Positions 1 to 64,000 of a stretch of DNA of 64,000 nt are shown piece after piece. A program made the translations under genes and the position numbers. The DNA is taken from IMG/VR virus record IMGVR_UViG_3300024261_002043, positions 1 to 64,000 of that record, one strand, 5' to 3'. Source of the DNA: a virus. The notes beneath the pieces are model-generated. The model was given only the letters and a program-made list of their open reading frames with translations, searched no databases and was not told the DNA's origin. How positions within the stretch are numbered: position 1 is the first letter of the stretch; each line of letters begins with the position of its first letter.

Positions 1-181
1 ATACTTGAACCTTCAGTGTCGTTATCTCTTCGCGCAATGCTACGATTTCTTTTTGTAGGTCTTTTACCATAGCTGTAGTAACCGCAGAGCTAGTGTCTGT
101 GACTTCTTTTGTACTAGGGGCTTTTGTAGTAGAAGTACTAGCAGTTTTCTTTGTAGCGGGTGCTTTTGTTGATGTTGCCAT
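1..181 (-). CDS. Partial CDS, N-terminal 60 residues of an unknown protein
   Basis: An ATG at 181 opens a frame that runs without a stop off the left edge of the window, so only the N-terminus is visible. It is preceded by a good ribosome binding site (AAAGGAG, 9 bases upstream). The first 38 or so residues are a low-complexity stretch of Ala, Thr, Ser and Lys. They are followed by a heptad-like segment (LQKEIVALREEITTLKVQV) that should form a coiled coil. A basic Ala/Thr/Lys linker followed by a coiled coil fits an oligomerising structural or DNA-associated protein, but no family can be named from this fragment. It lies downstream of a terminator and so probably has its own promoter. Confidence 0.7.
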   Translation of the reverse strand, partial: MATSTKAPATKKTASTSTTKAPSTKEVTDTSSAVTTAMVKDLQKEIVALREEITTLKVQV

Positions 182-243
182 TGTGAGTCTCCTTTAGTGA
201 CTAAATAGTAATAAATAATATGCTGCGCATATCGTGGGTAAAG
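182..243 (-). promoter_or_regulatory. Leader of the partial gene, candidate late promoter
   Basis: This 62-base leader lies between a strong terminator and the ATG at 181. Read on the minus strand it contains ACTATTTAG (201-209), a weak match to the ATA(C/T)TTA element seen in other leaders of this phage, 19 bases from the ATG. It also holds a 6-base inverted repeat, ATATGC-GCA-GCATAT. A promoter is expected here because the preceding transcript is terminated, but the exact element is uncertain. Confidence 0.35.
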
Positions 244-276
244 TAAAAAAAACCAGCGGCTTTCACCGCTGGTTTT
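244..276 (-). terminator. Rho-independent terminator after the small paralog pair
   Basis: On the minus strand a 9-bp perfect stem (AACCAGCGG pairing with CCGCTGGTT, 251-274) with a 6-base loop is followed by a run of eight U residues. It lies 27 bases past the stop codon of the gene ending at 303, in the orientation of every gene here. Confidence 0.9.
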
Positions 277-302
277 AGTAATGTATCGCTACGCTATTTT
301 AC

Positions 303-743
303 TTATGCAGTTGTTATCGCGGCATCAGTTGAAGCCTTAACAACCCAGAATGTACCATCAGAATAGATTTCAAACCTATCACCAATTGCACCAGCCAGTG
401 TAAGTGATGTAACACCATGCGCTCTAGTATTGGCATCACCAGTAGCAACCTGAGACATCAAAGAAACATTTGCTGCACCAGATGTGACAATATGGTTTTG
501 TGCTGAATTAGCTGTAACGCTAAGCGAAAAACCCGGATGATCGACAGGAGATGGTAATGTTATTGTACGTGGTGACGCACCATCACATCGTATTATCTTC
601 CCGCTATCAGCGGCAACTACAGTGTAGTTAGCTGTTTTTGCAGCGACAACTCTTTTCTCTCCAGATAAAGAACCGTTAGGAATTACAGACGTTCCACCTG
701 TTTGAAATAAACCCTTTGTAGGGGTAACCTTAATAGAAGGCAT
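303..743 (-). CDS. Small structural (capsid decoration or fibre-like) protein, paralog 1
   Basis: The product is a 146-residue protein, predicted mostly beta strand and rich in Ala, Thr, Ser and Gly. The C-terminal part holds a GDRFEIYSDGTFWVV motif, a pattern common in phage fibre and head-decoration proteins. It shares its first 14 residues exactly, and well over half its full length, with the neighbouring product encoded at 762-1217, so the two are a tandem duplication. Both start with the same ribosome binding site (AAAGGAG). The position directly downstream of the major capsid gene, behind its own terminator, suggests a high-copy virion surface component. That role is inference from location and fold style; no enzymatic motif is visible. 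A tail-fibre head domain is the main alternative. Confidence 0.75.
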   Translation of the reverse strand: MPSIKVTPTKGLFQTGGTSVIPNGSLSGEKRVVAAKTANYTVVAADSGKIIRCDGASPRTITLPSPVDHPGFSLSVTANSAQNHIVTSGAANVSLMSQVATGDANTRAHGVTSLTLAGAIGDRFEIYSDGTFWVVKASTDAAITTA

Positions 744-761
744 AATTTTTCTCCTTTACGA

Positions 762-1217
762 TTAAGCTGCTGTTACGGTGGCGTTTGTTGAAGATTTAAC
801 AATCCAAAAAGCACCATCAGAATAAATTTCAAATCTATCGCCAATTACACCGGCAGATAGTGTAAGTGATGTAACAGCATGCGCTCTAGTGTTAACGTTA
901 CCAGTCGCGACCTGAGACATTAAGGAAATAAGATCAGCGCCGGCGGATGCTTCTTTAATCACGTGGGCATGTCCGGCCGAGGCAGAAACAACACTGAAGT
1001 GCCATCCTGGGCAATCGACTGGTGACGGAAGTATAACAGCGTCGACAGCGCCGCCTGACAATGCTATTATCTTGCCATTGTCAGCTTCTTGGACTGTATA
1101 CGAAGCAGTTTTACCTAAAACAACTCGCTTTGCTCCAGAAAGACTGCCATTTGGGATTGTGGATGTTCCTTTTGCTTGAAACAAACCTTTTGTAGGGGTA
1201 ACTTTAATAGAAGGCAT
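762..1217 (-). CDS. Small structural (capsid decoration or fibre-like) protein, paralog 2
   Basis: This 151-residue protein is paralogous to the product at 303-743, with only 18 bases between the genes. Conserved blocks are the N-terminus (MPSIKVTPTKGLFQ), IPNGSLSG, LPSPVD, SLMSQVATG and GDRFEIYSDG. The centre (about residues 48-95) is the most divergent part and would be the variable face if the two copies have different partners. The start is supported by AAAGGAG seven bases upstream of the ATG. The gene is first after the capsid terminator, so the pair probably forms a small separate transcription unit. Its function is unknown; a virion surface role is inferred from the neighbourhood. Confidence 0.75.
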   Translation of the reverse strand: MPSIKVTPTKGLFQAKGTSTIPNGSLSGAKRVVLGKTASYTVQEADNGKIIALSGGAVDAVILPSPVDCPGWHFSVVSASAGHAHVIKEASAGADLISLMSQVATGNVNTRAHAVTSLTLSAGVIGDRFEIYSDGAFWIVKSSTNATVTAA

Positions 1218-1333
1218 AATTTTTCTCCTTTGATAGTTGGATATGTTAGGCCACAGACGTCGATGCGGCGAGTGGGTTCCGCCATTATGCTTGCACCGTG
1301 CTAATATTAACTATAACGTATCTCAAGTATAAG
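1218..1333 (-). promoter_or_regulatory. Leader between the capsid terminator and the paralog pair
   Basis: This 116-base gap has no gene. Immediately after the capsid terminator the minus strand reads TTATACTTGAG (TATACTT at 1325-1331), a partial match to the phage's AATACTTAC leader motif. A long leader follows, ending in AAAGGAG. A promoter directly behind a terminator would let the pair be expressed independently of the capsid gene. Confidence 0.4.
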
Positions 1334-1370
1334 ACAAAAAAAGGGCGGACCTCGAAAGATCCGCCCTTAA
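1334..1370 (-). terminator. Rho-independent terminator after the major capsid gene
   Basis: A 9-bp stem (AAGGGCGGA pairing with TCCGCCCTT, 1341-1368) with a 10-base loop is followed on the minus strand by seven or more U residues. It lies 26 bases past the capsid stop codon and ends the head-gene transcript. Confidence 0.92.
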
Positions 1371-1395
1371 AGCGTTTAGACTTTATCTAATTAGA

Positions 1396-3369
1396 TTAGA
1401 TAATGTCCATGCCAAGGCAAGTAACTGTTCCGTAGAAGTCGTTACGAACCATCTTCTTGCCGTAGCGAGTCATAACACCCTTACGAGGAGTAAAATCCTC
1501 AGGAGCGAAAATCGTCGGAGTGACAATGAGAGGTACATAAGGAGCATATACGTAACCAGTCTCAAGGTAGCTACCGCCCTTGAACCCAACAAGAATCTTG
1601 TTGCGTGGGAAGTAAGGGTCCTTGTAGACAGTGAAACGGTTGCTTAAGCTACCAACTGACTCTGCGCCAAGTGCCATACCACTGACCTGACCATCGCCAT
1701 CAAGGCTGTAGTTAGGCTTGTAGAGGACACTAGCTTCGAGTACGGTGGCAACATCAGGGCTGACAACTATGAAGTTCGCAGAACCACGGAGGGTCTTTCT
1801 GTGAATCTCATTGGCAACATCAATGATGGTCTCAACAAGGGTCTCATACCACTCTCGGACGGTACCGGTAAATGCCGGACCAGTTGAGAGAGATGATGTA
1901 CGTGCCTGTGCTGTACCTGTACGCTTGTTAACAAAGCTACCTGGGCGTCTATCCCAGAAGAAGTTTGTATCAGCCTGAACCAAGAGGTCATTAAGAATCT
2001 CACGATCGATTTCCAAAGCAATCTGCTCTGAAAGAATCTGAGTAAGCTCAACCTCAGCGTCAAGACTATGATAAGCATTCAGGTCCTGAGCAAGCTCTGG
2101 TGACCAACGTGCTCTTAACTTACGAGTCTGAGCGACGACTGAAACACTTTCAATCTTAATGTCAATCTCAGGAATCTCAGGAAGAGGCTGACCAGCACCA
2201 ACCTGGAAGTTGGATTCGAACGTTGGAACAACAAGAGTTGAACCATCGCTTGAGTCGAGCTGAGCGCTCTTTACCCAAGATACGTCGAAAGCGGATATGT
2301 TATGGTCAGCGACAGCGTTATCAGCATCAAGTGCGTCAATAGCAGCACCTGAAACAACCATCAATAAAGCCGTACCTGGTGCATTTGCACCCATAGGGGC
2401 AGGAGTGATCGCTCCACCAGCAGAAGCTGATGTAACAAGCATATTCAAGCGACGAACGTTGTATGTACCTGCACCACCCTGGATGGTCTTAGGAATTTCC
2501 TGTAATGCACAGTCACCAGCGCCGGCAACAACTTCAGCTGTAAGAGTTTGGGTTACATTTAAACCAAATTCCTTAACTGCTGTTAAGTCGAGGATCGATC
2601 CTGAAGAATAGTTACCTAACTTCTGAATATCAACTGTCATGAATGAGAAGACGCCGCCTTCTTCTTCAATTAAGCGAGTGATCTGGGGATCAAACTGTAG
2701 GAAACGACCATTTTGGCCACCAACACCTTGAGCACCGATACCAGCAGTGTTTGAACCACCAGCAGCTGCACGAACCTGAGTTGTACCAGTTCCAAGACGG
2801 AAGATAGTACCTGCATCATTTTCGATACCAGGAATGTTTGATGATGAGTGAACTCGTGAGTAACTTGTACCTACAAGGTCATACTGACCACCAACACCGA
2901 GTGAACCTGAACGGACACCCTTACCTGCTGGGTTGTTATAAATTGAATCACCAGCACTAAAAGTGTTGCTAGTAGCAGACTCTGCTCCACCAACGTTAGT
3001 ACCGTATGTGTAATCAAGATAGAATAACAGACCCGACGGAAGACTCATTGGCTGAATCGAGACAAGCTCGTTAGCAACAAGACCGCCGAATACTCGACGA
3101 ACGATTGGGAATGCAATATTAGTAAAGCCGCGAATATCTCCGCTTGCGGCTGAAGGGGCTAATCCACCACCACCAAGGGTGTTAGATTCACGTAGGACTT
3201 GTCCGGCCTGGTTCTCGAGCAGCGTTGCCATGTTTTCACGATGGACGCTTTCAAGACCACGTAGGAGACCGGTTCGAGCCCACTTTTCTGTAAGACGAGC
3301 GTTAGCATCGCCTTGGTGCCGTTGACGAATTCCTTCTGTCAACTGCTCAAGTGTAAACTTCTTAGACAT
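1396..3369 (-). CDS. gp23: Major capsid protein, T4 gp23-like
   Basis: This is the subunit of the head shell. The 657-residue product carries the T4 gp23 signature region near residues 85-120 (an IVRRVF helix, then LVANELVSIQPMSLPSG, then LFYLDY), matching the VRRAIPNLIAFDICGVQPM-type block in T4. The remaining fold is consistent with HK97-like capsid proteins of this family. It is about 130 residues longer than T4 gp23, mostly through a Gly/Ala/Ser-rich insertion around residues 130-240 that could form an extra surface domain. A likely maturation site is L59-R60-E61 before S62, close to the T4 gp23 cleavage after E65 in FLTE-A. The order portal, protease, scaffold, capsid supports the assignment. 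The start has a GGAG site eight or nine bases upstream, and the gene ends at a strong terminator. Its GC content is higher than that of its neighbours, as expected for a highly expressed gene. Confidence 0.96.
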   Translation of the reverse strand: MSKKFTLEQLTEGIRQRHQGDANARLTEKWARTGLLRGLESVHRENMATLLENQAGQVLRESNTLGGGGLAPSAASGDIRGFTNIAFPIVRRVFGGLVANELVSIQPMSLPSGLLFYLDYTYGTNVGGAESATSNTFSAGDSIYNNPAGKGVRSGSLGVGGQYDLVGTSYSRVHSSSNIPGIENDAGTIFRLGTGTTQVRAAAGGSNTAGIGAQGVGGQNGRFLQFDPQITRLIEEEGGVFSFMTVDIQKLGNYSSGSILDLTAVKEFGLNVTQTLTAEVVAGAGDCALQEIPKTIQGGAGTYNVRRLNMLVTSASAGGAITPAPMGANAPGTALLMVVSGAAIDALDADNAVADHNISAFDVSWVKSAQLDSSDGSTLVVPTFESNFQVGAGQPLPEIPEIDIKIESVSVVAQTRKLRARWSPELAQDLNAYHSLDAEVELTQILSEQIALEIDREILNDLLVQADTNFFWDRRPGSFVNKRTGTAQARTSSLSTGPAFTGTVREWYETLVETIIDVANEIHRKTLRGSANFIVVSPDVATVLEASVLYKPNYSLDGDGQVSGMALGAESVGSLSNRFTVYKDPYFPRNKILVGFKGGSYLETGYVYAPYVPLIVTPTIFAPEDFTPRKGVMTRYGKKMVRNDFYGTVTCLGMDII

Positions 3370-3413
3370 TTTTATGTTCTCCTTTAAAAATTATAATTAG
3401 CGTCTAGTTTCGG

Positions 3414-4877
3414 TTATTTAATACCAGCGAGTGTCGCCCATCGGTTCGTCTGCTTCGACTCATTCACTGTGGAACTACCACTGCGAGTCGGCTTTGATGA
3501 TGAACCAAGTACTCTTCTCGTGCCCTCACTTAGGGACTTCTTGTTAAGCGATTGTGTTAATCCTTCATAGACCAACTTCGCTTCACGGATTGTCTTGGCA
3601 TTATCTAGAGCCTCGACTATGGCACGCTGCTGCTTAGAACTTACACTACGATTCTGGATCAGTTTGTTCACGTATAGCAACTTTGCGTTAAAAAGATTCA
3701 TTTCTGCGAGCTGCTTCTTCAACTCTTTATTTTCTCTAACAACCTTGGAGCTGCGTGCACGGCGTCTGCGACGGCGCTCTGCGACTGGGCCAGTTGTTGC
3801 TTCAGGAGCTGATTCTACGTCAGCTACCTGGCCGAGCTCATCTGCAAGAGCATTGAGAAGATCATCTTCATCTACCTCAATAACTTCAAGCTCAACTTCT
3901 CCACCACCGAATTGATCGGCTTCGTCCTCAGCGGACTCTCTCATGGTGCGAAGTCTTTTAAGCTCCATCTTAAGCATGCGGGGATCGATTTCGAAGACTT
4001 CATCGAGCTCTTCCTCTTCTTCCTCTTCCTCTTCCTCGCCTTCCTCGTCAGCAGCTTCTTCTTCCGTATCTTCAACGGCGTCCATTGCTACCTCGATGTC
4101 TAGTGCATCGATATCGGCCTCTTCGGGCTCTTCAACACCCAAGGCCTCTAGATCCTCATCACTGAGGACTAATTCCATTTCGTCTAATTCGCCGTAACCA
4201 GCTTCAAAAAGTTGGTTGAAGATGGCTCTGCTGCGGTTTTTAGTCATGATATTCATCTCCTTAAGTGTTTCGAATAATTGAAGGCGAAGTGTTTGTCCGC
4301 CGCTCTCAGAAATAACTATTGCCTCTGAGCGTAAAGATAATGCTTCACCTATCAATTTTTGATATGACTGTTTGATTACAGCGCGCTGCTTGTTTGTAAG
4401 TGTCTTTGTATCGACACCCTCAAGCAACGCGTCCATTCTCCTAACCTTCCCCTGAAGCGTCGCAATTCTTTTAGCGAGCTTATTTTCGTTGGAAGATGTA
4501 GAGCTGTTAATTGCTTCTTTAATATCTCGTACATTTCGCTTGAGATTTTCTTTTGCCATTGTTAGGTTGACATCGCCTTTAGCATTAATTACTACATTGG
4601 CTTCAACTTCGGCTTCAATTTCATCGCCATGATTATCAGAGTCTGGCTCAACCAAATCATCTGCAACCTCTGCAGCTAGCGCTGCTGCAGGCATATCCAT
4701 AGGGATATCCAAGTCTTCTATCTCAATACCGGGGTCTTCAGATAACAACTGAGACTCAACCATGGCTTGAATTCTTGGGGTTAGGGCTTCTATAATTTTA
4801 TTCTTTGCATTCTGCTCAGCCAGCTGTTTTAGCTGCTGTGCTTCAGCAATTGCTTCTTTATAAAGTGTTGTTGACAT
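3414..4877 (-). CDS. gp22: Prohead core scaffolding protein, gp22-like
   Basis: The 487-residue, strongly acidic, helix-rich protein sits between the prohead protease and the major capsid gene, the place of gene 22 in T4-type phages. It begins with a Gln/Lys/Glu helical stretch. It contains a central run of ten consecutive Glu residues within a longer acidic tract (about residues 255-290) and a basic RRRRRRAR segment near residue 365, and ends with a Ser/Thr-rich basic tail. Scaffolds of this family fill the prohead and are degraded by the gp21-like protease. The size is almost twice that of T4 gp22 (269 residues). The assignment rests on position and composition; no conserved catalytic motif is expected. 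Confidence 0.85.
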   Translation of the reverse strand: MSTTLYKEAIAEAQQLKQLAEQNAKNKIIEALTPRIQAMVESQLLSEDPGIEIEDLDIPMDMPAAALAAEVADDLVEPDSDNHGDEIEAEVEANVVINAKGDVNLTMAKENLKRNVRDIKEAINSSTSSNENKLAKRIATLQGKVRRMDALLEGVDTKTLTNKQRAVIKQSYQKLIGEALSLRSEAIVISESGGQTLRLQLFETLKEMNIMTKNRSRAIFNQLFEAGYGELDEMELVLSDEDLEALGVEEPEEADIDALDIEVAMDAVEDTEEEAADEEGEEEEEEEEEELDEVFEIDPRMLKMELKRLRTMRESAEDEADQFGGGEVELEVIEVDEDDLLNALADELGQVADVESAPEATTGPVAERRRRRRARSSKVVRENKELKKQLAEMNLFNAKLLYVNKLIQNRSVSSKQQRAIVEALDNAKTIREAKLVYEGLTQSLNKKSLSEGTRRVLGSSSKPTRSGSSTVNESKQTNRWATLAGIK

Positions 4878-4956
4878 TAACGAACCTCACAAAATGTTGC
4901 GCGCATTTATCTCTTAAATATGATAAACAAGAGAAGATGACCTAAAACGCATAAGT

Positions 4957-5517
4957 TTATATTTCTCTTAAGTTACGAGCCAGTACCGTTCTGACTATAT
5001 TTCTTACTTTTTCTAGAGCCTCTTCTTCAGGTTCTATGTCTTCTAAATCGTTTGGAAGTATAGAGGAATGACTCCACCCTCTATACGTTCCGGTTCTATT
5101 ATATTGACCTGGTGCGATTGATTTAGGAGAATTTACCCCTCCACCAACTTGTATCCTATCTTTGTACATACCCGGGAATGGTACTAGGCTTTTACCAGAT
5201 ACTTCTCCAATGGCGATCGGGCGGTTACCGTTAGCCATCGAATCCCTATCTATTGATCTTCCGATTAAATTATCGTGGCTTTTATAAGGCGTAGATATTT
5301 TATTTTTTATTTTGTTTAGCTGATCGTCAGATAGTCCTAGCTCAATATCCTCGACGTCGATACTCTCAGGGTAAGGAAACGTCGCAGCCTTTTTACGAGG
5401 CTTGTGATATTTTTCTTTAGATAAGCCGTACCCTAAATCTTTTCTAGTATCATGAGAAAGCCCGGGTCGGTGACCCAGACTTAAAGGGTTAGACGGGTCA
5501 TATGGCCCGGTAGACAT
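4957..5517 (-). CDS. Hypothetical protein in the head gene cluster (186 aa)
   Basis: The product is a hydrophilic 186-residue protein of no recognised family. The N-terminal half is rich in Pro, Gly, His and Tyr with little predicted secondary structure. A short acidic helical stretch (about residues 50-75) and an acidic C-terminal helix (DLEDIEPEEEALEKV) complete it. The start overlaps the stop of the upstream gene in a TAATG arrangement, which implies translational coupling. The location between protease and scaffold genes suggests a minor prohead or head-completion component; this is inference only. No signal peptide or membrane segment is visible. Confidence 0.6.
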   Translation of the reverse strand: MSTGPYDPSNPLSLGHRPGLSHDTRKDLGYGLSKEKYHKPRKKAATFPYPESIDVEDIELGLSDDQLNKIKNKISTPYKSHDNLIGRSIDRDSMANGNRPIAIGEVSGKSLVPFPGMYKDRIQVGGGVNSPKSIAPGQYNRTGTYRGWSHSSILPNDLEDIEPEEEALEKVRNIVRTVLARNLREI

Positions 5518-5999
5518 TATGTGCTAGATCCCCATGCTTTACCCATAACATAATCTCCTAACGTTCCTCTTGATTGTTGTTCTGATGATGTTTTTGGTTG
5601 TAGCTGTGAACCTACACCAGAACCCCATTGAGCAGGAGGGGTTTGACCAAAACCTTCAGGTGGTTCTGATTGATCTGCTGGATTTATTGAGCCAGGCCCG
5701 GGAGAGGTTGGATTAGGAACATAAGGTGAACCAGGTAGTCCGCCTCCGCCTGATTTTACTTCTTTAAGATCTGGTGAATCTTTATAATCACGAGAAAATG
5801 TTCCGAATGTATGACCACCGTCATTAACGGTGCCATCAAGAACGCCTTCTTGAAATTGCTTGGCAATTGATTCTGCCGTCATTTCGCCGGCATGAATAGG
5901 AGACGCTGGAAATGAAGATGCTAACGTAGCTGAGTCTGACGATCCCATATTTCTAGTGCTAGCTACTGGTTCTACTGTTGTCTGTTTGTGTGTGGGCAT
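5517..5999 (-). CDS. Hypothetical Pro/Gly/Ser-rich protein in the head gene cluster (160 aa)
   Basis: This 160-residue protein is of unknown family. It is rich in Gly, Pro, Ser and Gln, particularly between residues 80 and 145, and looks largely disordered. It has a good ribosome binding site (TTTAGGAG) before the ATG, and its stop codon shares a base with the start of the next gene. Two consecutive low-complexity products between scaffold and protease resemble the small prohead-core proteins (gp67 and gp68 positions) of T4-type phages, but I see no sequence match to them. Its role is unassigned. Confidence 0.6.
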   Translation of the reverse strand: MPTHKQTTVEPVASTRNMGSSDSATLASSFPASPIHAGEMTAESIAKQFQEGVLDGTVNDGGHTFGTFSRDYKDSPDLKEVKSGGGGLPGSPYVPNPTSPGPGSINPADQSEPPEGFGQTPPAQWGSGVGSQLQPKTSSEQQSRGTLGDYVMGKAWGSST

Positions 6000-6026
6000 T
6001 TTAGTCTCCTAAAGATTTAATAATGT

Positions 6027-6305
6027 TTATTTTGTTTTTGATTCAGAAATCTTCTTAACAAGGCGCTTCTTTGCAGCTTGCACTTTTGCGTACTTTTTCT
6101 TAAGAATGCTTTCCTGAATCTTTAACGCAGCAATGAAGTCGATGTCTTTTTCAAGAGCTTCAGCTTGTTCATCAGCGTCAACTTCTTCTGCCTTTACCTT
6201 TTCAGAGTCCTCTTTCCCTTGCTCAAGAGTCTCCATAATTTTTCTTTTCTCTTCCATTACAAGCTTCTTAAGAAGAGTTGGTGTTAATTTAATATTCTTA
6301 GCCAT
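6027..6305 (-). CDS. Small charged helical protein, possible prohead-core component (92 aa)
   Basis: The 92-residue protein is almost entirely helical and highly charged: an N-terminal amphipathic stretch (LLKKLVMEEKRKIMETL), a Glu/Asp-rich centre and a Lys-rich C-terminus (KKYAKVQAAKKRLVKKI). Small charged helical proteins next to the prohead protease are typical prohead-core proteins (gp67/gp68 in T4), which is the best guess by position and composition. A TCAGGAGG site precedes the ATG. The gene is first behind the AATACTTAC motif at 6336-6344, so it may lead a transcript that continues through scaffold and capsid. Confidence 0.6.
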   Translation of the reverse strand: MAKNIKLTPTLLKKLVMEEKRKIMETLEQGKEDSEKVKAEEVDADEQAEALEKDIDFIAALKIQESILKKKYAKVQAAKKRLVKKISESKTK

Positions 6306-6335
6306 GTCAATATCCTCCTGACCTGTGATCTAATT

Positions 6336-6344
6336 GTAAGTATT
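6336..6344 (-). promoter_or_regulatory. AATACTTAC motif, candidate late promoter for scaffold and capsid transcript
   Basis: The minus strand reads CGAATACTTACAATT here, 30 bases before the ATG at 6305, with a clear TCAGGAGG site in between. The exact 9-mer also occurs in front of the portal gene and in front of the gene at 31530-32057, and I found no copy inside a gene. The distance fits a -10 element with a short untranslated leader. Recognition by the gp55-like sigma factor is inferred. Confidence 0.6.
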
Positions 6345-6367
6345 CGGTAACTTTGGATTCTTTCTAA

Positions 6368-6799
6368 TTAATCATCAAATGCTAGTGCGGCCCACTTATC
6401 AGCTGACTCTCCGAACAAGTCAGATGGATCACTTTGCGACGCAACTAAAGATGCTTTATCTGCACCTACAGTTGACTTTCCTCGTTCAGCAGCCGCTTGC
6501 TCAACCAATGTTGTTGCAGCAGTATCTTTAAAGATTGCAGCCATAATAGGATCAGAGGTTAACCCACTAACATCTAAATCTTTTTTCTTTGGCTGTCTTG
6601 CTTTTTCAGTAGTTCTTCCGATTAATATCTTATCTAAGGCCGGGCGCCTTGAAGTTTGTCTTTTTTTATTAGCAGGAGCTTTACGTGTTGAACGAGCTTC
6701 ACTAAGTCTTTCAGACGTTTCGTCGGAAGCCTCTAGCAAAATTTCAAACAAGCATTCTTTCACTAAAGACTTTAGATTATTTCTAGTCATCTTTGCCAT
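6368..6799 (-). CDS. Hypothetical head-cluster protein with possible prohead protease site (143 aa)
   Basis: The 143-residue product has an N-terminal amphipathic helix (LKSLVKECLFEILLEA), then a basic disordered stretch (residues 35-75) and an Ala/Ser/Asp-rich C-terminus. The EILLE-A sequence near residue 23 matches the L-x-E/(A or G) pattern cut by gp21-type proteases, so this may be a core protein whose N-terminal delivery peptide is removed during maturation. The family is not recognised. It begins 11 bases after the gene at 6811, with AAAGGG upstream of the ATG. Confidence 0.6.
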   Translation of the reverse strand: MAKMTRNNLKSLVKECLFEILLEASDETSERLSEARSTRKAPANKKRQTSRRPALDKILIGRTTEKARQPKKKDLDVSGLTSDPIMAAIFKDTAATTLVEQAAAERGKSTVGADKASLVASQSDPSDLFGESADKWAALAFDD

Positions 6800-6810
6800 T
6801 CTACAACCCT

Positions 6811-7170
6811 TTATGCTATGGTACCCATAAGAACATATGAAGGTATGACTATCTCGTCACCCCTAATAGGTACATTGGTCAATTCACAAACAACGCTCAT
6901 TTCTTTGGCATCTATTGAAAAACCTTTGCACTTTATCTCAAAGCGATGGGTGCCTTTATTCAGTTTTATCGTCCGATCAACCGGAGCAGCTGATTCATCG
7001 GTAAATGTGATTACAGCCCCGTCAGCGAGAATGTTAAATGTCAATGCTCTCGACACATACTTCAGCGTTATTACACGGGCGGAGGATGCATTCGGTACAA
7101 TAAACGCGTTACCGCTTTTTTGATACTCACCAACGTGATGCATACCGGGATCTGGCCAGCTTGAACTCAT
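6811..7170 (-). CDS. Small beta-rich virion protein candidate (119 aa)
   Basis: The product is a 119-residue, beta-strand-rich protein starting MSSSWPDPGMHHVGEYQ. Starts of this type (a Trp-x-Asp-Pro-Gly stretch, then HVGEYQxSG) occur in small structural proteins of aquatic phages, and a decoration or vertex role would fit, but that is from memory of the pattern only. The frame is open upstream to a GTG at 7185. The ATG at 7170 is preferred because it overlaps the protease stop as ATGA and has a GGAG site seven bases upstream. It lies between the protease and small head proteins, so a virion or prohead location is likely. Confidence 0.65.
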   Translation of the reverse strand: MSSSWPDPGMHHVGEYQKSGNAFIVPNASSARVITLKYVSRALTFNILADGAVITFTDESAAPVDRTIKLNKGTHRFEIKCKGFSIDAKEMSVVCELTNVPIRGDEIVIPSYVLMGTIA

Positions 7171-7787
7171 TTCTTTTCTCCCCACCCGATTACATCATTA
7201 AATGCTCTGTGGATTCTATCGGACTTATTAAAGACTTTATTAAGATCGTTTCGTCTTACTTCAACGCCTTCCTTCATCATAAATGCGCCGGGCGTTGATG
7301 GTTCTGATACGAAGTCCCAACAAATAAGTTGAAAATCATCTTGCACTACATCAATATCACCCTTGCGTTTTGTTGAGCCAACGCCGCGGGATGAAATGCC
7401 AAGAGTCACACCGGACTCCACTAGGCTTTGCAGAATTTTTCCAGAAGGTGTGTTTAGCAGTTCGACAACACCGTAGCAAACATCACCGTCCATATAGGCT
7501 TCCCTTATTATATGAGAAGCGTTCTTTAGCTCTACAACAGAACTATCAGGATGATCACACTCGCCTAAGGCTCGGCTTTCAGCTATAAACTTTTGATAGT
7601 TTCTAACTTCTCTTTCCAAAATAACCTTAGGATAAACACGACCATTCTGGTTTAGGGTATCGGCTTTTTGAAGCACACCTTTCATAACCATCTTTCCGTC
7701 GTTGGCTTTTCTTTGTTCTTCGATTACATCTTTATCATATTCGAACGGTGTCCATTCTGTCAAGAGCTTTAAGTTATTCATCTCCAC
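7167..7787 (-). CDS. gp21: Prohead core protease, T4 gp21-like
   Basis: This serine protease matures the prohead by cutting scaffold, core and capsid proteins after L-x-E. The 206-residue product has the family landmarks in order: an N-Q-N-G-R-V-Y-P block (residues 46-53), the catalytic His in GECDHP (H79), and the nucleophile Ser in LGISSRG (S132 or S133). A conserved Asp/Phe segment follows in the C-terminal third (DDFQLICWDFVSEPS). Length matches T4 gp21 (212). It overlaps the upstream gene by 14 bases and the next by an ATGA, so translation is coupled. Its position between portal and scaffold is the T4 order. Confidence 0.93.
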   Translation of the reverse strand: MEMNNLKLLTEWTPFEYDKDVIEEQRKANDGKMVMKGVLQKADTLNQNGRVYPKVILEREVRNYQKFIAESRALGECDHPDSSVVELKNASHIIREAYMDGDVCYGVVELLNTPSGKILQSLVESGVTLGISSRGVGSTKRKGDIDVVQDDFQLICWDFVSEPSTPGAFMMKEGVEVRRNDLNKVFNKSDRIHRAFNDVIGWGEKK

Positions 7788-8625
7788 TATCTCCAGTTGA
7801 TAATTCTTCGTTGAGTCTCATTAAAGTTAAATACCTAGAAATAGTCTCATCATCAGCAGAATTAACTGGCAAAGCGTTTATCGACTCCCTAACTCTTGGT
7901 ATTTGATTCTTTAGTATGGCGTTTTCGCATTGAGACTCAAACCCATCAAGTGAAGCTATCATTAACTTTTTAACTTCTGCTAGCTTTTGAAAAAACCTCG
8001 ACTGTTCAGAGTCGGAAAAGACATATTCACGTAATAGAGATATTTGAGCGTCGTTTAAGCGACTTCCAAACTTTTCCTCGATTTTATTTCTCATAATATC
8101 GACGACCAAGTGATTAACACTTGACTCCTTTAGCTCTTGCAAGTCTTGAAGCTTTTTCTCCTTTAAGAGATGAGCGTGTAGCTCTTGCTCAAATTTACCA
8201 ACTATTACTATATCAGGATGCTGGTTTCTCCATTCCGATAGTAGCGTTTGTATTGTCGCAAACATTTTATAGTCACTAACTCTGCGGTCATAAAAAGTAG
8301 ACTCGCTTAAGCCATAATTTATATCTTTTATTAATGCAGACTTTTGTTGCTTTAAGAGTTTGGTATCTATGTTTTTAGAAGCCTGCTTCGCTTCTGATAT
8401 TATAGACATCGCTAGTGAATCACTTGGGACTGACGTCGCGATGATGGCCCTAAACAGCCGAAACTCTTTAAACAACTCAGAGTCAGACCTGTAGTGCTTT
8501 TTAACTATTGCCAAGATTTTATTAGCTCTAGAAATGTTACCTTCGACCATGGACTCTGAAACTGATTGAGATAGCTGTGCAAATAACAGCCCTACATTTC
8601 TTTTTTTATTGTGCTTAACTTTCAT
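7774..8625 (-). CDS. Hypothetical helical protein between portal and protease (283 aa)
   Basis: This 283-residue, highly helical, charged protein has no recognised domain. It shows long amphipathic and coiled-coil-like stretches, for example HAHLLKEKKLQDLQELKES near residue 150, and an acidic C-terminus. It overlaps the portal gene by 11 bases upstream and the protease gene by 14 bases downstream, so all three are translated as a coupled set. In T4 the corresponding interval holds gp67 and gp68, prohead core proteins. A core or portal-associated assembly factor is therefore likely, but no sequence similarity to those is evident. Confidence 0.65.
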   Translation of the reverse strand: MKVKHNKKRNVGLLFAQLSQSVSESMVEGNISRANKILAIVKKHYRSDSELFKEFRLFRAIIATSVPSDSLAMSIISEAKQASKNIDTKLLKQQKSALIKDINYGLSESTFYDRRVSDYKMFATIQTLLSEWRNQHPDIVIVGKFEQELHAHLLKEKKLQDLQELKESSVNHLVVDIMRNKIEEKFGSRLNDAQISLLREYVFSDSEQSRFFQKLAEVKKLMIASLDGFESQCENAILKNQIPRVRESINALPVNSADDETISRYLTLMRLNEELSTGDSGDE

Positions 8626-10555
8626 CTAACTCTCCGGCATCGTATTGATCGAGTGAAATATCTTTTCCCTCATTTTCTTCTGCTTCTAAAAGCACTCCGC
8701 CTTTTGGACTCAAAATATTAACTAACGAACTAAACACAGACCTCATTTCCGGAGTCATAGCTGGCCGGACTGACGTCTTATACTCATAAGTATCACCGAC
8801 TTTGGGATCCGTTCCTTCAAACTTTGCGCGAAGATAATCATCGCCGTACGGACGCCTCATAGAGTCTTGAGATCTCTTGTTTGTTACCATTGTCTTAAAA
8901 TTAGGCATATGTGTAGTTAGAGGCCCTCTATCACTACTTTTTGACGTTCTATCAATTTGTGATTGTGCCTTTATTGGAGCATCCGGATCTGTTATAGACA
9001 ATTTAGAAATATCTACAAAGTCTTCGTCTTCATTCTCATTTTCATCGCTAATAGCTATTTTGTCAGCTGGCACGGCGGTTAACAGCTGTTCACCGGCTGG
9101 TACATCGGCAGAGAACAGTCCTCCACCTCCAGCGTCATCCCCGCCGCCTTCTTCTCCGCCTTCTTCTCCAGCGCCTTCAACGTTAGCATCATCTTTTTTG
9201 TCTTGAATTCTGCCTTCTATAATTTCATTAATTTGCTTATCAGTTAAACCTAATACGTTTTTTTGTACCCAGCGGCGGTCGAGCATACCTTCTGGTAGCT
9301 TACCAGCAATATCAAATCTGCTAGATATTAACTCTAGTTTTTGCAGCTGCGCGATGGATGATGGATTTGAAAGCCTTAAATCAAAGTCTAGAAGATCCTC
9401 TCCGTCGAAGCCATGAACATATAGGTGTATCATAGCCAATTTGTTAAGCTCTGCTATGACTGTCTTTTGAATTCTTTGAATGGTTCTACTAAATCTAATA
9501 TCTTCTTGAGCAAGTGTTGCTTTCGCCCCGACATCTTCGTCATAACCAAGATATGCTTTGGGTATCTTAAGCGCAGCAAACAGCTTTTTCTGAATATACT
9601 CTACGTCCTCTATGGCTGCGGCATTTTGTCCTCCAGCTAGAGACTCTATACGAGTACCGCTGTCACCACCTCTGACTGGTATAAAGTAATCCTCATCTAC
9701 GCTCAAAGGATTATATCTAAGGTCAACTCTGCCTGTTGTTTTATCAATTACAGGCGCTTTCTTGAGGGTAGATGTTGCTTGCTCTATATAGTTGGAGACA
9801 TCTTCAGGAGGTACATTACCTACATCGATATAAAACACTCTTCTTTCTGGTGCTCTTATGACTCTATAAACTAGCATGGCGTCCTCTATCAGGATTAGCT
9901 GACGCCAGATCCGGCGAGCGGACTCTAGAACGCTTGACCCGTAAGGCAAAAATGCATCATTACCCAAAAGTCGAAAGTGGGATATTTGCCAGTTTTCTAG
10001 CGTAGAGTTTCCCTGTGTTAACCAGCGAAATCTAACTGCTGACGGATTTTCCGGATCAAATCCTTCTTCTCTTTCCATCTCTGATATTGGAATAGGAAAA
10101 GCTGCTACGACGCCATAGTTCGGGTCTATATCATTGAATAAAAAGAAGTCTCCGTACTTACATAAGTTTCTAACCCACATTACTAGGTTAAACTCTACAT
10201 TTAGAGTATCGTAAAATAAGGTATCCAGTATTTCTTTCTTTATATCATCTTCACAAAAAATATGAAGTACTTTTCCATGCTCATCAGGAGAAACAGTTTC
10301 TTCAGCGTAGATATCCAAAGCAGAAGCTATTTCAGGCGTAGCCTCCATCTCACTAAAGTCACTGTATCTTGACATTCTGTCAAATGAACCGTACGCGCTT
10401 AAGGCGTTACTGTAGACATCGCTGTGCGCTCTGCGAAAAGACTCCACAGCAGAAGATTGCGCACCTGGTTGGGCATTTCTAACTCTTCTCTTTACTGTTG
10501 GTCCATTTCGAAACAATGACGTTAATCTTTGAAATATGTTACCTTTTTCGGCCAT
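8615..10555 (-). CDS. gp20: Portal (head-tail connector) protein, gp20-like
   Basis: This is the dodecameric channel through which DNA enters the head, sitting at the packaging vertex. The 646-residue product shows the gp20 pattern: SRYSDFSEMEATPEIASALD (about residues 60-80), YAEETVSPDE, a VRNLCKYGDFFLF segment, APERRVFYIDVGN and the KIPKAYLGYDE block near residue 345. The C-terminal 170 residues include an acidic Gly/Glu-rich tract (about residues 470-495) and are absent from the shorter T4 protein (524 residues). It lies 39 bases downstream of the terminase gene, with an AATACTTAC motif and AAGGG site before the ATG. In T4, genes 18 and 19 separate terminase and portal; here they do not. 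Confidence 0.95.
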   Translation of the reverse strand: MAEKGNIFQRLTSLFRNGPTVKRRVRNAQPGAQSSAVESFRRAHSDVYSNALSAYGSFDRMSRYSDFSEMEATPEIASALDIYAEETVSPDEHGKVLHIFCEDDIKKEILDTLFYDTLNVEFNLVMWVRNLCKYGDFFLFNDIDPNYGVVAAFPIPISEMEREEGFDPENPSAVRFRWLTQGNSTLENWQISHFRLLGNDAFLPYGSSVLESARRIWRQLILIEDAMLVYRVIRAPERRVFYIDVGNVPPEDVSNYIEQATSTLKKAPVIDKTTGRVDLRYNPLSVDEDYFIPVRGGDSGTRIESLAGGQNAAAIEDVEYIQKKLFAALKIPKAYLGYDEDVGAKATLAQEDIRFSRTIQRIQKTVIAELNKLAMIHLYVHGFDGEDLLDFDLRLSNPSSIAQLQKLELISSRFDIAGKLPEGMLDRRWVQKNVLGLTDKQINEIIEGRIQDKKDDANVEGAGEEGGEEGGGDDAGGGGLFSADVPAGEQLLTAVPADKIAISDENENEDEDFVDISKLSITDPDAPIKAQSQIDRTSKSSDRGPLTTHMPNFKTMVTNKRSQDSMRRPYGDDYLRAKFEGTDPKVGDTYEYKTSVRPAMTPEMRSVFSSLVNILSPKGGVLLEAEENEGKDISLDQYDAGELDES

Positions 10556-10578
10556 CTGTCTAAATCCCTTTACGATGT

Positions 10579-10587
10579 GTAAGTATT
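10579..10587 (-). promoter_or_regulatory. AATACTTAC motif upstream of the portal gene
   Basis: The minus strand reads CTATAATACTTACACATCG, with the 9-mer ending 23 bases before the portal ATG at 10555 and AAAGGG between. This is one of three exact copies in the window, all in leaders. It would start a head-assembly transcript independently of the terminase gene. The overlapping TATAAT just upstream is an alternative sigma-70-type -10 element. Confidence 0.6.
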
Positions 10588-10594
10588 ATAGCTA

Positions 10595-12187
10595 TTAAAG
10601 CAACCACTTAAAATCTACAGAGCCAGATATAGCGGGATGAGATTCATCCAGTTCTATCGGCATACCTTTTCTAGCTAACTGCTGCATATTATTCACATAT
10701 GACGGATGCAGGTTTCTTCTTTTTTCACGCTTATTTATCCCAAACGCTGCTAACATCGCTTGGTTTAGATCCACTGTATTTTTGGCAACAGAAACGTTTG
10801 AGTCGTACAACCCTATTCCTATTGCTAATGACATTACGAGATCATCATTTTTTCCACTTTGGGCCTGCGCTTTTGAGCCTGACCATATAAATGTCTTCAT
10901 TTCATCAGCAAGCCTAGAAGAGTATATAGAAACTTTGTCATTCCTTATCACTTCTTCTAGTTTAGTTAAAATCTTCGCCCTACTAGCACCCTGGGTAGAG
11001 AATCCGCCTTTTCCTATTGAACCGTCACCGTACATCGCGTTGAATTTATCTTTTTCTTTCGCAAAGTATATATTCTTATAGCCTAGTTCGTTAAGCTTCA
11101 TTAATACAGCATATCCGTATGTATTACTCTCAGGACAAAGTTCTGCATCTCCGTACCTTTTGCCCGCCTCAGCGAGCAAAATAGCTAATTGATCTGGTGG
11201 CACTTTGCCTTTAAACTCAGCAACCACCTCAGATTCTGTCTTATCTATGACATGGAATGTAGAGTAATCTTTGCCGTCGCCTCTTGCTACATCAGCAGAA
11301 ATAACATACTCGTGATCACTTAAATGATACTTCCATACCCACACATTGTTTTCAGGACCCCAGCGCTCGATTGGAGTACGAATATTCATTCTAAGCTTCT
11401 GTATATCTTCCTTTGCTAAGAAGGTATCACCAGAAGCTTGAAAGTCGCATAACAGCTCTTGCGCAATTTGCTGCTTATTTAAATTCTTTGCTTCTTTTTC
11501 AAACCAGGTATCATTTCTTTCGGGATGCACGTCCCAAGGCAGTTTTATTGGGTTGAATTCGTTGTCTTGCTGCTCAGCGCCATGATAGATGTCATAGTAC
11601 TGCCCTCCAGTGCCGTTTGGGGTCGATACCAGTATTGCACGTCCACCAGTCGATAGAGTAGGATACAGTCCCTTCCATAGCTCATCAAAGTTTCTGATGA
11701 AAGCAGCTTCATCGACGATCAATAAGCTCAGCGCCTCAGAGCGACCCGCATCTTCGGAGGTGGGGACAGCTTTTATCATAGAACCGTTTGAGAACTCTAT
11801 TGCTTGAGTATTCTTTGTTGTTACTTCAGTGATCCACAACCACTTTGGGATGCCTGTTAGCGCAATCTTAACTTTTTTAATAAAGTTTTGAGCAACAGCA
11901 AGTTTAGTCGCTATAACGAGAATGCTCTTATCTTTTCGAAATAAAGCCATCCATACAGCGTACGCAGCAGATAGCGTGGATAAGCCTAACTGTCTAGACT
12001 TTACAACCACATTAAATCTGTGATCATTAAATGCCTGTAAACACTCGTCTTGAAACGGGAATGTATGAAACTCTATTCGGCCCTTAAGGGGATGCTGGAT
12101 CTGTACATATCTGTTTATAAAATATGATGGATCCTTTCCACATTTCACAATTTCGTTTATTTGCTTTTGCTTTGACAGTGGAGGCAT
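10595..12187 (-). CDS. gp17: Terminase large subunit, gp17-like
   Basis: This is the packaging motor ATPase and headful nuclease that docks on the portal. The 530-residue product has a Walker A variant SRQLGLST (residues 64-71), Walker B LLIVDEAAF with D159-E160, a coupling SxPNGTGG motif near residue 190, and a RNase H-like nuclease domain beginning with ISADVARGDGKDYS near residue 297, with further acidic residues in DAELCPES. Replacement of the usual lysine by leucine in the P-loop is common in terminases with the RQLGxS form. T4 gp17 has 610 residues. The gene starts 9 bases after the upstream hypothetical gene and directly precedes the portal gene. Confidence 0.95.
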   Translation of the reverse strand: MPPLSKQKQINEIVKCGKDPSYFINRYVQIQHPLKGRIEFHTFPFQDECLQAFNDHRFNVVVKSRQLGLSTLSAAYAVWMALFRKDKSILVIATKLAVAQNFIKKVKIALTGIPKWLWITEVTTKNTQAIEFSNGSMIKAVPTSEDAGRSEALSLLIVDEAAFIRNFDELWKGLYPTLSTGGRAILVSTPNGTGGQYYDIYHGAEQQDNEFNPIKLPWDVHPERNDTWFEKEAKNLNKQQIAQELLCDFQASGDTFLAKEDIQKLRMNIRTPIERWGPENNVWVWKYHLSDHEYVISADVARGDGKDYSTFHVIDKTESEVVAEFKGKVPPDQLAILLAEAGKRYGDAELCPESNTYGYAVLMKLNELGYKNIYFAKEKDKFNAMYGDGSIGKGGFSTQGASRAKILTKLEEVIRNDKVSIYSSRLADEMKTFIWSGSKAQAQSGKNDDLVMSLAIGIGLYDSNVSVAKNTVDLNQAMLAAFGINKREKRRNLHPSYVNNMQQLARKGMPIELDESHPAISGSVDFKWLL

Positions 12188-12196
12188 AATTTAGCG

Positions 12197-12565
12197 CTAG
12201 CTAACCTGTAATTTTATTCGAGCTCGAAAATAAGCAATTTTTCTTGGAGAATTTGATGTCGCAGAAATTAGCTCAACATCATCATCTCTAGACAGCTCTT
12301 TTGTAGAAAGCGCTCTATCTATAGACTCCTTAAAGTCCTTCTTTATCCTCTTCAAGCCGTCTGTAAAAATTTGGTTAGCTTGCTCCCTTTGTGTTTCAAC
12401 TTGTAAGCTAAGCGCTCTTTCACCAGCAAAATGAACGATCGTAGTGTATTCTAGCTCTAATACGTCTCCCTGGATCTTACTGGTCATTTTTCTTTCTTTA
12501 CTTGAGTATCCCCAAGATGTATTTGTCGCTTGCCCTAAGGCTCTTATTTCTTCGATATTAAGCAT
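12197..12565 (-). CDS. Hypothetical protein upstream of terminase (122 aa)
   Basis: The 122-residue product has mixed beta and helical character, with a helical segment from about residue 50 to 85 (QVETQREQANQIFTDGL) followed by a C-terminal strand pair. It begins in an 8-base overlap with the upstream zinc-cluster gene and ends 9 bases before the large terminase gene. In T4 the small terminase gp16 precedes gp17, so a packaging role is a fair guess. However, I see no helix-turn-helix or other gp16-like feature, and the assignment is left open. Confidence 0.6.
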   Translation of the reverse strand: MLNIEEIRALGQATNTSWGYSSKERKMTSKIQGDVLELEYTTIVHFAGERALSLQVETQREQANQIFTDGLKRIKKDFKESIDRALSTKELSRDDDVELISATSNSPRKIAYFRARIKLQVS

Positions 12566-12806
12566 TTATGTTCTCCATTTTTTGAAAATCTTGAATTTTT
12601 TTACGGTAATCTTCAAGCTCTACTCTAGTAGGTAAATATCCTTCATCGCGGTTTAGATTTCTTAATGGCTCTAAAAATGTAATCCAGCAATCCATACAAC
12701 AGCCAGATAAAAAGTATTGTGAGCAATCATTAGCGTCCCTGATCATCAAGTTGCACATAGGACAATCAAGTGGAACGTATGAGCTATTGCTATGCGTATT
12801 CGACAT
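12558..12806 (-). CDS. Small four-cysteine zinc-ribbon-like protein (82 aa)
   Basis: The 82-residue product has two cysteine pairs, C15-P-M-C18 and C37-M-D-C40, plus C28 and C36 between them, a spacing typical of a zinc ribbon or knuckle. A charged helical tail follows (EDYRKKIQDFQKMEN). Its start overlaps the end of the Mre11-Rad50 fusion gene by 17 bases and its end overlaps the next gene, so it is translated with the recombination gene. A role as a small nucleic-acid-binding or protein-bridging factor is plausible but not shown. Confidence 0.65.
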   Translation of the reverse strand: MSNTHSNSSYVPLDCPMCNLMIRDANDCSQYFLSGCCMDCWITFLEPLRNLNRDEGYLPTRVELEDYRKKIQDFQKMENINA

Positions 12807-15800
12807 TTGAGTCCTTACCTTTCTTTCTGATATCTAGAACATTATCAACTATATCTTTTACAGCATCAACGTGCGAAATGATTAGTATATTCGCAAAATA
12901 TTTCTTAAGTGAAGTCAATAATCTAGAACATGCTTCTATGCTCTTGTCGTCAAGGGCGCCAAAACCTTCATCTATAATAAGCACGTCACTTCTAGGAGCA
13001 TTACATACATTTATTAGTGCAACCCTTAAGGCTAATGATGAAATCATCTTCTCCATCCCTGAGCCGCACTCTATGATTCTTCTAGAGTCTCCATAATCTA
13101 TATAGATATCCATGTTGTTAGAATCAGGGTCAGCTTCTAAAATTAAATCAAAATTTACGACGCCTTGAAGTATTTTTTGTAGCTCATTATTGATTTGAGG
13201 AAGCTGTAAAGATAAAATTGTTAAAGGAATTCCTTTCTTATCAACAGATTGTATTAATGTATTGTAGGTTTCCCACCTAGATTTAACAGCACCAAATCTC
13301 TCATGTTCCTCGGTAAGCGTTAATTCTTTTTGCTTCGAAACGCTAATTCCTTCTGTCAAGTATAGCCTCTCTGCATCTAATTCGCTTATCCTAACCTCGA
13401 TAGATTTTAGATGTTTTCTCATATTAATTACAGCTTTATCTTTTTCTTCGTCTATAGAGCGTAGCCTCATTTCTCTAAGCAAGTTTTTTCCTTGCTCTAT
13501 TTTTGTAGAAATGCCTTGGTATTCACCCTCTAACTCTTTCATTTGAAGACGCATCTCTGAGTGATTTAGTCTTGACTCTTGCTCTTTGCTTATTATATCT
13601 TCATACTTTTTAAGTCTGCTAGCTAAACCTTTTTCGATTAAAGATTGTAGCGTAGAGCTTATCGACTTCAACTCTTTTTTAGTCGTCGATATTACCTTCT
13701 TTTGATCATCTACTTGCAAAGCACTTTTGCTAGCGTCTTTCACATATTGACATGTCGGTAGATGTTCAAAGCAATCACAAGGCTTAAGCTTTTCAGCTAA
13801 TTTTTTCTTGCTTTCAAGACTCTGGACTGCTAACTCAAGTTTGGCGTCAGTTAGCTCTTGCTGTGACATAAGACTTTTTTGTAGATCAATTTCCTCTTTT
13901 AACTCGCCAATAGGAAATTGTGACCTTATAGATTCTACCTTTTCTATCTTTCTGCTAATTGACTCTATGTCTTCAGATAGTTTTACGATACGCTTCTTTA
14001 AAGAGACTCTATCGGTCTCACTAACAGACAATATTTTGACTTGTTCATTCAGTTGGTCCTTTGTGTACATGTCAGATGAAGGAAGAGCTGCCAACTTTAT
14101 TCTTAGGTCATCCCTTTTCTTTTTTAAGCCTTCTAGCTCTGATTCAACTTCCTGTTTTTCAACCAGCAAGCCTTCTTTTAATTCACACTGCTCTGTTATT
14201 AGTTCTTTCCAGTTTCTATCAGGTGCTGTTCTCATTTCACCGCGGAGCTCAGAAACTTCATTTTTTGCAATCTTTAGCATATCGTCAAATATTTGAAGAT
14301 CCAAAAACCTTGTTAGTACAGCCTTACGTTGCGTTGAGCCTTCCCTGATAAATGCATTCATACTACCTTGTGCAGCAAATGAAGTCATCATAAAGTCTTC
14401 TATAGTTCCGACAAGTTCTCTTAAAGTTTTTTCCGTTTCTCTTCTCTGCTCTCCAGTTGCATCTTCAAGTGGCTCGCCAGCGTCGTCTATCTTAAATAGG
14501 TTTAAGTTCGTTGGTGCGGAGGTAACACCTTTTCTGTTGACCTTCTTTAGTGTTTGTCTTTCAGCTCTATACATTTCTCCAGCTACGGAAAAATCAACAG
14601 TCGCTTTGCAATAATTCTTTCTATTGTTTACAATATGCATATTCTTTAACGCGCCACGATCAGAGGTGTTAAATAGCGCATACGATATTGTTCCAGGAAT
14701 TGAGGATTTTCCTACACGGTTTTTGCCAAATATTCCTGTTATGCCATGGAGTGAATCAAAATTTACGACATTACCTTCACCATATGCGAATGTATTATCA
14801 AACGATAGCTTTCTTAATCTCCACTGATGTGACTTGGTACTTACTTGTTGCACACACCTACTAAAGACGTCCTTATGCAAAAATCTTAGCGACTCTCTTT
14901 CCTCATCACTTAACTCTAACTTAGACACGTACTCAGACATTAAGGCATCTTGTTGCTTAAAACTTCTTAGATCATTTCTAGATATTTTTCCTATACTTGT
15001 CGTAATTTCCGCATCAGATCCATTAAAGGAATTTTGCTCATTTTTTGAAACAACTTCGTATGCGTCAAAATTATCTTTTAAAGATCTTTGTAATTGCTTA
15101 AAGTCAACTTGAGTCATCCCAGAATGAACAACCCTAAACCTTGACCCTGACCACTCTTCCGGTAGCTGAGCTAACGTATCTACAACGTCCCCTGTCCACT
15201 TTATAGTTCGAAAAGCATGCGGATTATGCAGAGGTACAAAATCAACAGTGAAGTTGTCACGATCCTCAATTTCCCAAAACAAGAAACCTTTCTCTACATC
15301 TTCACCATAATTTTGTTGAATTGTTGATCCAGGATAAGCAATTTTTGGAGTAAAAAACTGGCGTTTATGTATATCACCTAACATTGTATAGTCGAAATCT
15401 TTAAAAAAGTCAACCTTTACACTGTCACCGTTAATTTCCCAATCTTGGTCAGTTAATGAACCGTTAACTGGTCCATGAAAAGCAGCTATGCTAACGTTGT
15501 CGCCTGATGGCTTTAAGTCAGACCATACCTTGGAATCGAAGCAGCAAAAAACGCCCCATTCAAAACCGGGAACGCCAGTAGGATATATTCCCGTTCCTTT
15601 CATCAATTGTATTTTGTCGTTATTTAACGAACGTACTATAGGTGTGATTGCGTCAAGTCTGTCTTCGTTAAACATTAGACCGTCATGATTACCTAATATT
15701 ACATGCACAGGAGCGATCTCTGATAATGATGTAAACCACCATCTAAGAATTTCAATAAGCTCAGGACTGATGCCTTGAGTCTTTGAGTGTACAATGTCTC

Positions 15801-15933
15801 CGCCTAGAAAAATAACATCAGGCTTAAGCCTTCTAAGCTCTTTGTACGATTGCTCAAAAACATGACGATATTCATCATGTCTACTAAGACCTCTAAAATG
15901 TATATCTGCGAAGTGTGCGCACTTAAAACTCAT
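12790..15933 (-). CDS. Fused Mre11/SbcD nuclease and Rad50/SbcC ATPase (gp47-gp46-like) in one chain
   Basis: The 1047-residue protein joins two enzymes that are normally separate. Residues 1 to about 240 are a calcineurin-like phosphoesterase with all metal motifs: D10-x-H12, GGD46, GNH83D84, H153 and GDIH189. After a linker (about 240-370), an SMC-type ATPase begins with Walker A GKNRVGKSS (403-411). It has long coiled-coil arms (about 550-900) and a cysteine cluster at the arm tip (C719, C721, C728). The C-terminal lobe has signature SGMEKM (958), Walker B LIIDEGFGALDD (D988, E989) and an H-loop histidine (H1021). In T4 the complex gp46/gp47 resects DNA ends for recombination-dependent replication, the expected role here. 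No frame break or stop separates the halves. It begins 16 bases after the primase gene. Confidence 0.95.
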   Translation of the reverse strand: MSFKCAHFADIHFRGLSRHDEYRHVFEQSYKELRRLKPDVIFLGGDIVHSKTQGISPELIEILRWWFTSLSEIAPVHVILGNHDGLMFNEDRLDAITPIVRSLNNDKIQLMKGTGIYPTGVPGFEWGVFCCFDSKVWSDLKPSGDNVSIAAFHGPVNGSLTDQDWEINGDSVKVDFFKDFDYTMLGDIHKRQFFTPKIAYPGSTIQQNYGEDVEKGFLFWEIEDRDNFTVDFVPLHNPHAFRTIKWTGDVVDTLAQLPEEWSGSRFRVVHSGMTQVDFKQLQRSLKDNFDAYEVVSKNEQNSFNGSDAEITTSIGKISRNDLRSFKQQDALMSEYVSKLELSDEERESLRFLHKDVFSRCVQQVSTKSHQWRLRKLSFDNTFAYGEGNVVNFDSLHGITGIFGKNRVGKSSIPGTISYALFNTSDRGALKNMHIVNNRKNYCKATVDFSVAGEMYRAERQTLKKVNRKGVTSAPTNLNLFKIDDAGEPLEDATGEQRRETEKTLRELVGTIEDFMMTSFAAQGSMNAFIREGSTQRKAVLTRFLDLQIFDDMLKIAKNEVSELRGEMRTAPDRNWKELITEQCELKEGLLVEKQEVESELEGLKKKRDDLRIKLAALPSSDMYTKDQLNEQVKILSVSETDRVSLKKRIVKLSEDIESISRKIEKVESIRSQFPIGELKEEIDLQKSLMSQQELTDAKLELAVQSLESKKKLAEKLKPCDCFEHLPTCQYVKDASKSALQVDDQKKVISTTKKELKSISSTLQSLIEKGLASRLKKYEDIISKEQESRLNHSEMRLQMKELEGEYQGISTKIEQGKNLLREMRLRSIDEEKDKAVINMRKHLKSIEVRISELDAERLYLTEGISVSKQKELTLTEEHERFGAVKSRWETYNTLIQSVDKKGIPLTILSLQLPQINNELQKILQGVVNFDLILEADPDSNNMDIYIDYGDSRRIIECGSGMEKMISSLALRVALINVCNAPRSDVLIIDEGFGALDDKSIEACSRLLTSLKKYFANILIISHVDAVKDIVDNVLDIRKKGKDSNVEYA

Positions 15934-15949
15934 CTACTTTACTCCAATG

Positions 15950-16921
15950 TTATAATAGAGACCCAGACTTAATTGTACTAATTAAAGACTTAAGTCTGTC
16001 ATTTCGTGACCATGACTGAGCCGTTATCAGCGCGGCTTTGAAATCGCTTATAGACATCTCACCGACATCCTCAAAAAGTGATGTGTCTAATACTCTCACT
16101 GGTATGTCATAAGATGCAAGAAGGCGTGCGATATTTTGGGTCTTTTTATTTGCGTCGTTATCTAATGCAAGAACAACAGGCGTAGAATTTATTACAATCT
16201 TTCTAAACAGCTCGTGCTTTTCGCTTAACGTACTACCAAGCAAACACGTTGCATTTTGATTACACCTGAATAAATCAAAAGGGCCTTCCACCAGCGTTAG
16301 CTCTTCGCCCCAGTCAATATTAATTTCATTAAAGATAATATCAGCCCTCTTTACCTTGGGATTCATATACTTCATTTTAAAGTCATCAATTGATCTAGCT
16401 GTGTAGTAATTTAAGTTTCCGCTATCATCAAAAGATGGTATAATAATACGCCGGCGGTATCTTCCGCTTGAAACCGCACCTACTTTAAAGTACCACGTTC
16501 TCGACTCGCTTAAAAGTCTAGACTCTATGTACTTTTTGCATGCCTTAAGATCCGGATCTGCACCGTTATCTAAAGTTGATAGTAAGCGAAAGCCTTCAGG
16601 CAGCTCAAGGATCTCATCAGGTATTTCATCTTTTTCTTTTATTGTCTTTTGAAATATCTGTGAAGCTTCTGTATAAAACTTAGGAGCGTTGTATCTAAAA
16701 AAGCGAGATAACCCTTTGCCTCTCGTACCGCAAACCCAACAATGATAAAACTCATTGTCGACACGAAGACATAACTTCTTTTTATCTTTTCTTGAATACG
16801 TTGAGCAAGACTTATTAACACAGTTTATAGCGATATTAATTCCATCTCTATCTAAAGAGAAATAAGGAAACGCGCGCTGAATTAACTTTATTCTTTTCTT
16901 TATTAATTGATCTTCATTCAT
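15950..16921 (-). CDS. DNA primase with zinc finger and TOPRIM domain
   Basis: It makes RNA primers for lagging-strand synthesis. The 323-residue product has an N-terminal four-cysteine zinc module (C34, C39, C61, C64, the last pair in CWVC). A DnaG-type core follows with RRRIIIPSFDDSGNL (about 156-170) and YTARSI, and then TOPRIM acidic residues E212 (LVEGPFD) and D254/D256 (LALDNDAN). The fold order is that of DnaG-type phage primases such as T4 gp61 (342 residues). The start overlaps the RuvC-like gene by 8 bases, and the fused Mre11-Rad50 gene follows. There is no helicase domain, so a separate helicase must be encoded outside this window. Confidence 0.9.
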   Translation of the reverse strand: MNEDQLIKKRIKLIQRAFPYFSLDRDGINIAINCVNKSCSTYSRKDKKKLCLRVDNEFYHCWVCGTRGKGLSRFFRYNAPKFYTEASQIFQKTIKEKDEIPDEILELPEGFRLLSTLDNGADPDLKACKKYIESRLLSESRTWYFKVGAVSSGRYRRRIIIPSFDDSGNLNYYTARSIDDFKMKYMNPKVKRADIIFNEINIDWGEELTLVEGPFDLFRCNQNATCLLGSTLSEKHELFRKIVINSTPVVLALDNDANKKTQNIARLLASYDIPVRVLDTSLFEDVGEMSISDFKAALITAQSWSRNDRLKSLISTIKSGSLL

Positions 16922-17462
16922 TCTTAAAGCTGGCCGCCGCTACAATATATGCATCTGCTATATCATAACACGAATCAGCCGGGATTACAAGACCTTTCCT
17001 GATACCTGATTTAAGCGTTCTCATCGGCCATTCATATTCAGGCAATTTTAGCTTTACGAAATTAAGGACCTGCTCTTTTGTTGAAGTGTCAGATTTCCTG
17101 TCAACCTTTAGACCAACTTTTTTTCTTGCAGAGTTGACATTGACAAAACTTGGCTCAAGCTCGAAAACCTCGTTACATAAAAATGTCACTATACCATTGA
17201 ACCTTGCAAGGGTAACAATCGTTTTTGCGCTAGAAAAACCAGGTCGAAATGCCTGTAAGTTTTCCTCTATGCACACTGACGTTATATTGAGTTTTTTCTT
17301 AATATCACGTAACTCTTTTCTCACTTTATAGGCTTTTTCGAAGATATTTTTCTCTTTTGATAACTCAACAACAGAGGCATCTTGTAACGTGCCTTTTATT
17401 GTATCAAGTACACACCACCCAACGTTGGACGTTGATATATCTAGTCCTAAAACAAGATCCAA
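16914..17462 (-). CDS. RuvC-like Holliday junction resolvase
   Basis: The 182-residue protein has an RNase H fold with RuvC catalytic residues: D8 in GLDISTSNVGW, E66 and E67 in SVCIEEN, and D167/D170 in YDIADAYIVA. Enzymes of this type cut four-way DNA junctions. In phages they resolve recombination intermediates or trim branches before packaging, the job done by the unrelated endonuclease VII in T4. The start is a TTG at 17462 with AAGGAG six bases upstream; no ATG lies near. It opens the replication and recombination island (RuvC-like, primase, Mre11-Rad50). Confidence 0.88.
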   Translation of the reverse strand: MDLVLGLDISTSNVGWCVLDTIKGTLQDASVVELSKEKNIFEKAYKVRKELRDIKKKLNITSVCIEENLQAFRPGFSSAKTIVTLARFNGIVTFLCNEVFELEPSFVNVNSARKKVGLKVDRKSDTSTKEQVLNFVKLKLPEYEWPMRTLKSGIRKGLVIPADSCYDIADAYIVAAASFKNE

Positions 17463-17498
17463 GGCTAACTCCTTTCTTACGATAATTAAGAGCTTACT

Positions 17499-19886
17499 TC
17501 AGAAGTCTAGCTTAACTCTTACAACAAACTTATCATTTTCTCTTTTTATAATAGCTTGTGAAAATGTTGTCTTACCTATAATATTAAGGTTTTCATCGTG
17601 CAAGTTAACATTCGTTATATAACAAAACTTGTTTAGCTTATCAGAGTCTTGGTCAGTCGGTTTTAGGTCTTTATACGTGTTATTTGTCGATAGATCAAGC
17701 TCACCTCTATCTGTTGGAACATCAATCTTTAACACATGAATATTTTGCTGGCCTTTTAAGGCGATAGAAAACTGGTCTACACCAAAGCGAGGTATAAGAG
17801 GAGACTTTACGATGCCGATACCTTCATCGTACATTAACGCACCAACATCGTTCCATGTCGCTGCCTTTGTTAATGCGTCGGCCCTGTATAGGCTACCACT
17901 GTGGTCTTTTAGAGTGATTGCTATTCTACCGCCTGAACCTGTTATAGCTGTATCCGTTAAGGAATATGTTCCAGGGTCTATTCTATTACCATAAAACAAG
18001 TTGCTTGCATCAAAAACAGATATTTCGTTTGAAGAAGGGTCTCTAGTGCGATTGTAGATTGTTAATATTGAACCGGCAGGTATACTAGGGTCATCAGGAG
18101 TTGCACCTTGCAGCTGTTCAGACATTGAGCCTGGTGTTTCTGTGCCTAATAGACCTTGACCTATAGAAGCAGTTGGTAGAAGATTATCCAGATGAACCAT
18201 AGAAAGATCTTGCTCACCCCTATCATCCACAAATAATGATAGCGCAGATCCTGTTGCTACTTGACTTAATATGTCAAAATTAGGATTAAATATCCCATTA
18301 TCATTTGGCAGAATAGTCAGGTTTCTCTTTCTAACACTCCCAGTCGAAAACAAATAATTGTTTGCAGATGACCAACCTGTCGAAGTATTTATCGTTGAAC
18401 CGCTTAAAGCCCAAAGTCTAGGGAATGATCCTTCTACAAATTCTTTTACGAAATTCTCTAAATTTAAATAGTGACCGCCGACACCGAATGAGAGCGGAAC
18501 GTTAAATGGATCGTCAGTTGAACCTTGGACAGTCTGGAACGGTGTCTGAAGTATATCTCTTATGTTAGTCTCTTTCACAAACATAGGTGGGACATAAAAC
18601 ACTAGTCCTGAAGCTTTTTCGGCGTCTAAATTGTCAAAACTGCCAGTAATGGATGCATTTATTTCTCCATCAGTTCTGAACTTGTTATATATCTTTAGCT
18701 CATGAACCTCGGCATTCAGCGGATGTGTAAATGCATAGTCGTCAGGATCTGGTATACCTGATGAAAGTGGGGCATAGAAGTTCTTAATGCCATCAGTAAC
18801 TGAAACTGCCGGGTTAAAAAATTGTGCAGTAAAGTCCTCATCACCAGAAGGGTCAACAGAGTTTGGTCCTTCATAAAAATTACCGATAAACAACACATCG
18901 GCCGGACCTCTGTTAACATCTACTCCTTCACGAGGTACCGTTGGATCTAGACTTTGGCTTAACCCGGTATATGACAATGGCATTGGGAAATTGCCTGCAG
19001 ACTTTCCATCTATCACAAATGAACCTGTTGAGTTCTGAGTTTGCGAGTCCCATCTAATACAGCAGTGGTGCCAGTGGTTTCTGGATAGCGAGTTATCAGA
19101 AGATGAGAATATATATTCGTATAGAGGAGTTCTAGGTCCTGACATACCTAACTCACACTCTGTTGGGGTTACACCAGCTGAGTGACTTAGTTGTAACATT
19201 AACCTAAACTTATCTACGTATCCATCTGAGTCTTTTGAGCTGCCCGACACTAACGATATTGCATATGATCGAGACATATGAAATAGAGTCCCGGCTCTAT
19301 AGTTACCTTTGTTAGGATAATCCTTATAACGCGGGTTCACGAAAAACTCAAAGGAAAATGATCCGGTCGGCTTGTATAGGGAGCCAGAAGCAGGGTACAT
19401 CAAAACAGAATCAGCAGGTACCTCTTCGTCGTACGTACTAAAAAAGTTTATGGTATTATAGTTCGTAAAAGACCAGTTGTACGGTCGACCGTGCTTTGGG
19501 CGATAGTACGCAAACAGATTATTCTTTATTACTCCCTTACGAACAGTGTCTTTAGTAAATTTAAAAGATGGCTCAAATCTTAAGATCTCCATCTTCTTAG
19601 TAAATCTAGAGTTAGCAGTAATGTCTTGAACTGTTTGAATGTATTCTTCTAGTAGCGCTTCAGTTGTACCTGTCTCAAGAATTGTTAATCTTAAATCCTC
19701 TAGACCCCCGTCGTCGAATATAATATCGGTAGACGTATCCGCGACCTCTTTCATGGTAGTTGATGCGTCAGGAAATACACGTATTGAACCAGTGACACCA
19801 GAACTAGATGATGTAAACGTTCTTGATGGTTTTGCTAAAACCTTGTAGGTATCGAAATAATTCTCATTGATCCTAAAGAGGGACAT
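17499..19886 (-). CDS. Large LamG-containing virion protein (795 aa)
   Basis: This 795-residue protein has a concanavalin/LamG-like sandwich at about residues 170-410, shown by FSFEFFVNP, the WHHCCIRWD strand with SFVIDGKSAG after it, and closing VHELKIYNK. Such domains bind carbohydrate or protein. The last 60 residues (CYITNVNLHDENLNIIGK through VRVKLDF) resemble the C-terminus of the neighbouring gene at 19899-21227, suggesting a shared docking or attachment module. No signal peptide is present, as expected for a virion protein. A tail, whisker or fibre role is inferred from composition (Ser/Gly/Thr rich) and the block of structural genes upstream. Confidence 0.8.
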   Translation of the reverse strand: MSLFRINENYFDTYKVLAKPSRTFTSSSSGVTGSIRVFPDASTTMKEVADTSTDIIFDDGGLEDLRLTILETGTTEALLEEYIQTVQDITANSRFTKKMEILRFEPSFKFTKDTVRKGVIKNNLFAYYRPKHGRPYNWSFTNYNTINFFSTYDEEVPADSVLMYPASGSLYKPTGSFSFEFFVNPRYKDYPNKGNYRAGTLFHMSRSYAISLVSGSSKDSDGYVDKFRLMLQLSHSAGVTPTECELGMSGPRTPLYEYIFSSSDNSLSRNHWHHCCIRWDSQTQNSTGSFVIDGKSAGNFPMPLSYTGLSQSLDPTVPREGVDVNRGPADVLFIGNFYEGPNSVDPSGDEDFTAQFFNPAVSVTDGIKNFYAPLSSGIPDPDDYAFTHPLNAEVHELKIYNKFRTDGEINASITGSFDNLDAEKASGLVFYVPPMFVKETNIRDILQTPFQTVQGSTDDPFNVPLSFGVGGHYLNLENFVKEFVEGSFPRLWALSGSTINTSTGWSSANNYLFSTGSVRKRNLTILPNDNGIFNPNFDILSQVATGSALSLFVDDRGEQDLSMVHLDNLLPTASIGQGLLGTETPGSMSEQLQGATPDDPSIPAGSILTIYNRTRDPSSNEISVFDASNLFYGNRIDPGTYSLTDTAITGSGGRIAITLKDHSGSLYRADALTKAATWNDVGALMYDEGIGIVKSPLIPRFGVDQFSIALKGQQNIHVLKIDVPTDRGELDLSTNNTYKDLKPTDQDSDKLNKFCYITNVNLHDENLNIIGKTTFSQAIIKRENDKFVVRVKLDF

Positions 19887-19898
19887 AGCACTCCCTCC

Positions 19899-21227
19899 TT
19901 AAAAGTCAAGCCGCACTCTGATAGTCAAATCTCTCTCGTCATTCTTTTCAATCGGGCGAGATAATTTTGCAACGGCCAAGAGTGTATCATTTGCGTCGTA
20001 CAGGCCAACAGTGGTAATATAGCTAAAGGACCTTTGTACTGACTCTTGACCATTCTCGATTACGACTATACGATTGTCTTTGGTATACGAGGGGTTTGAA
20101 GAGTAATTAAACTCATCTGCGGTTGCTCTGCAAAATATAAGATTTGAATTTATATTAGTGTTGTTCTGGAACGTAGTTGCAGTTAATGAACCGCTGGAAA
20201 AACGCGTGGTAGCTAGATGATCCACAATCTCGTCGACGCTGGCTGAAACCATCAGGTCAGGAATAAACTTTGGTAAAAGCTCCCACTGATCAGCAACTGC
20301 GGCCTCGGTAAGAGCGCTTTTACCCATTATTTGTTTTCCTAGTGGTGAGTCGTCTGTGAGCTGTACACCGGCGACCATCGCAGATATCGAGCCAGATATT
20401 CTTGCGTCTGGATCTACTGCTCGGGTGCGTAGGGCATTCGTGGCCCCTTTTCCACCTAAGTTTAGAACAGCGATACCGGCGTCATAGAATATTAATCCTA
20501 CGTGCTTTGAAGAATCAGATGAGTCAACTAGGTTACCAACTTCTCCACCGAATGTTCTTCTCCTGTGGTTTGAAGAACCGAAGTCCGTGAATATTTTAGC
20601 ACTTCCGGTTGCAGTAGAAGATATATTAGGGGTGCTAAGAAAATATTTTTCGTCCGCCACAGAGTTCGAATCGTTACCAGCTGGTTGTGGATACATCTTT
20701 AAAGCAAATGTCTCTCTCTTTATTTTATCTCTAGAGAATAATCTCTTAAATGACACAAAACATGCACTGTCAACTTGATCGTTAGTTTCTACTGAGCCAA
20801 ACGGCGTGGCGAAAAAAGCGTTAGAGTCACCTAACAAAGCTGATGCGTATTGCTTGTATATATCTATTTTTTCTCGCATCATCAATGATTGAGATGGAAA
20901 TAACATTTTTCCAGAGTCCAATGTCTGTGTTAGCGATCCAGTGACGGGGTCCCCGGCCTGGTATAAGCCAACCGTCATATCCAGGATTGGGTTAGCAGTT
21001 TGAAGAGTAAAATCTTGATCGTATACAGTCTGGTATAAAGATGACGTAACACCAGGTCCTACACCACCAGTGACAAACATCTGATATGACTTTCTTGTTG
21101 CAGAGCCAGATATATCTTCCTGTATTACGTCGACAAGTTGATTTAAAACAGACCTAGCCGTTTTTTTGTCATACCTCTGATTAATTTCTTTTGTTGACCC
21201 AAACTGGGGTTCATGATTTGCTGACAT
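19899..21227 (-). CDS. Virion structural protein sharing a C-terminal module (442 aa)
   Basis: The 442-residue product begins with a charged helical stretch (TKEINQRYDKKTARSVLNQL, residues 12-31) and is otherwise beta-rich. Its C-terminus (SYITTVGLYDANDTLLAVAK through IRVRLDF) matches the end of the next product, encoded at 17499-19886, in a YIT-V-LxDxN...I-K...VRVxLDF pattern. The genes are 12 bases apart. A virion component is likely; no catalytic motif is visible. The shared end suggests both proteins bind the same partner or the same site on the particle. Confidence 0.75.
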   Translation of the reverse strand: MSANHEPQFGSTKEINQRYDKKTARSVLNQLVDVIQEDISGSATRKSYQMFVTGGVGPGVTSSLYQTVYDQDFTLQTANPILDMTVGLYQAGDPVTGSLTQTLDSGKMLFPSQSLMMREKIDIYKQYASALLGDSNAFFATPFGSVETNDQVDSACFVSFKRLFSRDKIKRETFALKMYPQPAGNDSNSVADEKYFLSTPNISSTATGSAKIFTDFGSSNHRRRTFGGEVGNLVDSSDSSKHVGLIFYDAGIAVLNLGGKGATNALRTRAVDPDARISGSISAMVAGVQLTDDSPLGKQIMGKSALTEAAVADQWELLPKFIPDLMVSASVDEIVDHLATTRFSSGSLTATTFQNNTNINSNLIFCRATADEFNYSSNPSYTKDNRIVVIENGQESVQRSFSYITTVGLYDANDTLLAVAKLSRPIEKNDERDLTIRVRLDF

Positions 21228-21250
21228 TTTTCTTCAGTTCTCCTTAACCG

Positions 21251-21961
21251 TTATTGAGGACGTTTGATAACAACCGTCATATCAGATCTTGCACCGGACT
21301 GAAGTCCCTGGACTGAGAATGTTGTAGTTATCTGGCCGGTGTTACCTTGATCGCCATAATAGTTGAACAAGTTGTTTGATAATGCTTTTACTTTTAGTGT
21401 AAAAGTTAAAGCTGAGCCGTTCGTTAATCCGGTGGCGCTCCCTGGGGAGGCACTCATTACGTAGTGCGCAACATCATCACTGTCTCTGGAGTCAGGAGCG
21501 TCTCCAACTATTTCGAGGAATTTAGCTGGAATCTTCACTATAAACATACTGTCAGCTAACTCTGCATCGAGAGATTGCTCACCTTCTAGCTTTTGCTCAA
21601 ACGTCACTCGCGTTTGGGGAGCGCCGCCGGCGGCTGTTGTCATAGCGATTGTGCTGGTGGTACCCACGATACTTAAGCTTGGAAGATTATACAACGCAGC
21701 GTTACCGTAAGTTAACAACCTATATTTTAAGGCAAGGTTTTGGTTCGTCTGTGCTTCAAAAACCGGGGTATTTAGCTCTATCTTTTGCTTTCCAACTGTT
21801 CTGCCGAACTTTTTTATTAAGGTATAGTCGACTTCATCGTCCCCAAAAGCAAATTTCACTATGCTAAATGACCCGTCGTTTCTGGACAAGGCTTCTCTGC
21901 CTGCGTCTGTTAACACGGCGTCAACTATGATATTATTTGTACTATTATCTAAAAATCCCAT
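21251..21961 (-). CDS. Virion structural protein with LTDAGREAL start module (236 aa)
   Basis: The 236-residue product opens with MGFLDNSTN, then VDAVLTDAGREALSRNDGSF and FAFGDDEVDY. This N-terminal pattern (a short FLD segment, a D-x-xLTDxGRxxL helix, then a strand with GD) is also present in the product encoded at 30589-31518, and I recognise it from structural proteins of other large tailed phages. The rest is beta-rich, ending in a MTVVIKRPQ strand. A tail or baseplate-periphery role is plausible but unproven. It has a good AAGGAG site, and a motif of the ATATTTA type lies 21 bases before the ATG. Confidence 0.75.
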   Translation of the reverse strand: MGFLDNSTNNIIVDAVLTDAGREALSRNDGSFSIVKFAFGDDEVDYTLIKKFGRTVGKQKIELNTPVFEAQTNQNLALKYRLLTYGNAALYNLPSLSIVGTTSTIAMTTAAGGAPQTRVTFEQKLEGEQSLDAELADSMFIVKIPAKFLEIVGDAPDSRDSDDVAHYVMSASPGSATGLTNGSALTFTLKVKALSNNLFNYYGDQGNTGQITTTFSVQGLQSGARSDMTVVIKRPQ

Positions 21962-21982
21962 TTTTTTACTCCTTGACCAATG

Positions 21983-21991
21983 CTAAATATA
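21983..21991 (-). promoter_or_regulatory. Candidate late promoter element in an 85-base leader
   Basis: The minus strand reads GCGTATATTTAGC, fitting the looser ATA(C/T)TTA form of the leader motif, 21 bases before the ATG at 21961 with CAAGGAG between. The gap (21962-22046) is one of few long ones in this block and has no terminator hairpin. Less certain than the exact AATACTTAC sites. Confidence 0.35.
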
Positions 21992-22046
21992 CGCTGGCAC
22001 AAATAACGTAAAACATTATTATCTTTAATCATCTTCCCTGTCTTTT

Positions 22047-23960
22047 TCATCGGCGACTAGAATCTTTTCGCCTAGCCTTTGATCTTGCCGCTAATTCTTT
22101 TAATTTTTTAGCTCTAATAGCCGCCTTCTTAGAGCCGCTCGGCTTCGTACTCTTACCTCGACTAGACTCATTTTGTTCATTGTAGATTAGATCGTCAATT
22201 TTAATCTCAAACTTTTGTTCTAAAAGTCTGTCTGTATTTATAAACTGGAACACATATTTTGATACGGCATCGCTCGTGTTTGTTGAGAACACCGGTATGG
22301 ACTCTCCGGTCTTATCAATAAGTGTATAAGCTTCAGGATCAAAGTAAATACTCACGTTTGTATGAGCTGAGTCTTTCATCGAGTCTATAAAAAAGTTCTC
22401 TTGAAGAGTCCAGTTTGGATATTGCTTTGGTGCGTCCTTAAAGCATACTAGCTTTCTGTCTATTCTATTTTTCGAAGAATTAAACACTACCCTAGTTTGA
22501 GTTGAATACCCGGAACTTAGCTGCCTAGCGTCAATAGACACGACTGCGTATATCGCACCAGACTCCTTGTTGAACTCATGATCTGTAAAAGCGTACACGG
22601 GGCGGGGGGACGCGACAACTAAGCCTGGATCAATATATTCGGAAGGGTCTGTTCGTATTATTGAGTCGTCAAAATCGAGATGAGCTAACAGCTCAAAAGG
22701 TTCAGAGGTTGTCTTTCTTCTAAATACTTGATAGTATTTTACATCACGCTGCGGATTAGTTGGTGGGCTCCAGAATATGTTTAGACCCCCAGTACTGTAT
22801 TCGTAACTATATCTTACGTCACTCGGTGGATCAGGCTTAATATTCTCTGTGGCATCAAGCTGTACTGGTTGACTTGGCTTTGACGCGACTAAAAACTTGT
22901 AGCGGTATTTGTCTCCATCAGCTGTAGTGACAGGTACAAGAAATAATGACAGTGTTCTTGCTGTATACTCATATGTTTGCCCGTACGCGACTTTGCTATC
23001 GTATATGACGTTTGGCCGAGGGCCAGCAACTATTACTGGCGGCATTGGGTATTTCTTTCCTTTAAATACCCTTGTCTTTTCTATTAGTAAGCCGACAACA
23101 GCTGCTTGTGCTGGTATCACTTGTCTAGAATTACCGGCTGGCTGAGGTAATATAGACAGATGAGGTATGTTAAACTCTAGTTCGTCGGAGCGTGTCGGAC
23201 TGATCTCACCGATTGTATTTGTTGAGTTCTTTAGTCTTGATGTAGCCAGAGTAAAGTTGGCATTAACAGTACTATCAAGTAACGACGTGCCTCTTTCCAC
23301 AGATCTTCTTAGCATCATAGGGGCAAATGATGAATTTAACTGCACTCCAGATTGTATTCTGTCTAGACCCTGTGTTTGTTCAGCAAAGCTGGCTTGAGTC
23401 AATGATCCTATAGGGCTGTCATTAAGCTCTGGTGGTATCATCAATGATAAGGTGTCAGGATCTACACTGGTCGTTGCACATAATTTTGTTAGTGCTGATT
23501 GAGGGCTGTCACCTGACTCTATATATCTGTTAAGCTTCATAATCATTAGATTATGAAGCTCTTCTGAGATTAGGCTATTACCAATAGCAAATGCAGAGTA
23601 TACATCTGACGTTGCGTTAGTTTCTGTTACGAGCTTACCAGAAGATAGCCAGTTAGTCAACTGTTTTTTAGTTGCAGTTAGAATAGATGACCTGTTAATA
23701 TTCGCATCAGTCATACTAGCAGTATCAGAGAATGATATATCAATCTTGACAAGTCGAGGGACTCTAGCATTTATATTAGAGAAATCAGGGGATGATTTTC
23801 TTTTAAATCTATCGGGTAATGTTCCGTCTATATCGCTAAACCCTGATTCATCGATTGATTCATTTGGCGTAAAGAAATTGTATATAAACTTTGGTCTAAC
23901 AGACACAACTTCTGGTGAATCAAAAACGTGGACAGGTTTGCTTGGATATGATGTGGTCAC
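22047..23960 (-). CDS. Virion protein with fibronectin-III-like domains (637 aa)
   Basis: The 637-residue protein has an N-terminal part of unknown fold and two fibronectin type III-like segments. One is near residues 320-375 (YGQTYEYTARTLS as the F-G strands) and one near 375-480 (PPSDVRYSYE, IFWSPPT, KYYQVFRR, YAVVSIDA). The C-terminal 30 residues are very basic (GSKKAAIRAKKLKELAARSK). FN3 modules are common in phage tail proteins, where they act as spacers or weak carbohydrate binders. The start is a GTG at 23960 with GGGAG ten bases upstream; the stop of the giant gene upstream lies six bases away. A tail or adhesion function is inferred. Confidence 0.75.
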   Translation of the reverse strand: MTTSYPSKPVHVFDSPEVVSVRPKFIYNFFTPNESIDESGFSDIDGTLPDRFKRKSSPDFSNINARVPRLVKIDISFSDTASMTDANINRSSILTATKKQLTNWLSSGKLVTETNATSDVYSAFAIGNSLISEELHNLMIMKLNRYIESGDSPQSALTKLCATTSVDPDTLSLMIPPELNDSPIGSLTQASFAEQTQGLDRIQSGVQLNSSFAPMMLRRSVERGTSLLDSTVNANFTLATSRLKNSTNTIGEISPTRSDELEFNIPHLSILPQPAGNSRQVIPAQAAVVGLLIEKTRVFKGKKYPMPPVIVAGPRPNVIYDSKVAYGQTYEYTARTLSLFLVPVTTADGDKYRYKFLVASKPSQPVQLDATENIKPDPPSDVRYSYEYSTGGLNIFWSPPTNPQRDVKYYQVFRRKTTSEPFELLAHLDFDDSIIRTDPSEYIDPGLVVASPRPVYAFTDHEFNKESGAIYAVVSIDARQLSSGYSTQTRVVFNSSKNRIDRKLVCFKDAPKQYPNWTLQENFFIDSMKDSAHTNVSIYFDPEAYTLIDKTGESIPVFSTNTSDAVSKYVFQFINTDRLLEQKFEIKIDDLIYNEQNESSRGKSTKPSGSKKAAIRAKKLKELAARSKARRKDSSRR

Positions 23961-23966
23961 GGTTTA

Positions 23967-26900
23967 TTAACTCCCTTGGTCATTACGTGGGTAGAGCCGT
24001 TCTACCCACTCGTTAGGTGCCGGTGGGCGGTTGTAGAAATTAACATGGCCATACCCTAACGTGATATAGACTTCGTATGAGATCAATGTTGGATCAAGCG
24101 TTTCAGGTCCAATATCTACCCTGGCATTCTGAGCATCAACGTTGGCATTGTTAGCGATATTGAGGTCTTCTTCCGGATTGTGACTATTGTTTTCATCAAC
24201 CTCAAAATCTTCATCCTCAAATGCTATACATATATTTTTTTCAAAAATTGTACCTATGCTAATGTTCTTAGACTCTTTTTCGACGTCGAATAAAGTTCCA
24301 TAACTATTTGCATAATCAAACGTAGAGTAGTAGAACGGATTATAGAAATCTTTTCTATTGATGTCTATTTTACCAGTTTCGTTATTATAGAGCATTAATT
24401 CTTTAAATTTGCGATTATCAGGATCGAACGCTAGGTTACTAGCACTTAAGAAAGACTCTGTACTTGTATCTACAAATCTAAACAGGCCTAGATCTATGTT
24501 CTTAGTAATGCTAATGTCTCTCGCTTCTTTTAGCATCGGGAATGATTTTTCCTCAAGGTCTATGTCGAATTGCAGGTCAAGGTAACCTTTAAAAGCCCAG
24601 TCACTTGTGTGGTTTATGAACAGCTCCATAGCTAGCTCTTCTCCGTACTGTGCAGTAAGACTCTCAACTAGGGTCGTGTCATATACTTCTGCTTTTTCAA
24701 AGTTGTTAGATATGTCAGTAAAAATAAATCCTTCGTCCCATGTTTCTTTAATAAACAGATTCCTGGAAAATTTATATGATATCGGAGTGTAGTTAATGTT
24801 TGGTTTAGAGTGATCTATTTTCTTAATAATGACTTGAAATACTTCATCTGCACTGCGAAGGTCATTATCTTGTGTTATTTGGTCTAAAGGTACAGGGGCA
24901 CTTTCTAGACCTTGCAATAGACCAGAAGGTATACCTACAGCAATCACCTTACTGTTTGGTGTATGCTTACGCCTTATGAAGTCAGATGATAATACATCAA
25001 TCATATATTCAAAAGATGAAGTACTCACTGTGTTGTCGTTTAACTTTTTTCCACCGTAGTTTAAATCTCTGCTGTTTAACTTCTCTTGATATTGTAGCAG
25101 CAACTTCACGACATCTCTGCTGGGCACAAGACCAGCCAAGAGCCTAGCGCCTAATGTTGTATTATCATGAACGCTAAGTAGCGTTTCATTAGACACCTCT
25201 AGCCAGCTCCTATTTACATTTTGAAAATACTGAATTAGTCCTGGAGCAAAACTTGTTAAAAAGTTAAACTCTTCTTCTATTTCGCTAATAGTACTCGCGA
25301 TGTCTGGAAATGCCTCTGAGAACTCAGCCATCATAACATCCCGAGTCTCATGCGCAGGTATGTCGGATGGTGAAGTGCCACGCTGTGGTGGGAATGTTAG
25401 CATATTATCCCATACTCTGAGGTTGTGGTGCCGAGTGGAGAATGCAGGGAGGAGACCGGTTGAAGGCATGTGGTCTGACACATTGACGTTACCGATCGCG
25501 TAGGTAGGAGCCTCTACAAAAGTTACAGCGTTCAGCACCGCAAAATATACCTTACAATACAATGATGTATTTGCTAAGAACATCATATCCTTAGATACTC
25601 CTGAATAGTATGACACTCCCGGACTGCCTCTGTCACTGGTACTAGTTATATCTGGAAAAAATATCGGATCAGATCCGTCAGCTAATGTACCCTCAAACTC
25701 TATTATCTCGTCAAAAACGCCGCCTCCAGTTTTATCCATTAACGCTTCTTTAATATCGCGATTCGCCCACCTTATCTCGTGTGGGAGGGTTGTTCCAACG
25801 GGCGGAGCATTGGTTTGCGGACGAGCCTCGCCGGACAGGGCTTCGTGGATATGTTCCGCAAAAACTCCACAAATATCCTCGAACGTCCGGTTGAAGAGCG
25901 ACTCTAATGTTCCAGAGTCTCCGTCTCCTAGCGGTTGTTCAAATTCGACTGTTGTTTCTTGAGCAGGAGCGAGTATATTTTGCGAAACGCCGGAGCCGTC
26001 TAGAGGCGGGGTAATAGTCATATTTCTAGGGATCGCTGTGAATGTTGTACTCGTTGTAGGTTGGTCGAGGCCAGTGTACCCGCCCGTATTACTTATAAGA
26101 AGTCGAGAGCTTCGGAACAACGAAGATGCGCCAGGTGGTGGTGATCCGGTGCCGTTATACTCAAACATTTTTTCCTGGCGAAAGGCAAGATACATAAGCA
26201 AAAAATCAAATAATCTCTGGTCTTCACCGCACATCCTTAAAACATGCGCAGCCAGTGTCTGATTTCGGTACCGACTAGACATGCTCGTCATCGAGTTGTA
26301 GCATCGTCGAAGGATGTTAGTTAATGGTCGGAGTGCTGCTTCAGCCGCTGTATTATCGATGGATTCTGGCACACAACATCTTTGTATCTGCTCGCCGGCG
26401 TACGTAAAGAGTGACGATGCAGCTTCATACGGAGATAGGTATGGGTTGTCTCCAACACCATCGTATGTAGCACGTTGAGATTGTGGCATAATTAACTGAT
26501 CTGTGACATTATTGAACCGCGGATTTGCTGCTATCTCATACATCTCTTCTATAAAACCGCCAGCTGTCATCGCACGGGTTGATCCGTCGGAACCTACGAC
26601 TTCACTGCTCTCGAATGGGTAGTTCATCCTAGTGTTTTCGCGGCGAGAATCAAAGAGCATACGATTTACTTTGCTTTGAAAGACGATGTTATTACCGGTC
26701 CCTGTATTTGAATTAGACGAGCCTGTATCTCTAAAGGCGGAAGGTAATCGTGTGGCGTTTTTATCAACGTTAAAAAGCTTATAAGGGTTAGTTGACTCTC
26801 TAGATAAAGAGCTTATTCCTTCAGTGCTTAAAGATACTCCGACACCATTTTTGGATAGATTTTGAGAGAATGAAACCTCCTTACCTATGATGTTTGTCAG

Positions 26901-27980
26901 TATTTTCATAGAAAGATGTACATCTTTAGTATATTCGTCCCGGAACTCCTTATACATGTCACGGGTAGCTAGCGCGGCTAATGGTTGAACACGTGCTCGT
27001 AAGCTGTCGTATATCCTCATAAGCCGAGTATCTGGTCTTTCCACCAGTTCTGGGCCCGGTATTATCTCTCTATCATTAACATCTTCGGCTAAGCGCGGGG
27101 TTGAGTAGTAGAGGGAGTCTGCGTAATTTATAAGATATGTGTATAGTAACTCAGTTGATGAAGTATTTCCACCTGTTAGAGAAAAAGCGCTGTTTGCTTC
27201 TTCAACACCAGGTAGGTTTATAATCTTTAGAGAATCAAAAAAGCGTAATCTAGCGTTTATATGATCTTTTAGGTCTTCTGCGAATGGAATTTCTGGAAAC
27301 CTTGTATTAATAGATCTTTGGAGCCCTTGAGAGTCTTTTAGGTCTAGGTCTCCCAACGTATCAATGTTCAGCATTCTTGCTGCTCTTTTGTATAATATAC
27401 TATCGTACGAAAGATCAGCTGTCTTATCTCCTATACTATCAAAGCATGGTACAAAATCGCATAATGCGAGAATAACTGGCGATACTGCTTGGTTATAAGA
27501 TATATCTGTCGTTGGCTTAGGGAGTACTTCTGCTTCGGCGCCTTTGTCGGTATTGTTATTGTTATTTGTATTGGATGAAAGGTCTCTTATAAATGAATCA
27601 CCAGATTTGCCAGTAGGGTCGTATTCGTTTGTTTTTGATCCATTATCTTTTTTATTTCTAAGTACTTTTAAATTGTTATCTTGATTAGCTTTGATTTGTG
27701 CAGCTCTAGTAGTAAACTGCTGTTTAGACGGACCTTCCCTTGTTGCCTTTGACTTAGAGCCTTTTAATTGGTTCCTTCTTACTTTCCGGCCTTTTACGGT
27801 GGTGGAAGATTCAGCAGTTTGCTGAGCCTCAACTGGATCTGGTATTACCTGCGCTTCAGCATTTTGAAGGTCATCTAGCCGAATGTTTCTTAATAGCATA
27901 TCCTCTAAGGAAACGAACGAATTACTCTCCTCAGCTGAGGCTAGGGAAAACTTAAGATTGTATAATAAGCTGTTTGACAT
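23967..27980 (-). CDS. Giant virion-type protein of unknown family (1337 aa)
   Basis: The 1337-residue product has an N-terminal region of about 150 residues that is basic and disordered (KGRKVRRNQLKGSKSKA near residue 63), then a long mixed alpha/beta body with no motif I recognise, and an acidic segment near the C-terminus (ENNSHNPEEDLN). The start overlaps the upstream stop as TAATG. The middle third (about 25.3-26.7 kb) is clearly GC-richer than its flanks, which could mark recombination or strong expression. The position in a run of large virion proteins suggests a structural role, possibly a tail or neck component. Confidence 0.65.
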   Translation of the reverse strand: MSNSLLYNLKFSLASAEESNSFVSLEDMLLRNIRLDDLQNAEAQVIPDPVEAQQTAESSTTVKGRKVRRNQLKGSKSKATREGPSKQQFTTRAAQIKANQDNNLKVLRNKKDNGSKTNEYDPTGKSGDSFIRDLSSNTNNNNNTDKGAEAEVLPKPTTDISYNQAVSPVILALCDFVPCFDSIGDKTADLSYDSILYKRAARMLNIDTLGDLDLKDSQGLQRSINTRFPEIPFAEDLKDHINARLRFFDSLKIINLPGVEEANSAFSLTGGNTSSTELLYTYLINYADSLYYSTPRLAEDVNDREIIPGPELVERPDTRLMRIYDSLRARVQPLAALATRDMYKEFRDEYTKDVHLSMKILTNIIGKEVSFSQNLSKNGVGVSLSTEGISSLSRESTNPYKLFNVDKNATRLPSAFRDTGSSNSNTGTGNNIVFQSKVNRMLFDSRRENTRMNYPFESSEVVGSDGSTRAMTAGGFIEEMYEIAANPRFNNVTDQLIMPQSQRATYDGVGDNPYLSPYEAASSLFTYAGEQIQRCCVPESIDNTAAEAALRPLTNILRRCYNSMTSMSSRYRNQTLAAHVLRMCGEDQRLFDFLLMYLAFRQEKMFEYNGTGSPPPGASSLFRSSRLLISNTGGYTGLDQPTTSTTFTAIPRNMTITPPLDGSGVSQNILAPAQETTVEFEQPLGDGDSGTLESLFNRTFEDICGVFAEHIHEALSGEARPQTNAPPVGTTLPHEIRWANRDIKEALMDKTGGGVFDEIIEFEGTLADGSDPIFFPDITSTSDRGSPGVSYYSGVSKDMMFLANTSLYCKVYFAVLNAVTFVEAPTYAIGNVNVSDHMPSTGLLPAFSTRHHNLRVWDNMLTFPPQRGTSPSDIPAHETRDVMMAEFSEAFPDIASTISEIEEEFNFLTSFAPGLIQYFQNVNRSWLEVSNETLLSVHDNTTLGARLLAGLVPSRDVVKLLLQYQEKLNSRDLNYGGKKLNDNTVSTSSFEYMIDVLSSDFIRRKHTPNSKVIAVGIPSGLLQGLESAPVPLDQITQDNDLRSADEVFQVIIKKIDHSKPNINYTPISYKFSRNLFIKETWDEGFIFTDISNNFEKAEVYDTTLVESLTAQYGEELAMELFINHTSDWAFKGYLDLQFDIDLEEKSFPMLKEARDISITKNIDLGLFRFVDTSTESFLSASNLAFDPDNRKFKELMLYNNETGKIDINRKDFYNPFYYSTFDYANSYGTLFDVEKESKNISIGTIFEKNICIAFEDEDFEVDENNSHNPEEDLNIANNANVDAQNARVDIGPETLDPTLISYEVYITLGYGHVNFYNRPPAPNEWVERLYPRNDQGS

Positions 27981-30589
27981 TATTTATCTCTGATCGCTGT
28001 TATAATGCTTGTATCACTAAACATACTTTTAGCGTTAATAGATCCTAACGCTGTTAACAATTGTGGGTCAATCGGCTTAGACTCAAGCGAGCTTATCTCT
28101 TCGTAAAATAAGTTTACAGCTATAATCTCGTATCGATATTTCATGGAGCTAACAATATTACGGTCTTTATAAAAAAACCTAGATGATGATGCATCACAGT
28201 GAATCGTATCTATCACTACAGATCCCCCTCCGGCCTTAACACATATCTTAAAATGATCTATCATGGTAAGGTCTCCATCATATACCCAGGAGACCAAATT
28301 GTACATTTTATTCTTTTCGTAGCTTATCTCTTTAGGGGAGTTGCTAGGGGCTATTAAAGAGAAAGTTTTTTTAGCCTGTATAGCTGTCCTTCCAGCCAAA
28401 ATTGGATCTGAAGGAAACAGCTTACTAGATAGAAACGGATTATTTTGCTTATGAGTTGAGGGTATAACGCCCGTTTGTCTGGTAATTGGGTTTGCTAACT
28501 TTGATATATTTTTATTAAAGCGAGTTAAGGTCGTAGGGTCTATTTTGCTCTTTATAACATTGGGGAATAAGCTATCCGCGGTATTTATTAGAGCAGTGGC
28601 AGCATAAACGTACCTAGTGCCAGGTTCAGGAGCGCTTACTCCTGATGCTTGCCTTGATAAATCGTTGTCTACAAACTTCCCGCTTTCGACGACACCGAAA
28701 GTCTCAACTTCTCCTGTTGTAAGATTTTCCCTATCAACAAGAAAGTTTACAAGACCACTAAACTTCTCTCTATTTTTATCAAACTCATCAGAAAATAATT
28801 GCGACTGGCCGTCTACAGTCAGCGCGTCCTTAATTTTCTTGAAGCCGATATCAGTAAACTTACCGTCAAGACTAAACTCAACGTCGCCCGGTGGACCACC
28901 TATAGATGACGCCGGTGAGCTCATGGTAAATGATACGGGGTTAGCGGTATCGTGCATCGGTATATCTATAATGTATGGCGTACCACGCACTGGACCTTTT
29001 ATTCGGGACACCCCAATAGGAACGTATCTATACGTTCTTGCTTGCTTGGCTGACGAATCTGTAAACATTACTTCTGTGGTCCCAGGATATACATTTACAG
29101 TTTTTGCATTGTTATCGCCGATGTATACATATCCAGGGCCTTTGCCTGAACGTGCATTGGCAAAGGAGTTATACGTTAGGTCATAGCGTCTAACTTTTAT
29201 AGCCACAATGTCATCCGTAGGTATATCTGCTACAATGACGTTTACGACACCGTCAAAATAGTCACCGTCATAAGAAGCGTTTGCTGTTAATGCATCAGCC
29301 ACCGGGGCTAGACTAAGTGTGCTTGGTGGTACTATACTATGTGAAAAATCGTCAGAAGGATCTCCATTTTCTCCGTAAGATATTGCTCTATAAATCAACG
29401 ACTTATTTGATATTATTTCGTCTCTATATACGAGTGATTCTCCTTTGTTTAGCGGGGCATCAAAAATAACTTCCCACTTAGTACCATATCCTGAGCCACC
29501 AGCTGCGGGTGGTGCTTTTCGGCGAAAAACCTTTATACGCTTTCCGACATCATCAAGTTGTGTGACTGCCACTCTCGTATAGCGCGTAGATCTTGAAGTA
29601 TTTAGCGAAGGTGGAAGTGTCGGTGTAAGAAAATCCCTAAGGCGCTTTGAGTGGGAAACATAAAAACCTACGCTAGACCTCCTTACACCATTTGGGTCAT
29701 TTAATCGAGCGGCAACGAAGAATGTTGATAGACCTTGTAGTATGTCTTTTCTTATAGAAAGCTTAACTTTTACCGTTTTATATTTTTGAAAGAAAGAGTA
29801 TGTAGCAGATTTAGGTACTGCGACAGGAGGTAAATATACCATATCAGTCACTCTATTTGCCAGCTCTGGATTGGATATAACTTTTTCTATTCTGTTTCTA
29901 ATGCTTAAAGAACCCGGGTCTACTTGATTAGCGACTACTTTATTTGAAACAGAAACAGTACTAACTTGTGGGCCTGGGGCATTTAAGTCATTGCTCGTAG
30001 GTATAATGTTACGTAAGTTTTCAGGCTTAATAGTTGGAGATAAACTCTCTACACCAGATCTGTAATTTATATAAGGCTCTCTCTTTTTTGAACTAATAGT
30101 TGTGATATTATCGAAAGGAGTAACCGTGCGCGCTTTTGTTGCTGTGCTTCTTATCGAGTTAGATAGTAGACGATCTTTAGCTTCAAAAGCAGAAGCAGCG
30201 TCTATATCAGTAGATGTTCTACTTACTGCACTGTAGTTTGGTGGTATATGTAAGCCTAACGACACCTCTTTAGATGCGATAACCGTGCTAGCGGTCTGAT
30301 CGGCGGACGCAATGAGAAGCGCTTCTTGTCCAAGGTCGTCGCGCGTGGTGGCGAGCTCGAATGAATAGGTTTGGTCCGGTCTACTACGATATATTTTTAC
30401 GCTTAGGTTCAAGGCATTCAATCTTAATGCTGCAGCAAGATCTACATCAAATGATATTTCATACTCGAAGAAATCAGCGATATCGTCAATAGTGTTACCT
30501 TCACCTATAATGGTAGCAAAACCTAAGAGCTCTGCAGGAAACGATTTCTTTTTCAGCATAGGAGTTTCAATAAGGGATTTAACTAACAT
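27980..30589 (-). CDS. Large virion protein with fibronectin-III-like C-terminus (869 aa)
   Basis: The 869-residue product has beta-rich segments throughout. At about residues 370-420 (KWEVIFDAPLNKGESLVYRD, then LIYRAISYGENGDPS) and again at about 765-850 (NLVSWVYDGDLT, HFKICVKAG, KYRYEIIAVN) it shows fibronectin type III-like strand patterns. It is flanked by TAATG overlaps on both sides, so it is translationally coupled to its neighbours (309 aa upstream, 1337 aa downstream). These three may build one substructure. No enzyme motif is seen. A tail-associated or whisker-type protein is the most likely role. Confidence 0.7.
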   Translation of the reverse strand: MLVKSLIETPMLKKKSFPAELLGFATIIGEGNTIDDIADFFEYEISFDVDLAAALRLNALNLSVKIYRSRPDQTYSFELATTRDDLGQEALLIASADQTASTVIASKEVSLGLHIPPNYSAVSRTSTDIDAASAFEAKDRLLSNSIRSTATKARTVTPFDNITTISSKKREPYINYRSGVESLSPTIKPENLRNIIPTSNDLNAPGPQVSTVSVSNKVVANQVDPGSLSIRNRIEKVISNPELANRVTDMVYLPPVAVPKSATYSFFQKYKTVKVKLSIRKDILQGLSTFFVAARLNDPNGVRRSSVGFYVSHSKRLRDFLTPTLPPSLNTSRSTRYTRVAVTQLDDVGKRIKVFRRKAPPAAGGSGYGTKWEVIFDAPLNKGESLVYRDEIISNKSLIYRAISYGENGDPSDDFSHSIVPPSTLSLAPVADALTANASYDGDYFDGVVNVIVADIPTDDIVAIKVRRYDLTYNSFANARSGKGPGYVYIGDNNAKTVNVYPGTTEVMFTDSSAKQARTYRYVPIGVSRIKGPVRGTPYIIDIPMHDTANPVSFTMSSPASSIGGPPGDVEFSLDGKFTDIGFKKIKDALTVDGQSQLFSDEFDKNREKFSGLVNFLVDRENLTTGEVETFGVVESGKFVDNDLSRQASGVSAPEPGTRYVYAATALINTADSLFPNVIKSKIDPTTLTRFNKNISKLANPITRQTGVIPSTHKQNNPFLSSKLFPSDPILAGRTAIQAKKTFSLIAPSNSPKEISYEKNKMYNLVSWVYDGDLTMIDHFKICVKAGGGSVVIDTIHCDASSSRFFYKDRNIVSSMKYRYEIIAVNLFYEEISSLESKPIDPQLLTALGSINAKSMFSDTSIITAIRDK

Positions 30590-31518
30590 TAATCAAAAAC
30601 CACCGTAAAAATATTAATAAACGTCTTTTCGTCCGCACTGTCATTAAACAATTTACCAACAAAAAATACGTGCTTACCAGGACTATAGGGATCGCTATCC
30701 TCAAACTCACCGAAGTCTATCATTCTCAGCTTATTTATACTTGAACTAGTTATTTCCCACACTTGACAAATTAAATTATTTTCCAGACTAGTCTTATCAA
30801 AAGCAACTTTTGCGACTGGGGTCTTTCGAAACTTTGAAGATACGCCTAAAGAATCTTGCAGCTGGTCAAAATTAAGAGGCTCAGGTTGTTCGAGTTTTGT
30901 ATACTCTTTAAGCTTCATGCCACTAGTCTTGTTCTTAGGAGGCATATACTTGAAATTTTGTACGTGTGTTAACTTTTTATCTTGCCATAGACTTTCAGCG
31001 TTACTTAGTCGCTTTACTTTTTCTTTGTTCGCCGGAATTGGCCCTTCATCGGAAATCACAAATTCAGCGGAATTGTATTGTAACTTAAAACCAGTGTTTC
31101 TCTTTATACTCTCTTCTGTTCTAAGAGGTCTTAAATCTGTGAATGAGTTTATACAATCTTGTATGGCGCTAGAGGCTGACGTTACTAAATCAAGGCCCTT
31201 TAAAAAGTTTGATGATCCGCTGATTTGAGTAAGCTGTCCATTTACAATATCAAATGCGCCAGCTGGAAATGTCATAGAGCCATCAGCTTCATATTCAGGT
31301 ATTATCATATCTTGAGGTCTAGAGAAGGCTTCTAACATAATCCTGTCAACAGAATCAGAAGCCACGCTAGCATCTTCGATTGACCCTTCGTAAAACGTTC
31401 CTAAATCAGAAAAGCTAGCGAATGAAAACCTAAGTTCACCTTTCGCTAACTCATGTCTTCCTTGATCAGTTAAGATCGTATCCATGAACCTAGTTTTTTT
31501 ATCTAATATTCCAGCCAT
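30589..31518 (-). CDS. Virion structural protein with LTDQGRHEL start module (309 aa)
   Basis: The 309-residue product begins MAGILDKKTRFMDTILTDQG, continues RHELAKGELRFSFASFSD, and so shares its N-terminal design with the 236-residue product encoded at 21251-21961. The remainder is mixed alpha/beta with a C-terminal strand rich in Phe and Val (HVFFVGKLF, INIFTVVFD). The gene opens an operon of coupled large proteins. No good ribosome binding site precedes the ATG at 31518; the sequence is AATACTTATACTC, so translation may depend on coupling with the gene 11 bases upstream. A virion role is inferred. Confidence 0.7.
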   Translation of the reverse strand: MAGILDKKTRFMDTILTDQGRHELAKGELRFSFASFSDLGTFYEGSIEDASVASDSVDRIMLEAFSRPQDMIIPEYEADGSMTFPAGAFDIVNGQLTQISGSSNFLKGLDLVTSASSAIQDCINSFTDLRPLRTEESIKRNTGFKLQYNSAEFVISDEGPIPANKEKVKRLSNAESLWQDKKLTHVQNFKYMPPKNKTSGMKLKEYTKLEQPEPLNFDQLQDSLGVSSKFRKTPVAKVAFDKTSLENNLICQVWEITSSSINKLRMIDFGEFEDSDPYSPGKHVFFVGKLFNDSADEKTFINIFTVVFD

Positions 31519-31529
31519 GAGTATAAGTA

Positions 31530-32057
31530 TTACGCTTCAGAGTCTTCGCCACTGCCTGAATCGTCTAAGGCAGATCTGTACTTACTCAGGGTGATTGGTG
31601 GGCGCTTACCGACTTTCCTTTTCATACCTGTCATTTTTGACGGTTCTTTAATTTCTCCAGACTCAATTTTTGCTTTATTATCTTCGTCTAAGCTTTTTAT
31701 TGCTTTTGCCTCTTCCTCTTTTTCTTCCTCAGTCTTTTGATCTTTACACCACTGGTTATATAGCTCTAGCATATCAGTCCACCTAACCATATCGCTATCA
31801 ATTTCTTTTATGCCATTGATGCAATCATTCCATACAGACTCCACGTACATAGGTAGTGACTGTAAGAGTCCGCAGACTTCCTTTCTAAGATCATCTATTT
31901 CACCTTCAAAATCATCGATCTGTGGTATAACATCATTAATCGCTTGTTGCACCTTAAACGAATGAAATGCAGGGTTTAGTAAAGCTTTTCTTAAATCTTC
32001 TTTTTTATCAAATAGCTCTGATATTTTGCCGGTTATTACACTTTTAAATTCACTCAT
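31530..32057 (-). CDS. Hypothetical helical acidic protein (175 aa)
   Basis: The 175-residue protein is helical in its first 110 residues, then has a Glu/Lys-rich helix (TEEEKEEEAKAIKSL) and a basic Pro-containing tail ending in an acidic DSGSGEDSEA. The family is unknown. It is the first gene after the terminator at 32136-32165 and carries an AATACTTAC motif and CAGGAGG site in its leader, so it probably heads the transcript for the block of large proteins down to about 17.5 kb. It could be an assembly chaperone or a small structural protein; neither is shown. Confidence 0.65.
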   Translation of the reverse strand: MSEFKSVITGKISELFDKKEDLRKALLNPAFHSFKVQQAINDVIPQIDDFEGEIDDLRKEVCGLLQSLPMYVESVWNDCINGIKEIDSDMVRWTDMLELYNQWCKDQKTEEEKEEEAKAIKSLDEDNKAKIESGEIKEPSKMTGMKRKVGKRPPITLSKYRSALDDSGSGEDSEA

Positions 32058-32096
32058 GTTGCCTCCTGTTTGCTATGTTACTTTATTAAAATCATA

Positions 32097-32105
32097 GTAA
32101 GTATT
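32097..32105 (-). promoter_or_regulatory. AATACTTAC motif directly after a terminator
   Basis: The minus strand reads TTGGAATACTTACTATG, 39 bases before the ATG at 32057 and about 30 bases after the U-tract of the terminator. A start site is expected here because the preceding transcript ends. This is the third exact copy of the 9-mer. A TATAAT lies 7 bases upstream and is the alternative -10 element. Confidence 0.65.
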
Positions 32106-32135
32106 CCAATTATAAGAACACGATAGAAAGTTAAA

Positions 32136-32165
32136 TAAAAAAACGGGGCCTCAATGAGACCCCGT
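32136..32165 (-). terminator. Rho-independent terminator after the fibre gene
   Basis: A 10-bp stem (ACGGGGTCTC with GAGGCCCCGT, one G-U pair, 32143-32165) and a 3-base loop are followed on the minus strand by seven U residues. It is 38 bases past the fibre gene stop and divides the baseplate and fibre block from the next structural block. Confidence 0.92.
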
Positions 32166-32203
32166 CAAAATTTCTAGCAAGCTAGTTATTTTTATTTGTT
32201 AGA

Positions 32204-34027
32204 TTATGAACGATCGATAGCAGATACAAGATCTTCGTAAACAAGAGCAAACGAGAATTTAAGCTCGTTGGTTCCTGAAACTGCATAATCAACAGTAGCA
32301 GCAGCTCTATCTGTTTCGCTACCAGACTTCATAAGCTGTCCGTTAACATAGACATCTAGCTTATTAGGTCCTACAGCCGTACTAAACGAGGAAACATCAC
32401 CAGCTAGTTTGGTGAGTGTTACCGCGGTACCAGCGCTTGTGGTTTCTGCGATAGAACCTGAGAACAACGTTGGCTCTCCGGATGTAACGCTTGAGAACAA
32501 GGTATTAATAGCGCCTAAGACAGAAGTCGAGGTACTAAAGTTGCTGATGTACGTTGACGCCTCGGAACTACTAGGAGTTTCGAAAAGTAATGCTTGAGCA
32601 TTTACACCGGCTAGCGCCGCTATCGCAGAGAAAGCGAACGTTCCATCGGTTTGAATACCAACACTCTGAGAACCGTCAAGGAAGACAGGTCCTGCAGCAG
32701 CAGCGATACCAACGTTTGTAGCACCAGACAACATAAGTCCTGCAGCTGATGTCTTAATTACAGATTGTGCACCTGCTGTGACATCAAAAGAACCAGAGGC
32801 AGCAACATCCATACCAGTTGAACCGTCGTGTGTAAACGTGACATCTTCACCATCACCGAAAGCCAAGACACTAGAGTCATCTTCAAGGTGAACCTTAGGG
32901 GTATCGAGGAGAACCTCGGTAGAAGCCTCAAGCTCAATAGTCGGAGCAACAGGCTTCAACAAGGTTCCAGCTGCAAGATCGAGTTGACCATCAGCAGATG
33001 AAGAAATTGATTCAGCACCGTCAGCTTGAACAAACGCAAGCTTGTCTTCGCCACCAGCAAGCACAAGACCAACACCATCTGCATGAGTCAACGTTGTTGC
33101 AGCATCAGCACCGAATGACAGTGTTTGAGAGTCAACAGGCATTGTAATATTACCTGCAGAGCCACCGATCTTTAATAATGATGTACCGGCACTCTTAATT
33201 TGAGTCTCAGTACTACCAAACTTGGTGTCCAGTATAATTGCAGCACCAGAAGATGCACCACCCTTAACTGCAACAGCGTTAACGGCGTCGATGATGACAC
33301 CACCACTACCATCAAAAGGGTTACCACCGGTTGAACCAGAACTCTGTAGGAGTAAAATACCGTGTGCCGATGCAACATTTAGACCGGCTGATGCACCACC
33401 TTCTAGTTTGTTCGCATGAACAGATGACCATGATGCGTGACCGGATGTCGCTAAGGCACCGGGCGAGACATAGCCCTTTTGTGAGGCGCCTGATACACTC
33501 ATCGATTTGACGTGTGAATAACCCGGGGCGAACTTAACGAGGAGCGACGAGTCGCTTGAGCTGAATGCCGACGTCAATTCGAAAACAATATCGTTGCTGT
33601 CGCTGTCTCGAAGTACGATAAGAGTGCCCTTGGCTAATGACGATGGCGATGACCAGCTACTATTCTTCGTAAGACTGGTATCAGAATATGAGACCATGCT
33701 ATTATCGATGAAGTTTGAGACGGAGTTAATCGACCCGACTGTCAAACGACCTAAAGCCATTGCATCGTCAGATGTTGGTTTAAGGCTTACAAGGCCGTCA
33801 GACGACGCTGGCGACTTATACTCACCAGGCTCAACAGCACCGAATGCAACGTCACCAGACATATTTGAGAGTGCTTGGGCATAATATTTAAATATTTCCT
33901 GTGCACTTGGTATATTGCCCTCGCTAAGGGAGGCAATTGCAGTACCCTTCGCTAGCGAAGTAGGCTTCATATCTGTTAATGAGCCTGTAATTTGTTGTAA
34001 TCTAATCTGTGTTCTAGACTTAGACAT
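32204..34027 (-). CDS. Tail fibre-like protein (607 aa) with VNGQL C-terminus
   Basis: The 607-residue protein is low in charge and rich in Ala, Gly, Ser and Thr. It has fibre-type strings between about residues 320 and 420: LVLAGGEDKLAFVQADGAE, then LAFGDGEDVTFTHDGSTG, resembling repeats of tail fibres from marine T4-like phages. The C-terminus (LDVYVNGQLMKSGSE through DYAVSGTNELKFSF) matches the end of the product encoded at 34561-35451. The frame is open upstream to a TTG at 34048, but the ATG at 34027 is chosen because AGAGG lies eight to nine bases before it, inside the longer frame. It is last before a terminator. A host-recognition or fibre-shaft role is inferred. Confidence 0.82.
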   Translation of the reverse strand: MSKSRTQIRLQQITGSLTDMKPTSLAKGTAIASLSEGNIPSAQEIFKYYAQALSNMSGDVAFGAVEPGEYKSPASSDGLVSLKPTSDDAMALGRLTVGSINSVSNFIDNSMVSYSDTSLTKNSSWSSPSSLAKGTLIVLRDSDSNDIVFELTSAFSSSDSSLLVKFAPGYSHVKSMSVSGASQKGYVSPGALATSGHASWSSVHANKLEGGASAGLNVASAHGILLLQSSGSTGGNPFDGSGGVIIDAVNAVAVKGGASSGAAIILDTKFGSTETQIKSAGTSLLKIGGSAGNITMPVDSQTLSFGADAATTLTHADGVGLVLAGGEDKLAFVQADGAESISSSADGQLDLAAGTLLKPVAPTIELEASTEVLLDTPKVHLEDDSSVLAFGDGEDVTFTHDGSTGMDVAASGSFDVTAGAQSVIKTSAAGLMLSGATNVGIAAAAGPVFLDGSQSVGIQTDGTFAFSAIAALAGVNAQALLFETPSSSEASTYISNFSTSTSVLGAINTLFSSVTSGEPTLFSGSIAETTSAGTAVTLTKLAGDVSSFSTAVGPNKLDVYVNGQLMKSGSETDRAAATVDYAVSGTNELKFSFALVYEDLVSAIDRS

Positions 34028-34156
34028 AATGTTTTTCCTCTTGCACAAAAATGTGCGTTATTTTTTAGGACAAACCGAAAATAAAACTAACGAACAAAAT
34101 AAACGGATTATATAATAAACTAACTAACGGATCGCGCTGCTCTCACAGCGGTAATT
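34028..34156 (-). promoter_or_regulatory. AT-rich 129-base leader of the fibre gene
   Basis: No gene fits here. The minus strand contains TTATTATATAATCC with a TATAAT -10-like hexamer at 34107-34112, flanked by two near-repeats, GTTAGTTTATT and GTTAGTTTTATT. No convincing -35 box is found at 17 bases. The leader after it is about 80 bases and ends in AAGAGG. A promoter is plausible given the gap size but not firmly placed. Confidence 0.4.
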
Positions 34157-34393
34157 TTAATTATAGCTTTGCTTTACTAAATTCCTCAAATTTTTTAAAG
34201 CAGAGTCAAATTTAGAAAAGTCGCTGGTAATATATTCAACTGCCAACTGTCTACACTCTTTTTCACCTTCAAAGATAAATGAATATCTACCGCGGTCAGT
34301 ACCAGCGCTTAGGAGCTTACGACTATTTGTGACTAAAAAAGCGGCTGTCCCTAGATCAGCTGTCTCAAAAACGTCGGATTTTTTATCTTGCAC
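34157..34393 (-). CDS. Small DUF5659-like phage protein (78 aa)
   Basis: The 78-residue product follows a pattern known from small phage proteins of the DUF5659 type: ADLGTAAFLVTNSRKLLS, then YSFIFEGEKECRQLAVEY, then a helical end with LKNLRNLVKQ. The function of that family is unknown; the match is by eye. The start is a GTG at 34393 with AGGAGG about ten bases upstream. It sits alone between two fibre-type genes, with gaps of 167 and 129 bases, which suggests separate regulation from the giant structural genes around it. Confidence 0.6.
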   Translation of the reverse strand: MQDKKSDVFETADLGTAAFLVTNSRKLLSAGTDRGRYSFIFEGEKECRQLAVEYITSDFSKFDSALKNLRNLVKQSYN

Positions 34394-34434
34394 TTACTGA
34401 GTACCTCCTACTATACCTTAGCGTGGTCAATTAT

Positions 34435-34473
34435 GATAGCACGACTGTATTCATTCATAGCTACCGTGCTATC
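34435..34473. repeat. Perfect 9-bp inverted repeat in an intergenic gap
   Basis: GATAGCACG (34435-34443) and CGTGCTATC (34465-34473) are perfect inverted arms separated by 21 bases. They lie in the 167-base gap 34394-34560, which has no gene. No U-run follows on either strand, so it is not an obvious intrinsic terminator. It could be an RNA hairpin or a protein-binding operator ahead of the GTG at 34393. Confidence 0.6.
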
Positions 34474-34560
34474 AATAACTATCAACGTAAAACTTTTAAA
34501 TCCTGTTCTGTCTAACGATAAAAAACCTTACATATTCCTTACATGAAGTGATGTATGGTT

Positions 34561-35451
34561 CTAAGATACTGTATACACCACGATATCAAGCACGTCATCT
34601 ACTTGCGTATCAAAACAAAGTTTTAGAGAGTGCGGAGGAGAGATATAATAGTCTCGAGCTGCTGTGGCTACTTCATATGAGGATCCGCTATGCAAAAGCT
34701 GGCCATTTAAAAAGATGTCTATGCTGTTTGGATCATAGCTTACAGACTCAAAATCAGGCTCGTATACATTATAAGGACTACCTGCTGACACGCTAGAAGT
34801 AACCCAAAACACATCTTTTTTTCTTGATAACGAACCAGTCGATGAGGTTGCGACGACAGTATCTAACATATCACCAATATACAGGTAGGCTTCTACGTAA
34901 TCAGGGTTCTCTGAATGGTCTCCTGTACCCGGTGGGTCCTGTTGAAAGAACACCCCATTAAAATAGTCAAGGTACCAATCCCTAGCGTCTAGAATAGGAA
35001 TCTGTGTCCCAGAGCCTTTCGCTGCCGATCCGTTGTAGTAAGGCTTTGCTTCGTAAGCGTTTGCAAAAGATGTGGGAACTATTTGTAGCGCACCTGATGT
35101 AATATTGATTGTCTGACTATTAACAAACGGGTAAATCCCCTTTTTAGGGTTAGATGAATTTGACTCATAATCAGACGGTAACTTTAGCTCAAAACCATGC
35201 CGACCATCAGACGTGTCTGCACCAGCTATGAACGTAGAAGTAAAACGTATATATTCTACCTTACCTGTTATCGTATATAACGATGTAGATGAAGGCGATG
35301 TAGAAATTGTTTCACCAAAAACAGTTTCTGACGTCATAGTTACGCCAGATGGTAATCCTTCATTAGCTAGATCTTTATCATTAGAGGTCTGTGCCTTACC
35401 AGCTAACTTTTTTAAAGATATTAGTCTTTGAGTTTTTGCATCATATCCCAT
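34561..35451 (-). CDS. Fibre or adhesion protein with VNGQL-type C-terminus (296 aa)
   Basis: The 296-residue, beta-rich protein is likely a fibre or fibre-attachment component. Its first 45 residues include a short helix (QRLISLKKLAGKAQ). The C-terminus (SIDIFLNGQLLHSGSSYEVA, then RDYYISPPHSLKLCFD and VLDIVVY) is a module also found at the end of the product encoded at 32204-34027. NGQLLxSG plus DYxxS modules are recurrent at the ends of phage fibre proteins. The gene starts three bases after the stop of the 1252-residue fibre gene. Confidence 0.75.
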   Translation of the reverse strand: MGYDAKTQRLISLKKLAGKAQTSNDKDLANEGLPSGVTMTSETVFGETISTSPSSTSLYTITGKVEYIRFTSTFIAGADTSDGRHGFELKLPSDYESNSSNPKKGIYPFVNSQTINITSGALQIVPTSFANAYEAKPYYNGSAAKGSGTQIPILDARDWYLDYFNGVFFQQDPPGTGDHSENPDYVEAYLYIGDMLDTVVATSSTGSLSRKKDVFWVTSSVSAGSPYNVYEPDFESVSYDPNSIDIFLNGQLLHSGSSYEVATAARDYYISPPHSLKLCFDTQVDDVLDIVVYTVS

Positions 35452-35454
35452 GTG

Positions 35455-38400
35455 TTAGCTCCATGATATACTCATCTGTGATATATTACCTGTCCAGCTT
35501 GCATCAGCCTCAATTTTTACCACTATATACTCATTAGCGCCTGCTGATTGCGTCCCGAACGTGCCGGCATTGGATGCATTTAAAGAAGAATCAAGTGAAC
35601 CGTTAAGACAACCGTCACCATCGCTTACTTGTCCGGTAGCAAAAGCCTTTGCAAGATCCATCCACCCTGTAGAAAACGAAGATGATGTTTCCGGAAGCTT
35701 TACTAGTACGTGCACATTTGAAGTAGATAAAGACGTCCCTTGCTCGACTATCGTACCTGAACCATTTAAGGTCAATATAAAGTCTGTCTTAGACCCTCCG
35801 GACGTGTTTTGAAAATATCTATAAAATGTTCTTAAGCCAGATGATATCGTTGAATAGTCCACATTGCTACTAGGCCCGTTCGCTATAGATCCACCATCGG
35901 ATGTGTTCCTAAAATCTCCTGAAACAGCACCTTGGCGAGGAGCACGTAATGCGCTGTTATAAAATAGCAGACCGTTTAAAGACAGCAAACTTGTGGAAGA
36001 GTTCCATACAGCTCCTGAATCTGTTACGGCAGCTTGATTGTCGTAGCTTCCTGAGGCTCTTCTATAACTTTCGCCCCTAAACGGTTCGGATGTTGTTGTA
36101 GCAGTATCGGAAAGATTATACAATAATATTCCTGATATTGATTGTGAACCAGCGCTAGATAAGCTTGACTTAAGAGGAGCAGGTACGTTTACAGATACGG
36201 ATATTGATTGGTTTAGCAAAGGATCTGTATTAATAGTTGCAGATCCTGTTATTTGAAGAAGCTTAGATTCATCTTCCCCAGCACCGTGATTGATTGTTGG
36301 AAATGCTTGCGCAGGAGTAGAACAGTTTGTCCCCGTGAATGTTATATTGTTTGAAGAATAGACATTTCTGTATGCGTTTAGGGCACGCACACGGTATTGT
36401 GCTGTACCAGCAGTGTGATATGTAACACCTGACAATTGCTTAGTACCTGTCATCGACAGTCCATCAAACACCGAATTATCTGCTGACAGCGCATTAGAAT
36501 TAGAATCATTTACCCATTCTACGTAGTTACATGTTGTACTTGTGCTGCCTATAGTATGTACAACCCTAGCATAATTCCAGCCGTTTGCTTGATCTGTCGT
36601 TGCTATTGTGTATGTTCCTGTCCTGTGCTTAAACGTAGAAAATGAAGAGCCATCTGCAAAAGCTCCATTAGTAACGGCAGATAAATTAAATCCCGAACCG
36701 TTAGAGTTTAAGCTATTACCTGAACCGAATGAGCTTAGGTCAACAGAGTGCTTTTCAGTTGAATTATTATTTACGAACAGCTTAAGTGTTCCTTGGTCTC
36801 CGTTTCCGAATGCGCCTACAGCAAAGTTAGGGCTGTCCGGTGAGATATCTGCGTTGAGCGTACCATCTATAACTGTAGCGCCGTTAAGGCATGCAACACG
36901 AACATCATTACCAGAAGTTGTAGATGCATATGATCCATTTATATCTACATTTGACAAGCTACTAGCTGGTGTTAACGTCGATGGTAGAACGTTTGTATAT
37001 CCAGATATTGATTGTGTAGAGCCAAAAGATAAATTTGCCGTCGTTCCTGAGTCTGAGCAACTCATATCATCTAAATTTGGAGCAGCAGAAGGAGCTAATC
37101 CTTTTAAAACCTCGTTAAACCTATCCACGGCGGTCCCCACAGGTGTTTGTGTAGTGAAGTCGGTAAACAACCCATCGGAGTAGCTACCATCCTCTGCTGT
37201 CCCGATTGTACCGGTTAGAGCTATGTCTCCAGAACCGTATGAGTTTAATATAGCAAGGTTTGTTACATCTACCTTGTCTATACTATTTACGGTAGTTGAC
37301 CCAGAAACAAAGTCAATAGCTGTGCCACCTCCGGCGTCACCCGTAAATTTACCATCTGATGCGTATGCAGTAAAACCAGTTGTATTTACAGAAGTAGACA
37401 GTGTATTATCAGAGTACATGGCGAAAGTATTACCGCTTAAGACATCAGCATAGTATTCATTGCCGTTTACTTCTGTCATCCCAACAACGCTTGTTAACGT
37501 TACACCTTGCCCTTCGCTTAAGTTGTGGTTTAACACAGTCGTAACAACACCTGGATTAGCTTGCGTTATGTTTGATATTGATCCTGTTACAGCACCAGAT
37601 CCACCCGCAGCGTCTATTGTTATAGATTTGTCGGAGTTTGTTGTCAAAGTTATGTTTGTACCGGCTTTTAAGTTTGTTTCAACCGTAACAGCAGATGAAC
37701 CGTCAAAAGATAAGGACTTTATTCCAGGACCATTTGTTAATGAATTAGGTACTTTTTTAACTTCGATATCTCCAGACCCATCTAGACCGATTGTATCGTT
37801 GTCATATTGTACGGCTATCGTAGCGGGGTTTGAGTTACCAGCAAATGAGATATCAATGCCAGCACCCTCAGCCATTATCGCAGTTCTGTCTACTATGTCA
37901 GCTAAGCTCGCTATAGATGTTTTTGATACACTAGATAAGCTTGTATTATCAGCTGTTACTACAAAGTGGTTTCTATTAGCAGCGACCGTAGATAGATTTG
38001 TCATATCAACTGAAACTGTTTTTGCTGTTGAGCCGTTGTAACTAAGTGTTCCAATTCCTGGACCGTTTGTTAAAGCTCCTGGTGATGTTGAGGAAGCCGC
38101 AAGTGTTATTTGTCCGGTTGTCGGCGTATTGTAAGATACTGTTATATTTGTTCCACCAACAAGGTAAGGTACACCAGCAGAAGCCTCGTCGTGTTTTGCT
38201 ATTATTGTACCAAAAGTAGTCGTGCCAGAGAATGTGGACGCACCCGAAAACGTATTATCACCTGTTAGCGTATTATTACCAGCTAACGTGGGTATAACTG
38301 ATGTGTCAACAGATAGTGTGGAATCAGCAGCGGCGTTATACGCCGAACCAACAGAATATGTTAGTCCTGTCCCTGATGATAACGAATAACTAGACCCTAA

Positions 38401-39213
38401 GTCTGCAAACTTTTGAGCAAGGATCTTTCTTGTTGCTGATGCAGTTGCATCATATATTAATACGTAGTCCGCAGAACCTTGTAGCGTTGTTGTCGCAACA
38501 GCAGAATTAGGATCTACTAATAATCCTCCGCCTGTACCGGTACCACCAGATATCCCTAGACCACTGTTGGTCGCTAAAGTTACATCTATTGTTTTTGGTG
38601 CTGAATTATTATAAGGGGTATTCGTTAGTCCATCACGAAATGTGATAGGGTTCCCAAGCGATGTCATGGTGGCAGCAGCAGACATTAAATTGTTTACTGA
38701 TATCTTTTTTACATCTCTTGAATTACCGGTGTCACTTGTATCGTGAATAAGAAGATAGTCATCTGAAGCCGGTGTTGCTGATAACTCAGATGCTTGTGTT
38801 GGATTAATTGCTAGACCAAACGAGGTAAGCTCAAGACCGGTGCTTGTAAATAAGTCAATCTCGACCGTAGCGGTAGAAGACCCATCATAGGTAAAGGAGG
38901 TTATACCTCCTGACGCGTTTCCAGACAGTACGGCGCCAGCTCCAACGGTAGCAGATATTGTTATACCACCTGTCACATCCTCCGTTACAGTTACAGATCC
39001 AGAGCCTTTGACATATGCAGAGCCTTGTTTGTCTACTAGCCTACCATCTAGCTGTGCTGAACCTTTTACTATGAGGGAGCTTTTAAATTCATCGTCATCT
39101 AGACCGATCTGGAATGTATGAGGTGTTGCAACCTTGACGACGTTCTTGTTAGTCGACTGCCTTAGAACAAGAAAATCCTGGTTTCTTAGGTCTGTTCTTT
39201 TTCCTTGACTCAT
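35455..39213 (-). CDS. Long repeat-containing tail fibre protein (1252 aa)
   Basis: The 1252-residue protein is extremely rich in Ser, Gly, Thr and Asn and poor in Lys, with several internal repeats. These are DYLLIHDTSD and DYVLIYDATA (near residues 152 and 249, each followed by a RK/DVKKIxxxxL segment), and LTNGPGIGTLSYNGSTAKTV with LTNGPGIKSLSFDGSSAVTV (near 381 and 492). Such head and shaft modules are typical of long fibres of marine myoviruses. The N-terminus (LRNQDFLVLRQSTNKNVVKV) is probably the baseplate-proximal anchor. A function in host binding is inferred from architecture; the receptor-binding end would be the C-terminal 300 residues. Confidence 0.85.
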   Translation of the reverse strand: MSQGKRTDLRNQDFLVLRQSTNKNVVKVATPHTFQIGLDDDEFKSSLIVKGSAQLDGRLVDKQGSAYVKGSGSVTVTEDVTGGITISATVGAGAVLSGNASGGITSFTYDGSSTATVEIDLFTSTGLELTSFGLAINPTQASELSATPASDDYLLIHDTSDTGNSRDVKKISVNNLMSAAATMTSLGNPITFRDGLTNTPYNNSAPKTIDVTLATNSGLGISGGTGTGGGLLVDPNSAVATTTLQGSADYVLIYDATASATRKILAQKFADLGSSYSLSSGTGLTYSVGSAYNAAADSTLSVDTSVIPTLAGNNTLTGDNTFSGASTFSGTTTFGTIIAKHDEASAGVPYLVGGTNITVSYNTPTTGQITLAASSTSPGALTNGPGIGTLSYNGSTAKTVSVDMTNLSTVAANRNHFVVTADNTSLSSVSKTSIASLADIVDRTAIMAEGAGIDISFAGNSNPATIAVQYDNDTIGLDGSGDIEVKKVPNSLTNGPGIKSLSFDGSSAVTVETNLKAGTNITLTTNSDKSITIDAAGGSGAVTGSISNITQANPGVVTTVLNHNLSEGQGVTLTSVVGMTEVNGNEYYADVLSGNTFAMYSDNTLSTSVNTTGFTAYASDGKFTGDAGGGTAIDFVSGSTTVNSIDKVDVTNLAILNSYGSGDIALTGTIGTAEDGSYSDGLFTDFTTQTPVGTAVDRFNEVLKGLAPSAAPNLDDMSCSDSGTTANLSFGSTQSISGYTNVLPSTLTPASSLSNVDINGSYASTTSGNDVRVACLNGATVIDGTLNADISPDSPNFAVGAFGNGDQGTLKLFVNNNSTEKHSVDLSSFGSGNSLNSNGSGFNLSAVTNGAFADGSSFSTFKHRTGTYTIATTDQANGWNYARVVHTIGSTSTTCNYVEWVNDSNSNALSADNSVFDGLSMTGTKQLSGVTYHTAGTAQYRVRALNAYRNVYSSNNITFTGTNCSTPAQAFPTINHGAGEDESKLLQITGSATINTDPLLNQSISVSVNVPAPLKSSLSSAGSQSISGILLYNLSDTATTTSEPFRGESYRRASGSYDNQAAVTDSGAVWNSSTSLLSLNGLLFYNSALRAPRQGAVSGDFRNTSDGGSIANGPSSNVDYSTISSGLRTFYRYFQNTSGGSKTDFILTLNGSGTIVEQGTSLSTSNVHVLVKLPETSSSFSTGWMDLAKAFATGQVSDGDGCLNGSLDSSLNASNAGTFGTQSAGANEYIVVKIEADASWTGNISQMSISWS

Positions 39214-39232
39214 AAGCTCACGTTGTGTTTAG

Positions 39233-42200
39233 TTAAGAGGCACCTGAGAATCCTGGAACACTAAACACTGTAAAGGGGTCTAATGTTATAAGATCACTAC
39301 TAAATATAATGCTCCTCGATGTATCTCCCTCTATGTAGGGTTTTGATGCAGTAAGCGCAGTCGAAATATTAAAACATGACGTTGCGGATGCATCAGATAT
39401 TGGATTACCTTCTCCATCTAAAAAGATAACTGATACCACAGCTTCTGATTCTCCAGGTGATCGATCTTCATCACCCTTATAATACGTCTTCGAGTACATA
39501 CGTTGCTCTAGCATGTCTCTAAACTGTCCGTATCTATCACTCCTGAATATTGCTGACGGTGATAAATGGTCACAATTCATATATCCATATTTAAACCCTG
39601 TAGGATGACGAAAATTAGCAGCTCCTCTAACGCTATCAGTCTGCCAGGGTATGCCATCACTGCCAGTACCGATATATAACGTACGATTGAAATATCGCCA
39701 CCAACTAAAATCAAGCTGTTTTCTATTTTCTCTTCCCCAGCCGGTTAGACCAGCAAAGAATTGCCTTTGATATTTACTATTATTTTGACTTTTACCGTAT
39801 GCGTCTCCGTCTGTAGACGAATTATCTCCTGCTGCTAAGGCCCAAGTGGATGGGAAGGATGATTCTTGGTAATTTGATTGTCTTACGTTTGCCATATCAC
39901 CGATGGTCGTCATGTCTATGCCACCTTCATACACGTATTTAGGGCTACCCGTTTGGCCTGGATCATACGTATCATAAAACGTGTAGTCATACACATCTTT
40001 GCTACCTGGAAGTCGGTTAGACGGTCCAGTAATGCTCGCTGCGGCCTCAGTATTGTTATACCCTAAATAAGGAGAGATGTTTACGTTCCCGGCGGCGACG
40101 CTGGAAAATAGATTATACGCTGCGGTAGTTCGATCATTAGACTGAAAAGGCGCGGTCAACCTGTACACAGCAGTTGTGTCTCCAGCAAATCTTAGACTTA
40201 AGTCTGTTTTTCTGCGCACATTGGAAAACTTTTGCTCGAACGGAAATGAGTCTTGCCAACCGTGAGCAAAAGCGTAAGTATAGCCTGGAAACAACTCATC
40301 TATATACTCGGCAGATGATGTTACATGAGGCTGCTTCGTTACGTTTAAGTTAACTATCGTATACTTCGAGATAGCGTCAGCGCCGAGGAGAACTTGATCA
40401 CGCGTGCTGCCACCTAACGCTTTCGCGATGTCAAAAGGATCTTGCTGTAAGGTATCAAAGTATACCTCTTTCTCTTCGATTGCCCTAACAAACCTTTGCA
40501 GGCTTCCGCTGAACAATAAATTTCCAGAAGCCTGAGATGCTGCAACTCCCCGGGTTTTTAGCATATAATCTGATCTACTATCATCTGCAAATATGGAGCC
40601 AGTAATATGATATTCTAAATTACTACCCATATAGTCATCATCAGACCCAACAAGAAATTGATCTAGTACAGGGTTGTCATAGTGGATTGCTTCATGAATT
40701 GCATTCGAGTCAAGCTTTTGGCCAGATGTTGTTGCGTAAGGTTTCCCGTCCTTAACATATGTACCATAGAGTACGATTCTGCTAGGACCTGCTAACATTT
40801 TTAAGCTATGACAAGGCTGATACGGATCTTCCAAATTTTGTCTATTATCTTCTACCGGTAATCCGGAGGCTGGATCTCTGTCAGTTTCGTAAGCATAGCC
40901 TGCAGCAATCGATTTTTGGTAATCCCATATACCCCACTTATATGGTGATCTATTATTTGGTAATCCAGATCCTGGGTTCCAGCCGGGTAGTGAGGGTTGA
41001 ACACCTAAGACTAGCTTATCAGAAGGCTGTAACATATAAAGACTATCAACAGTAGGCTCTTTTGAAAACTTTCCTTCTTTTGTTCCTGTAGATATTACTT
41101 TAGCAAAATTTTCGGTCGAAATAGTTGAGGTTGCCGTGGAGTTCCATACTTCATCACTAGACATAAAATATTGTGTTCCACCAAGAGCAAGAGATGACTG
41201 TGTATTTGTATTTTCAGGTTCACCTGCGACTGCAGATCTTATGAACCTTCTAGCCGACGGAAAATCATTACCCTTTGTACCAGGGACCCAGCCACCTTCG
41301 GAAATGACTATAGAATTTCTTACATGATAACGCTTACCGTCTTTTACGAATTTTTCGTACATGGACTCGACGTCAGCACCTGAGCCGGCAGGTGCTGACT
41401 GATAAAAAAGGCTACGTGGTGGGATGGAAATTGGTGGTGCTGTTATAAAGTTAGGAGTTGTTGTTACCCAGTACCCCGGGGTATCTAGTGACCTGGGGAC
41501 TGTTGAGCGAACAGGGACATCTATCTTAAAGTCTTTCTTATAATTTAGGTACTGTCTTTTATACACATTCGCAACAAGTGGAAGTGCTGCTGACTCCCTA
41601 CCTGGTTGCTCTAATGGTCTCCAGGCAGTAGATGCAGTCATAAGAGTAAATCCGCAAAAATTATCAGCATAGTCGAGGTTAGTACCGGCATGGGTTTGAG
41701 ATGCCGACATGAATATGTTGAGGTCTCTTGACAAACCAGAATCCATCCAGCTCTTTGTTGGTCTGTCCTGATAGTACTCTCGTGGTACATCGGACTGTAT
41801 TGCAGGAGCCGTTACGGAAGGGTTTAGACCGTATGCGAGATAGTCTTGTGGCGCATAATGAAAGCTACCAAACCTCATGCGCTCAAAAAATATTCCTTTA
41901 GACTCTATTTTTGTGGATGAATTATACGCGACATCCCATGATGCGGACGGTGCTTCAGAAATACTATCACCAGCTATATAAGAAGGTGTAGTTATTACAG
42001 ACATGCCTGATCCCATAGGCGTACCACCGAGCAGCTTATATTCCGGGGAGGATGTTTTTACAGCAGAGTATTCATCAACTAGATTACCCCCGACATCACC
42101 ATCAGCGACCCGAGGATAACCTATAAACGTATCCAGCGTGTATGTTGTATTGGCTGTGACTTGTGTTCCAGAAAGTAGATACCTTGGATAAGGTGCGCCG

Positions 42201-45200
42201 GATGGATTTCTGGAGGCAATCGCATCGGCCAAAGTTGAACCACCTCCGCCGACATTAGAAGGCTTAATTTCAGGCCAAGAGCTTAGTCCGTTGGAGTTGC
42301 TATCTGTTTCCATTGACCATGAACCTTGAGCTGTATCAGGATAGTCAGAAAATACAGAAGTTTTTTCTGCGCCTATAGGATTAAACCCGGCGTTGTCAAC
42401 TGCAGGCTGTGGATTGGAAGGAATCGTGACATACCCATAATCCCTAATAGACGCGACTTTTATAGCTTGAGGAAATAATGACTGAGCTATAGGTTGATCA
42501 GGTGAGCTAAATAGCTCGTTATAGAACTGAGTCGACCACACTGAACCGGATTGGTGTGCTAAGTATGAATCACGGTGATCCCATATTGTATCTATGAAAG
42601 AGTCAGCGGCATTTGCATAACCGTAATGTGCCATCTGACCGAAGGTTATCATCTCACGAGTTGATGCACAACTAGATGATGTTACCATTCTGACCTTTTT
42701 ATTAGCTTGAATACCTAAAAACTTTTTCCACGTATCGCTGATTAGAGTCGAAGAAAGATATGTTTCATATGGTAATGAACCAAATTTCTCCCTGTTTATC
42801 TTACCGGGTGGTACATCAGCGGAGAGGTTGCCTTTCTGAAACAAGAAAGCTTGGTCAGCGCTAGTTTGGTATGGAGGAAGCGGATACATAGGGGTGCTTG
42901 CGACACCGGATATCGTAAACGAAAACTCATCAACTCTATCGTCTGGCTTCTGTGATTGACGAAGCAGAAAGAAAGAATCTGCCCTCCAAAAAGGAACGCC
43001 GCCGGCGTCTTTAAGCCAGTGACGACGGCCATTGGTGGCAGCATAATCACCGTTGTAGTTTTCATCGTTAAAGTTAACACCGACTATAGGACCAGCAATA
43101 TCAGGTGTACTGTCAGATGAATAAGCTCCAGTTACAATTCCGTTTATACCTCCGGCTAGAACTGGAATAAACGATAAAGCGTGTATTCTATTTGTGAACG
43201 TACTCTGCAGTTGCTGTTGAGTATATTGTCTTCGATTCTGGACACCGACCGACCTTGGTCCGTAAGACGTTGGCATCATCATTGTCGCGGATTGAGATAC
43301 TACATACCCAGGATAGTTAGGGAAAGAAGAGGTATGTAACTTATAGAAGTTAATTAAAGGTGTCGCGGGGCCTGGGCCGTCGGAAGTGCACATTCCGTTT
43401 CGTGATATTAAATAGTTAAGAGCTTTTGACTTATCTGTTGAAAAATTTGCGTAGGTTGGAGTGCCAGAACCCTTTACAGATGTGTATTCCTCATCTTGCC
43501 CTAGTGAATATATAGGCGAGCCGTTAATGAGCTCACCTTGCCTCATGAACACGCCCCAACCCGCTGCGGAGTCAAAGCCAGTCAAATTTTGATCGCCACT
43601 CCATGATGAAGCACTAAGACAAGGGTACATGGTGGGTGAATTTATATCGGCAGCGTCTAAAAAGGGTAAGCGATAGCCTAGAGAGTGTGGGCCTGACTCT
43701 TCTATGGCTGCACCAAATTCAAAAGATACTCTTTCAAGCAAAAAAGGTGAGTCGATATATTTGCTCATGTCTATCAACTGTTCGTCTTTCGCTTCGTATT
43801 TTTTATGTATAGGAAATCCGTATACTGAAGTTGGTAGACCTCTACTCTTAAAATCTGTTAGAGCATTAATACCCTGATTTTCAAATATCGTAAATCCAGA
43901 TGTACCTGTAAAACCTACCGACGCAGAGCTAAAGAAATGTTCATGCTGTGATATAACGGAGGAGATTATAACGTCATTTTTCTCGCTTCCGACGGAGGTT
44001 GTAGCATGACTAGATGAATATACAGTATTAGCACCTGGGATTTCAAAATTGTTGTTGTTACCAGATGTTTGCCAGCTCTTCGTAGAAAAGTTGTAGTAAG
44101 CCATAGAAGAAACTCTGCCGGCGAACGGTTCCCCATCATTTCCAAGTTCTACGCCAATCGTTGTGTCATTCTCTGGATTCAAATCGATAACAATAGCAAT
44201 GTGATCGCCTATAGTTTGATCAAAGTTTTCGTCCACGCCGGCAGCAACAGCTAGCTGGTCTTTTCTTGATATATGAGGGTTTGAATCATCAAATGGAGCT
44301 ATTGTGCCGCCAAGGATGGAAGAGTCTTTAGAAAGTGTTACTGGTGAATTTCTAGTTGATGCATCTAGCAGAGTTGTCTCTACGCTATATTGTCCTGGGT
44401 ATATTATCGCAGAACCCGTTAACCTATGATCTAGATCAGTGTTATGTATATCTCTATAAAAAGACCGAGTGTCACCTTCTTCTCCACGAGCTGTAAGTGA
44501 TGATAAGCCCGGCTTTAATATCTTCGACTCTTGACTACCTGAATATAGCTCTACAGGCAGCATTTCCGGGTACACAACATTCTGGACTATTTCAAAGTCT
44601 AGGGCGTTAGTATCATTGAAAGCAGGTGTTGCCTTAGGGACTACTGTCGGATTCGAAGATTCTGGGTATGATGATTTTGCATCAAGAAGTTGTAGCATCT
44701 TTCTAGGCGCGCGGTTATTAAGCCCCGACTTATACGTATTTTTAACGTTACTTGATCTGGCAACCAAGTCCATCTCAGTTGTTGTTAGCTCTTTATTAAA
44801 AACTGCTATCTCGCCAATGTCCGCGCCGACGACAAAATCAGTCAATGTAAACGCAGGATTAACACCCCCAGTGACCTCTCCGTAACCGACATATAGATTA
44901 GGTCTTTCCAAGTCAAGAGTAGAAGCATTAGCTGCCGTATTAATCGTAGCGCTAGAATACAATTCACCTGTCGATAGATCATACACTCTAGATGACCCAA
45001 CCACTGGTCGTCCTGCAGCATTTCTATAGGCTGTTGCAATTATAGCGACCCAAGTGCTTTTAGGAACATTACCTGATCCCAAAACATGAGTGTTAACAGC
45101 GTCGCTACCGCCATTACCGTGATGTCGTACTTCGAGAGTATTTAGGTCAGCAAAAGATATCGAAAATGTTACCGCTGAAGTTACTGGATCCCCTAGCGCT

Positions 45201-45736
45201 ATAATAGATTTTGCATTTTCTGGATGAAGATTAGCTTTCAACATATACGTAAGTGTATGGTTGTGAGGGTCTAGTTCCGACTTTCCGGATAGTTTGTCAC
45301 CTGCAACTGATTTTCTAACCAAAAATGATCGGTCTAATGCGACACCACTATTCGAGCCTCCGACTGGCAGAGATAAAGATTTTTGAGTATACGGTACTCT
45401 TATCTTACTGCTATCCTCAATGGTCACATCTGTATAAGCAGTGCCACCATACATATCAGAGCCTGATAAATACGCAGTAGGAGTGGCAACAAACGCTCCA
45501 CCGGCGCCTGATATACCTTTAACTACCGTAAAGTTTTGTTCTTCAGAAGCAATGTCAAGAATTATTGAAGGACGATCTACACCACCTATTGGACCGAAGT
45601 CGTACTCTATTTTGTTCATTCTGGCGTATACTAGTGTTGGTAACTCTAGTTGCGCATTTTGACCGCCACCATCAACACCTGTAAAAATCGTGCTAGATAG
45701 ATTAGATATTATCCTAGATTTTCTATTATCTTTCAT
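39233..45736 (-). CDS. Giant virion protein with LamG-like domain (2167 aa)
   Basis: This is the largest gene in the window, and its 2167-residue product is an uninterrupted frame. An N-terminal segment is followed by a LamG/concanavalin-like sandwich at about residues 165-325 (LTYMLKANLHPENAKSIIAL, a STWVAIIATAY strand, closing IGEIAVFNKELTTTEMD). The remaining 1800 residues are Ser/Gly/Tyr/Pro-rich, with many aromatic and Asp-Tyr strings but no motif I can name. It starts in a 4-base overlap with the 322-residue gene and is followed by fibre genes. A peripheral baseplate or adhesion apparatus component is inferred; length comparable to a tape measure is noted, but it lacks the helical coiled-coil character of one. 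Confidence 0.75.
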   Translation of the reverse strand: MKDNRKSRIISNLSSTIFTGVDGGGQNAQLELPTLVYARMNKIEYDFGPIGGVDRPSIILDIASEEQNFTVVKGISGAGGAFVATPTAYLSGSDMYGGTAYTDVTIEDSSKIRVPYTQKSLSLPVGGSNSGVALDRSFLVRKSVAGDKLSGKSELDPHNHTLTYMLKANLHPENAKSIIALGDPVTSAVTFSISFADLNTLEVRHHGNGGSDAVNTHVLGSGNVPKSTWVAIIATAYRNAAGRPVVGSSRVYDLSTGELYSSATINTAANASTLDLERPNLYVGYGEVTGGVNPAFTLTDFVVGADIGEIAVFNKELTTTEMDLVARSSNVKNTYKSGLNNRAPRKMLQLLDAKSSYPESSNPTVVPKATPAFNDTNALDFEIVQNVVYPEMLPVELYSGSQESKILKPGLSSLTARGEEGDTRSFYRDIHNTDLDHRLTGSAIIYPGQYSVETTLLDASTRNSPVTLSKDSSILGGTIAPFDDSNPHISRKDQLAVAAGVDENFDQTIGDHIAIVIDLNPENDTTIGVELGNDGEPFAGRVSSMAYYNFSTKSWQTSGNNNNFEIPGANTVYSSSHATTSVGSEKNDVIISSVISQHEHFFSSASVGFTGTSGFTIFENQGINALTDFKSRGLPTSVYGFPIHKKYEAKDEQLIDMSKYIDSPFLLERVSFEFGAAIEESGPHSLGYRLPFLDAADINSPTMYPCLSASSWSGDQNLTGFDSAAGWGVFMRQGELINGSPIYSLGQDEEYTSVKGSGTPTYANFSTDKSKALNYLISRNGMCTSDGPGPATPLINFYKLHTSSFPNYPGYVVSQSATMMMPTSYGPRSVGVQNRRQYTQQQLQSTFTNRIHALSFIPVLAGGINGIVTGAYSSDSTPDIAGPIVGVNFNDENYNGDYAATNGRRHWLKDAGGVPFWRADSFFLLRQSQKPDDRVDEFSFTISGVASTPMYPLPPYQTSADQAFLFQKGNLSADVPPGKINREKFGSLPYETYLSSTLISDTWKKFLGIQANKKVRMVTSSSCASTREMITFGQMAHYGYANAADSFIDTIWDHRDSYLAHQSGSVWSTQFYNELFSSPDQPIAQSLFPQAIKVASIRDYGYVTIPSNPQPAVDNAGFNPIGAEKTSVFSDYPDTAQGSWSMETDSNSNGLSSWPEIKPSNVGGGGSTLADAIASRNPSGAPYPRYLLSGTQVTANTTYTLDTFIGYPRVADGDVGGNLVDEYSAVKTSSPEYKLLGGTPMGSGMSVITTPSYIAGDSISEAPSASWDVAYNSSTKIESKGIFFERMRFGSFHYAPQDYLAYGLNPSVTAPAIQSDVPREYYQDRPTKSWMDSGLSRDLNIFMSASQTHAGTNLDYADNFCGFTLMTASTAWRPLEQPGRESAALPLVANVYKRQYLNYKKDFKIDVPVRSTVPRSLDTPGYWVTTTPNFITAPPISIPPRSLFYQSAPAGSGADVESMYEKFVKDGKRYHVRNSIVISEGGWVPGTKGNDFPSARRFIRSAVAGEPENTNTQSSLALGGTQYFMSSDEVWNSTATSTISTENFAKVISTGTKEGKFSKEPTVDSLYMLQPSDKLVLGVQPSLPGWNPGSGLPNNRSPYKWGIWDYQKSIAAGYAYETDRDPASGLPVEDNRQNLEDPYQPCHSLKMLAGPSRIVLYGTYVKDGKPYATTSGQKLDSNAIHEAIHYDNPVLDQFLVGSDDDYMGSNLEYHITGSIFADDSRSDYMLKTRGVAASQASGNLLFSGSLQRFVRAIEEKEVYFDTLQQDPFDIAKALGGSTRDQVLLGADAISKYTIVNLNVTKQPHVTSSAEYIDELFPGYTYAFAHGWQDSFPFEQKFSNVRRKTDLSLRFAGDTTAVYRLTAPFQSNDRTTAAYNLFSSVAAGNVNISPYLGYNNTEAAASITGPSNRLPGSKDVYDYTFYDTYDPGQTGSPKYVYEGGIDMTTIGDMANVRQSNYQESSFPSTWALAAGDNSSTDGDAYGKSQNNSKYQRQFFAGLTGWGRENRKQLDFSWWRYFNRTLYIGTGSDGIPWQTDSVRGAANFRHPTGFKYGYMNCDHLSPSAIFRSDRYGQFRDMLEQRMYSKTYYKGDEDRSPGESEAVVSVIFLDGEGNPISDASATSCFNISTALTASKPYIEGDTSRSIIFSSDLITLDPFTVFSVPGFSGAS

Positions 45737-46701
45737 TCGTACTCACCAAGCATGTATACATCGCCAAATGTAATTGAACCTGCTGGACTTCCAAAGTAAA
45801 ATCCTCTTGAAGCTCTTTTATCCAACGGGTTCGTTATATCTTCACAAGACGATGAATTAAGAAGCTTTAAGGCGTGCATAATATCACCTTCGTTATGTGC
45901 GTATAATTTAGAATACACTACATTATGGTATTGTTTTTCCCTGAACGATTGTCCTGCAGCAGCTCTAATATCCTGATAGCCTTGAACATCATACGGACTT
46001 TCTTCTTGTGCGTAGCCACCACCACCAATAAAAGCTGACATATCTGAAGACCCTGTGGTCACTGTGGCTGGCGCATCTAGAAATGGAAAATAGCTTTTAT
46101 CGCTTAGCGACCACGTGTCTTTTATTTCTAGACTACCCCACGGTCTTGAAGCTGCGGAGCCGACTAATCCACCCCTAACATTATGTCCTTCATATCTATA
46201 GTCATTTAAGCCTAGTATATTACCTCTTATGTCCAGAGGCTCTATTACACCATTAAACTCATGATCAGGTAACTCACCTAAATTCCACAAATTTACAGGA
46301 TACATAGCTTCATCTGGTGCTTGTATAAAAGAGATAGGATTAAACGAGGTAAGATCAGCGAATGGCTCTCCTTGAAGAGTTACGGGAGGCTGGCCGTATT
46401 GTGACGTCTCTAGATCAAATACTAGACGCTCCTCAAACTTAGACTCATCATCGTTTAAATCACGAGAATCATTGTTGAGAGATATCGTGTCATCAAATTG
46501 TATCGAAGACATTCTAGCGTTATTCTTGAATATAGCTAGCCTTCTGCTATTTGAACCTAGCCGCGGGGAGATGTTACCGTCAACAAACACTTTATCTGTT
46601 TTTACATTAATACCCTGGTAAAAGGGAGATACGGACCCTGTGAGGGTTGCTCTTGTACCTTTTGTTAGGCTTCCGCTTAATACTCTGTCACTATCCGCCA
46701 T
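45733..46701 (-). CDS. Hypothetical baseplate-cluster protein (322 aa)
   Basis: The 322-residue product is of unknown family, with mixed composition and several Pro/Gly/aromatic stretches (for example FGSPAGSITFGDVYMLGEYE at the C-terminus). It is sandwiched between a LamG-containing wedge-type protein and the 2167-residue protein and overlaps the latter by four bases. Its stoichiometric partner is probably one of these. No recognisable motif is present; a structural role is inferred from position. Confidence 0.65.
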   Translation of the reverse strand: MADSDRVLSGSLTKGTRATLTGSVSPFYQGINVKTDKVFVDGNISPRLGSNSRRLAIFKNNARMSSIQFDDTISLNNDSRDLNDDESKFEERLVFDLETSQYGQPPVTLQGEPFADLTSFNPISFIQAPDEAMYPVNLWNLGELPDHEFNGVIEPLDIRGNILGLNDYRYEGHNVRGGLVGSAASRPWGSLEIKDTWSLSDKSYFPFLDAPATVTTGSSDMSAFIGGGGYAQEESPYDVQGYQDIRAAAGQSFREKQYHNVVYSKLYAHNEGDIMHALKLLNSSSCEDITNPLDKRASRGFYFGSPAGSITFGDVYMLGEYE

Positions 46702-46705
46702 CTTG

Positions 46706-49700
46706 CTACCGCCTCTTCATATTAGCTATCAGCTGTCTTAGGTAAAGCGCGCCTTTAAGATTGCGTCTATCGTTTACCCCCAAATATATGTCACCAGATC
46801 CGTAGGCTACCCTAGGGCGCTCTAAAATATGCGGTTCGACAATCATATTAAATCCTAGATAGTTAGTCTTTTTAGGTATTAGATTTTCTATTATTATATC
46901 GAAAGACTCATCTAACCATCTGAAGAATTCAAAAAATGCGGTGTAGTTCACACTACCAGTTAGACGATTAAAATATATTTCTCTTAACCTTGTTAGTCCC
47001 TGGTATTCTGTCGCGAACATATTTTCTGGCCCACCTATAATATTCTCCAAAGACTCTAGCGTAGCGAATATTTTTATAATATCCTCATTCAGCGCTTGAG
47101 CAACAGAGAACTCTATAGAAAATCTTACATCATCCATCGGCTCAAGATCAGGAGGCAATTCGTATATTGGAGCGAATGAAGAGTCAAAGTCTACTACGTT
47201 TTGAGCAAGATCCATACCAGCAAGTCTAACTTTATTATCGTCAGATATTTCGTCAAACACCGGAGATATTATAGAGAAGTCAAATCTTTCAGGCTTTATT
47301 ATTTGCACGCTTTGCTCAAATCCTCTTAGATATCCAACATTGCTACTGCTACCAGTGTTTAATAAAGATTGCTGTGAAAAATCGACTAACTCCAGGTATC
47401 CAGATGAATTAGACGCAGTCAAAGGTTGATCCGTTGATAAATCAAGACGTAATCTTTCAAACGAACCGGTTACCTCGCTGTTAAAACCAAAATTTACCAG
47501 TGGCTCGTCGACGCCTAAAGACAGAAAGCTTCTAGCATGCTCTTTCACCTCTTTATCAGATAAAGCTTTAGACCAAAAACGAAAATGTCCTGACTTGCCG
47601 GCAAATGCTGTTGTCCGTGCAATATCAGGCACAGTAGAATGGTTTAAGAAATAATTCTTTGTAGTATCTATGCTTTGGTGGCCTACTACTAAAAACGATC
47701 CAGAGTTGTTGATCGCTGCTGAAGTTGTTGGATTACTTTTTAATTGTAGCGCGTTTGGTATGGCACCTAAAGCTGTTTGTGGCGCTTCTAAAAACAACGA
47801 AGATGTGGTATACATCTCGACTATTTCACCAGACTCCTGGCGAGACAGATTTATGAAGTAGCTAGATGATACTTCACTTTCAATAGCGTCATTTCTTTTT
47901 CTGCCGATTGATGTGTACCATTTGTTCCCGTCGAAGATATTCGCGCCGGTCAACTTGAGGCTGAGTGTTTCATCTGTGGAGCTGAATCCGGGTCTGCAAT
48001 ATAGCGTTAGATCTGGATTGTCTGTATCTTCGTCTATATTGGGGTTAGCTACTAAATTTAAAATAACACCATGAGTTGGTGACGACCCTGTTACATGTAT
48101 TCGAAACAAGCTTTGTGGTGACCGAAATGATTTTGCTACAGGAAACTTAAACCGGCCCTCGACTGTCCAACTTCCAGATGTTAACAGCCCGTCGTTTTCA
48201 TTATCAGAAATGCCGTGTGGGGGAAATGATCCAATAGATTCAAATAACCCAGCAGGAGCTGGGGCGCCAAGCTCAAGACGAGATGATGATAAGTACGGGC
48301 TAACCAAATTTGGCTTGCTAGAGTTGAAGCCCTGGCTATCGATAGTTGATGATGGGTCGTATGTTATACTTCCTGAGAAATCTGTTAACGTTGAGACCTC
48401 TGTTATGTTTCTTCTTGACTTTCCTAAGCGCAGCTCTCTTGATCCTCCGTACTCGACAAACCGAAACATTCTGTTTGGATCAATACCAGCAGATCTAAAT
48501 AACGACTTTATAGCATGAACAGTACCTTTTGACGTTATAACTTCATTCATGTTTGTCAGTATTCTACGCCACATTTCATTTTGTAGTAACTTTAGCGAAT
48601 CCGTCTCTCCCCCTGCGCCGGCAACACCCTCACCAGAAAAGAATTGATCGTAATTTGCGTTCTTAAACAGGTTTGGAAGATCGAAACCGTAATACTCAGC
48701 TAAAAATGGCAGCATTTGATCAGCTACGCTTACAGATGAATCATAATCGATATGTACCATTTCAGAAACATGGTCAATCATCATCTTTAGTTCGTCAAAA
48801 CTTCTTGCCCACGTAAAAAGTAGCGCAGATATTATCTGTGGTTGACCTATTTTTGTGGAACCCGGTAATGCGTATTTGTCTGCCGTACTTTTTATACCTT
48901 CGTAGGTTCCTCCTTCTCGTGAGTCACCAGTCGACGTCATAGACGCGCGAGCGATGTCTAAATAATGTTCAGGGATTAAGCTGGTTATGATATTAGGATT
49001 ATTCTCATCGTAAGTAGAGCCGCTAGTCAGTAAGTCTTCATTTAATGCGACAATATCTGCATGACCCGGAAATAACGTGGGATGATAATCTTTTTCCTCG
49101 TACTTGTATAAGCTGTCTACAGGCTTTGCTACTCTTACTTTGGCAGAATAGTTTGATATCCTAGAATGCAAACTTTGACCTGAATGATCCAGCACAACAT
49201 CTGAATTTGCGTATGAACCAGTGGCTTCGTTAAATCTAAGACTCAGCTTGGGATCTTCCTCAGCATATAGCGTTCTAACAGAATATCGATCTATTTCCTG
49301 AGCACTTCTTGTTTTGTGAAATACCCTAAAGTTGTTTATAGATCCTGATAACGTTTGAGTCGGTGTAAAAGTAGTCGTCGACGACCCGGTGCCAATCAGA
49401 AATGGGCTACCACCAGTGTTTATAGATCCAAAAGATGATCTAGACGATACACCCAAAGTTTTAGAACCACTCATTATGAAGCTTTTGTTTGAAGAAGGAG
49501 AGTTATCATATGAAAGACATATGTGCGAAAACTTTCCTTTCTCTAAAGACGCGCTGTTTTGTAATACTAGTGACCCGCTTAAAACGTCAAATTTGACGTC
49601 GACGTTGTCAGCTACAGCTGACGACGCCTCCAAGTATGCGGCGTAGCCCACTCCTTCGCTAGATATATGATGGAATATGTATTGAGGTTCTGACTTTTCA

Positions 49701-50230
49701 TTTGGCACGGAAATGTCTAACTCTATAAAAAATGAATTGTTGTTCGGACTTAGTATCGTTGCTCCATCACTTCTTTTTGATATTGAAGGAAACGTAACTC
49801 CTGCCCTATCATTAACATGTATGTATTGATCGTCATCAAAGGTCAGATATCCGGTATACGAAGGATAACGGTTTAAGATATAGTTCTCAAAACCCGTTAG
49901 GTTATCTAACCAGTTATCGTACTCTTTCCTAGTGCCGTCAAAGGGGAACTGATTTATTATTTTTTCAAATGCAAGATTGACGTTAGTCATAGCAGAGGAA
50001 AAGAATGTGTGATTTTCAAAATTTGAATAATCAACAGGCAGCTGCTGCGTGCTACGAAGAGGAGAACCAGGGGGATCTAGTCTAAATGATCCTGTCAAAC
50101 TATCTGGAGCTGATCCACTCATGGAATTTTGATTTTGCTCTTTTAAAACTCCTGTAGATGTTGTAAAGCGCCGGACAACCCTGGGTGTAAATAACCTTTG
50201 GTTCTGGAATATTCTTTTCTTCCTTGACAT
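46706..50230 (-). CDS. Baseplate protein with tail-protein-I-like core and two LamG-like domains (1174 aa)
   Basis: The 1174-residue protein has three recognisable parts. Residues 165-320 form a LamG-like sandwich (FFIELDI, FSHICLSYDN, INNFRVFHKTRSAQEID). Residues about 460-590 resemble the P2 gpI / wedge-type core, with LPFLAEYYGFDLP and a segment reading RRILTNMNEVITSKGTVHAI followed by KSLFRSAGI, the typical KGT-helix pattern. Residues 685-895 form a second LamG-like sandwich ending FRFWSKALSDKEV. The C-terminus carries a further helical segment. In gene order it follows gp25-, gp6- and 523-residue proteins, the place of gp7/gp8 in T4. The LamG insertions are not in T4 proteins and may bind surface polysaccharide. 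Confidence 0.82.
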   Translation of the reverse strand: MSRKKRIFQNQRLFTPRVVRRFTTSTGVLKEQNQNSMSGSAPDSLTGSFRLDPPGSPLRSTQQLPVDYSNFENHTFFSSAMTNVNLAFEKIINQFPFDGTRKEYDNWLDNLTGFENYILNRYPSYTGYLTFDDDQYIHVNDRAGVTFPSISKRSDGATILSPNNNSFFIELDISVPNEKSEPQYIFHHISSEGVGYAAYLEASSAVADNVDVKFDVLSGSLVLQNSASLEKGKFSHICLSYDNSPSSNKSFIMSGSKTLGVSSRSSFGSINTGGSPFLIGTGSSTTTFTPTQTLSGSINNFRVFHKTRSAQEIDRYSVRTLYAEEDPKLSLRFNEATGSYANSDVVLDHSGQSLHSRISNYSAKVRVAKPVDSLYKYEEKDYHPTLFPGHADIVALNEDLLTSGSTYDENNPNIITSLIPEHYLDIARASMTSTGDSREGGTYEGIKSTADKYALPGSTKIGQPQIISALLFTWARSFDELKMMIDHVSEMVHIDYDSSVSVADQMLPFLAEYYGFDLPNLFKNANYDQFFSGEGVAGAGGETDSLKLLQNEMWRRILTNMNEVITSKGTVHAIKSLFRSAGIDPNRMFRFVEYGGSRELRLGKSRRNITEVSTLTDFSGSITYDPSSTIDSQGFNSSKPNLVSPYLSSSRLELGAPAPAGLFESIGSFPPHGISDNENDGLLTSGSWTVEGRFKFPVAKSFRSPQSLFRIHVTGSSPTHGVILNLVANPNIDEDTDNPDLTLYCRPGFSSTDETLSLKLTGANIFDGNKWYTSIGRKRNDAIESEVSSSYFINLSRQESGEIVEMYTTSSLFLEAPQTALGAIPNALQLKSNPTTSAAINNSGSFLVVGHQSIDTTKNYFLNHSTVPDIARTTAFAGKSGHFRFWSKALSDKEVKEHARSFLSLGVDEPLVNFGFNSEVTGSFERLRLDLSTDQPLTASNSSGYLELVDFSQQSLLNTGSSSNVGYLRGFEQSVQIIKPERFDFSIISPVFDEISDDNKVRLAGMDLAQNVVDFDSSFAPIYELPPDLEPMDDVRFSIEFSVAQALNEDIIKIFATLESLENIIGGPENMFATEYQGLTRLREIYFNRLTGSVNYTAFFEFFRWLDESFDIIIENLIPKKTNYLGFNMIVEPHILERPRVAYGSGDIYLGVNDRRNLKGALYLRQLIANMKRR

Positions 50231-50231
50231 T

Positions 50232-51803
50232 CTAGACCACCCTAAACGCTATATTTTCTAATTTGACTAATCTTTCTACACTCATGTCATTTACCAAAAG
50301 CTCTATAGAGTAGATTCTTCCCTTTGGTAAACCTGACGGCTTGAAGCTTATAAACATTCCAGATGCATCGGTTGAAACTTTTGTTGAGTTACGTTTTTTA
50401 TCGAACGGAATAATAACTTTTCCTGTTTCTACATCAACGATCCTATAGTAACATGAATCTACAACTATGCTTTTTCTAGTTCTTGGAAGCTTATACGAGT
50501 TTTCGGTTGCCTCTGCGTCTAAGTCTTCTACGAACAATCTGACAGATACCGTCGAACTGTCTTTGTATTCTGATTGCGCACCAACAGGAGTTATATACAG
50601 TCTTCTGTTAGAAAATCCGGATATAGATCTATTCGACTTTTTAACAGTTATCGAACCAGAATAAAAACTCGTAGATAAATCGTTAGTTGACCAGATCTCT
50701 TTAAGCTCTACCTCACCTCTAGTTTTAGGTGTTTGACCAAAGAATGTTGTGTTAAATCTGCTTAGGTTAAATGTCCCAGAATACACTCCTGTCATTCCTT
50801 GACCGGTTGATGAACCGGTATGCTGCGATGCCAAAACAGTAAATGTTGTTTCGCTCTTTGTTCCTGAGCCTGAAACAAACCTAAGAGTTACACAATTTTG
50901 CCCCGTTAATTGAGTCAATGAAGCATCACTAATTAGGTTTGCAGGGTTTCCTGATTCAAAGTTTTTAAGGAATAAAGATGATGATAGATTAAACTGCAAA
51001 TCTAGATGTCTATCCCTTATTGAGTCATCCCAGGTAAGTACTAATCGCGGTCGTAATAGACTATTTTTAGATTGTCTTGACAAAAACCTTTTTACGAACC
51101 TTGTCTTTGTATCACTTTCATCAGATCCGCTAAACGCTATTCTAAAGCCTTTGTTAGGTATATGACCTACTAAGGAAGCAGATACAGCTGTCGTTACGTC
51201 AAGAAATAGATCACCGGGTCCTTCGTCAAAATACTTGGATGAACCAAAATCAACGACTGTACCATCTGCTAGCGTTCCCGTTGTTACATAGTCACCAGCT
51301 ACGGGGGTTTCATCTATTCCTGACAATGGACAAGCCTGTCCTGCTCCAGACATGATCCAAGAAACATTCGAACCATCTAAATAAGACGCGGTTAGAAAAT
51401 TTGCTGTATCGACATCTGAGAACTGTGATGTACTTCTGCCGGCGCCTTCGTCGAACGCCACCGCTAAGGGGTTACATAGAATGCTAAAGTTTCTTGGGAC
51501 CGGTGTACCGGAAGGAACCTCAAATAACTGTAGTTCTGCCTTAAAAGAACTGCTATGTATGTTTAGCGATGATGACAACAGAGGCGGTATTTCAGAGTAG
51601 TCAAACTTTACTAAAATTCTGCTTAACTCTTCAACTGAAGATGTTACTCTAGTCGAGCCTGACATGAAACTGGACTCATCGTACAGCTTAAATAAGTCTA
51701 AAGTACCGGCGCGGCCGACGTTTGCATCTGCTGCCCTAAACTTGTTTGAGATAATTTTGTTTGTAATGTATGTATCTGCGCTTGCTGTTATTATATAAAA
51801 CAT
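50232..51803 (-). CDS. Baseplate-region protein with DNRLRE-like N-terminal half (523 aa)
   Basis: Residues 1-260 follow the DNRLRE-like beta-sandwich pattern: SADTYITNK, then NVGRAGTLDLF, ELSRILVKFDYSEIPPLL, a SFKAELQLFE strand and a late RPRLVLTWDD strand. Such domains are found in surface and adhesion proteins. The C-terminal half is beta-rich and may be an immunoglobulin-like stalk. It lies 7 bases after the gp6-like gene and 1 base before the large LamG-containing protein, so it is likely a baseplate wedge or peripheral component. No T4 homologue is recognised from sequence. Confidence 0.7.
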   Translation of the reverse strand: MFYIITASADTYITNKIISNKFRAADANVGRAGTLDLFKLYDESSFMSGSTRVTSSVEELSRILVKFDYSEIPPLLSSSLNIHSSSFKAELQLFEVPSGTPVPRNFSILCNPLAVAFDEGAGRSTSQFSDVDTANFLTASYLDGSNVSWIMSGAGQACPLSGIDETPVAGDYVTTGTLADGTVVDFGSSKYFDEGPGDLFLDVTTAVSASLVGHIPNKGFRIAFSGSDESDTKTRFVKRFLSRQSKNSLLRPRLVLTWDDSIRDRHLDLQFNLSSSLFLKNFESGNPANLISDASLTQLTGQNCVTLRFVSGSGTKSETTFTVLASQHTGSSTGQGMTGVYSGTFNLSRFNTTFFGQTPKTRGEVELKEIWSTNDLSTSFYSGSITVKKSNRSISGFSNRRLYITPVGAQSEYKDSSTVSVRLFVEDLDAEATENSYKLPRTRKSIVVDSCYYRIVDVETGKVIIPFDKKRNSTKVSTDASGMFISFKPSGLPKGRIYSIELLVNDMSVERLVKLENIAFRVV

Positions 51804-51810
51804 TTTCTTC

Positions 51811-53655
51811 TTATCTCACTGTCACGACGATGTCATCAGATGGATACCTTACTTCAAACATAGAGCCATTTGGACCTACAATCATTTCTTGTATCGTATT
51901 CCCATCTACACTAAACGTAACGTCGCTGTACGTTCTGGTGTCTATTTTTCCGCTTAGATTAGAAACTTTAAAGTCTACCAAAGATATTACTCCGTCGCTG
52001 TTTAATATCGCGTTCATAATATCTGCCTTCGGAATAGGTTGGTCAATTTGCATGTTTCTTATATCTAATAGGTTCTTAAGATTTATTATAATCCTTTGTG
52101 CAACTTGATTTTTATTAGAATCTGGATGTGCAACGACGTCTATGAAGACACCTAGATTAATAACAGCAGAGTCCATGATGTCATACGCATCGCTAACAGC
52201 CCTATATTCATTTAGATATTTTCTTAAATTCTTCTTCAAGGTATCTGACGACATCTTTAACTTTCCAGATCTATCTCTTGATACTATGAAAATTTGAGAT
52301 GCCAAAGAATTAATAGGGTTTGGTCGTATGCCAACCCTGAATACCCTACCGAATGCATTTGGCAAAGTGTATATTCTAGCTATCAGGTCTGACTTTGTTA
52401 CAATTCTTGATTGACTATTTCTACTGGCAGGTATTTGTGACCTTAGCTCTTCTATAGTCGGTGCGCGGTCACCGTCTAAAGCAGGAAGAGGGTTTGTAAC
52501 GTCTATACTAGACCTCACTGCCGCGGCTTCTGCAGCTAACGCAGCTTGTGGAAACTTTAAAAATAATCTTGTTATTGTGCGTACAGACCCTGCGCCGACA
52601 TTGTGCTTTAGACCTCCGCCGGCCCTATATGATATAGTAACAGTTGTGTTTCTAGGCGATATTCCCAACGTTTGAGTCTGCATCATCTTGTTAGGGTCTA
52701 TGGTAAATCTAGAAAACGTTTTCTTACCGTATAGTGGCAAAGCTAAATCAGAGGGATCTGGAAGCAGATCATTATCCGTTGTCTGGGCGTCACCTGACCC
52801 GAATTGGACTGTTGTTAATTTTGTATCGTAGTCATAGTCTGTTATGAACCTATAGGGTGCCGGAGCAACTTCGAGATTATACTCTACGTCGTCACTATCA
52901 TAAGCTTTATTCATGATCCTTTTAAATACAGTATCTTGAGACAAGGACTCTACTTCGTAATATTCATTCCCATCGCTATCCTTTACGCTGACTATATCTG
53001 TTACATTTTCATCAGGTAATATCAGCTTGCGGAACGCTTTTCTAACATTAGGTATCGGAAATGACTCATCTTTTCTTGTACCAGATATTGTTAGACCCGA
53101 CATGATTACAACAAATGATGTCGGGTTGTTACTCGCGTCAGTAGCAACAACAACCGACTCATATAGATAATTTCCGTCCTTATCTTTTTTAGAGAAATCT
53201 AAATCATCCATTAGAGTAAAGCTAACACCGTCATTAGAAACGAATGTTGTGGATGACTGTACGACGGGAAGCAGATTTCTCTTAGGTATGTATTGACCCT
53301 CTAATACTTCTGCTGGCAGCTCAAAATATATTTTTATCATAGCGACAGAAGGATTTGCGCCTCGCGCTTTGACACCAGCATTTCTTAGATGCCTCTTTAT
53401 GTTTTTATTCTCTACAGCCGTTGACCAGTTTAGCTCATTAAATTGATGATCCAAATAATAAGACATAGTGTCACCAACATATGACGCCATATCTAAAAGT
53501 AGACCTCCTAGCCCTGGCTCTGTAAAGTCCTGTATCTTATCTGAAAAGAATAATTTAGCATGAGAAAATAATTCATTCCGAAAAGACTGGAAGTCTTTTG
53601 CAAGATAATTTCTCTTGTTAGCATTCTTCAGCTGCTTCTTAACGTTAATCGCCAT
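51811..53655 (-). CDS. gp6: Baseplate wedge protein, gp6-like
   Basis: The 614-residue protein forms the ring of the baseplate wedges. It is recognised by the N-terminal block (RNYLAKDFQSFRNELFSHAK, then DFTEPGLGGLLLDMASYVGD and YYLDHQFNELNWSTA), the gp6 hallmark. A gpJ-like region follows with VTISYRAGGGLKHNVGAGSV (about 360) and SQSRIVTKSDLIARIYTLP (about 410-430). T4 gp6 is 660 residues. It lies directly after the gp25-like gene, the conserved 25-6 pair of T4-type phages. Confidence 0.95.
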   Translation of the reverse strand: MAINVKKQLKNANKRNYLAKDFQSFRNELFSHAKLFFSDKIQDFTEPGLGGLLLDMASYVGDTMSYYLDHQFNELNWSTAVENKNIKRHLRNAGVKARGANPSVAMIKIYFELPAEVLEGQYIPKRNLLPVVQSSTTFVSNDGVSFTLMDDLDFSKKDKDGNYLYESVVVATDASNNPTSFVVIMSGLTISGTRKDESFPIPNVRKAFRKLILPDENVTDIVSVKDSDGNEYYEVESLSQDTVFKRIMNKAYDSDDVEYNLEVAPAPYRFITDYDYDTKLTTVQFGSGDAQTTDNDLLPDPSDLALPLYGKKTFSRFTIDPNKMMQTQTLGISPRNTTVTISYRAGGGLKHNVGAGSVRTITRLFLKFPQAALAAEAAAVRSSIDVTNPLPALDGDRAPTIEELRSQIPASRNSQSRIVTKSDLIARIYTLPNAFGRVFRVGIRPNPINSLASQIFIVSRDRSGKLKMSSDTLKKNLRKYLNEYRAVSDAYDIMDSAVINLGVFIDVVAHPDSNKNQVAQRIIINLKNLLDIRNMQIDQPIPKADIMNAILNSDGVISLVDFKVSNLSGKIDTRTYSDVTFSVDGNTIQEMIVGPNGSMFEVRYPSDDIVVTVR

Positions 53656-53661
53656 AAATCT

Positions 53662-54159
53662 TTATCCTGCGCTATATAGAAGTACTTCTATCGTTCTTAG
53701 TTCTGTTCTTAATTTAGGGATCTTATAGCTAATACTAATCCCTATCTTTGCAACATCCTTATTATCAAAGTGATCAACAAATGGAGAGAATGTTTCAAGA
53801 GAAATATAAGGCATGTATTTCATAACTGCCTTACTAACCCTTGACATAGCTTCAGATTGAGCACCTTCATCTTGCATTTCAAAAGTTAGCTCTGCTAAGT
53901 TAGCTCCGAAATCAGGTAAACCTAATCGTTCGCCTTTATTCGTAAGGATTAAATTCTGTAGATTATCATGAATTTGATCTGGGAAATTACGATGCATCTC
54001 TAGAAAACTTTTCCCATCATCAGATAACGCTACAGGTGTTTTTATACCTACTGGAGGTACCTCTACCTGTGAATTTGCCAGCTTACCACTTTGCTCTACA
54101 GATACGCCTGAAGACTTAAAACTGTAAACTTTTCTATCAGAAACTCTTGTTATTGCCAT
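53662..54159 (-). CDS. gp25: Baseplate wedge protein, gp25-like
   Basis: This small baseplate wedge protein belongs to the GPW/gp25 family. The 165-residue product shows IHDNLQNLILTNKGERLGLP with DFGANLAELTFE (residues 60-95), the hallmark EAM/EPR-like core of this family, plus the LETFSPFVDH and ISISYKI strands. T4 gp25 has 132 residues; the first 40 residues here are an N-terminal extension. It lies 6 bases before the gp6-like gene. A hairpin with U-run precedes it and could reduce read-through from the spike gene. Confidence 0.92.
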   Translation of the reverse strand: MAITRVSDRKVYSFKSSGVSVEQSGKLANSQVEVPPVGIKTPVALSDDGKSFLEMHRNFPDQIHDNLQNLILTNKGERLGLPDFGANLAELTFEMQDEGAQSEAMSRVSKAVMKYMPYISLETFSPFVDHFDNKDVAKIGISISYKIPKLRTELRTIEVLLYSAG

Positions 54160-54189
54160 TTTGTACCACCGTACCTAAATATCAAGGCG

Positions 54190-54227
54190 AAAAAAATAGT
54201 GGCACTTATAACTAGTTTAGTGTGCCA
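54190..54227 (-). terminator. Candidate weak terminator between spike and wedge genes
   Basis: On the minus strand TGGCAC and GTGCCA (54200-54227) can pair across a 16-base loop that itself contains an AACTAGTT palindrome, followed by CTATTTTTTT. It overlaps the stop codon of the 98-residue gene. The stem is only six bases, so attenuation rather than full termination is likely. Confidence 0.4.
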
Positions 54228-54508
54228 TTACCCGCGCCGAAGCCTGTACCGACCACTGGACCGGTTGGACCGGCACCTACAACTGCGGTATTCACAGATG
54301 TAACTACTACAGCGGCAGTAGCATATGCATGAATTGCAGCAGCCAGATCTTTGGCAATTTGCCTGTTTATAGCTGCTGGACTAACTTCTACATCTACGTC
54401 GCCAGGGTTGATATAGTCTGTCCTTGCTTTTTCCAGCGCGTTAAAGATTGCTAATTCTAACGGTACCTTCGCTACTCCTAGTGGCATAATATCCTCCTCA
54501 TTCGCCAA
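54212..54508 (-). CDS. Small hypothetical baseplate-region protein (98 aa)
   Basis: The 98-residue product has a helical N-terminal half (ELAIFNALEKAR, then IAKDLAAAIHAYATAA). The C-terminal half is Gly/Thr/Val-rich, with GAGPTGPVVGTGFGAGNG as a glycine-rich tail. It overlaps the spike gene by 11 bases and precedes the gp25-like gene. The position suggests a small hub or spike-associated protein, and an IA.DLAxAIHxY pattern recurs in small tail proteins of other phages in my recollection. Not PAAR-like: it lacks the metal-binding His/Cys pattern of spike-tip proteins. Confidence 0.65.
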   Translation of the reverse strand: MANEEDIMPLGVAKVPLELAIFNALEKARTDYINPGDVDVEVSPAAINRQIAKDLAAAIHAYATAAVVVTSVNTAVVGAGPTGPVVGTGFGAGNGTLN

Positions 54509-56324
54509 ATATCCTGTCAGATTTTAAGGTTTCTATTTCTGACTTTCTTGCATCCATAGCCGTGTTTAATGCATTCGCGGCAGTGTTTATTTGCGGAGAT
54601 GGTGCGCCATAACCGGGGGTGGTATGTGTTAGTAGCTTACTACAGAATGACTTGACATCATCCATTACTTTATTAAGTAGATCCTCTAGCTGCTGGTATC
54701 TAACATATGGTTGGGACTCTCCCTCACCGGGACCCGTACCTACTCCACCATCAGCAGTTGCACGGCCGAGAACTATTTTCGAGCCGTTTATTTGTATAGT
54801 GCCGTCAGGCAGTATCATTATAGCTCCTAGATCATCAGCTGGTGACCCCTCTTTTATTAACCTGATTGAACCATTAATCTCCGGGGCACCAGGCGCTGGT
54901 TCGTCAGCAGCAGCCTTTCTAGCTATAATCCTGATTTCATCTGCCTTAGCTAATATAGCTGATGGATTTTCATCAGTCTTGTTTACTAGATCAAAACTAC
55001 CAAAGCTTTCTCCAATAGCAGTAGGTATTGCAACGCCTTGCTCACTAATACTAAAGTTTTCATCTACATTTGTTGCATGTGAAATAAGCAGTCTTGCAGC
55101 ATCGCCAAAATAATCAGGATCACCTTCTGTGGGGTTATCAGCTCTATTTAGCTCGGCATTATCTGACTCTTGTGGGTTCTTGTTTACCTCTACCCAAGCC
55201 TGTCGACCTTTTTCCGGATCAGGTGAGTTTTTTATTACTCTTGCAGCTGGTGGAAACGGTTCATCAGTCTCGCTATTACCTACAAATCTCCAGTTGTATC
55301 TTCCTCTGCCCGCTACAATGTCTATTGATCCCCAATGCTTTTCCTTTCTACCCTCTATTACATCTTCTGTTTCTGTCGCATTAGAATACTCACTAGATGC
55401 AGGATCATCAGTTTTTTTCCAGCCTCTTTCTTCGCCTAAACAAATAAGCGTGTTGTTTGATCCTTGTATTACTAGATCACCGGGTCTCTTAGTATACCGA
55501 GGGACGTCTTGAGTTCTAAACTGTCTATATCCTGTCGCTATATTTACAATATCTTCGTAAGAGTATTCTTCCTTAAGGGTGAACGCATCCTGATCGCCTG
55601 TACCATTGGGGAAGCCAAATATTCTATCATCTATACCGTTACCATCCTTGTCCAGTGGCTCTGTTCCAGCTTCTGCTTGTCCCGTGTCATCTGGTGTTGC
55701 GGGTGTTACACCCTCTTTTTGCTTAACAGACGTCGCAGCATCAGCCTTATCTTTCGCTGTCTTAGGCACAAGAGAGCCAGCAAACTTTCTATCACCATGA
55801 GTAAAGTTAACATCGTCAATATGATCTGGCTCTGTTATTCTACACATCCAATACATTATCTTTTGCGGAATATCGGGCGAATCTGCCACTAGCCAAACTT
55901 GCTCACCAGGTTTTAGGGGCATGCACAAATGAGGAGGAAAGAATGGGTAAGCTAAAATACCGACCTCTCCTAACTTTTCTTTTTTAGCTATAGTCTCTTT
56001 TTCTTTTTTGGCCTTGGCTTTTTCTTCTTCGCTAGGTTTTTCGGTCGCTTCGGTAGCGGATTTGTCTTTTCCACCAGATATAACTCTAGCGATTATAGAG
56101 TTTCTAGGCGCGGTCGCAAGTAGGTCAGGTGAGTCAACTAGTGCCTTCATTTCCTCTACGTCTTCCTCAGGAAATGCCGCTAGATCATATAGCACTTCAA
56201 CAACTACAGCTCTAGTTAATACAGTGGTTGCAGGTGCGGTATCTTGATTTCTTACCGTTTCAGCAACAGAAGAGTTAGTTTGTAAGGATTCTGATATCGC
56301 ATCCTTACCGGAGCCTACAGCCAT
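54498..56324 (-). CDS. gp5: Baseplate central spike / hub protein, gp5-like
   Basis: The 608-residue protein is likely the central spike. An OB-fold-like part is indicated by ILAYPFFPPHLCMPLKPGEQ and VWLVADSP (about residues 120-150), the pH/PG-E pattern of gp5/VgrG-type N-terminal domains. A beta-prism-like region follows near residues 490-520 (NGSIRLIKEGS, LGAIMILPDGTIQINGSKIV), resembling the spike segment of gp5. I see no lysozyme domain of the T4 gp5 type (no ExxxD/T catalytic block). An acidic/Lys-rich segment (about residues 85-115) has low complexity. The position at the head of the baseplate operon supports the call; the exact family is less certain than gp6 and gp25. Confidence 0.78.
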   Translation of the reverse strand: MAVGSGKDAISESLQTNSSVAETVRNQDTAPATTVLTRAVVVEVLYDLAAFPEEDVEEMKALVDSPDLLATAPRNSIIARVISGGKDKSATEATEKPSEEEKAKAKKEKETIAKKEKLGEVGILAYPFFPPHLCMPLKPGEQVWLVADSPDIPQKIMYWMCRITEPDHIDDVNFTHGDRKFAGSLVPKTAKDKADAATSVKQKEGVTPATPDDTGQAEAGTEPLDKDGNGIDDRIFGFPNGTGDQDAFTLKEEYSYEDIVNIATGYRQFRTQDVPRYTKRPGDLVIQGSNNTLICLGEERGWKKTDDPASSEYSNATETEDVIEGRKEKHWGSIDIVAGRGRYNWRFVGNSETDEPFPPAARVIKNSPDPEKGRQAWVEVNKNPQESDNAELNRADNPTEGDPDYFGDAARLLISHATNVDENFSISEQGVAIPTAIGESFGSFDLVNKTDENPSAILAKADEIRIIARKAAADEPAPGAPEINGSIRLIKEGSPADDLGAIMILPDGTIQINGSKIVLGRATADGGVGTGPGEGESQPYVRYQQLEDLLNKVMDDVKSFCSKLLTHTTPGYGAPSPQINTAANALNTAMDARKSEIETLKSDRIFGE

Positions 56325-56327
56325 TGT

Positions 56328-56696
56328 TTACTCCTGTATCCTTGAAAATAGATCATCTGAGTTTATAGCATTATGTTCGTTTTCAGACTTAGATATTATT
56401 TCTGCTAATTTGATCATTTGATCATTCGCTTTATTCATTCTTTCTAGATATTTTGACAGTGTTGATCCTAAGGTCGCATGTTCAGTAGTACCTTGAGACA
56501 TAGTCGTATATGCTTCTACAAAAAGTATATGAGCATTTTGCCGATCTAAAACAGCGTTTTCATAAATCTCTTTCCACAAAATTCTCTTCTTCGAATCGGC
56601 ATGCTCTATTTTTTCAAGAACCTTAGCAAAATCATCGACCCTCTTTTTTAAATCATCAAACTCTTGTAACGTAGATGTCACTTTTTCAACAGTCAT
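56328..56696 (-). CDS. Small helical hypothetical protein (122 aa)
   Basis: The 122-residue protein is predicted to be almost fully helical, with coiled-coil heptads at both ends (TLQEFDDLKKRVDDFAKVLE and LSKYLERMNKANDQMIKLAE). No family is recognised. It lies 8 bases after the late sigma factor gene and 3 bases before the spike gene. It might be a sigma-associated factor or a baseplate assembly chaperone. T4 expresses gp33, a late co-activator, near such factors, but I see no sequence match. Confidence 0.6.
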   Translation of the reverse strand: MTVEKVTSTLQEFDDLKKRVDDFAKVLEKIEHADSKKRILWKEIYENAVLDRQNAHILFVEAYTTMSQGTTEHATLGSTLSKYLERMNKANDQMIKLAEIISKSENEHNAINSDDLFSRIQE

Positions 56697-56704
56697 TTTT
56701 TCTC

Positions 56705-57433
56705 CTACAAAAGGTCTACTATCTTTTCATCATGTACGATTGTCTTATAGTGCTTTCTTATTCTAGACATCGCAACAGACAGCTGCTTAGAGTTTAGGCC
56801 AGATATCTCTCTTATATATACATAGATTGCACGCTTATTTAAGAAGTCTAAATTTTCAACATTCTCAAATACTTTTCTAATCGCGTCGATGCATAGGACT
56901 TCGTTAGGCTTCTTTATACGACTCTCTAGCTCGTCTATGACTTTGAACATTTCATTTTTTAGATTTCTTTTTTCTAAAATCTCATCAGGGCCAGGGACAA
57001 CTTGATAATTCGCAATTTTATGTTTGTCAGCAGAGCTTAGATGAGCCATTTCTGACATAGAGACGTGGCGATGGAAATTCTTTTTTGCGTTTCGGCATCT
57101 TATTATAAGCCAGTTTTTTGCAACAACGTTAAAATATGAAAAAGCCTTTGTACCTCTAGCAGGATCCCATTTATGTATTGTCTCGTATAGAAACGCAACG
57201 CAATCTGTCTTCATAGACAATACTGTTTCATACGGAGACTTAAATCCGTAAACATATATCAAGCTTTCGGCTAGCTGATCGAACGCTGGAGCTATTTTTT
57301 CTTTGTATATTACAGCGCGCTTAGACCTGTCTTCTTCCCCCTGGTATTCTTCTATCGAGGCCTGTGTATCCTTAGTAAAATACATATTCCTCTTTTGTCC
57401 AGGCTTTCTTCTTATTATCTTTTTCTTTTTCAT
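56705..57433 (-). CDS. gp55: Late transcription sigma factor, gp55-like
   Basis: The 242-residue protein is a divergent sigma factor. The region-2 core runs through LYETIHKWDPARGTKAFSYF, then NVVAKNWLIIRCRNAKK (about residues 85-125), which is the DPARGxxAFSYF-Nxxxx(W) pattern of T4 gp55-type late sigmas that replace host sigma-70 for late genes. The N-terminus is strongly basic (KKKKIIRRKPGQKR). T4 gp55 has 185 residues. It overlaps the small membrane protein gene by 4 bases. It most likely recognises the -10-type element suggested here (AATACTTAC and variants). Confidence 0.9.
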   Translation of the reverse strand: MKKKKIIRRKPGQKRNMYFTKDTQASIEEYQGEEDRSKRAVIYKEKIAPAFDQLAESLIYVYGFKSPYETVLSMKTDCVAFLYETIHKWDPARGTKAFSYFNVVAKNWLIIRCRNAKKNFHRHVSMSEMAHLSSADKHKIANYQVVPGPDEILEKRNLKNEMFKVIDELESRIKKPNEVLCIDAIRKVFENVENLDFLNKRAIYVYIREISGLNSKQLSVAMSRIRKHYKTIVHDEKIVDLL

Positions 57434-57750
57434 GACATTTCCAGAGGATCCTCTACGGTTCCTTGTTTCATATCAGATGTTAATACATTCGATATATCTA
57501 CTATAGCATCTCTGCATGACTGCATATCTCTATGAATCTTCTTAATTTCAGCAGAGTCAGAGAATAAAGGTATCTCAAGAATCTTATCCATCGACTGTAT
57601 TCTTTCGTCCATCAATTCTAGCGAATCCTCTAACGAGTCTTCGACATCAAGTACTGTAATCCCTAGTCTATATAATATCTTAGCGCAATACGCGGTGGTG
57701 CATGCAAAAAATACACATAAAATTAACAGCAATATCTCAAGAACAGTCAA
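57430..57750 (-). CDS. Small membrane-anchored protein (106 aa)
   Basis: The 106-residue product has an N-terminal hydrophobic segment (about residues 2-20, VLEILLLILCVFFACTTA) suitable for a membrane anchor, then a charged helical region (DVEDSLEDSLELMDERIQSM). Its TTG start at 57750 overlaps the upstream glycosyltransferase gene by 14 bases, with AGGTG upstream. Its stop overlaps the sigma factor start. Type and function are unknown; with one transmembrane helix it could be an inner-membrane factor, for example in superinfection exclusion or lysis control. Confidence 0.6.
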   Translation of the reverse strand: MTVLEILLLILCVFFACTTAYCAKILYRLGITVLDVEDSLEDSLELMDERIQSMDKILEIPLFSDSAEIKKIHRDMQSCRDAIVDISNVLTSDMKQGTVEDPLEMS

Positions 57751-58915
57751 TTAAGTCACCTAGCGCTTCATCGTATTTTTTAGCTATAGACTTCATAGAG
57801 TAGTTATTGGCCATTTTTTCCATAGATTTTTTAGCCCACTCTCTCGGAACATCAGGGGACTTTCGTAGTTTTTTTACCCTAGACTTAAAGTGGTTTTCGG
57901 AAGGTTGCGCCCACTTAGCACCAGAGCACCAGATCCTATCGTCAACCATTTCATCAGGAATCGCCTCTATCTTATAGTCGACGTCTAGAAATCTTACATC
58001 TTTCATAAAGTCCATATGACCAGAGTGTTTTGTTGCTATAACAGGTAGTCCATTGACTGTAGCATCTAAAATTGGTAGCCCCCAGCCTTCCCCACGGGTT
58101 GCGGCACAGAGCGCATTTACTTTTTCATGAGACATCAAGGAAGAAATTTCTTCACGATCCATTAAACCGTGTAGAACATGAAATCTTGGATAGGGTCCAT
58201 CTCTAACAACAGACAGTATATTCTCAACCGTCCTTGTTGTCACTCTTCTGTCTTGACACGTCAAGCGGCCCATATTCGTCTTTAATATAATACCGACGTC
58301 TTTATCATTCTTAAATTCTTCGCATAACCACTTAATCATATTCATGGTATTTTTTCTGTCTGTCATTGCATGACGACCGGTAATTTGACCAAAAATCAAA
58401 AAATTAAAAGAAGTAGAAATTTTATCTAACCTGTCAGAAAATTCCTTTGAACTAGGTGTAGATTTTAGGCTGCATGTATAACCTTCCGGTACATTAAAGA
58501 TCTTTGATCTATCAAATCCACCGTTGATAAAGGACTCTTTAGAGTATGTACTAGGAACGATTAATCTGTCCATATTTCTAGCAGCGGTAATCCAATGGGG
58601 ATGACATCTATCTGCTTCTATACCGGCGGTTATACCTACGTTTTTAACGGCAAGGTTTGGGTCCCACTCGTCAGGTAGCTGAATCTGTAATGATATGTCT
58701 GCTTTCTTGCCTTCGGGTAGTGGGCCTGAATTTTGCATGATGTCTCCAATTAGACCATCCTCTGCATCCGGATCTACATAATACGTGCACATACCCCATG
58801 GGACTATCTGTGCCCTCACATCCCAGCCCTTAGACTTTGCCCAGCGCCAAACTTGTCTAGTATGTGAACCATATCCTGTTACACTTAAAAGTGGGCCTCT
58901 AACGATAGCGATCAT
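57737..58915 (-). CDS. Glycosyltransferase, GT-B fold (GT4-like), 392 aa
   Basis: The 392-residue product resembles family-4 glycosyltransferases. An N-terminal loop with GPLLSVTGYGSHTRQV is followed by the C-terminal donor-binding pattern RGEGWGLPILDATVNGLPVI, then ATKHSGHMDFM (about residues 270-300), with the E-x7-E-type spacing partly conserved. It transfers a sugar from a nucleotide donor; the donor and acceptor are unknown. Together with the upstream glycosyltransferase and the GDP-sugar genes it could modify a virion protein, phage DNA base or host surface glycan. Confidence 0.85.
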   Translation of the reverse strand: MIAIVRGPLLSVTGYGSHTRQVWRWAKSKGWDVRAQIVPWGMCTYYVDPDAEDGLIGDIMQNSGPLPEGKKADISLQIQLPDEWDPNLAVKNVGITAGIEADRCHPHWITAARNMDRLIVPSTYSKESFINGGFDRSKIFNVPEGYTCSLKSTPSSKEFSDRLDKISTSFNFLIFGQITGRHAMTDRKNTMNMIKWLCEEFKNDKDVGIILKTNMGRLTCQDRRVTTRTVENILSVVRDGPYPRFHVLHGLMDREEISSLMSHEKVNALCAATRGEGWGLPILDATVNGLPVIATKHSGHMDFMKDVRFLDVDYKIEAIPDEMVDDRIWCSGAKWAQPSENHFKSRVKKLRKSPDVPREWAKKSMEKMANNYSMKSIAKKYDEALGDLIDCS

Positions 58916-58918
58916 TTA

Positions 58919-60172
58919 TTATAACTCCGAAATATCATAGCGTTCAACAACTCTTTCGCCTTCTCGCCAGTTGTCGACTAGTGTCTTAAGCGAATCATGC
59001 CATTTATCAATGGTGGCTTCCATGCTAAACTCGGACTGTACGTACTCTCTTGCCTTCTCACCGATTGCGCTACGTTCATCTTCACTCATGGAGTATATTT
59101 TATGTATCGCATCGGCTGTGTCTTCTATAGACGAATAGTCCTCGTAAATATACGGTACTGTTTGAGAACCAACACATGACCTAAGCTTTATATCTAGGGC
59201 GACGCCATTCTCTGAACCATCTCGATGGTCTATGACTTGTCTTGTTAGCCCACCGGTTTTTGATGCTATTATCGGGTTTCCGACTTTCATGGACTCTAAA
59301 GTCGCTAGCCCAAAGCCTTCAGCGTACGCGATGTTGAGGCAAACGTCGGATATGTTATGAAGCACGTTCATTTGATCAAATCCGAGTCTTTCCTTAGAAA
59401 ATTTTACGCTATCAAGTACACCAAAGTTGTTTGCTACAGCTATAAGATCTGGACCTTCTTGATCATGAGGATCAGTATGCATTAAAAGTGTAGCGCCTCT
59501 ATCTTCAGGTGTTAACTTTTTCCTAAACTCGCTCCAGGCCTCTATTACGTCGGCCGGCCTTTTTCTTTTAGCATTTCTATTTACCCAAAATACAACAAAG
59601 TCGTCCTTTCTTTGAGACCCTAAAAGCTGCGTCTTAAATCGGTTTTTTTCTTCCTTGGGCAATGGAAAAAACAGTTCATCTGGAAGCGCATGAGGTATAA
59701 AGTTAGTTCTTTCTGGAAAATGCTCTTTAACCATTCTATAAGTTAGATGTGAATGACAATTTATTAAATCTGTTGAGGCATAGTAGTCAAAATTAAACTT
59801 AGGTGTTGGATGATTGTCCCAAACATGCCAATAGGCTATAGGGCATATCTGATGTATTTCATCCTCCATAGCCCATAACCACGTAAAGAATCTAGGATCT
59901 GTAAAGATCATAAGAACGTCAGGTTTTTCTGCAGCTAATGCAACGCGCAGCATATCTGGATTGCCAAAGCCGTCGATAGGCTTAATCACAAAATCAGGAT
60001 GAGGTTGTTGGACTGAATAGTCTACGTGCTTTAGAGCAGCCCCAAATTGCCTTACTGTCCAACAGCCTTTCTCTATCAGGCCGTTCATTAAAAACCTAGA
60101 CTGACACCCAACACCTGACGTACTCATCGCGTGATCAGATAATAAGAGTATCTTCATTTTCTTGCTTTGCAT
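58919..60172 (-). CDS. Glycosyltransferase, GT-B fold (GT4-like), about 417 aa
   Basis: The product is a group-1 glycosyltransferase. Landmarks are the N-terminal MKILLLSDHAMSTSGVGCQS, the mid-region KDDFVVFWVNRNAKRKRP, and the donor-site EGFGLATLESMKVGNPIIAS with TGG after it (about residues 290-315), in which E-x7-E holds. The frame starts at a GTG (60181), but GGAG lies only 2 bases from it. The ATG at 60172 (GGAG 11 bases away) or the ATG at 60157 just before MKILL is more likely; 60172 is given here. It is followed within 3 bases by the second glycosyltransferase. Substrate unknown. Confidence 0.85.
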   Translation of the reverse strand: MQSKKMKILLLSDHAMSTSGVGCQSRFLMNGLIEKGCWTVRQFGAALKHVDYSVQQPHPDFVIKPIDGFGNPDMLRVALAAEKPDVLMIFTDPRFFTWLWAMEDEIHQICPIAYWHVWDNHPTPKFNFDYYASTDLINCHSHLTYRMVKEHFPERTNFIPHALPDELFFPLPKEEKNRFKTQLLGSQRKDDFVVFWVNRNAKRKRPADVIEAWSEFRKKLTPEDRGATLLMHTDPHDQEGPDLIAVANNFGVLDSVKFSKERLGFDQMNVLHNISDVCLNIAYAEGFGLATLESMKVGNPIIASKTGGLTRQVIDHRDGSENGVALDIKLRSCVGSQTVPYIYEDYSSIEDTADAIHKIYSMSEDERSAIGEKAREYVQSEFSMEATIDKWHDSLKTLVDNWREGERVVERYDISEL

Positions 60173-60255
60173 TTCCAGCACTACTCCAAACGATTAAAAA
60201 GCTTATGTGTGTAATCATATCTTATAACAACAGGAAGTATATTTATCTGCTGTAT

Positions 60256-61140
60256 TCACCCAGGACAGTTGGTTGTTCCCTTAAATTCGCAGAACAAGCA
60301 TGACTGTCTATTTTTTAAATAAATACCTCTTCTAACAGACTTTACCATGCTTCTCATTATTGACAAAGCATTCTCTTCAGCTTTTGGACCTACTGATACT
60401 TTAACTAGTTCGCATGTATTACCAGGCTTTCCGCCTCTTTTAAGTAATACAAAACCACACTTAACTTGCTTTGTATCAAATCCATTCTTCTTCATCCAAA
60501 AAGATTTGTATAAAGCAATTTGAGCCCATGTCAAGATATCTCTTCTTTTAGATGCGTACCAACCTTTATCACCTGCTGTCTTCCAGTCAATGACGTAATA
60601 GAATTCCTTACCTTTAATCTTAACTTTTAAGCACGCATCTATGAACCCTTTAAAAAATATATCATATCCATCAACGAACTCGTAAAGTTGTTCCTCTGCG
60701 CTTATAACACTCCACTCATCGAATTCGCTATCTAAAAAAGCTGGTAATTCTTCAAGAGAGTTTTTTGCCCACTCTAACCAAGAAGGAAGATAATCATGAG
60801 ACTTTGGTTTCCAGCCTTGAGACTTTCGATAATCAGCTTGTGACTTTATCCACTCGTCAGAGTCGAAACCTTTTTCTTCCCACGCTTCAGTTATCTTGTT
60901 TAAGACAGCTTGGACGTCCATGGTCTTGGTTTTTAAAAAGTTTTCTATACCGTCATGTAGCGCTGTGCCATAAGAAAGATAAGGACTTGGATCGTCTTTT
61001 ACAATCTTGTCGATATACGTTAGTTTATGCCGCCAAGGACACTCTTTCCAAAGACGAATCTCAGAATAAGAAACATGAGGCTTGTTGGTCGGAAACGAAA
61101 TAAGATCTATTCGTTCTTTATCATTAATATTATTCTTCAT
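60256..61140 (-). CDS. PD-(D/E)XK nuclease, RecB/Cas4-like with a likely Fe-S cluster
   Basis: The 294-residue product has the PDDEXK_1 fold order: SYSEIRLWKECPWRHKL (residues 24-40) with C34, GTALHDGIENF with the motif His, a nuclease core (VIDWKTAG, an Asp-x-Lys pattern) and QIALYKSFW. A C-terminal cysteine group is C281-x2-C284-x7-C292. Four cysteines (C34, C281, C284, C292) match the Fe-S cluster layout of Cas4/AddB-type nucleases. It probably processes DNA ends in recombination or replication. No ribosome binding site precedes the ATG; a sigma-70-like element lies just upstream. It is the only nucleic-acid gene in the sugar cluster. Confidence 0.85.
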   Translation of the reverse strand: MKNNINDKERIDLISFPTNKPHVSYSEIRLWKECPWRHKLTYIDKIVKDDPSPYLSYGTALHDGIENFLKTKTMDVQAVLNKITEAWEEKGFDSDEWIKSQADYRKSQGWKPKSHDYLPSWLEWAKNSLEELPAFLDSEFDEWSVISAEEQLYEFVDGYDIFFKGFIDACLKVKIKGKEFYYVIDWKTAGDKGWYASKRRDILTWAQIALYKSFWMKKNGFDTKQVKCGFVLLKRGGKPGNTCELVKVSVGPKAEENALSIMRSMVKSVRRGIYLKNRQSCLFCEFKGTTNCPG

Positions 61141-61148
61141 ACTATCTA

Positions 61149-61177
61149 ATCATAGTAGGAAAATGGTAGGTTTACAA
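61149..61177 (-). promoter_or_regulatory. Sigma-70-like promoter in front of the PD-(D/E)XK nuclease
   Basis: On the minus strand TTGTAA (61172-61177) and TATGAT (61149-61154) are spaced by 17 bases. The -10 box ends only 8 bases before the ATG, so a transcript from here would have almost no leader; no Shine-Dalgarno sequence is present either. It is therefore either a leaderless start or a chance match. Confidence 0.4.
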
Positions 61178-61183
61178 GATAAT

Positions 61184-62155
61184 CTACTTTAAGCCTTCGA
61201 GTCGTTTGAGATCTGACTCATACATCATCTTTGCCAGTGTGTCTATATCGACCTCTGGGGACCATCCAAGTTTATCTAATGCCTTCTTAGGATCACCTAA
61301 TAAAAGTGGGACCTCGTGTGGACGGAACAACCTTTCGTCAACCTTAACATACTCTTCTACATCTAGACCAGCTATATCAAATACTTTGTTTAAGAAGTCT
61401 CTAACAGTAAAAGTTTCACCAGTAGCTATAACATAATCATCTGGCGACTCTTGCTGTAGCATTAACCACATAGCGTCTACGTAATCTCCGGCAAACCCCC
61501 AGTCTCTTTTTGCATCTAGGTTCCCTAGATATAACTTATCTTGGAGGCCTAACTTTATCTTAGCGGCGGCAAGAGTTATTTTTCTAGTCACAAATGTTTC
61601 ACCTCTACGAGGGCTTTCATGATTAAACAGTATACCACTTGATATGTGCATATTGTAAGAGGCCCTATAGTTTCTGCATAGATTATGTGCGAAGGCTTTA
61701 GCACATGCATAAGGACTTGCTGGTTGGAGAGTTGTTAATTCAGACTGCGGTGCTTCCGGATTGTCACCAAACATTTCAGATGAACTTGCTTGATACATTC
61801 TTATGCTAGGGTCTACTAACCGAATAGCTTCCAAGATCTTTAACGTCCCCATTGCAATTGTGTCAACAGTCTCTATTGGAACATCAAAAGAAACTCTGAC
61901 GTGTGATTGTGCGGCTAAGTTATAGAATTCTTGTGGTCTATACTTTGTTAATAACCTGTATAAAGATGATGAGTCATGTAGTGAGTAATATTCTAAACAA
62001 AGCATTGGGTTATCGAATATATGATCTATTCTATCTGTAGATAATAGGCTAGTTCTTCTTTTTAGACCAACGACCCTATAGCCCTTCTTTAACAAAAGCT
62101 CTGCTAGATATGAGCCGTCTTGTCCTGTTATTCCAGTTATCATAGCTGTTTTCAT
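61184..62155 (-). CDS. gmd: GDP-mannose 4,6-dehydratase
   Basis: This enzyme converts GDP-D-mannose to GDP-4-keto-6-deoxymannose, the first step to GDP-fucose and other deoxy sugars. The roughly 323-residue product has the NADP-binding motif TGITGQDGSYLAE near the start, the LVDPSIRMYQASSSEMFGD segment with catalytic Ser/Glu, the YACAKAF YxxxK motif, and RRGETFVTRKI in the C-terminal domain. Slightly shorter than bacterial GMD (about 345-370). The frame is open to a GTG at 62161, but the ATG at 62155 has AGGAG five to six bases upstream. A strong sigma-70-like promoter lies upstream. The GDP-fucose synthase C-terminus at the right edge supplies the next step. Confidence 0.95.
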   Translation of the reverse strand: MKTAMITGITGQDGSYLAELLLKKGYRVVGLKRRTSLLSTDRIDHIFDNPMLCLEYYSLHDSSSLYRLLTKYRPQEFYNLAAQSHVRVSFDVPIETVDTIAMGTLKILEAIRLVDPSIRMYQASSSEMFGDNPEAPQSELTTLQPASPYACAKAFAHNLCRNYRASYNMHISSGILFNHESPRRGETFVTRKITLAAAKIKLGLQDKLYLGNLDAKRDWGFAGDYVDAMWLMLQQESPDDYVIATGETFTVRDFLNKVFDIAGLDVEEYVKVDERLFRPHEVPLLLGDPKKALDKLGWSPEVDIDTLAKMMYESDLKRLEGLK

Positions 62156-62190
62156 AATCACTCCTGATTCATATTACGAATAAGCAATTC

Positions 62191-62219
62191 ATTATATAAA
62201 AGCTTATCCAGATTTTCAA
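62191..62219 (-). promoter_or_regulatory. Sigma-70-like promoter upstream of gmd
   Basis: On the minus strand TTGAAA (62214-62219) and TATAAT (62191-62196) are spaced by exactly 17 bases, close to the bacterial consensus, and end 35 bases before the ATG, with AGGAG in the leader. The -35 box overlaps the stop of the upstream gene. It would let host RNA polymerase express gmd and the genes after it early. Confidence 0.7.
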
Positions 62220-63076
62220 ATCATCTCTTTAATTTCTGGAATGGTAAATTTTTCAACTTCACTAGAATACTTTCCGTTCTCAAGTATTTTTTCGTGTAGG
62301 TTTTCGCCGGGTTGAAGACCAATCACCTTTATTTTTAGTTCAGAGTTTTTAGGCAGATATTTCTCTGACATTGCTTTCAATAAGTCCCCTATACTCATAG
62401 ACTTCATTTCAGGAACATAGGGTTTTGAGCTATTTGATACCTCCATACATTCGAATATCAAGTCTACAGCTTGATCAACCGTCCAAAAGTATCTGGTCGC
62501 GGTAGGGTCAGTTACGATAACTTCCTTTCCTTCCTGTAATAATTTTTTCCACTTACACAATACAGAGCCTGTTGAATATAGAACATTTCCATACCTGACT
62601 ATTCTAAATTTAGTACTAGGGTAATTTTCTTCAAATTGGTCGAATAGTCTTTCCATCAAATATTTGCTGGCACCATAAACACCAACTACTTGAGCTGCTT
62701 TGTCGGTACTAATACCCATAACGAACTCAAGTTTTTCTACTGCTGCGGCTTCTAGAATATTTAAGGTGCCTAGCACATTAGATTTCACGCACTCCCTTGT
62801 TTGCGTTTCCGCTAGTCCAACATGCTTAAAAGCAGCTAGATGAAAAACTCCGGATACACCTTGAATTGCTTGATGTATGTCAAACTTATCGCATATATCA
62901 CCCGTGAATATTTCTATGCTAGGAAATCTTTGCTTTAGCTCTATTAGCTTTCCTTCGTTTCTAGAAAGCGTTACAACCTTACCACCTGCAGATATAATTT
63001 TTTCAATTAACTCCGAACCTAAAAAGCCGCTACCACCAGTTATCAAGTATCTTTTATTTTTTTCTATGTTTATCAT
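62216..63076 (-). CDS. Nucleotide-sugar 4,6-dehydratase, CapD/PseB-like
   Basis: The 286-residue short-chain dehydrogenase-type enzyme has the NAD(P) motif GGSGFLGSELIEK (about residue 13), HLAAFKHVGLAE (about 80), a STDKAAQ segment (about 126), the YxxxK-type VYGASKYLMERL, and RYGNVLYSTGSV. These are hallmarks of UDP-GlcNAc 4,6-dehydratase/CapD/FlaA1/PseB-type proteins rather than GMD. The likely substrate is a UDP-N-acetylhexosamine; specificity cannot be read directly. Shorter than the usual 330 residues. It shares the transcript with the GT-like gene upstream and may supply a second deoxy or amino sugar. Confidence 0.85.
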   Translation of the reverse strand: MINIEKNKRYLITGGSGFLGSELIEKIISAGGKVVTLSRNEGKLIELKQRFPSIEIFTGDICDKFDIHQAIQGVSGVFHLAAFKHVGLAETQTRECVKSNVLGTLNILEAAAVEKLEFVMGISTDKAAQVVGVYGASKYLMERLFDQFEENYPSTKFRIVRYGNVLYSTGSVLCKWKKLLQEGKEVIVTDPTATRYFWTVDQAVDLIFECMEVSNSSKPYVPEMKSMSIGDLLKAMSEKYLPKNSELKIKVIGLQPGENLHEKILENGKYSSEVEKFTIPEIKEMI

Positions 63077-63091
63077 TGTTTAAATCCTATA

Positions 63092-63868
63092 CTACGCTCT
63101 TCCAGAGTCGCTACCATCTTGATGCGTAATCATTTTATCATCGTCTTTTGAGCCATAAACATACACTCCCCATTTTTCATGTGCATATTCAAACCCCTCA
63201 CTTTTTATGTCTTTAGTGTACTCGCTATATAAGTTTTGCTCTACTGCCCCGACTAATCTGGGTTGAGGATTGGATGCTATGTCAATCCAGTCCTCAATAA
63301 ATTTGGACACCCTTATTATGTGGGGATGAGTCGCAATAGAATCTGTTTTCATAAGAGCAAAGCTGATGTCTTTTTTTTCTTCTAAATAAGTTTCCCAAAC
63401 ATATCGCTCTTGATCACCAGGAGCCAGATTCGATATATGAGGCTTCCAATTAGGTCGCTTATTAAATCTAACAAAGTTAATATTATTATGATCTTTCATG
63501 AAATGTATTAAACCAGTTATGTCAACGTTTCTTAAGAATTTCCAATCGTGCTCACAACAAAATGCAAAAGGTGTTGTAGTTTCTTTAAGCGCTTTTATGT
63601 AGTTTTTTTGTAACCCGCTAATCTTAACACCTTCATGAGAGTTGTCTACAACAACTACATCTTTTAAATTTCTAAGATTTTCTACATACTCTAAGTGGTG
63701 ATGGTTCGTGGAATCGCTATCGCAATATATCATAAACTTGCAGCCTTCTATTCCTGAGAATCTACTCTTAATCGATTTTATTGTTGCCTCGATGAAGTAT
63801 GTAGATGGCGCAGAAGGTAACACATGCGTTGTCAAAATGACAGTTAACTCTTCATTTAGATTAATCAC
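63092..63868 (-). CDS. Putative glycosyltransferase, GT-A-like (258 aa)
   Basis: The product resembles GT-A-type glycosyltransferases: an N-terminal LTVILTTHVLPSAPS strand, KFMIYCDSDS, then FAFCCEHDWKFL (a DxD-like acidic/aromatic region) and VRFNKRPNW. No clear family could be assigned. The open frame extends to a GTG at 63913, but the GTG at 63868 is preferred: an AGAGGA site lies seven bases upstream, and it starts one base after the stop of the GDP-fucose synthase gene. A role in attaching fucose or another sugar is inferred only from neighbours. Confidence 0.65.
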   Translation of the reverse strand: MINLNEELTVILTTHVLPSAPSTYFIEATIKSIKSRFSGIEGCKFMIYCDSDSTNHHHLEYVENLRNLKDVVVVDNSHEGVKISGLQKNYIKALKETTTPFAFCCEHDWKFLRNVDITGLIHFMKDHNNINFVRFNKRPNWKPHISNLAPGDQERYVWETYLEEKKDISFALMKTDSIATHPHIIRVSKFIEDWIDIASNPQPRLVGAVEQNLYSEYTKDIKSEGFEYAHEKWGVYVYGSKDDDKMITHQDGSDSGRA

Positions 63869-63869
63869 G

Positions 63870-64000
63870 CTAGTATCCTCTGATTTCTGGATAATTTTCC
63901 AAGAACCAGTCACAGGTCTTTTTTAGCCCTTCTCTTAATGGTGTGTATTGGTTTTGAGACCATCCAGAGTCTATTAAGTTTTTATTAGAGCTTGGCTTTC
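63870..64000 (-). CDS. fcl: GDP-L-fucose synthase, C-terminal fragment (window edge)
   Basis: The 42 codons at the right edge read on the minus strand end in a TAG stop (63870-63872). The last part, LREGLKKTCDWFLENYPEIRG, matches the C-terminal helix of GDP-L-fucose synthase (WcaG/Fcl; pattern L-x-x-GLxxT-x-x-WFLEN), preceded by a GW turn (DSGWS). The enzyme makes GDP-L-fucose from the product of GMD. The gene continues beyond the window, so the catalytic part is unseen. The nearby gmd supports the identity. Confidence 0.75.
   Translation of the reverse strand, partial: KPSSNKNLIDSGWSQNQYTPLREGLKKTCDWFLENYPEIRGY

Follow-up and report, generated by a model that had tools for sequence, protein, structure and literature searches.

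A viral single-chain fusion of Mre11/SbcD nuclease and Rad50/SbcC ATPase, with re-split relatives and two hook types

The window (the whole stretch of 64,000 nucleotides analysed here, positions 1 to 64,000 of IMG/VR virus record IMGVR_UViG_3300024261_002043) encodes, within one chain, an SbcD-type phosphoesterase followed by an SbcC-type ATPase. This protein is very probably the Mre11-Rad50 (SbcD-SbcC) DNA-end-processing enzyme of a marine phage, synthesised as a single chain and working as an M2R2 homodimer. Sequence evidence supports the fusion, the motifs, the domain order and the conserved neighbourhood; the homodimer, the metal chemistry of Asp187, the biochemical activity and the role of the protein are predicted from these. 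It is a further member of a fusion type that had already been described in 2011. The observation made in an earlier, sequence-only reading of this DNA is confirmed, and its interpretation is supported in part.

The fused frame and its domains

The frame runs on the minus strand from an ATG at 15933 to a stop at 12790-12792. In Pfam searches, Metallophos (PF00149) matched residues 4-190 above the cut-off (E 1.2e-12), and SMC_N (E 3e-7) and SbcC_Walker_B (E 2.7e-4) matched the C-terminal part, both under their curated cut-offs; PHROG 100 (SbcD) covered residues 1-340 (E 2e-23) and PHROG 77 (SbcC) residues 275-1046 (E 2e-51). Separate nuclease and ATPase genes of the T4 style do not occur in the window. 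The source record (110,588 bases) yielded one PHROG 77 and one Metallophos match and no second match to either SbcC or Metallophos, but since it may be incomplete, a separate copy may lie elsewhere.

Relatives were gathered from IMG/VR by a protein scan (26 loci) and an alignment scan, of whose 585 encoding stretches the best 80 were kept. A single open frame of at least 1030 codons was found in 91 of the 96 relatives fetched (39-100% identity), and in the other five (L022, L025, L028, L073, L106) the matches reach a contig end, so that the fused frame is neither a chance product nor a sequencing slip. The continuous 1047-codon frame of the sequence-only reading is therefore genuine, and no stop or frameshift interrupts residues 240-390 in the frames of these 91 relatives. 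Single-record fusions do occur: in the record of Listeria phage LMTA-57 a fused frame of 1009 aa is annotated at a place where two genes are present in its relative A511. However, the identical fusion in 91 contigs and in isolated phages refutes an assembly or sequencing artefact that joined two genes, to which we attach practically no weight.

In the nuclease half, the residues named earlier (D10, H12, D46, N82-H83-D84, H153, H189) were correctly placed, but the set is not the complete one that had been claimed, as GDIH replaces GHxH. Across 63 aligned relatives the catalytic positions do not vary, and neither do the metal motifs D-x-H, GD, GNHD and H or, within the final GDIH, Asp187. The canonical GHxH is incomplete in the fused protein because Asp187 occupies the position of His206 of P. 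furiosus Mre11.

The region that follows had been taken for a linker of about 130 residues replacing the capping and Rad50-binding region of Mre11. This proved wrong, since the ends and starts of split chains, the structural model and Foldseek together assign residues 240-369 to a capping domain and a helix-loop-helix, with a true linker of only ~8 residues. When split chains were aligned with the window protein, SbcD of T4, cyanophage S-SKS1, A511, 010DV004, phage Ceto and E. coli stopped at its residue 367-370 (that of ESa1 at 356), and their SbcC chains began at residue 368-371. A PDB profile search aligned E. coli SbcC (6s6v_C) from position 371 (E 4.9e-28) and placed residues 210-399 of E. 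coli SbcD on profile positions 173-363, i.e. through the SbcD C-terminus; archaeal Rad50 and T. maritima Mre11 (3.5e-13) were matched as well. The AlphaFold2 model (mean pLDDT 82.5) has a capping-type domain at residues 241-298 and a helix-loop-helix at 319-361, with the two helices of the latter at residues 325-337 and 343-361, and Foldseek matched it to the nuclease and capping domain of S. aureus SbcD (7dog, rmsd 4.0) and also to Mre11-Rad50 head complexes; with a whole-model pTM of 0.44, it does not show how nuclease, heads and coiled coil are arranged relative to one another. As modelled, the protein thus retains both the capping domain and the helix-loop-helix, joined to the ATPase by a short linker, as in the fused family.

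The same junction bears on whether the gene might be expressed as two working proteins, by way of an internal start or of proteolytic cleavage close to residue 370, the fusion then existing at the level of the frame only. It is exactly near this residue that the two chains of T4, A511 and E. coli end and start, and a sister lineage makes the chain in two pieces, though these are divided elsewhere. However, none of the 70 sequences scanned (four of them without an anchor) has, in the 45 codons that precede the Rad50 start, an ATG or GTG accompanied by a Shine-Dalgarno-like site, compared with 36 of 70 native starts that have such a site, and no internal ATG is conserved. The internal start that had been raised earlier as a source of two products thus gains no support, and we regard two separate proteins as very improbable.

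The ATPase half of the single chain carries the full Rad50/SbcC set (Walker A, Q-loop, signature, Walker B, D-loop and H-loop), and Walker A (residues 403-410), S958, D988-E989 and H1021, all named in the sequence-only reading, were confirmed. The signature is SGME, not SGGE, and this form is shared by Mel-JY01, PTm1, pT24, LR756501 and LR756508; it is slightly altered in MA9V-1 (GGME) and PAU (SGMQ). In place of the CxxC zinc hook, the apex of the coiled coil bears C719-x-C721-x2-H724-x3-C728. The heads are of Rad50 type, and membership is claimed in the fused family alone, not among orthodox Rad50 proteins; the hook does not define that family, so the missing CxxC leaves membership in it intact.

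Features of the fused gene and its neighbours (all on the minus strand of the window)
Feature	Residues	Coordinates	Strand	Basis
Terminase large subunit, T4 gp17 type		10595..12187	-	PHROG 2
122-aa ORF of unknown function, conserved, between cysteine-rich ORF and terminase		12197..12565	-	
Cysteine-rich ORF, 82 aa, conserved, without family match; start overlaps fused-gene end by 17 bases		12558..12806	-	
Fused SbcD/Mre11 - SbcC/Rad50 gene, 1047 aa		12790..15933	-	Pfam, PHROG; unbroken in 91 relatives
C-terminal ABC-ATPase lobe (signature, Walker B, D-loop, H-loop)	898-1047	12793..13242	-	Pfam, PHROG, PDB profile search, model
ABC signature SGMEKM	958-963	13045..13062	-	Alignments
Antiparallel coiled coil	561-897	13243..14253	-	Long model helices
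Hook apex CDCFEHLPTC, C-x-C-x2-H-x3-C instead of CxxC	719-728	13750..13779	-	Alignments of relatives
N-terminal ABC-ATPase lobe (Walker A, Q-loop)	370-560	14254..14826	-	Pfam, PHROG, PDB profile search, model
Walker A GKNRVGKS	403-410	14704..14727	-	Invariant G408, K409, S410, S411
Inter-domain linker, ~8 residues	362-369	14827..14850	-	Model; SbcD ends/SbcC starts of split relatives
Helix-loop-helix, Rad50-binding region of Mre11/SbcD	315-361	14851..14991	-	Model; E. coli SbcD alignment
Low-confidence loop, capping domain to helix-loop-helix	300-314	14992..15036	-	pLDDT <50
Capping-type domain	236-299	15037..15228	-	AlphaFold2 secondary structure, Foldseek
Calcineurin-like phosphoesterase (Mre11/SbcD nuclease) domain; D10, H12, D46, N82, H83, H153, D187, H189	1-235	15229..15933	-	PF00149, invariant columns, model
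G-D-I-H, Asp187 at first His of Mre11/SbcD GHxH	186-189	15367..15378	-	Alignment with T4, A511, E. coli
DnaG-like phage primase, conserved, immediately upstream of fused gene		15950..16921	-	PHROG 47, E 1.5e-33; synteny
RuvC-like Holliday junction resolvase, conserved neighbour		16914..17462	-	PHROG 159; synteny

Known fusions and split counterparts

Fusions of Mre11 and Rad50 have been described in Mimivirus (R555), eukaryotes, bacteria, plasmids and one Bacillus phage (Yoshida, Claverie and Ogata 2011, PMC3175470), with Bacillus phage 0305phi8-36, a C. kluyveri plasmid and a Deferribacter megaplasmid among the examples. These authors inferred recurrent fusion, and reported that marine phage-like fused homologues adjoin primases and that Asp likewise stands for His206 in R555. 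The fusion, which had been presented as a surprise, has thus been known since 2011. The window protein shares with these fusions the domain order, the short linker, a region of capping/helix-loop-helix length (kept in most of them) and the Asp of R555; it differs from R555 in length (1047 against 1351 aa), and its lineage differs in the hook, which is either C-x6-C or C-x-C-x2-H-x3-C.

Further fused homologues, whose existence the sequence-only reading had left to be checked, were found not only in the 91 relatives but also in giant viruses and isolated phages. Giant-virus fused proteins gave the best full-length structural matches among viral proteins (Tupanvirus, E 2e-61 in Foldseek), and phage fused proteins were matched too. 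The isolated phages are Microcystis phage Mel-JY01 (1066 aa), Tenacibaculum phages PTm1 and pT24, Sphingomonas phage PAU (gp288) and Chryseobacterium phage MA9V-1. All have one chain in the identical order, and Mel-JY01 also shares the upstream primase, the SGME signature and a T4-type terminase (41.6% identity to that of the window). Unlike the window protein, they carry canonical CxxC hooks; their identity to it is ~23-29% where measured, and the chains of PTm1, pT24, PAU and MA9V-1 are longer. In the records these fusions are annotated merely as AAA-domain, DNA-repair, metallo-phosphoesterase or unnamed proteins. Among plasmids, the search for close fused homologues returned only C-terminal matches to SMC-like proteins of Curtobacterium.

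Both activities are also present in T4 gp47/gp46 and in the SbcD/SbcC of Herelleviridae (Listeria phage A511, where the genes lie near a primase), but there they are divided between two genes, with a GHxH motif, an SEGE (T4 gp46) or SAGE (A511) signature and a CPTC hook. E. coli SbcCD and cellular Mre11-Rad50 have the same phosphoesterase, capping domain, helix-loop-helix and ABC-ATPase with coiled coil; E. coli SbcCD differs in its two chains, longer coiled coil and SGGE signature. A supposed split SbcC/SbcD pair beside the primase of Flavobacterium phage immuto was rejected, as the genes there encode a PD-(D/E)XK exonuclease and proteins that match neither SbcC nor SbcD.

Trees were built from 16 fused and 7 split sequences, and in them the fused phage forms lie to one side of a single branch, whose support is 100/98 with the whole protein, 95/96 with the nuclease part and 92/90 with the ATPase part. 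The 100/98 branch sets them apart from the split phage forms and from E. coli, the only cellular sequence used. The fused forms had been found by similarity to the window protein, and the trees comprise neither bacterial nor giant-virus fusions. The topology is compatible with, rather than proof of, one origin among these phage fusions.

Gene neighbourhood and proposed working

Most relatives keep the order tail protein, RuvC-like resolvase, primase, fused gene, cysteine-rich ORF, 122-aa ORF, terminase and portal. Alongside the primase, resolvase and terminase, the enzyme would serve recombination-dependent replication and the preparation of DNA for packaging, like T4 gp46/47. Two fused chains would form the usual M2R2 assembly, in which the two nuclease domains dimerise, the two ATPase heads close upon ATP and the coiled coils meet at their zinc-binding apex; ATP turnover would then open the head and let DNA reach the nuclease. 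As the helix-loop-helix directly precedes the Rad50 start, each nuclease would be tethered to its own ATPase arm through the ~8-residue linker, which would fix the 1:1 ratio in cis and leave the known geometry unaltered. In T. maritima the C-terminus of Mre11 lies ~28 Angstrom from the N-terminus of Rad50 (Yoshida et al. 2011, PMC3175470), so that the usual geometry accommodates a short linker, and this weakens the earlier suggestion that fusion constrains the opening of the complex. The fused chain is a compact, natural one-gene version of a two-protein enzyme, useful for structural and single-molecule study of the motion of Mre11 against Rad50.

Three departures from the canon count against this enzyme reading, namely Asp187 in place of His206, the SGME signature and the changed, non-CxxC hook. 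They would suit an enzyme that has moved from recombination to, for example, host DNA degradation or anti-defence, with altered metal use, and T4 gp46/47 takes part in host DNA degradation according to its record annotation. However, none of the other metal ligands or of the ATPase motifs varies, and the gene has a primase and a resolvase as neighbours; the two roles, moreover, are not exclusive. We consider such a shift unlikely and favour the end-processing enzyme.

Re-split relatives and hook types

A search with the hook pattern brought in loci, belonging to relatives and not to the window, in which the chain is cut between GDIHK and YPGS, inside the nuclease domain. An alignment scan with the N-piece returned 80 loci, near-duplicates and second fetches of one contig included: 52 fused, 20 split, 6 cut by a contig end, 1 of intermediate length and 1 unclassified. 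The C-terminal tail of the N-piece is conserved (e.g. REVELEIDEADLSNHPGAEVIG), and the C-piece starts, for example, with MSKRIRIRTKKPW. Most split loci have a stop-start overlap between the pieces, in several pairs as ATGA or GTGA; in L184, for instance, the N-piece spans 1456-2100 and the C-piece 2100-4715. The tail, modelled from an alignment of four sequences only, had a pLDDT of 31-46.

In one locus (L256) an intact 306-codon homing-endonuclease-like ORF with zinc-finger-like cysteines lies between the pieces; its matches to Vsr (E 3.7e-4) and DUF559 (E 1.8e-3) are weak and under the cut-off. Another locus (L254) retains only the two ends of this ORF, as a 50-codon ORF, and a third (L257) only its 3' end; the remnants were matched as DNA, L254 being identical to L256 at 88.8% over 240 bases and 85.5% over 242 bases. 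LR756508, which lies elsewhere in the tree, carries another endonuclease-like ORF at the equivalent place, with a TnsA-like N domain (E 5.8e-6, above the cut-off). A group I intron was rejected as the cause of the LR756508 split (no Rfam intron match at E up to 1), as was an intein origin of the split tails, in which inspection revealed no Cys or His-Asn junction signature.

On a tree built without the columns concerned, the split state changes 7 times, at least 6 of these changes being forced, and fused L274 and split L254 are near neighbours (path ~0.05). This argues for repeated invasion and loss, or exchange; computationally, the split in the sister lineage appears to have arisen repeatedly in one of these ways. 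Homing-endonuclease genes-in-pieces are known from Aeh1 nrdA/mobE and gene 43 of phage 25 (PMC2988022). As in cases of the Aeh1 nrdA type, a conserved phage gene is interrupted by a free-standing endonuclease-like ORF and stays in pieces once that ORF is lost; here, in contrast, it is a fused Mre11-Rad50 gene that is affected, and the cut falls within its nuclease domain, which on computational grounds is a fresh observation. The natural series from fused through endonuclease-invaded and remnant to stable two-piece forms makes the fate of a split nuclease testable.

Two hook alleles within the lineage are, again computationally, a fresh observation. The hook is PC-x6-C, mostly VPC-x6-C, in 57 of 63 relatives, and PC-x-C-x2-H-x3-C in the other six, which include the window protein and one with an extra residue. 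The latter type offers four possible zinc ligands per chain and might thus bind zinc alone. Natural hook swaps among close relatives make the specificity of hook pairing testable. More tentatively, and with rather less than even confidence, we propose that the fused chain is a target of both splitting and exchange of parts: endonuclease-like genes would have invaded the nuclease fold and left a stable two-piece Mre11-Rad50 (a protein of ~220 residues and a nuclease-remnant-plus-Rad50 protein), and the hook apex would be an exchangeable two-allele cassette that may set the pairing of arms, avoiding mixed complexes with co-infecting phages or the host.

On a tree without the coiled-coil columns, the rarer hook type changes 6 times, with at least 5 changes forced. 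The window protein and that of L026 are ~20% identical in the flanking coil and 83% identical over residues 705-734. At the DNA level, hooks of this type agree at 57-72% of positions, and that of L049 at fewer, which implies that any exchange is old; it is possible that the shared hook type arose through convergence under constraint.

Hook apex of the coiled coil

Two alleles of the hook apex, C-x-C-x2-H-x3-C and PC-x6-C, were distinguished in the coiled coil, neither of which is the CxxC motif. They are dispersed across the tree, which requires at least five changes.

Positions of the features discussed
Feature	Sequence	Positions	Length (aa)
Hook apex	window	13750-13779	
Hook apex	L008, L023, L026, L040, L049		
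Split MR gene	L246-L261, L267, L270, L309, L319		
Split MR gene	L136, L137, L151, L184, L189		
Split MR gene	L032		
C-terminal piece	L251, L252	about 4648-7270	
Annotated fused SbcD-SbcC frame	L119 (KJ591605.1)	1738-4767	1009
Cysteine-rich ORF	window	12558-12806	82
Neighbouring ORFs	window	303-743; 762-1217	146; 151
Sugar-gene run	window	57737-63913	
Sugar-gene run	L034	827-11050	

Division and fusion of the gene in other phages

The phosphoesterase domain is the site at which the fused SbcD/Mre11-SbcC/Rad50 gene (MR) has been split anew in relatives. The tails of the resulting pieces are conserved, and overlaps of stop with start are frequent. At a single locus of this set (L256) the gap between the pieces holds an intact endonuclease-like ORF, of which only remnants are left in L254 and L257.

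The C-terminal piece was not found as a single frame in L251, and that of L252 is broken by additional stop codons and carries Phe in place of one hook cysteine. These may be decaying copies, recoded codons or sequence errors.

Listeria phage LMTA-57 has one annotated fused frame, whereas its relative A511 has two genes; either the genes fused recently and independently in this phage, or the frame results from an error in sequencing.

Neighbourhood of the gene and other features of the window

The same RuvC-primase-MR-terminase-portal block is carried by a 306-kb contig of a Methylococcaceae genome bin (NHDW01000006.1), which is therefore probably a phage contig placed in a bacterial bin. A small, conserved cysteine-rich ORF, which shares 17 bases with the 3' end of MR and gave no Pfam or PHROG matches, is a possible zinc-binding partner.

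Two neighbouring ORFs with near-identical N-termini (MPSIKVTPTKGLFQ) apparently constitute a tandem duplication within the virion gene block. Finally, many consecutive ORFs in the window and L034 resemble glycosyltransferases, NDP-sugar epimerases/dehydratases and methyltransferases (types assigned by eye alone); this long series, with virion genes of the phage on either side, suggests glycan synthesis or modification.
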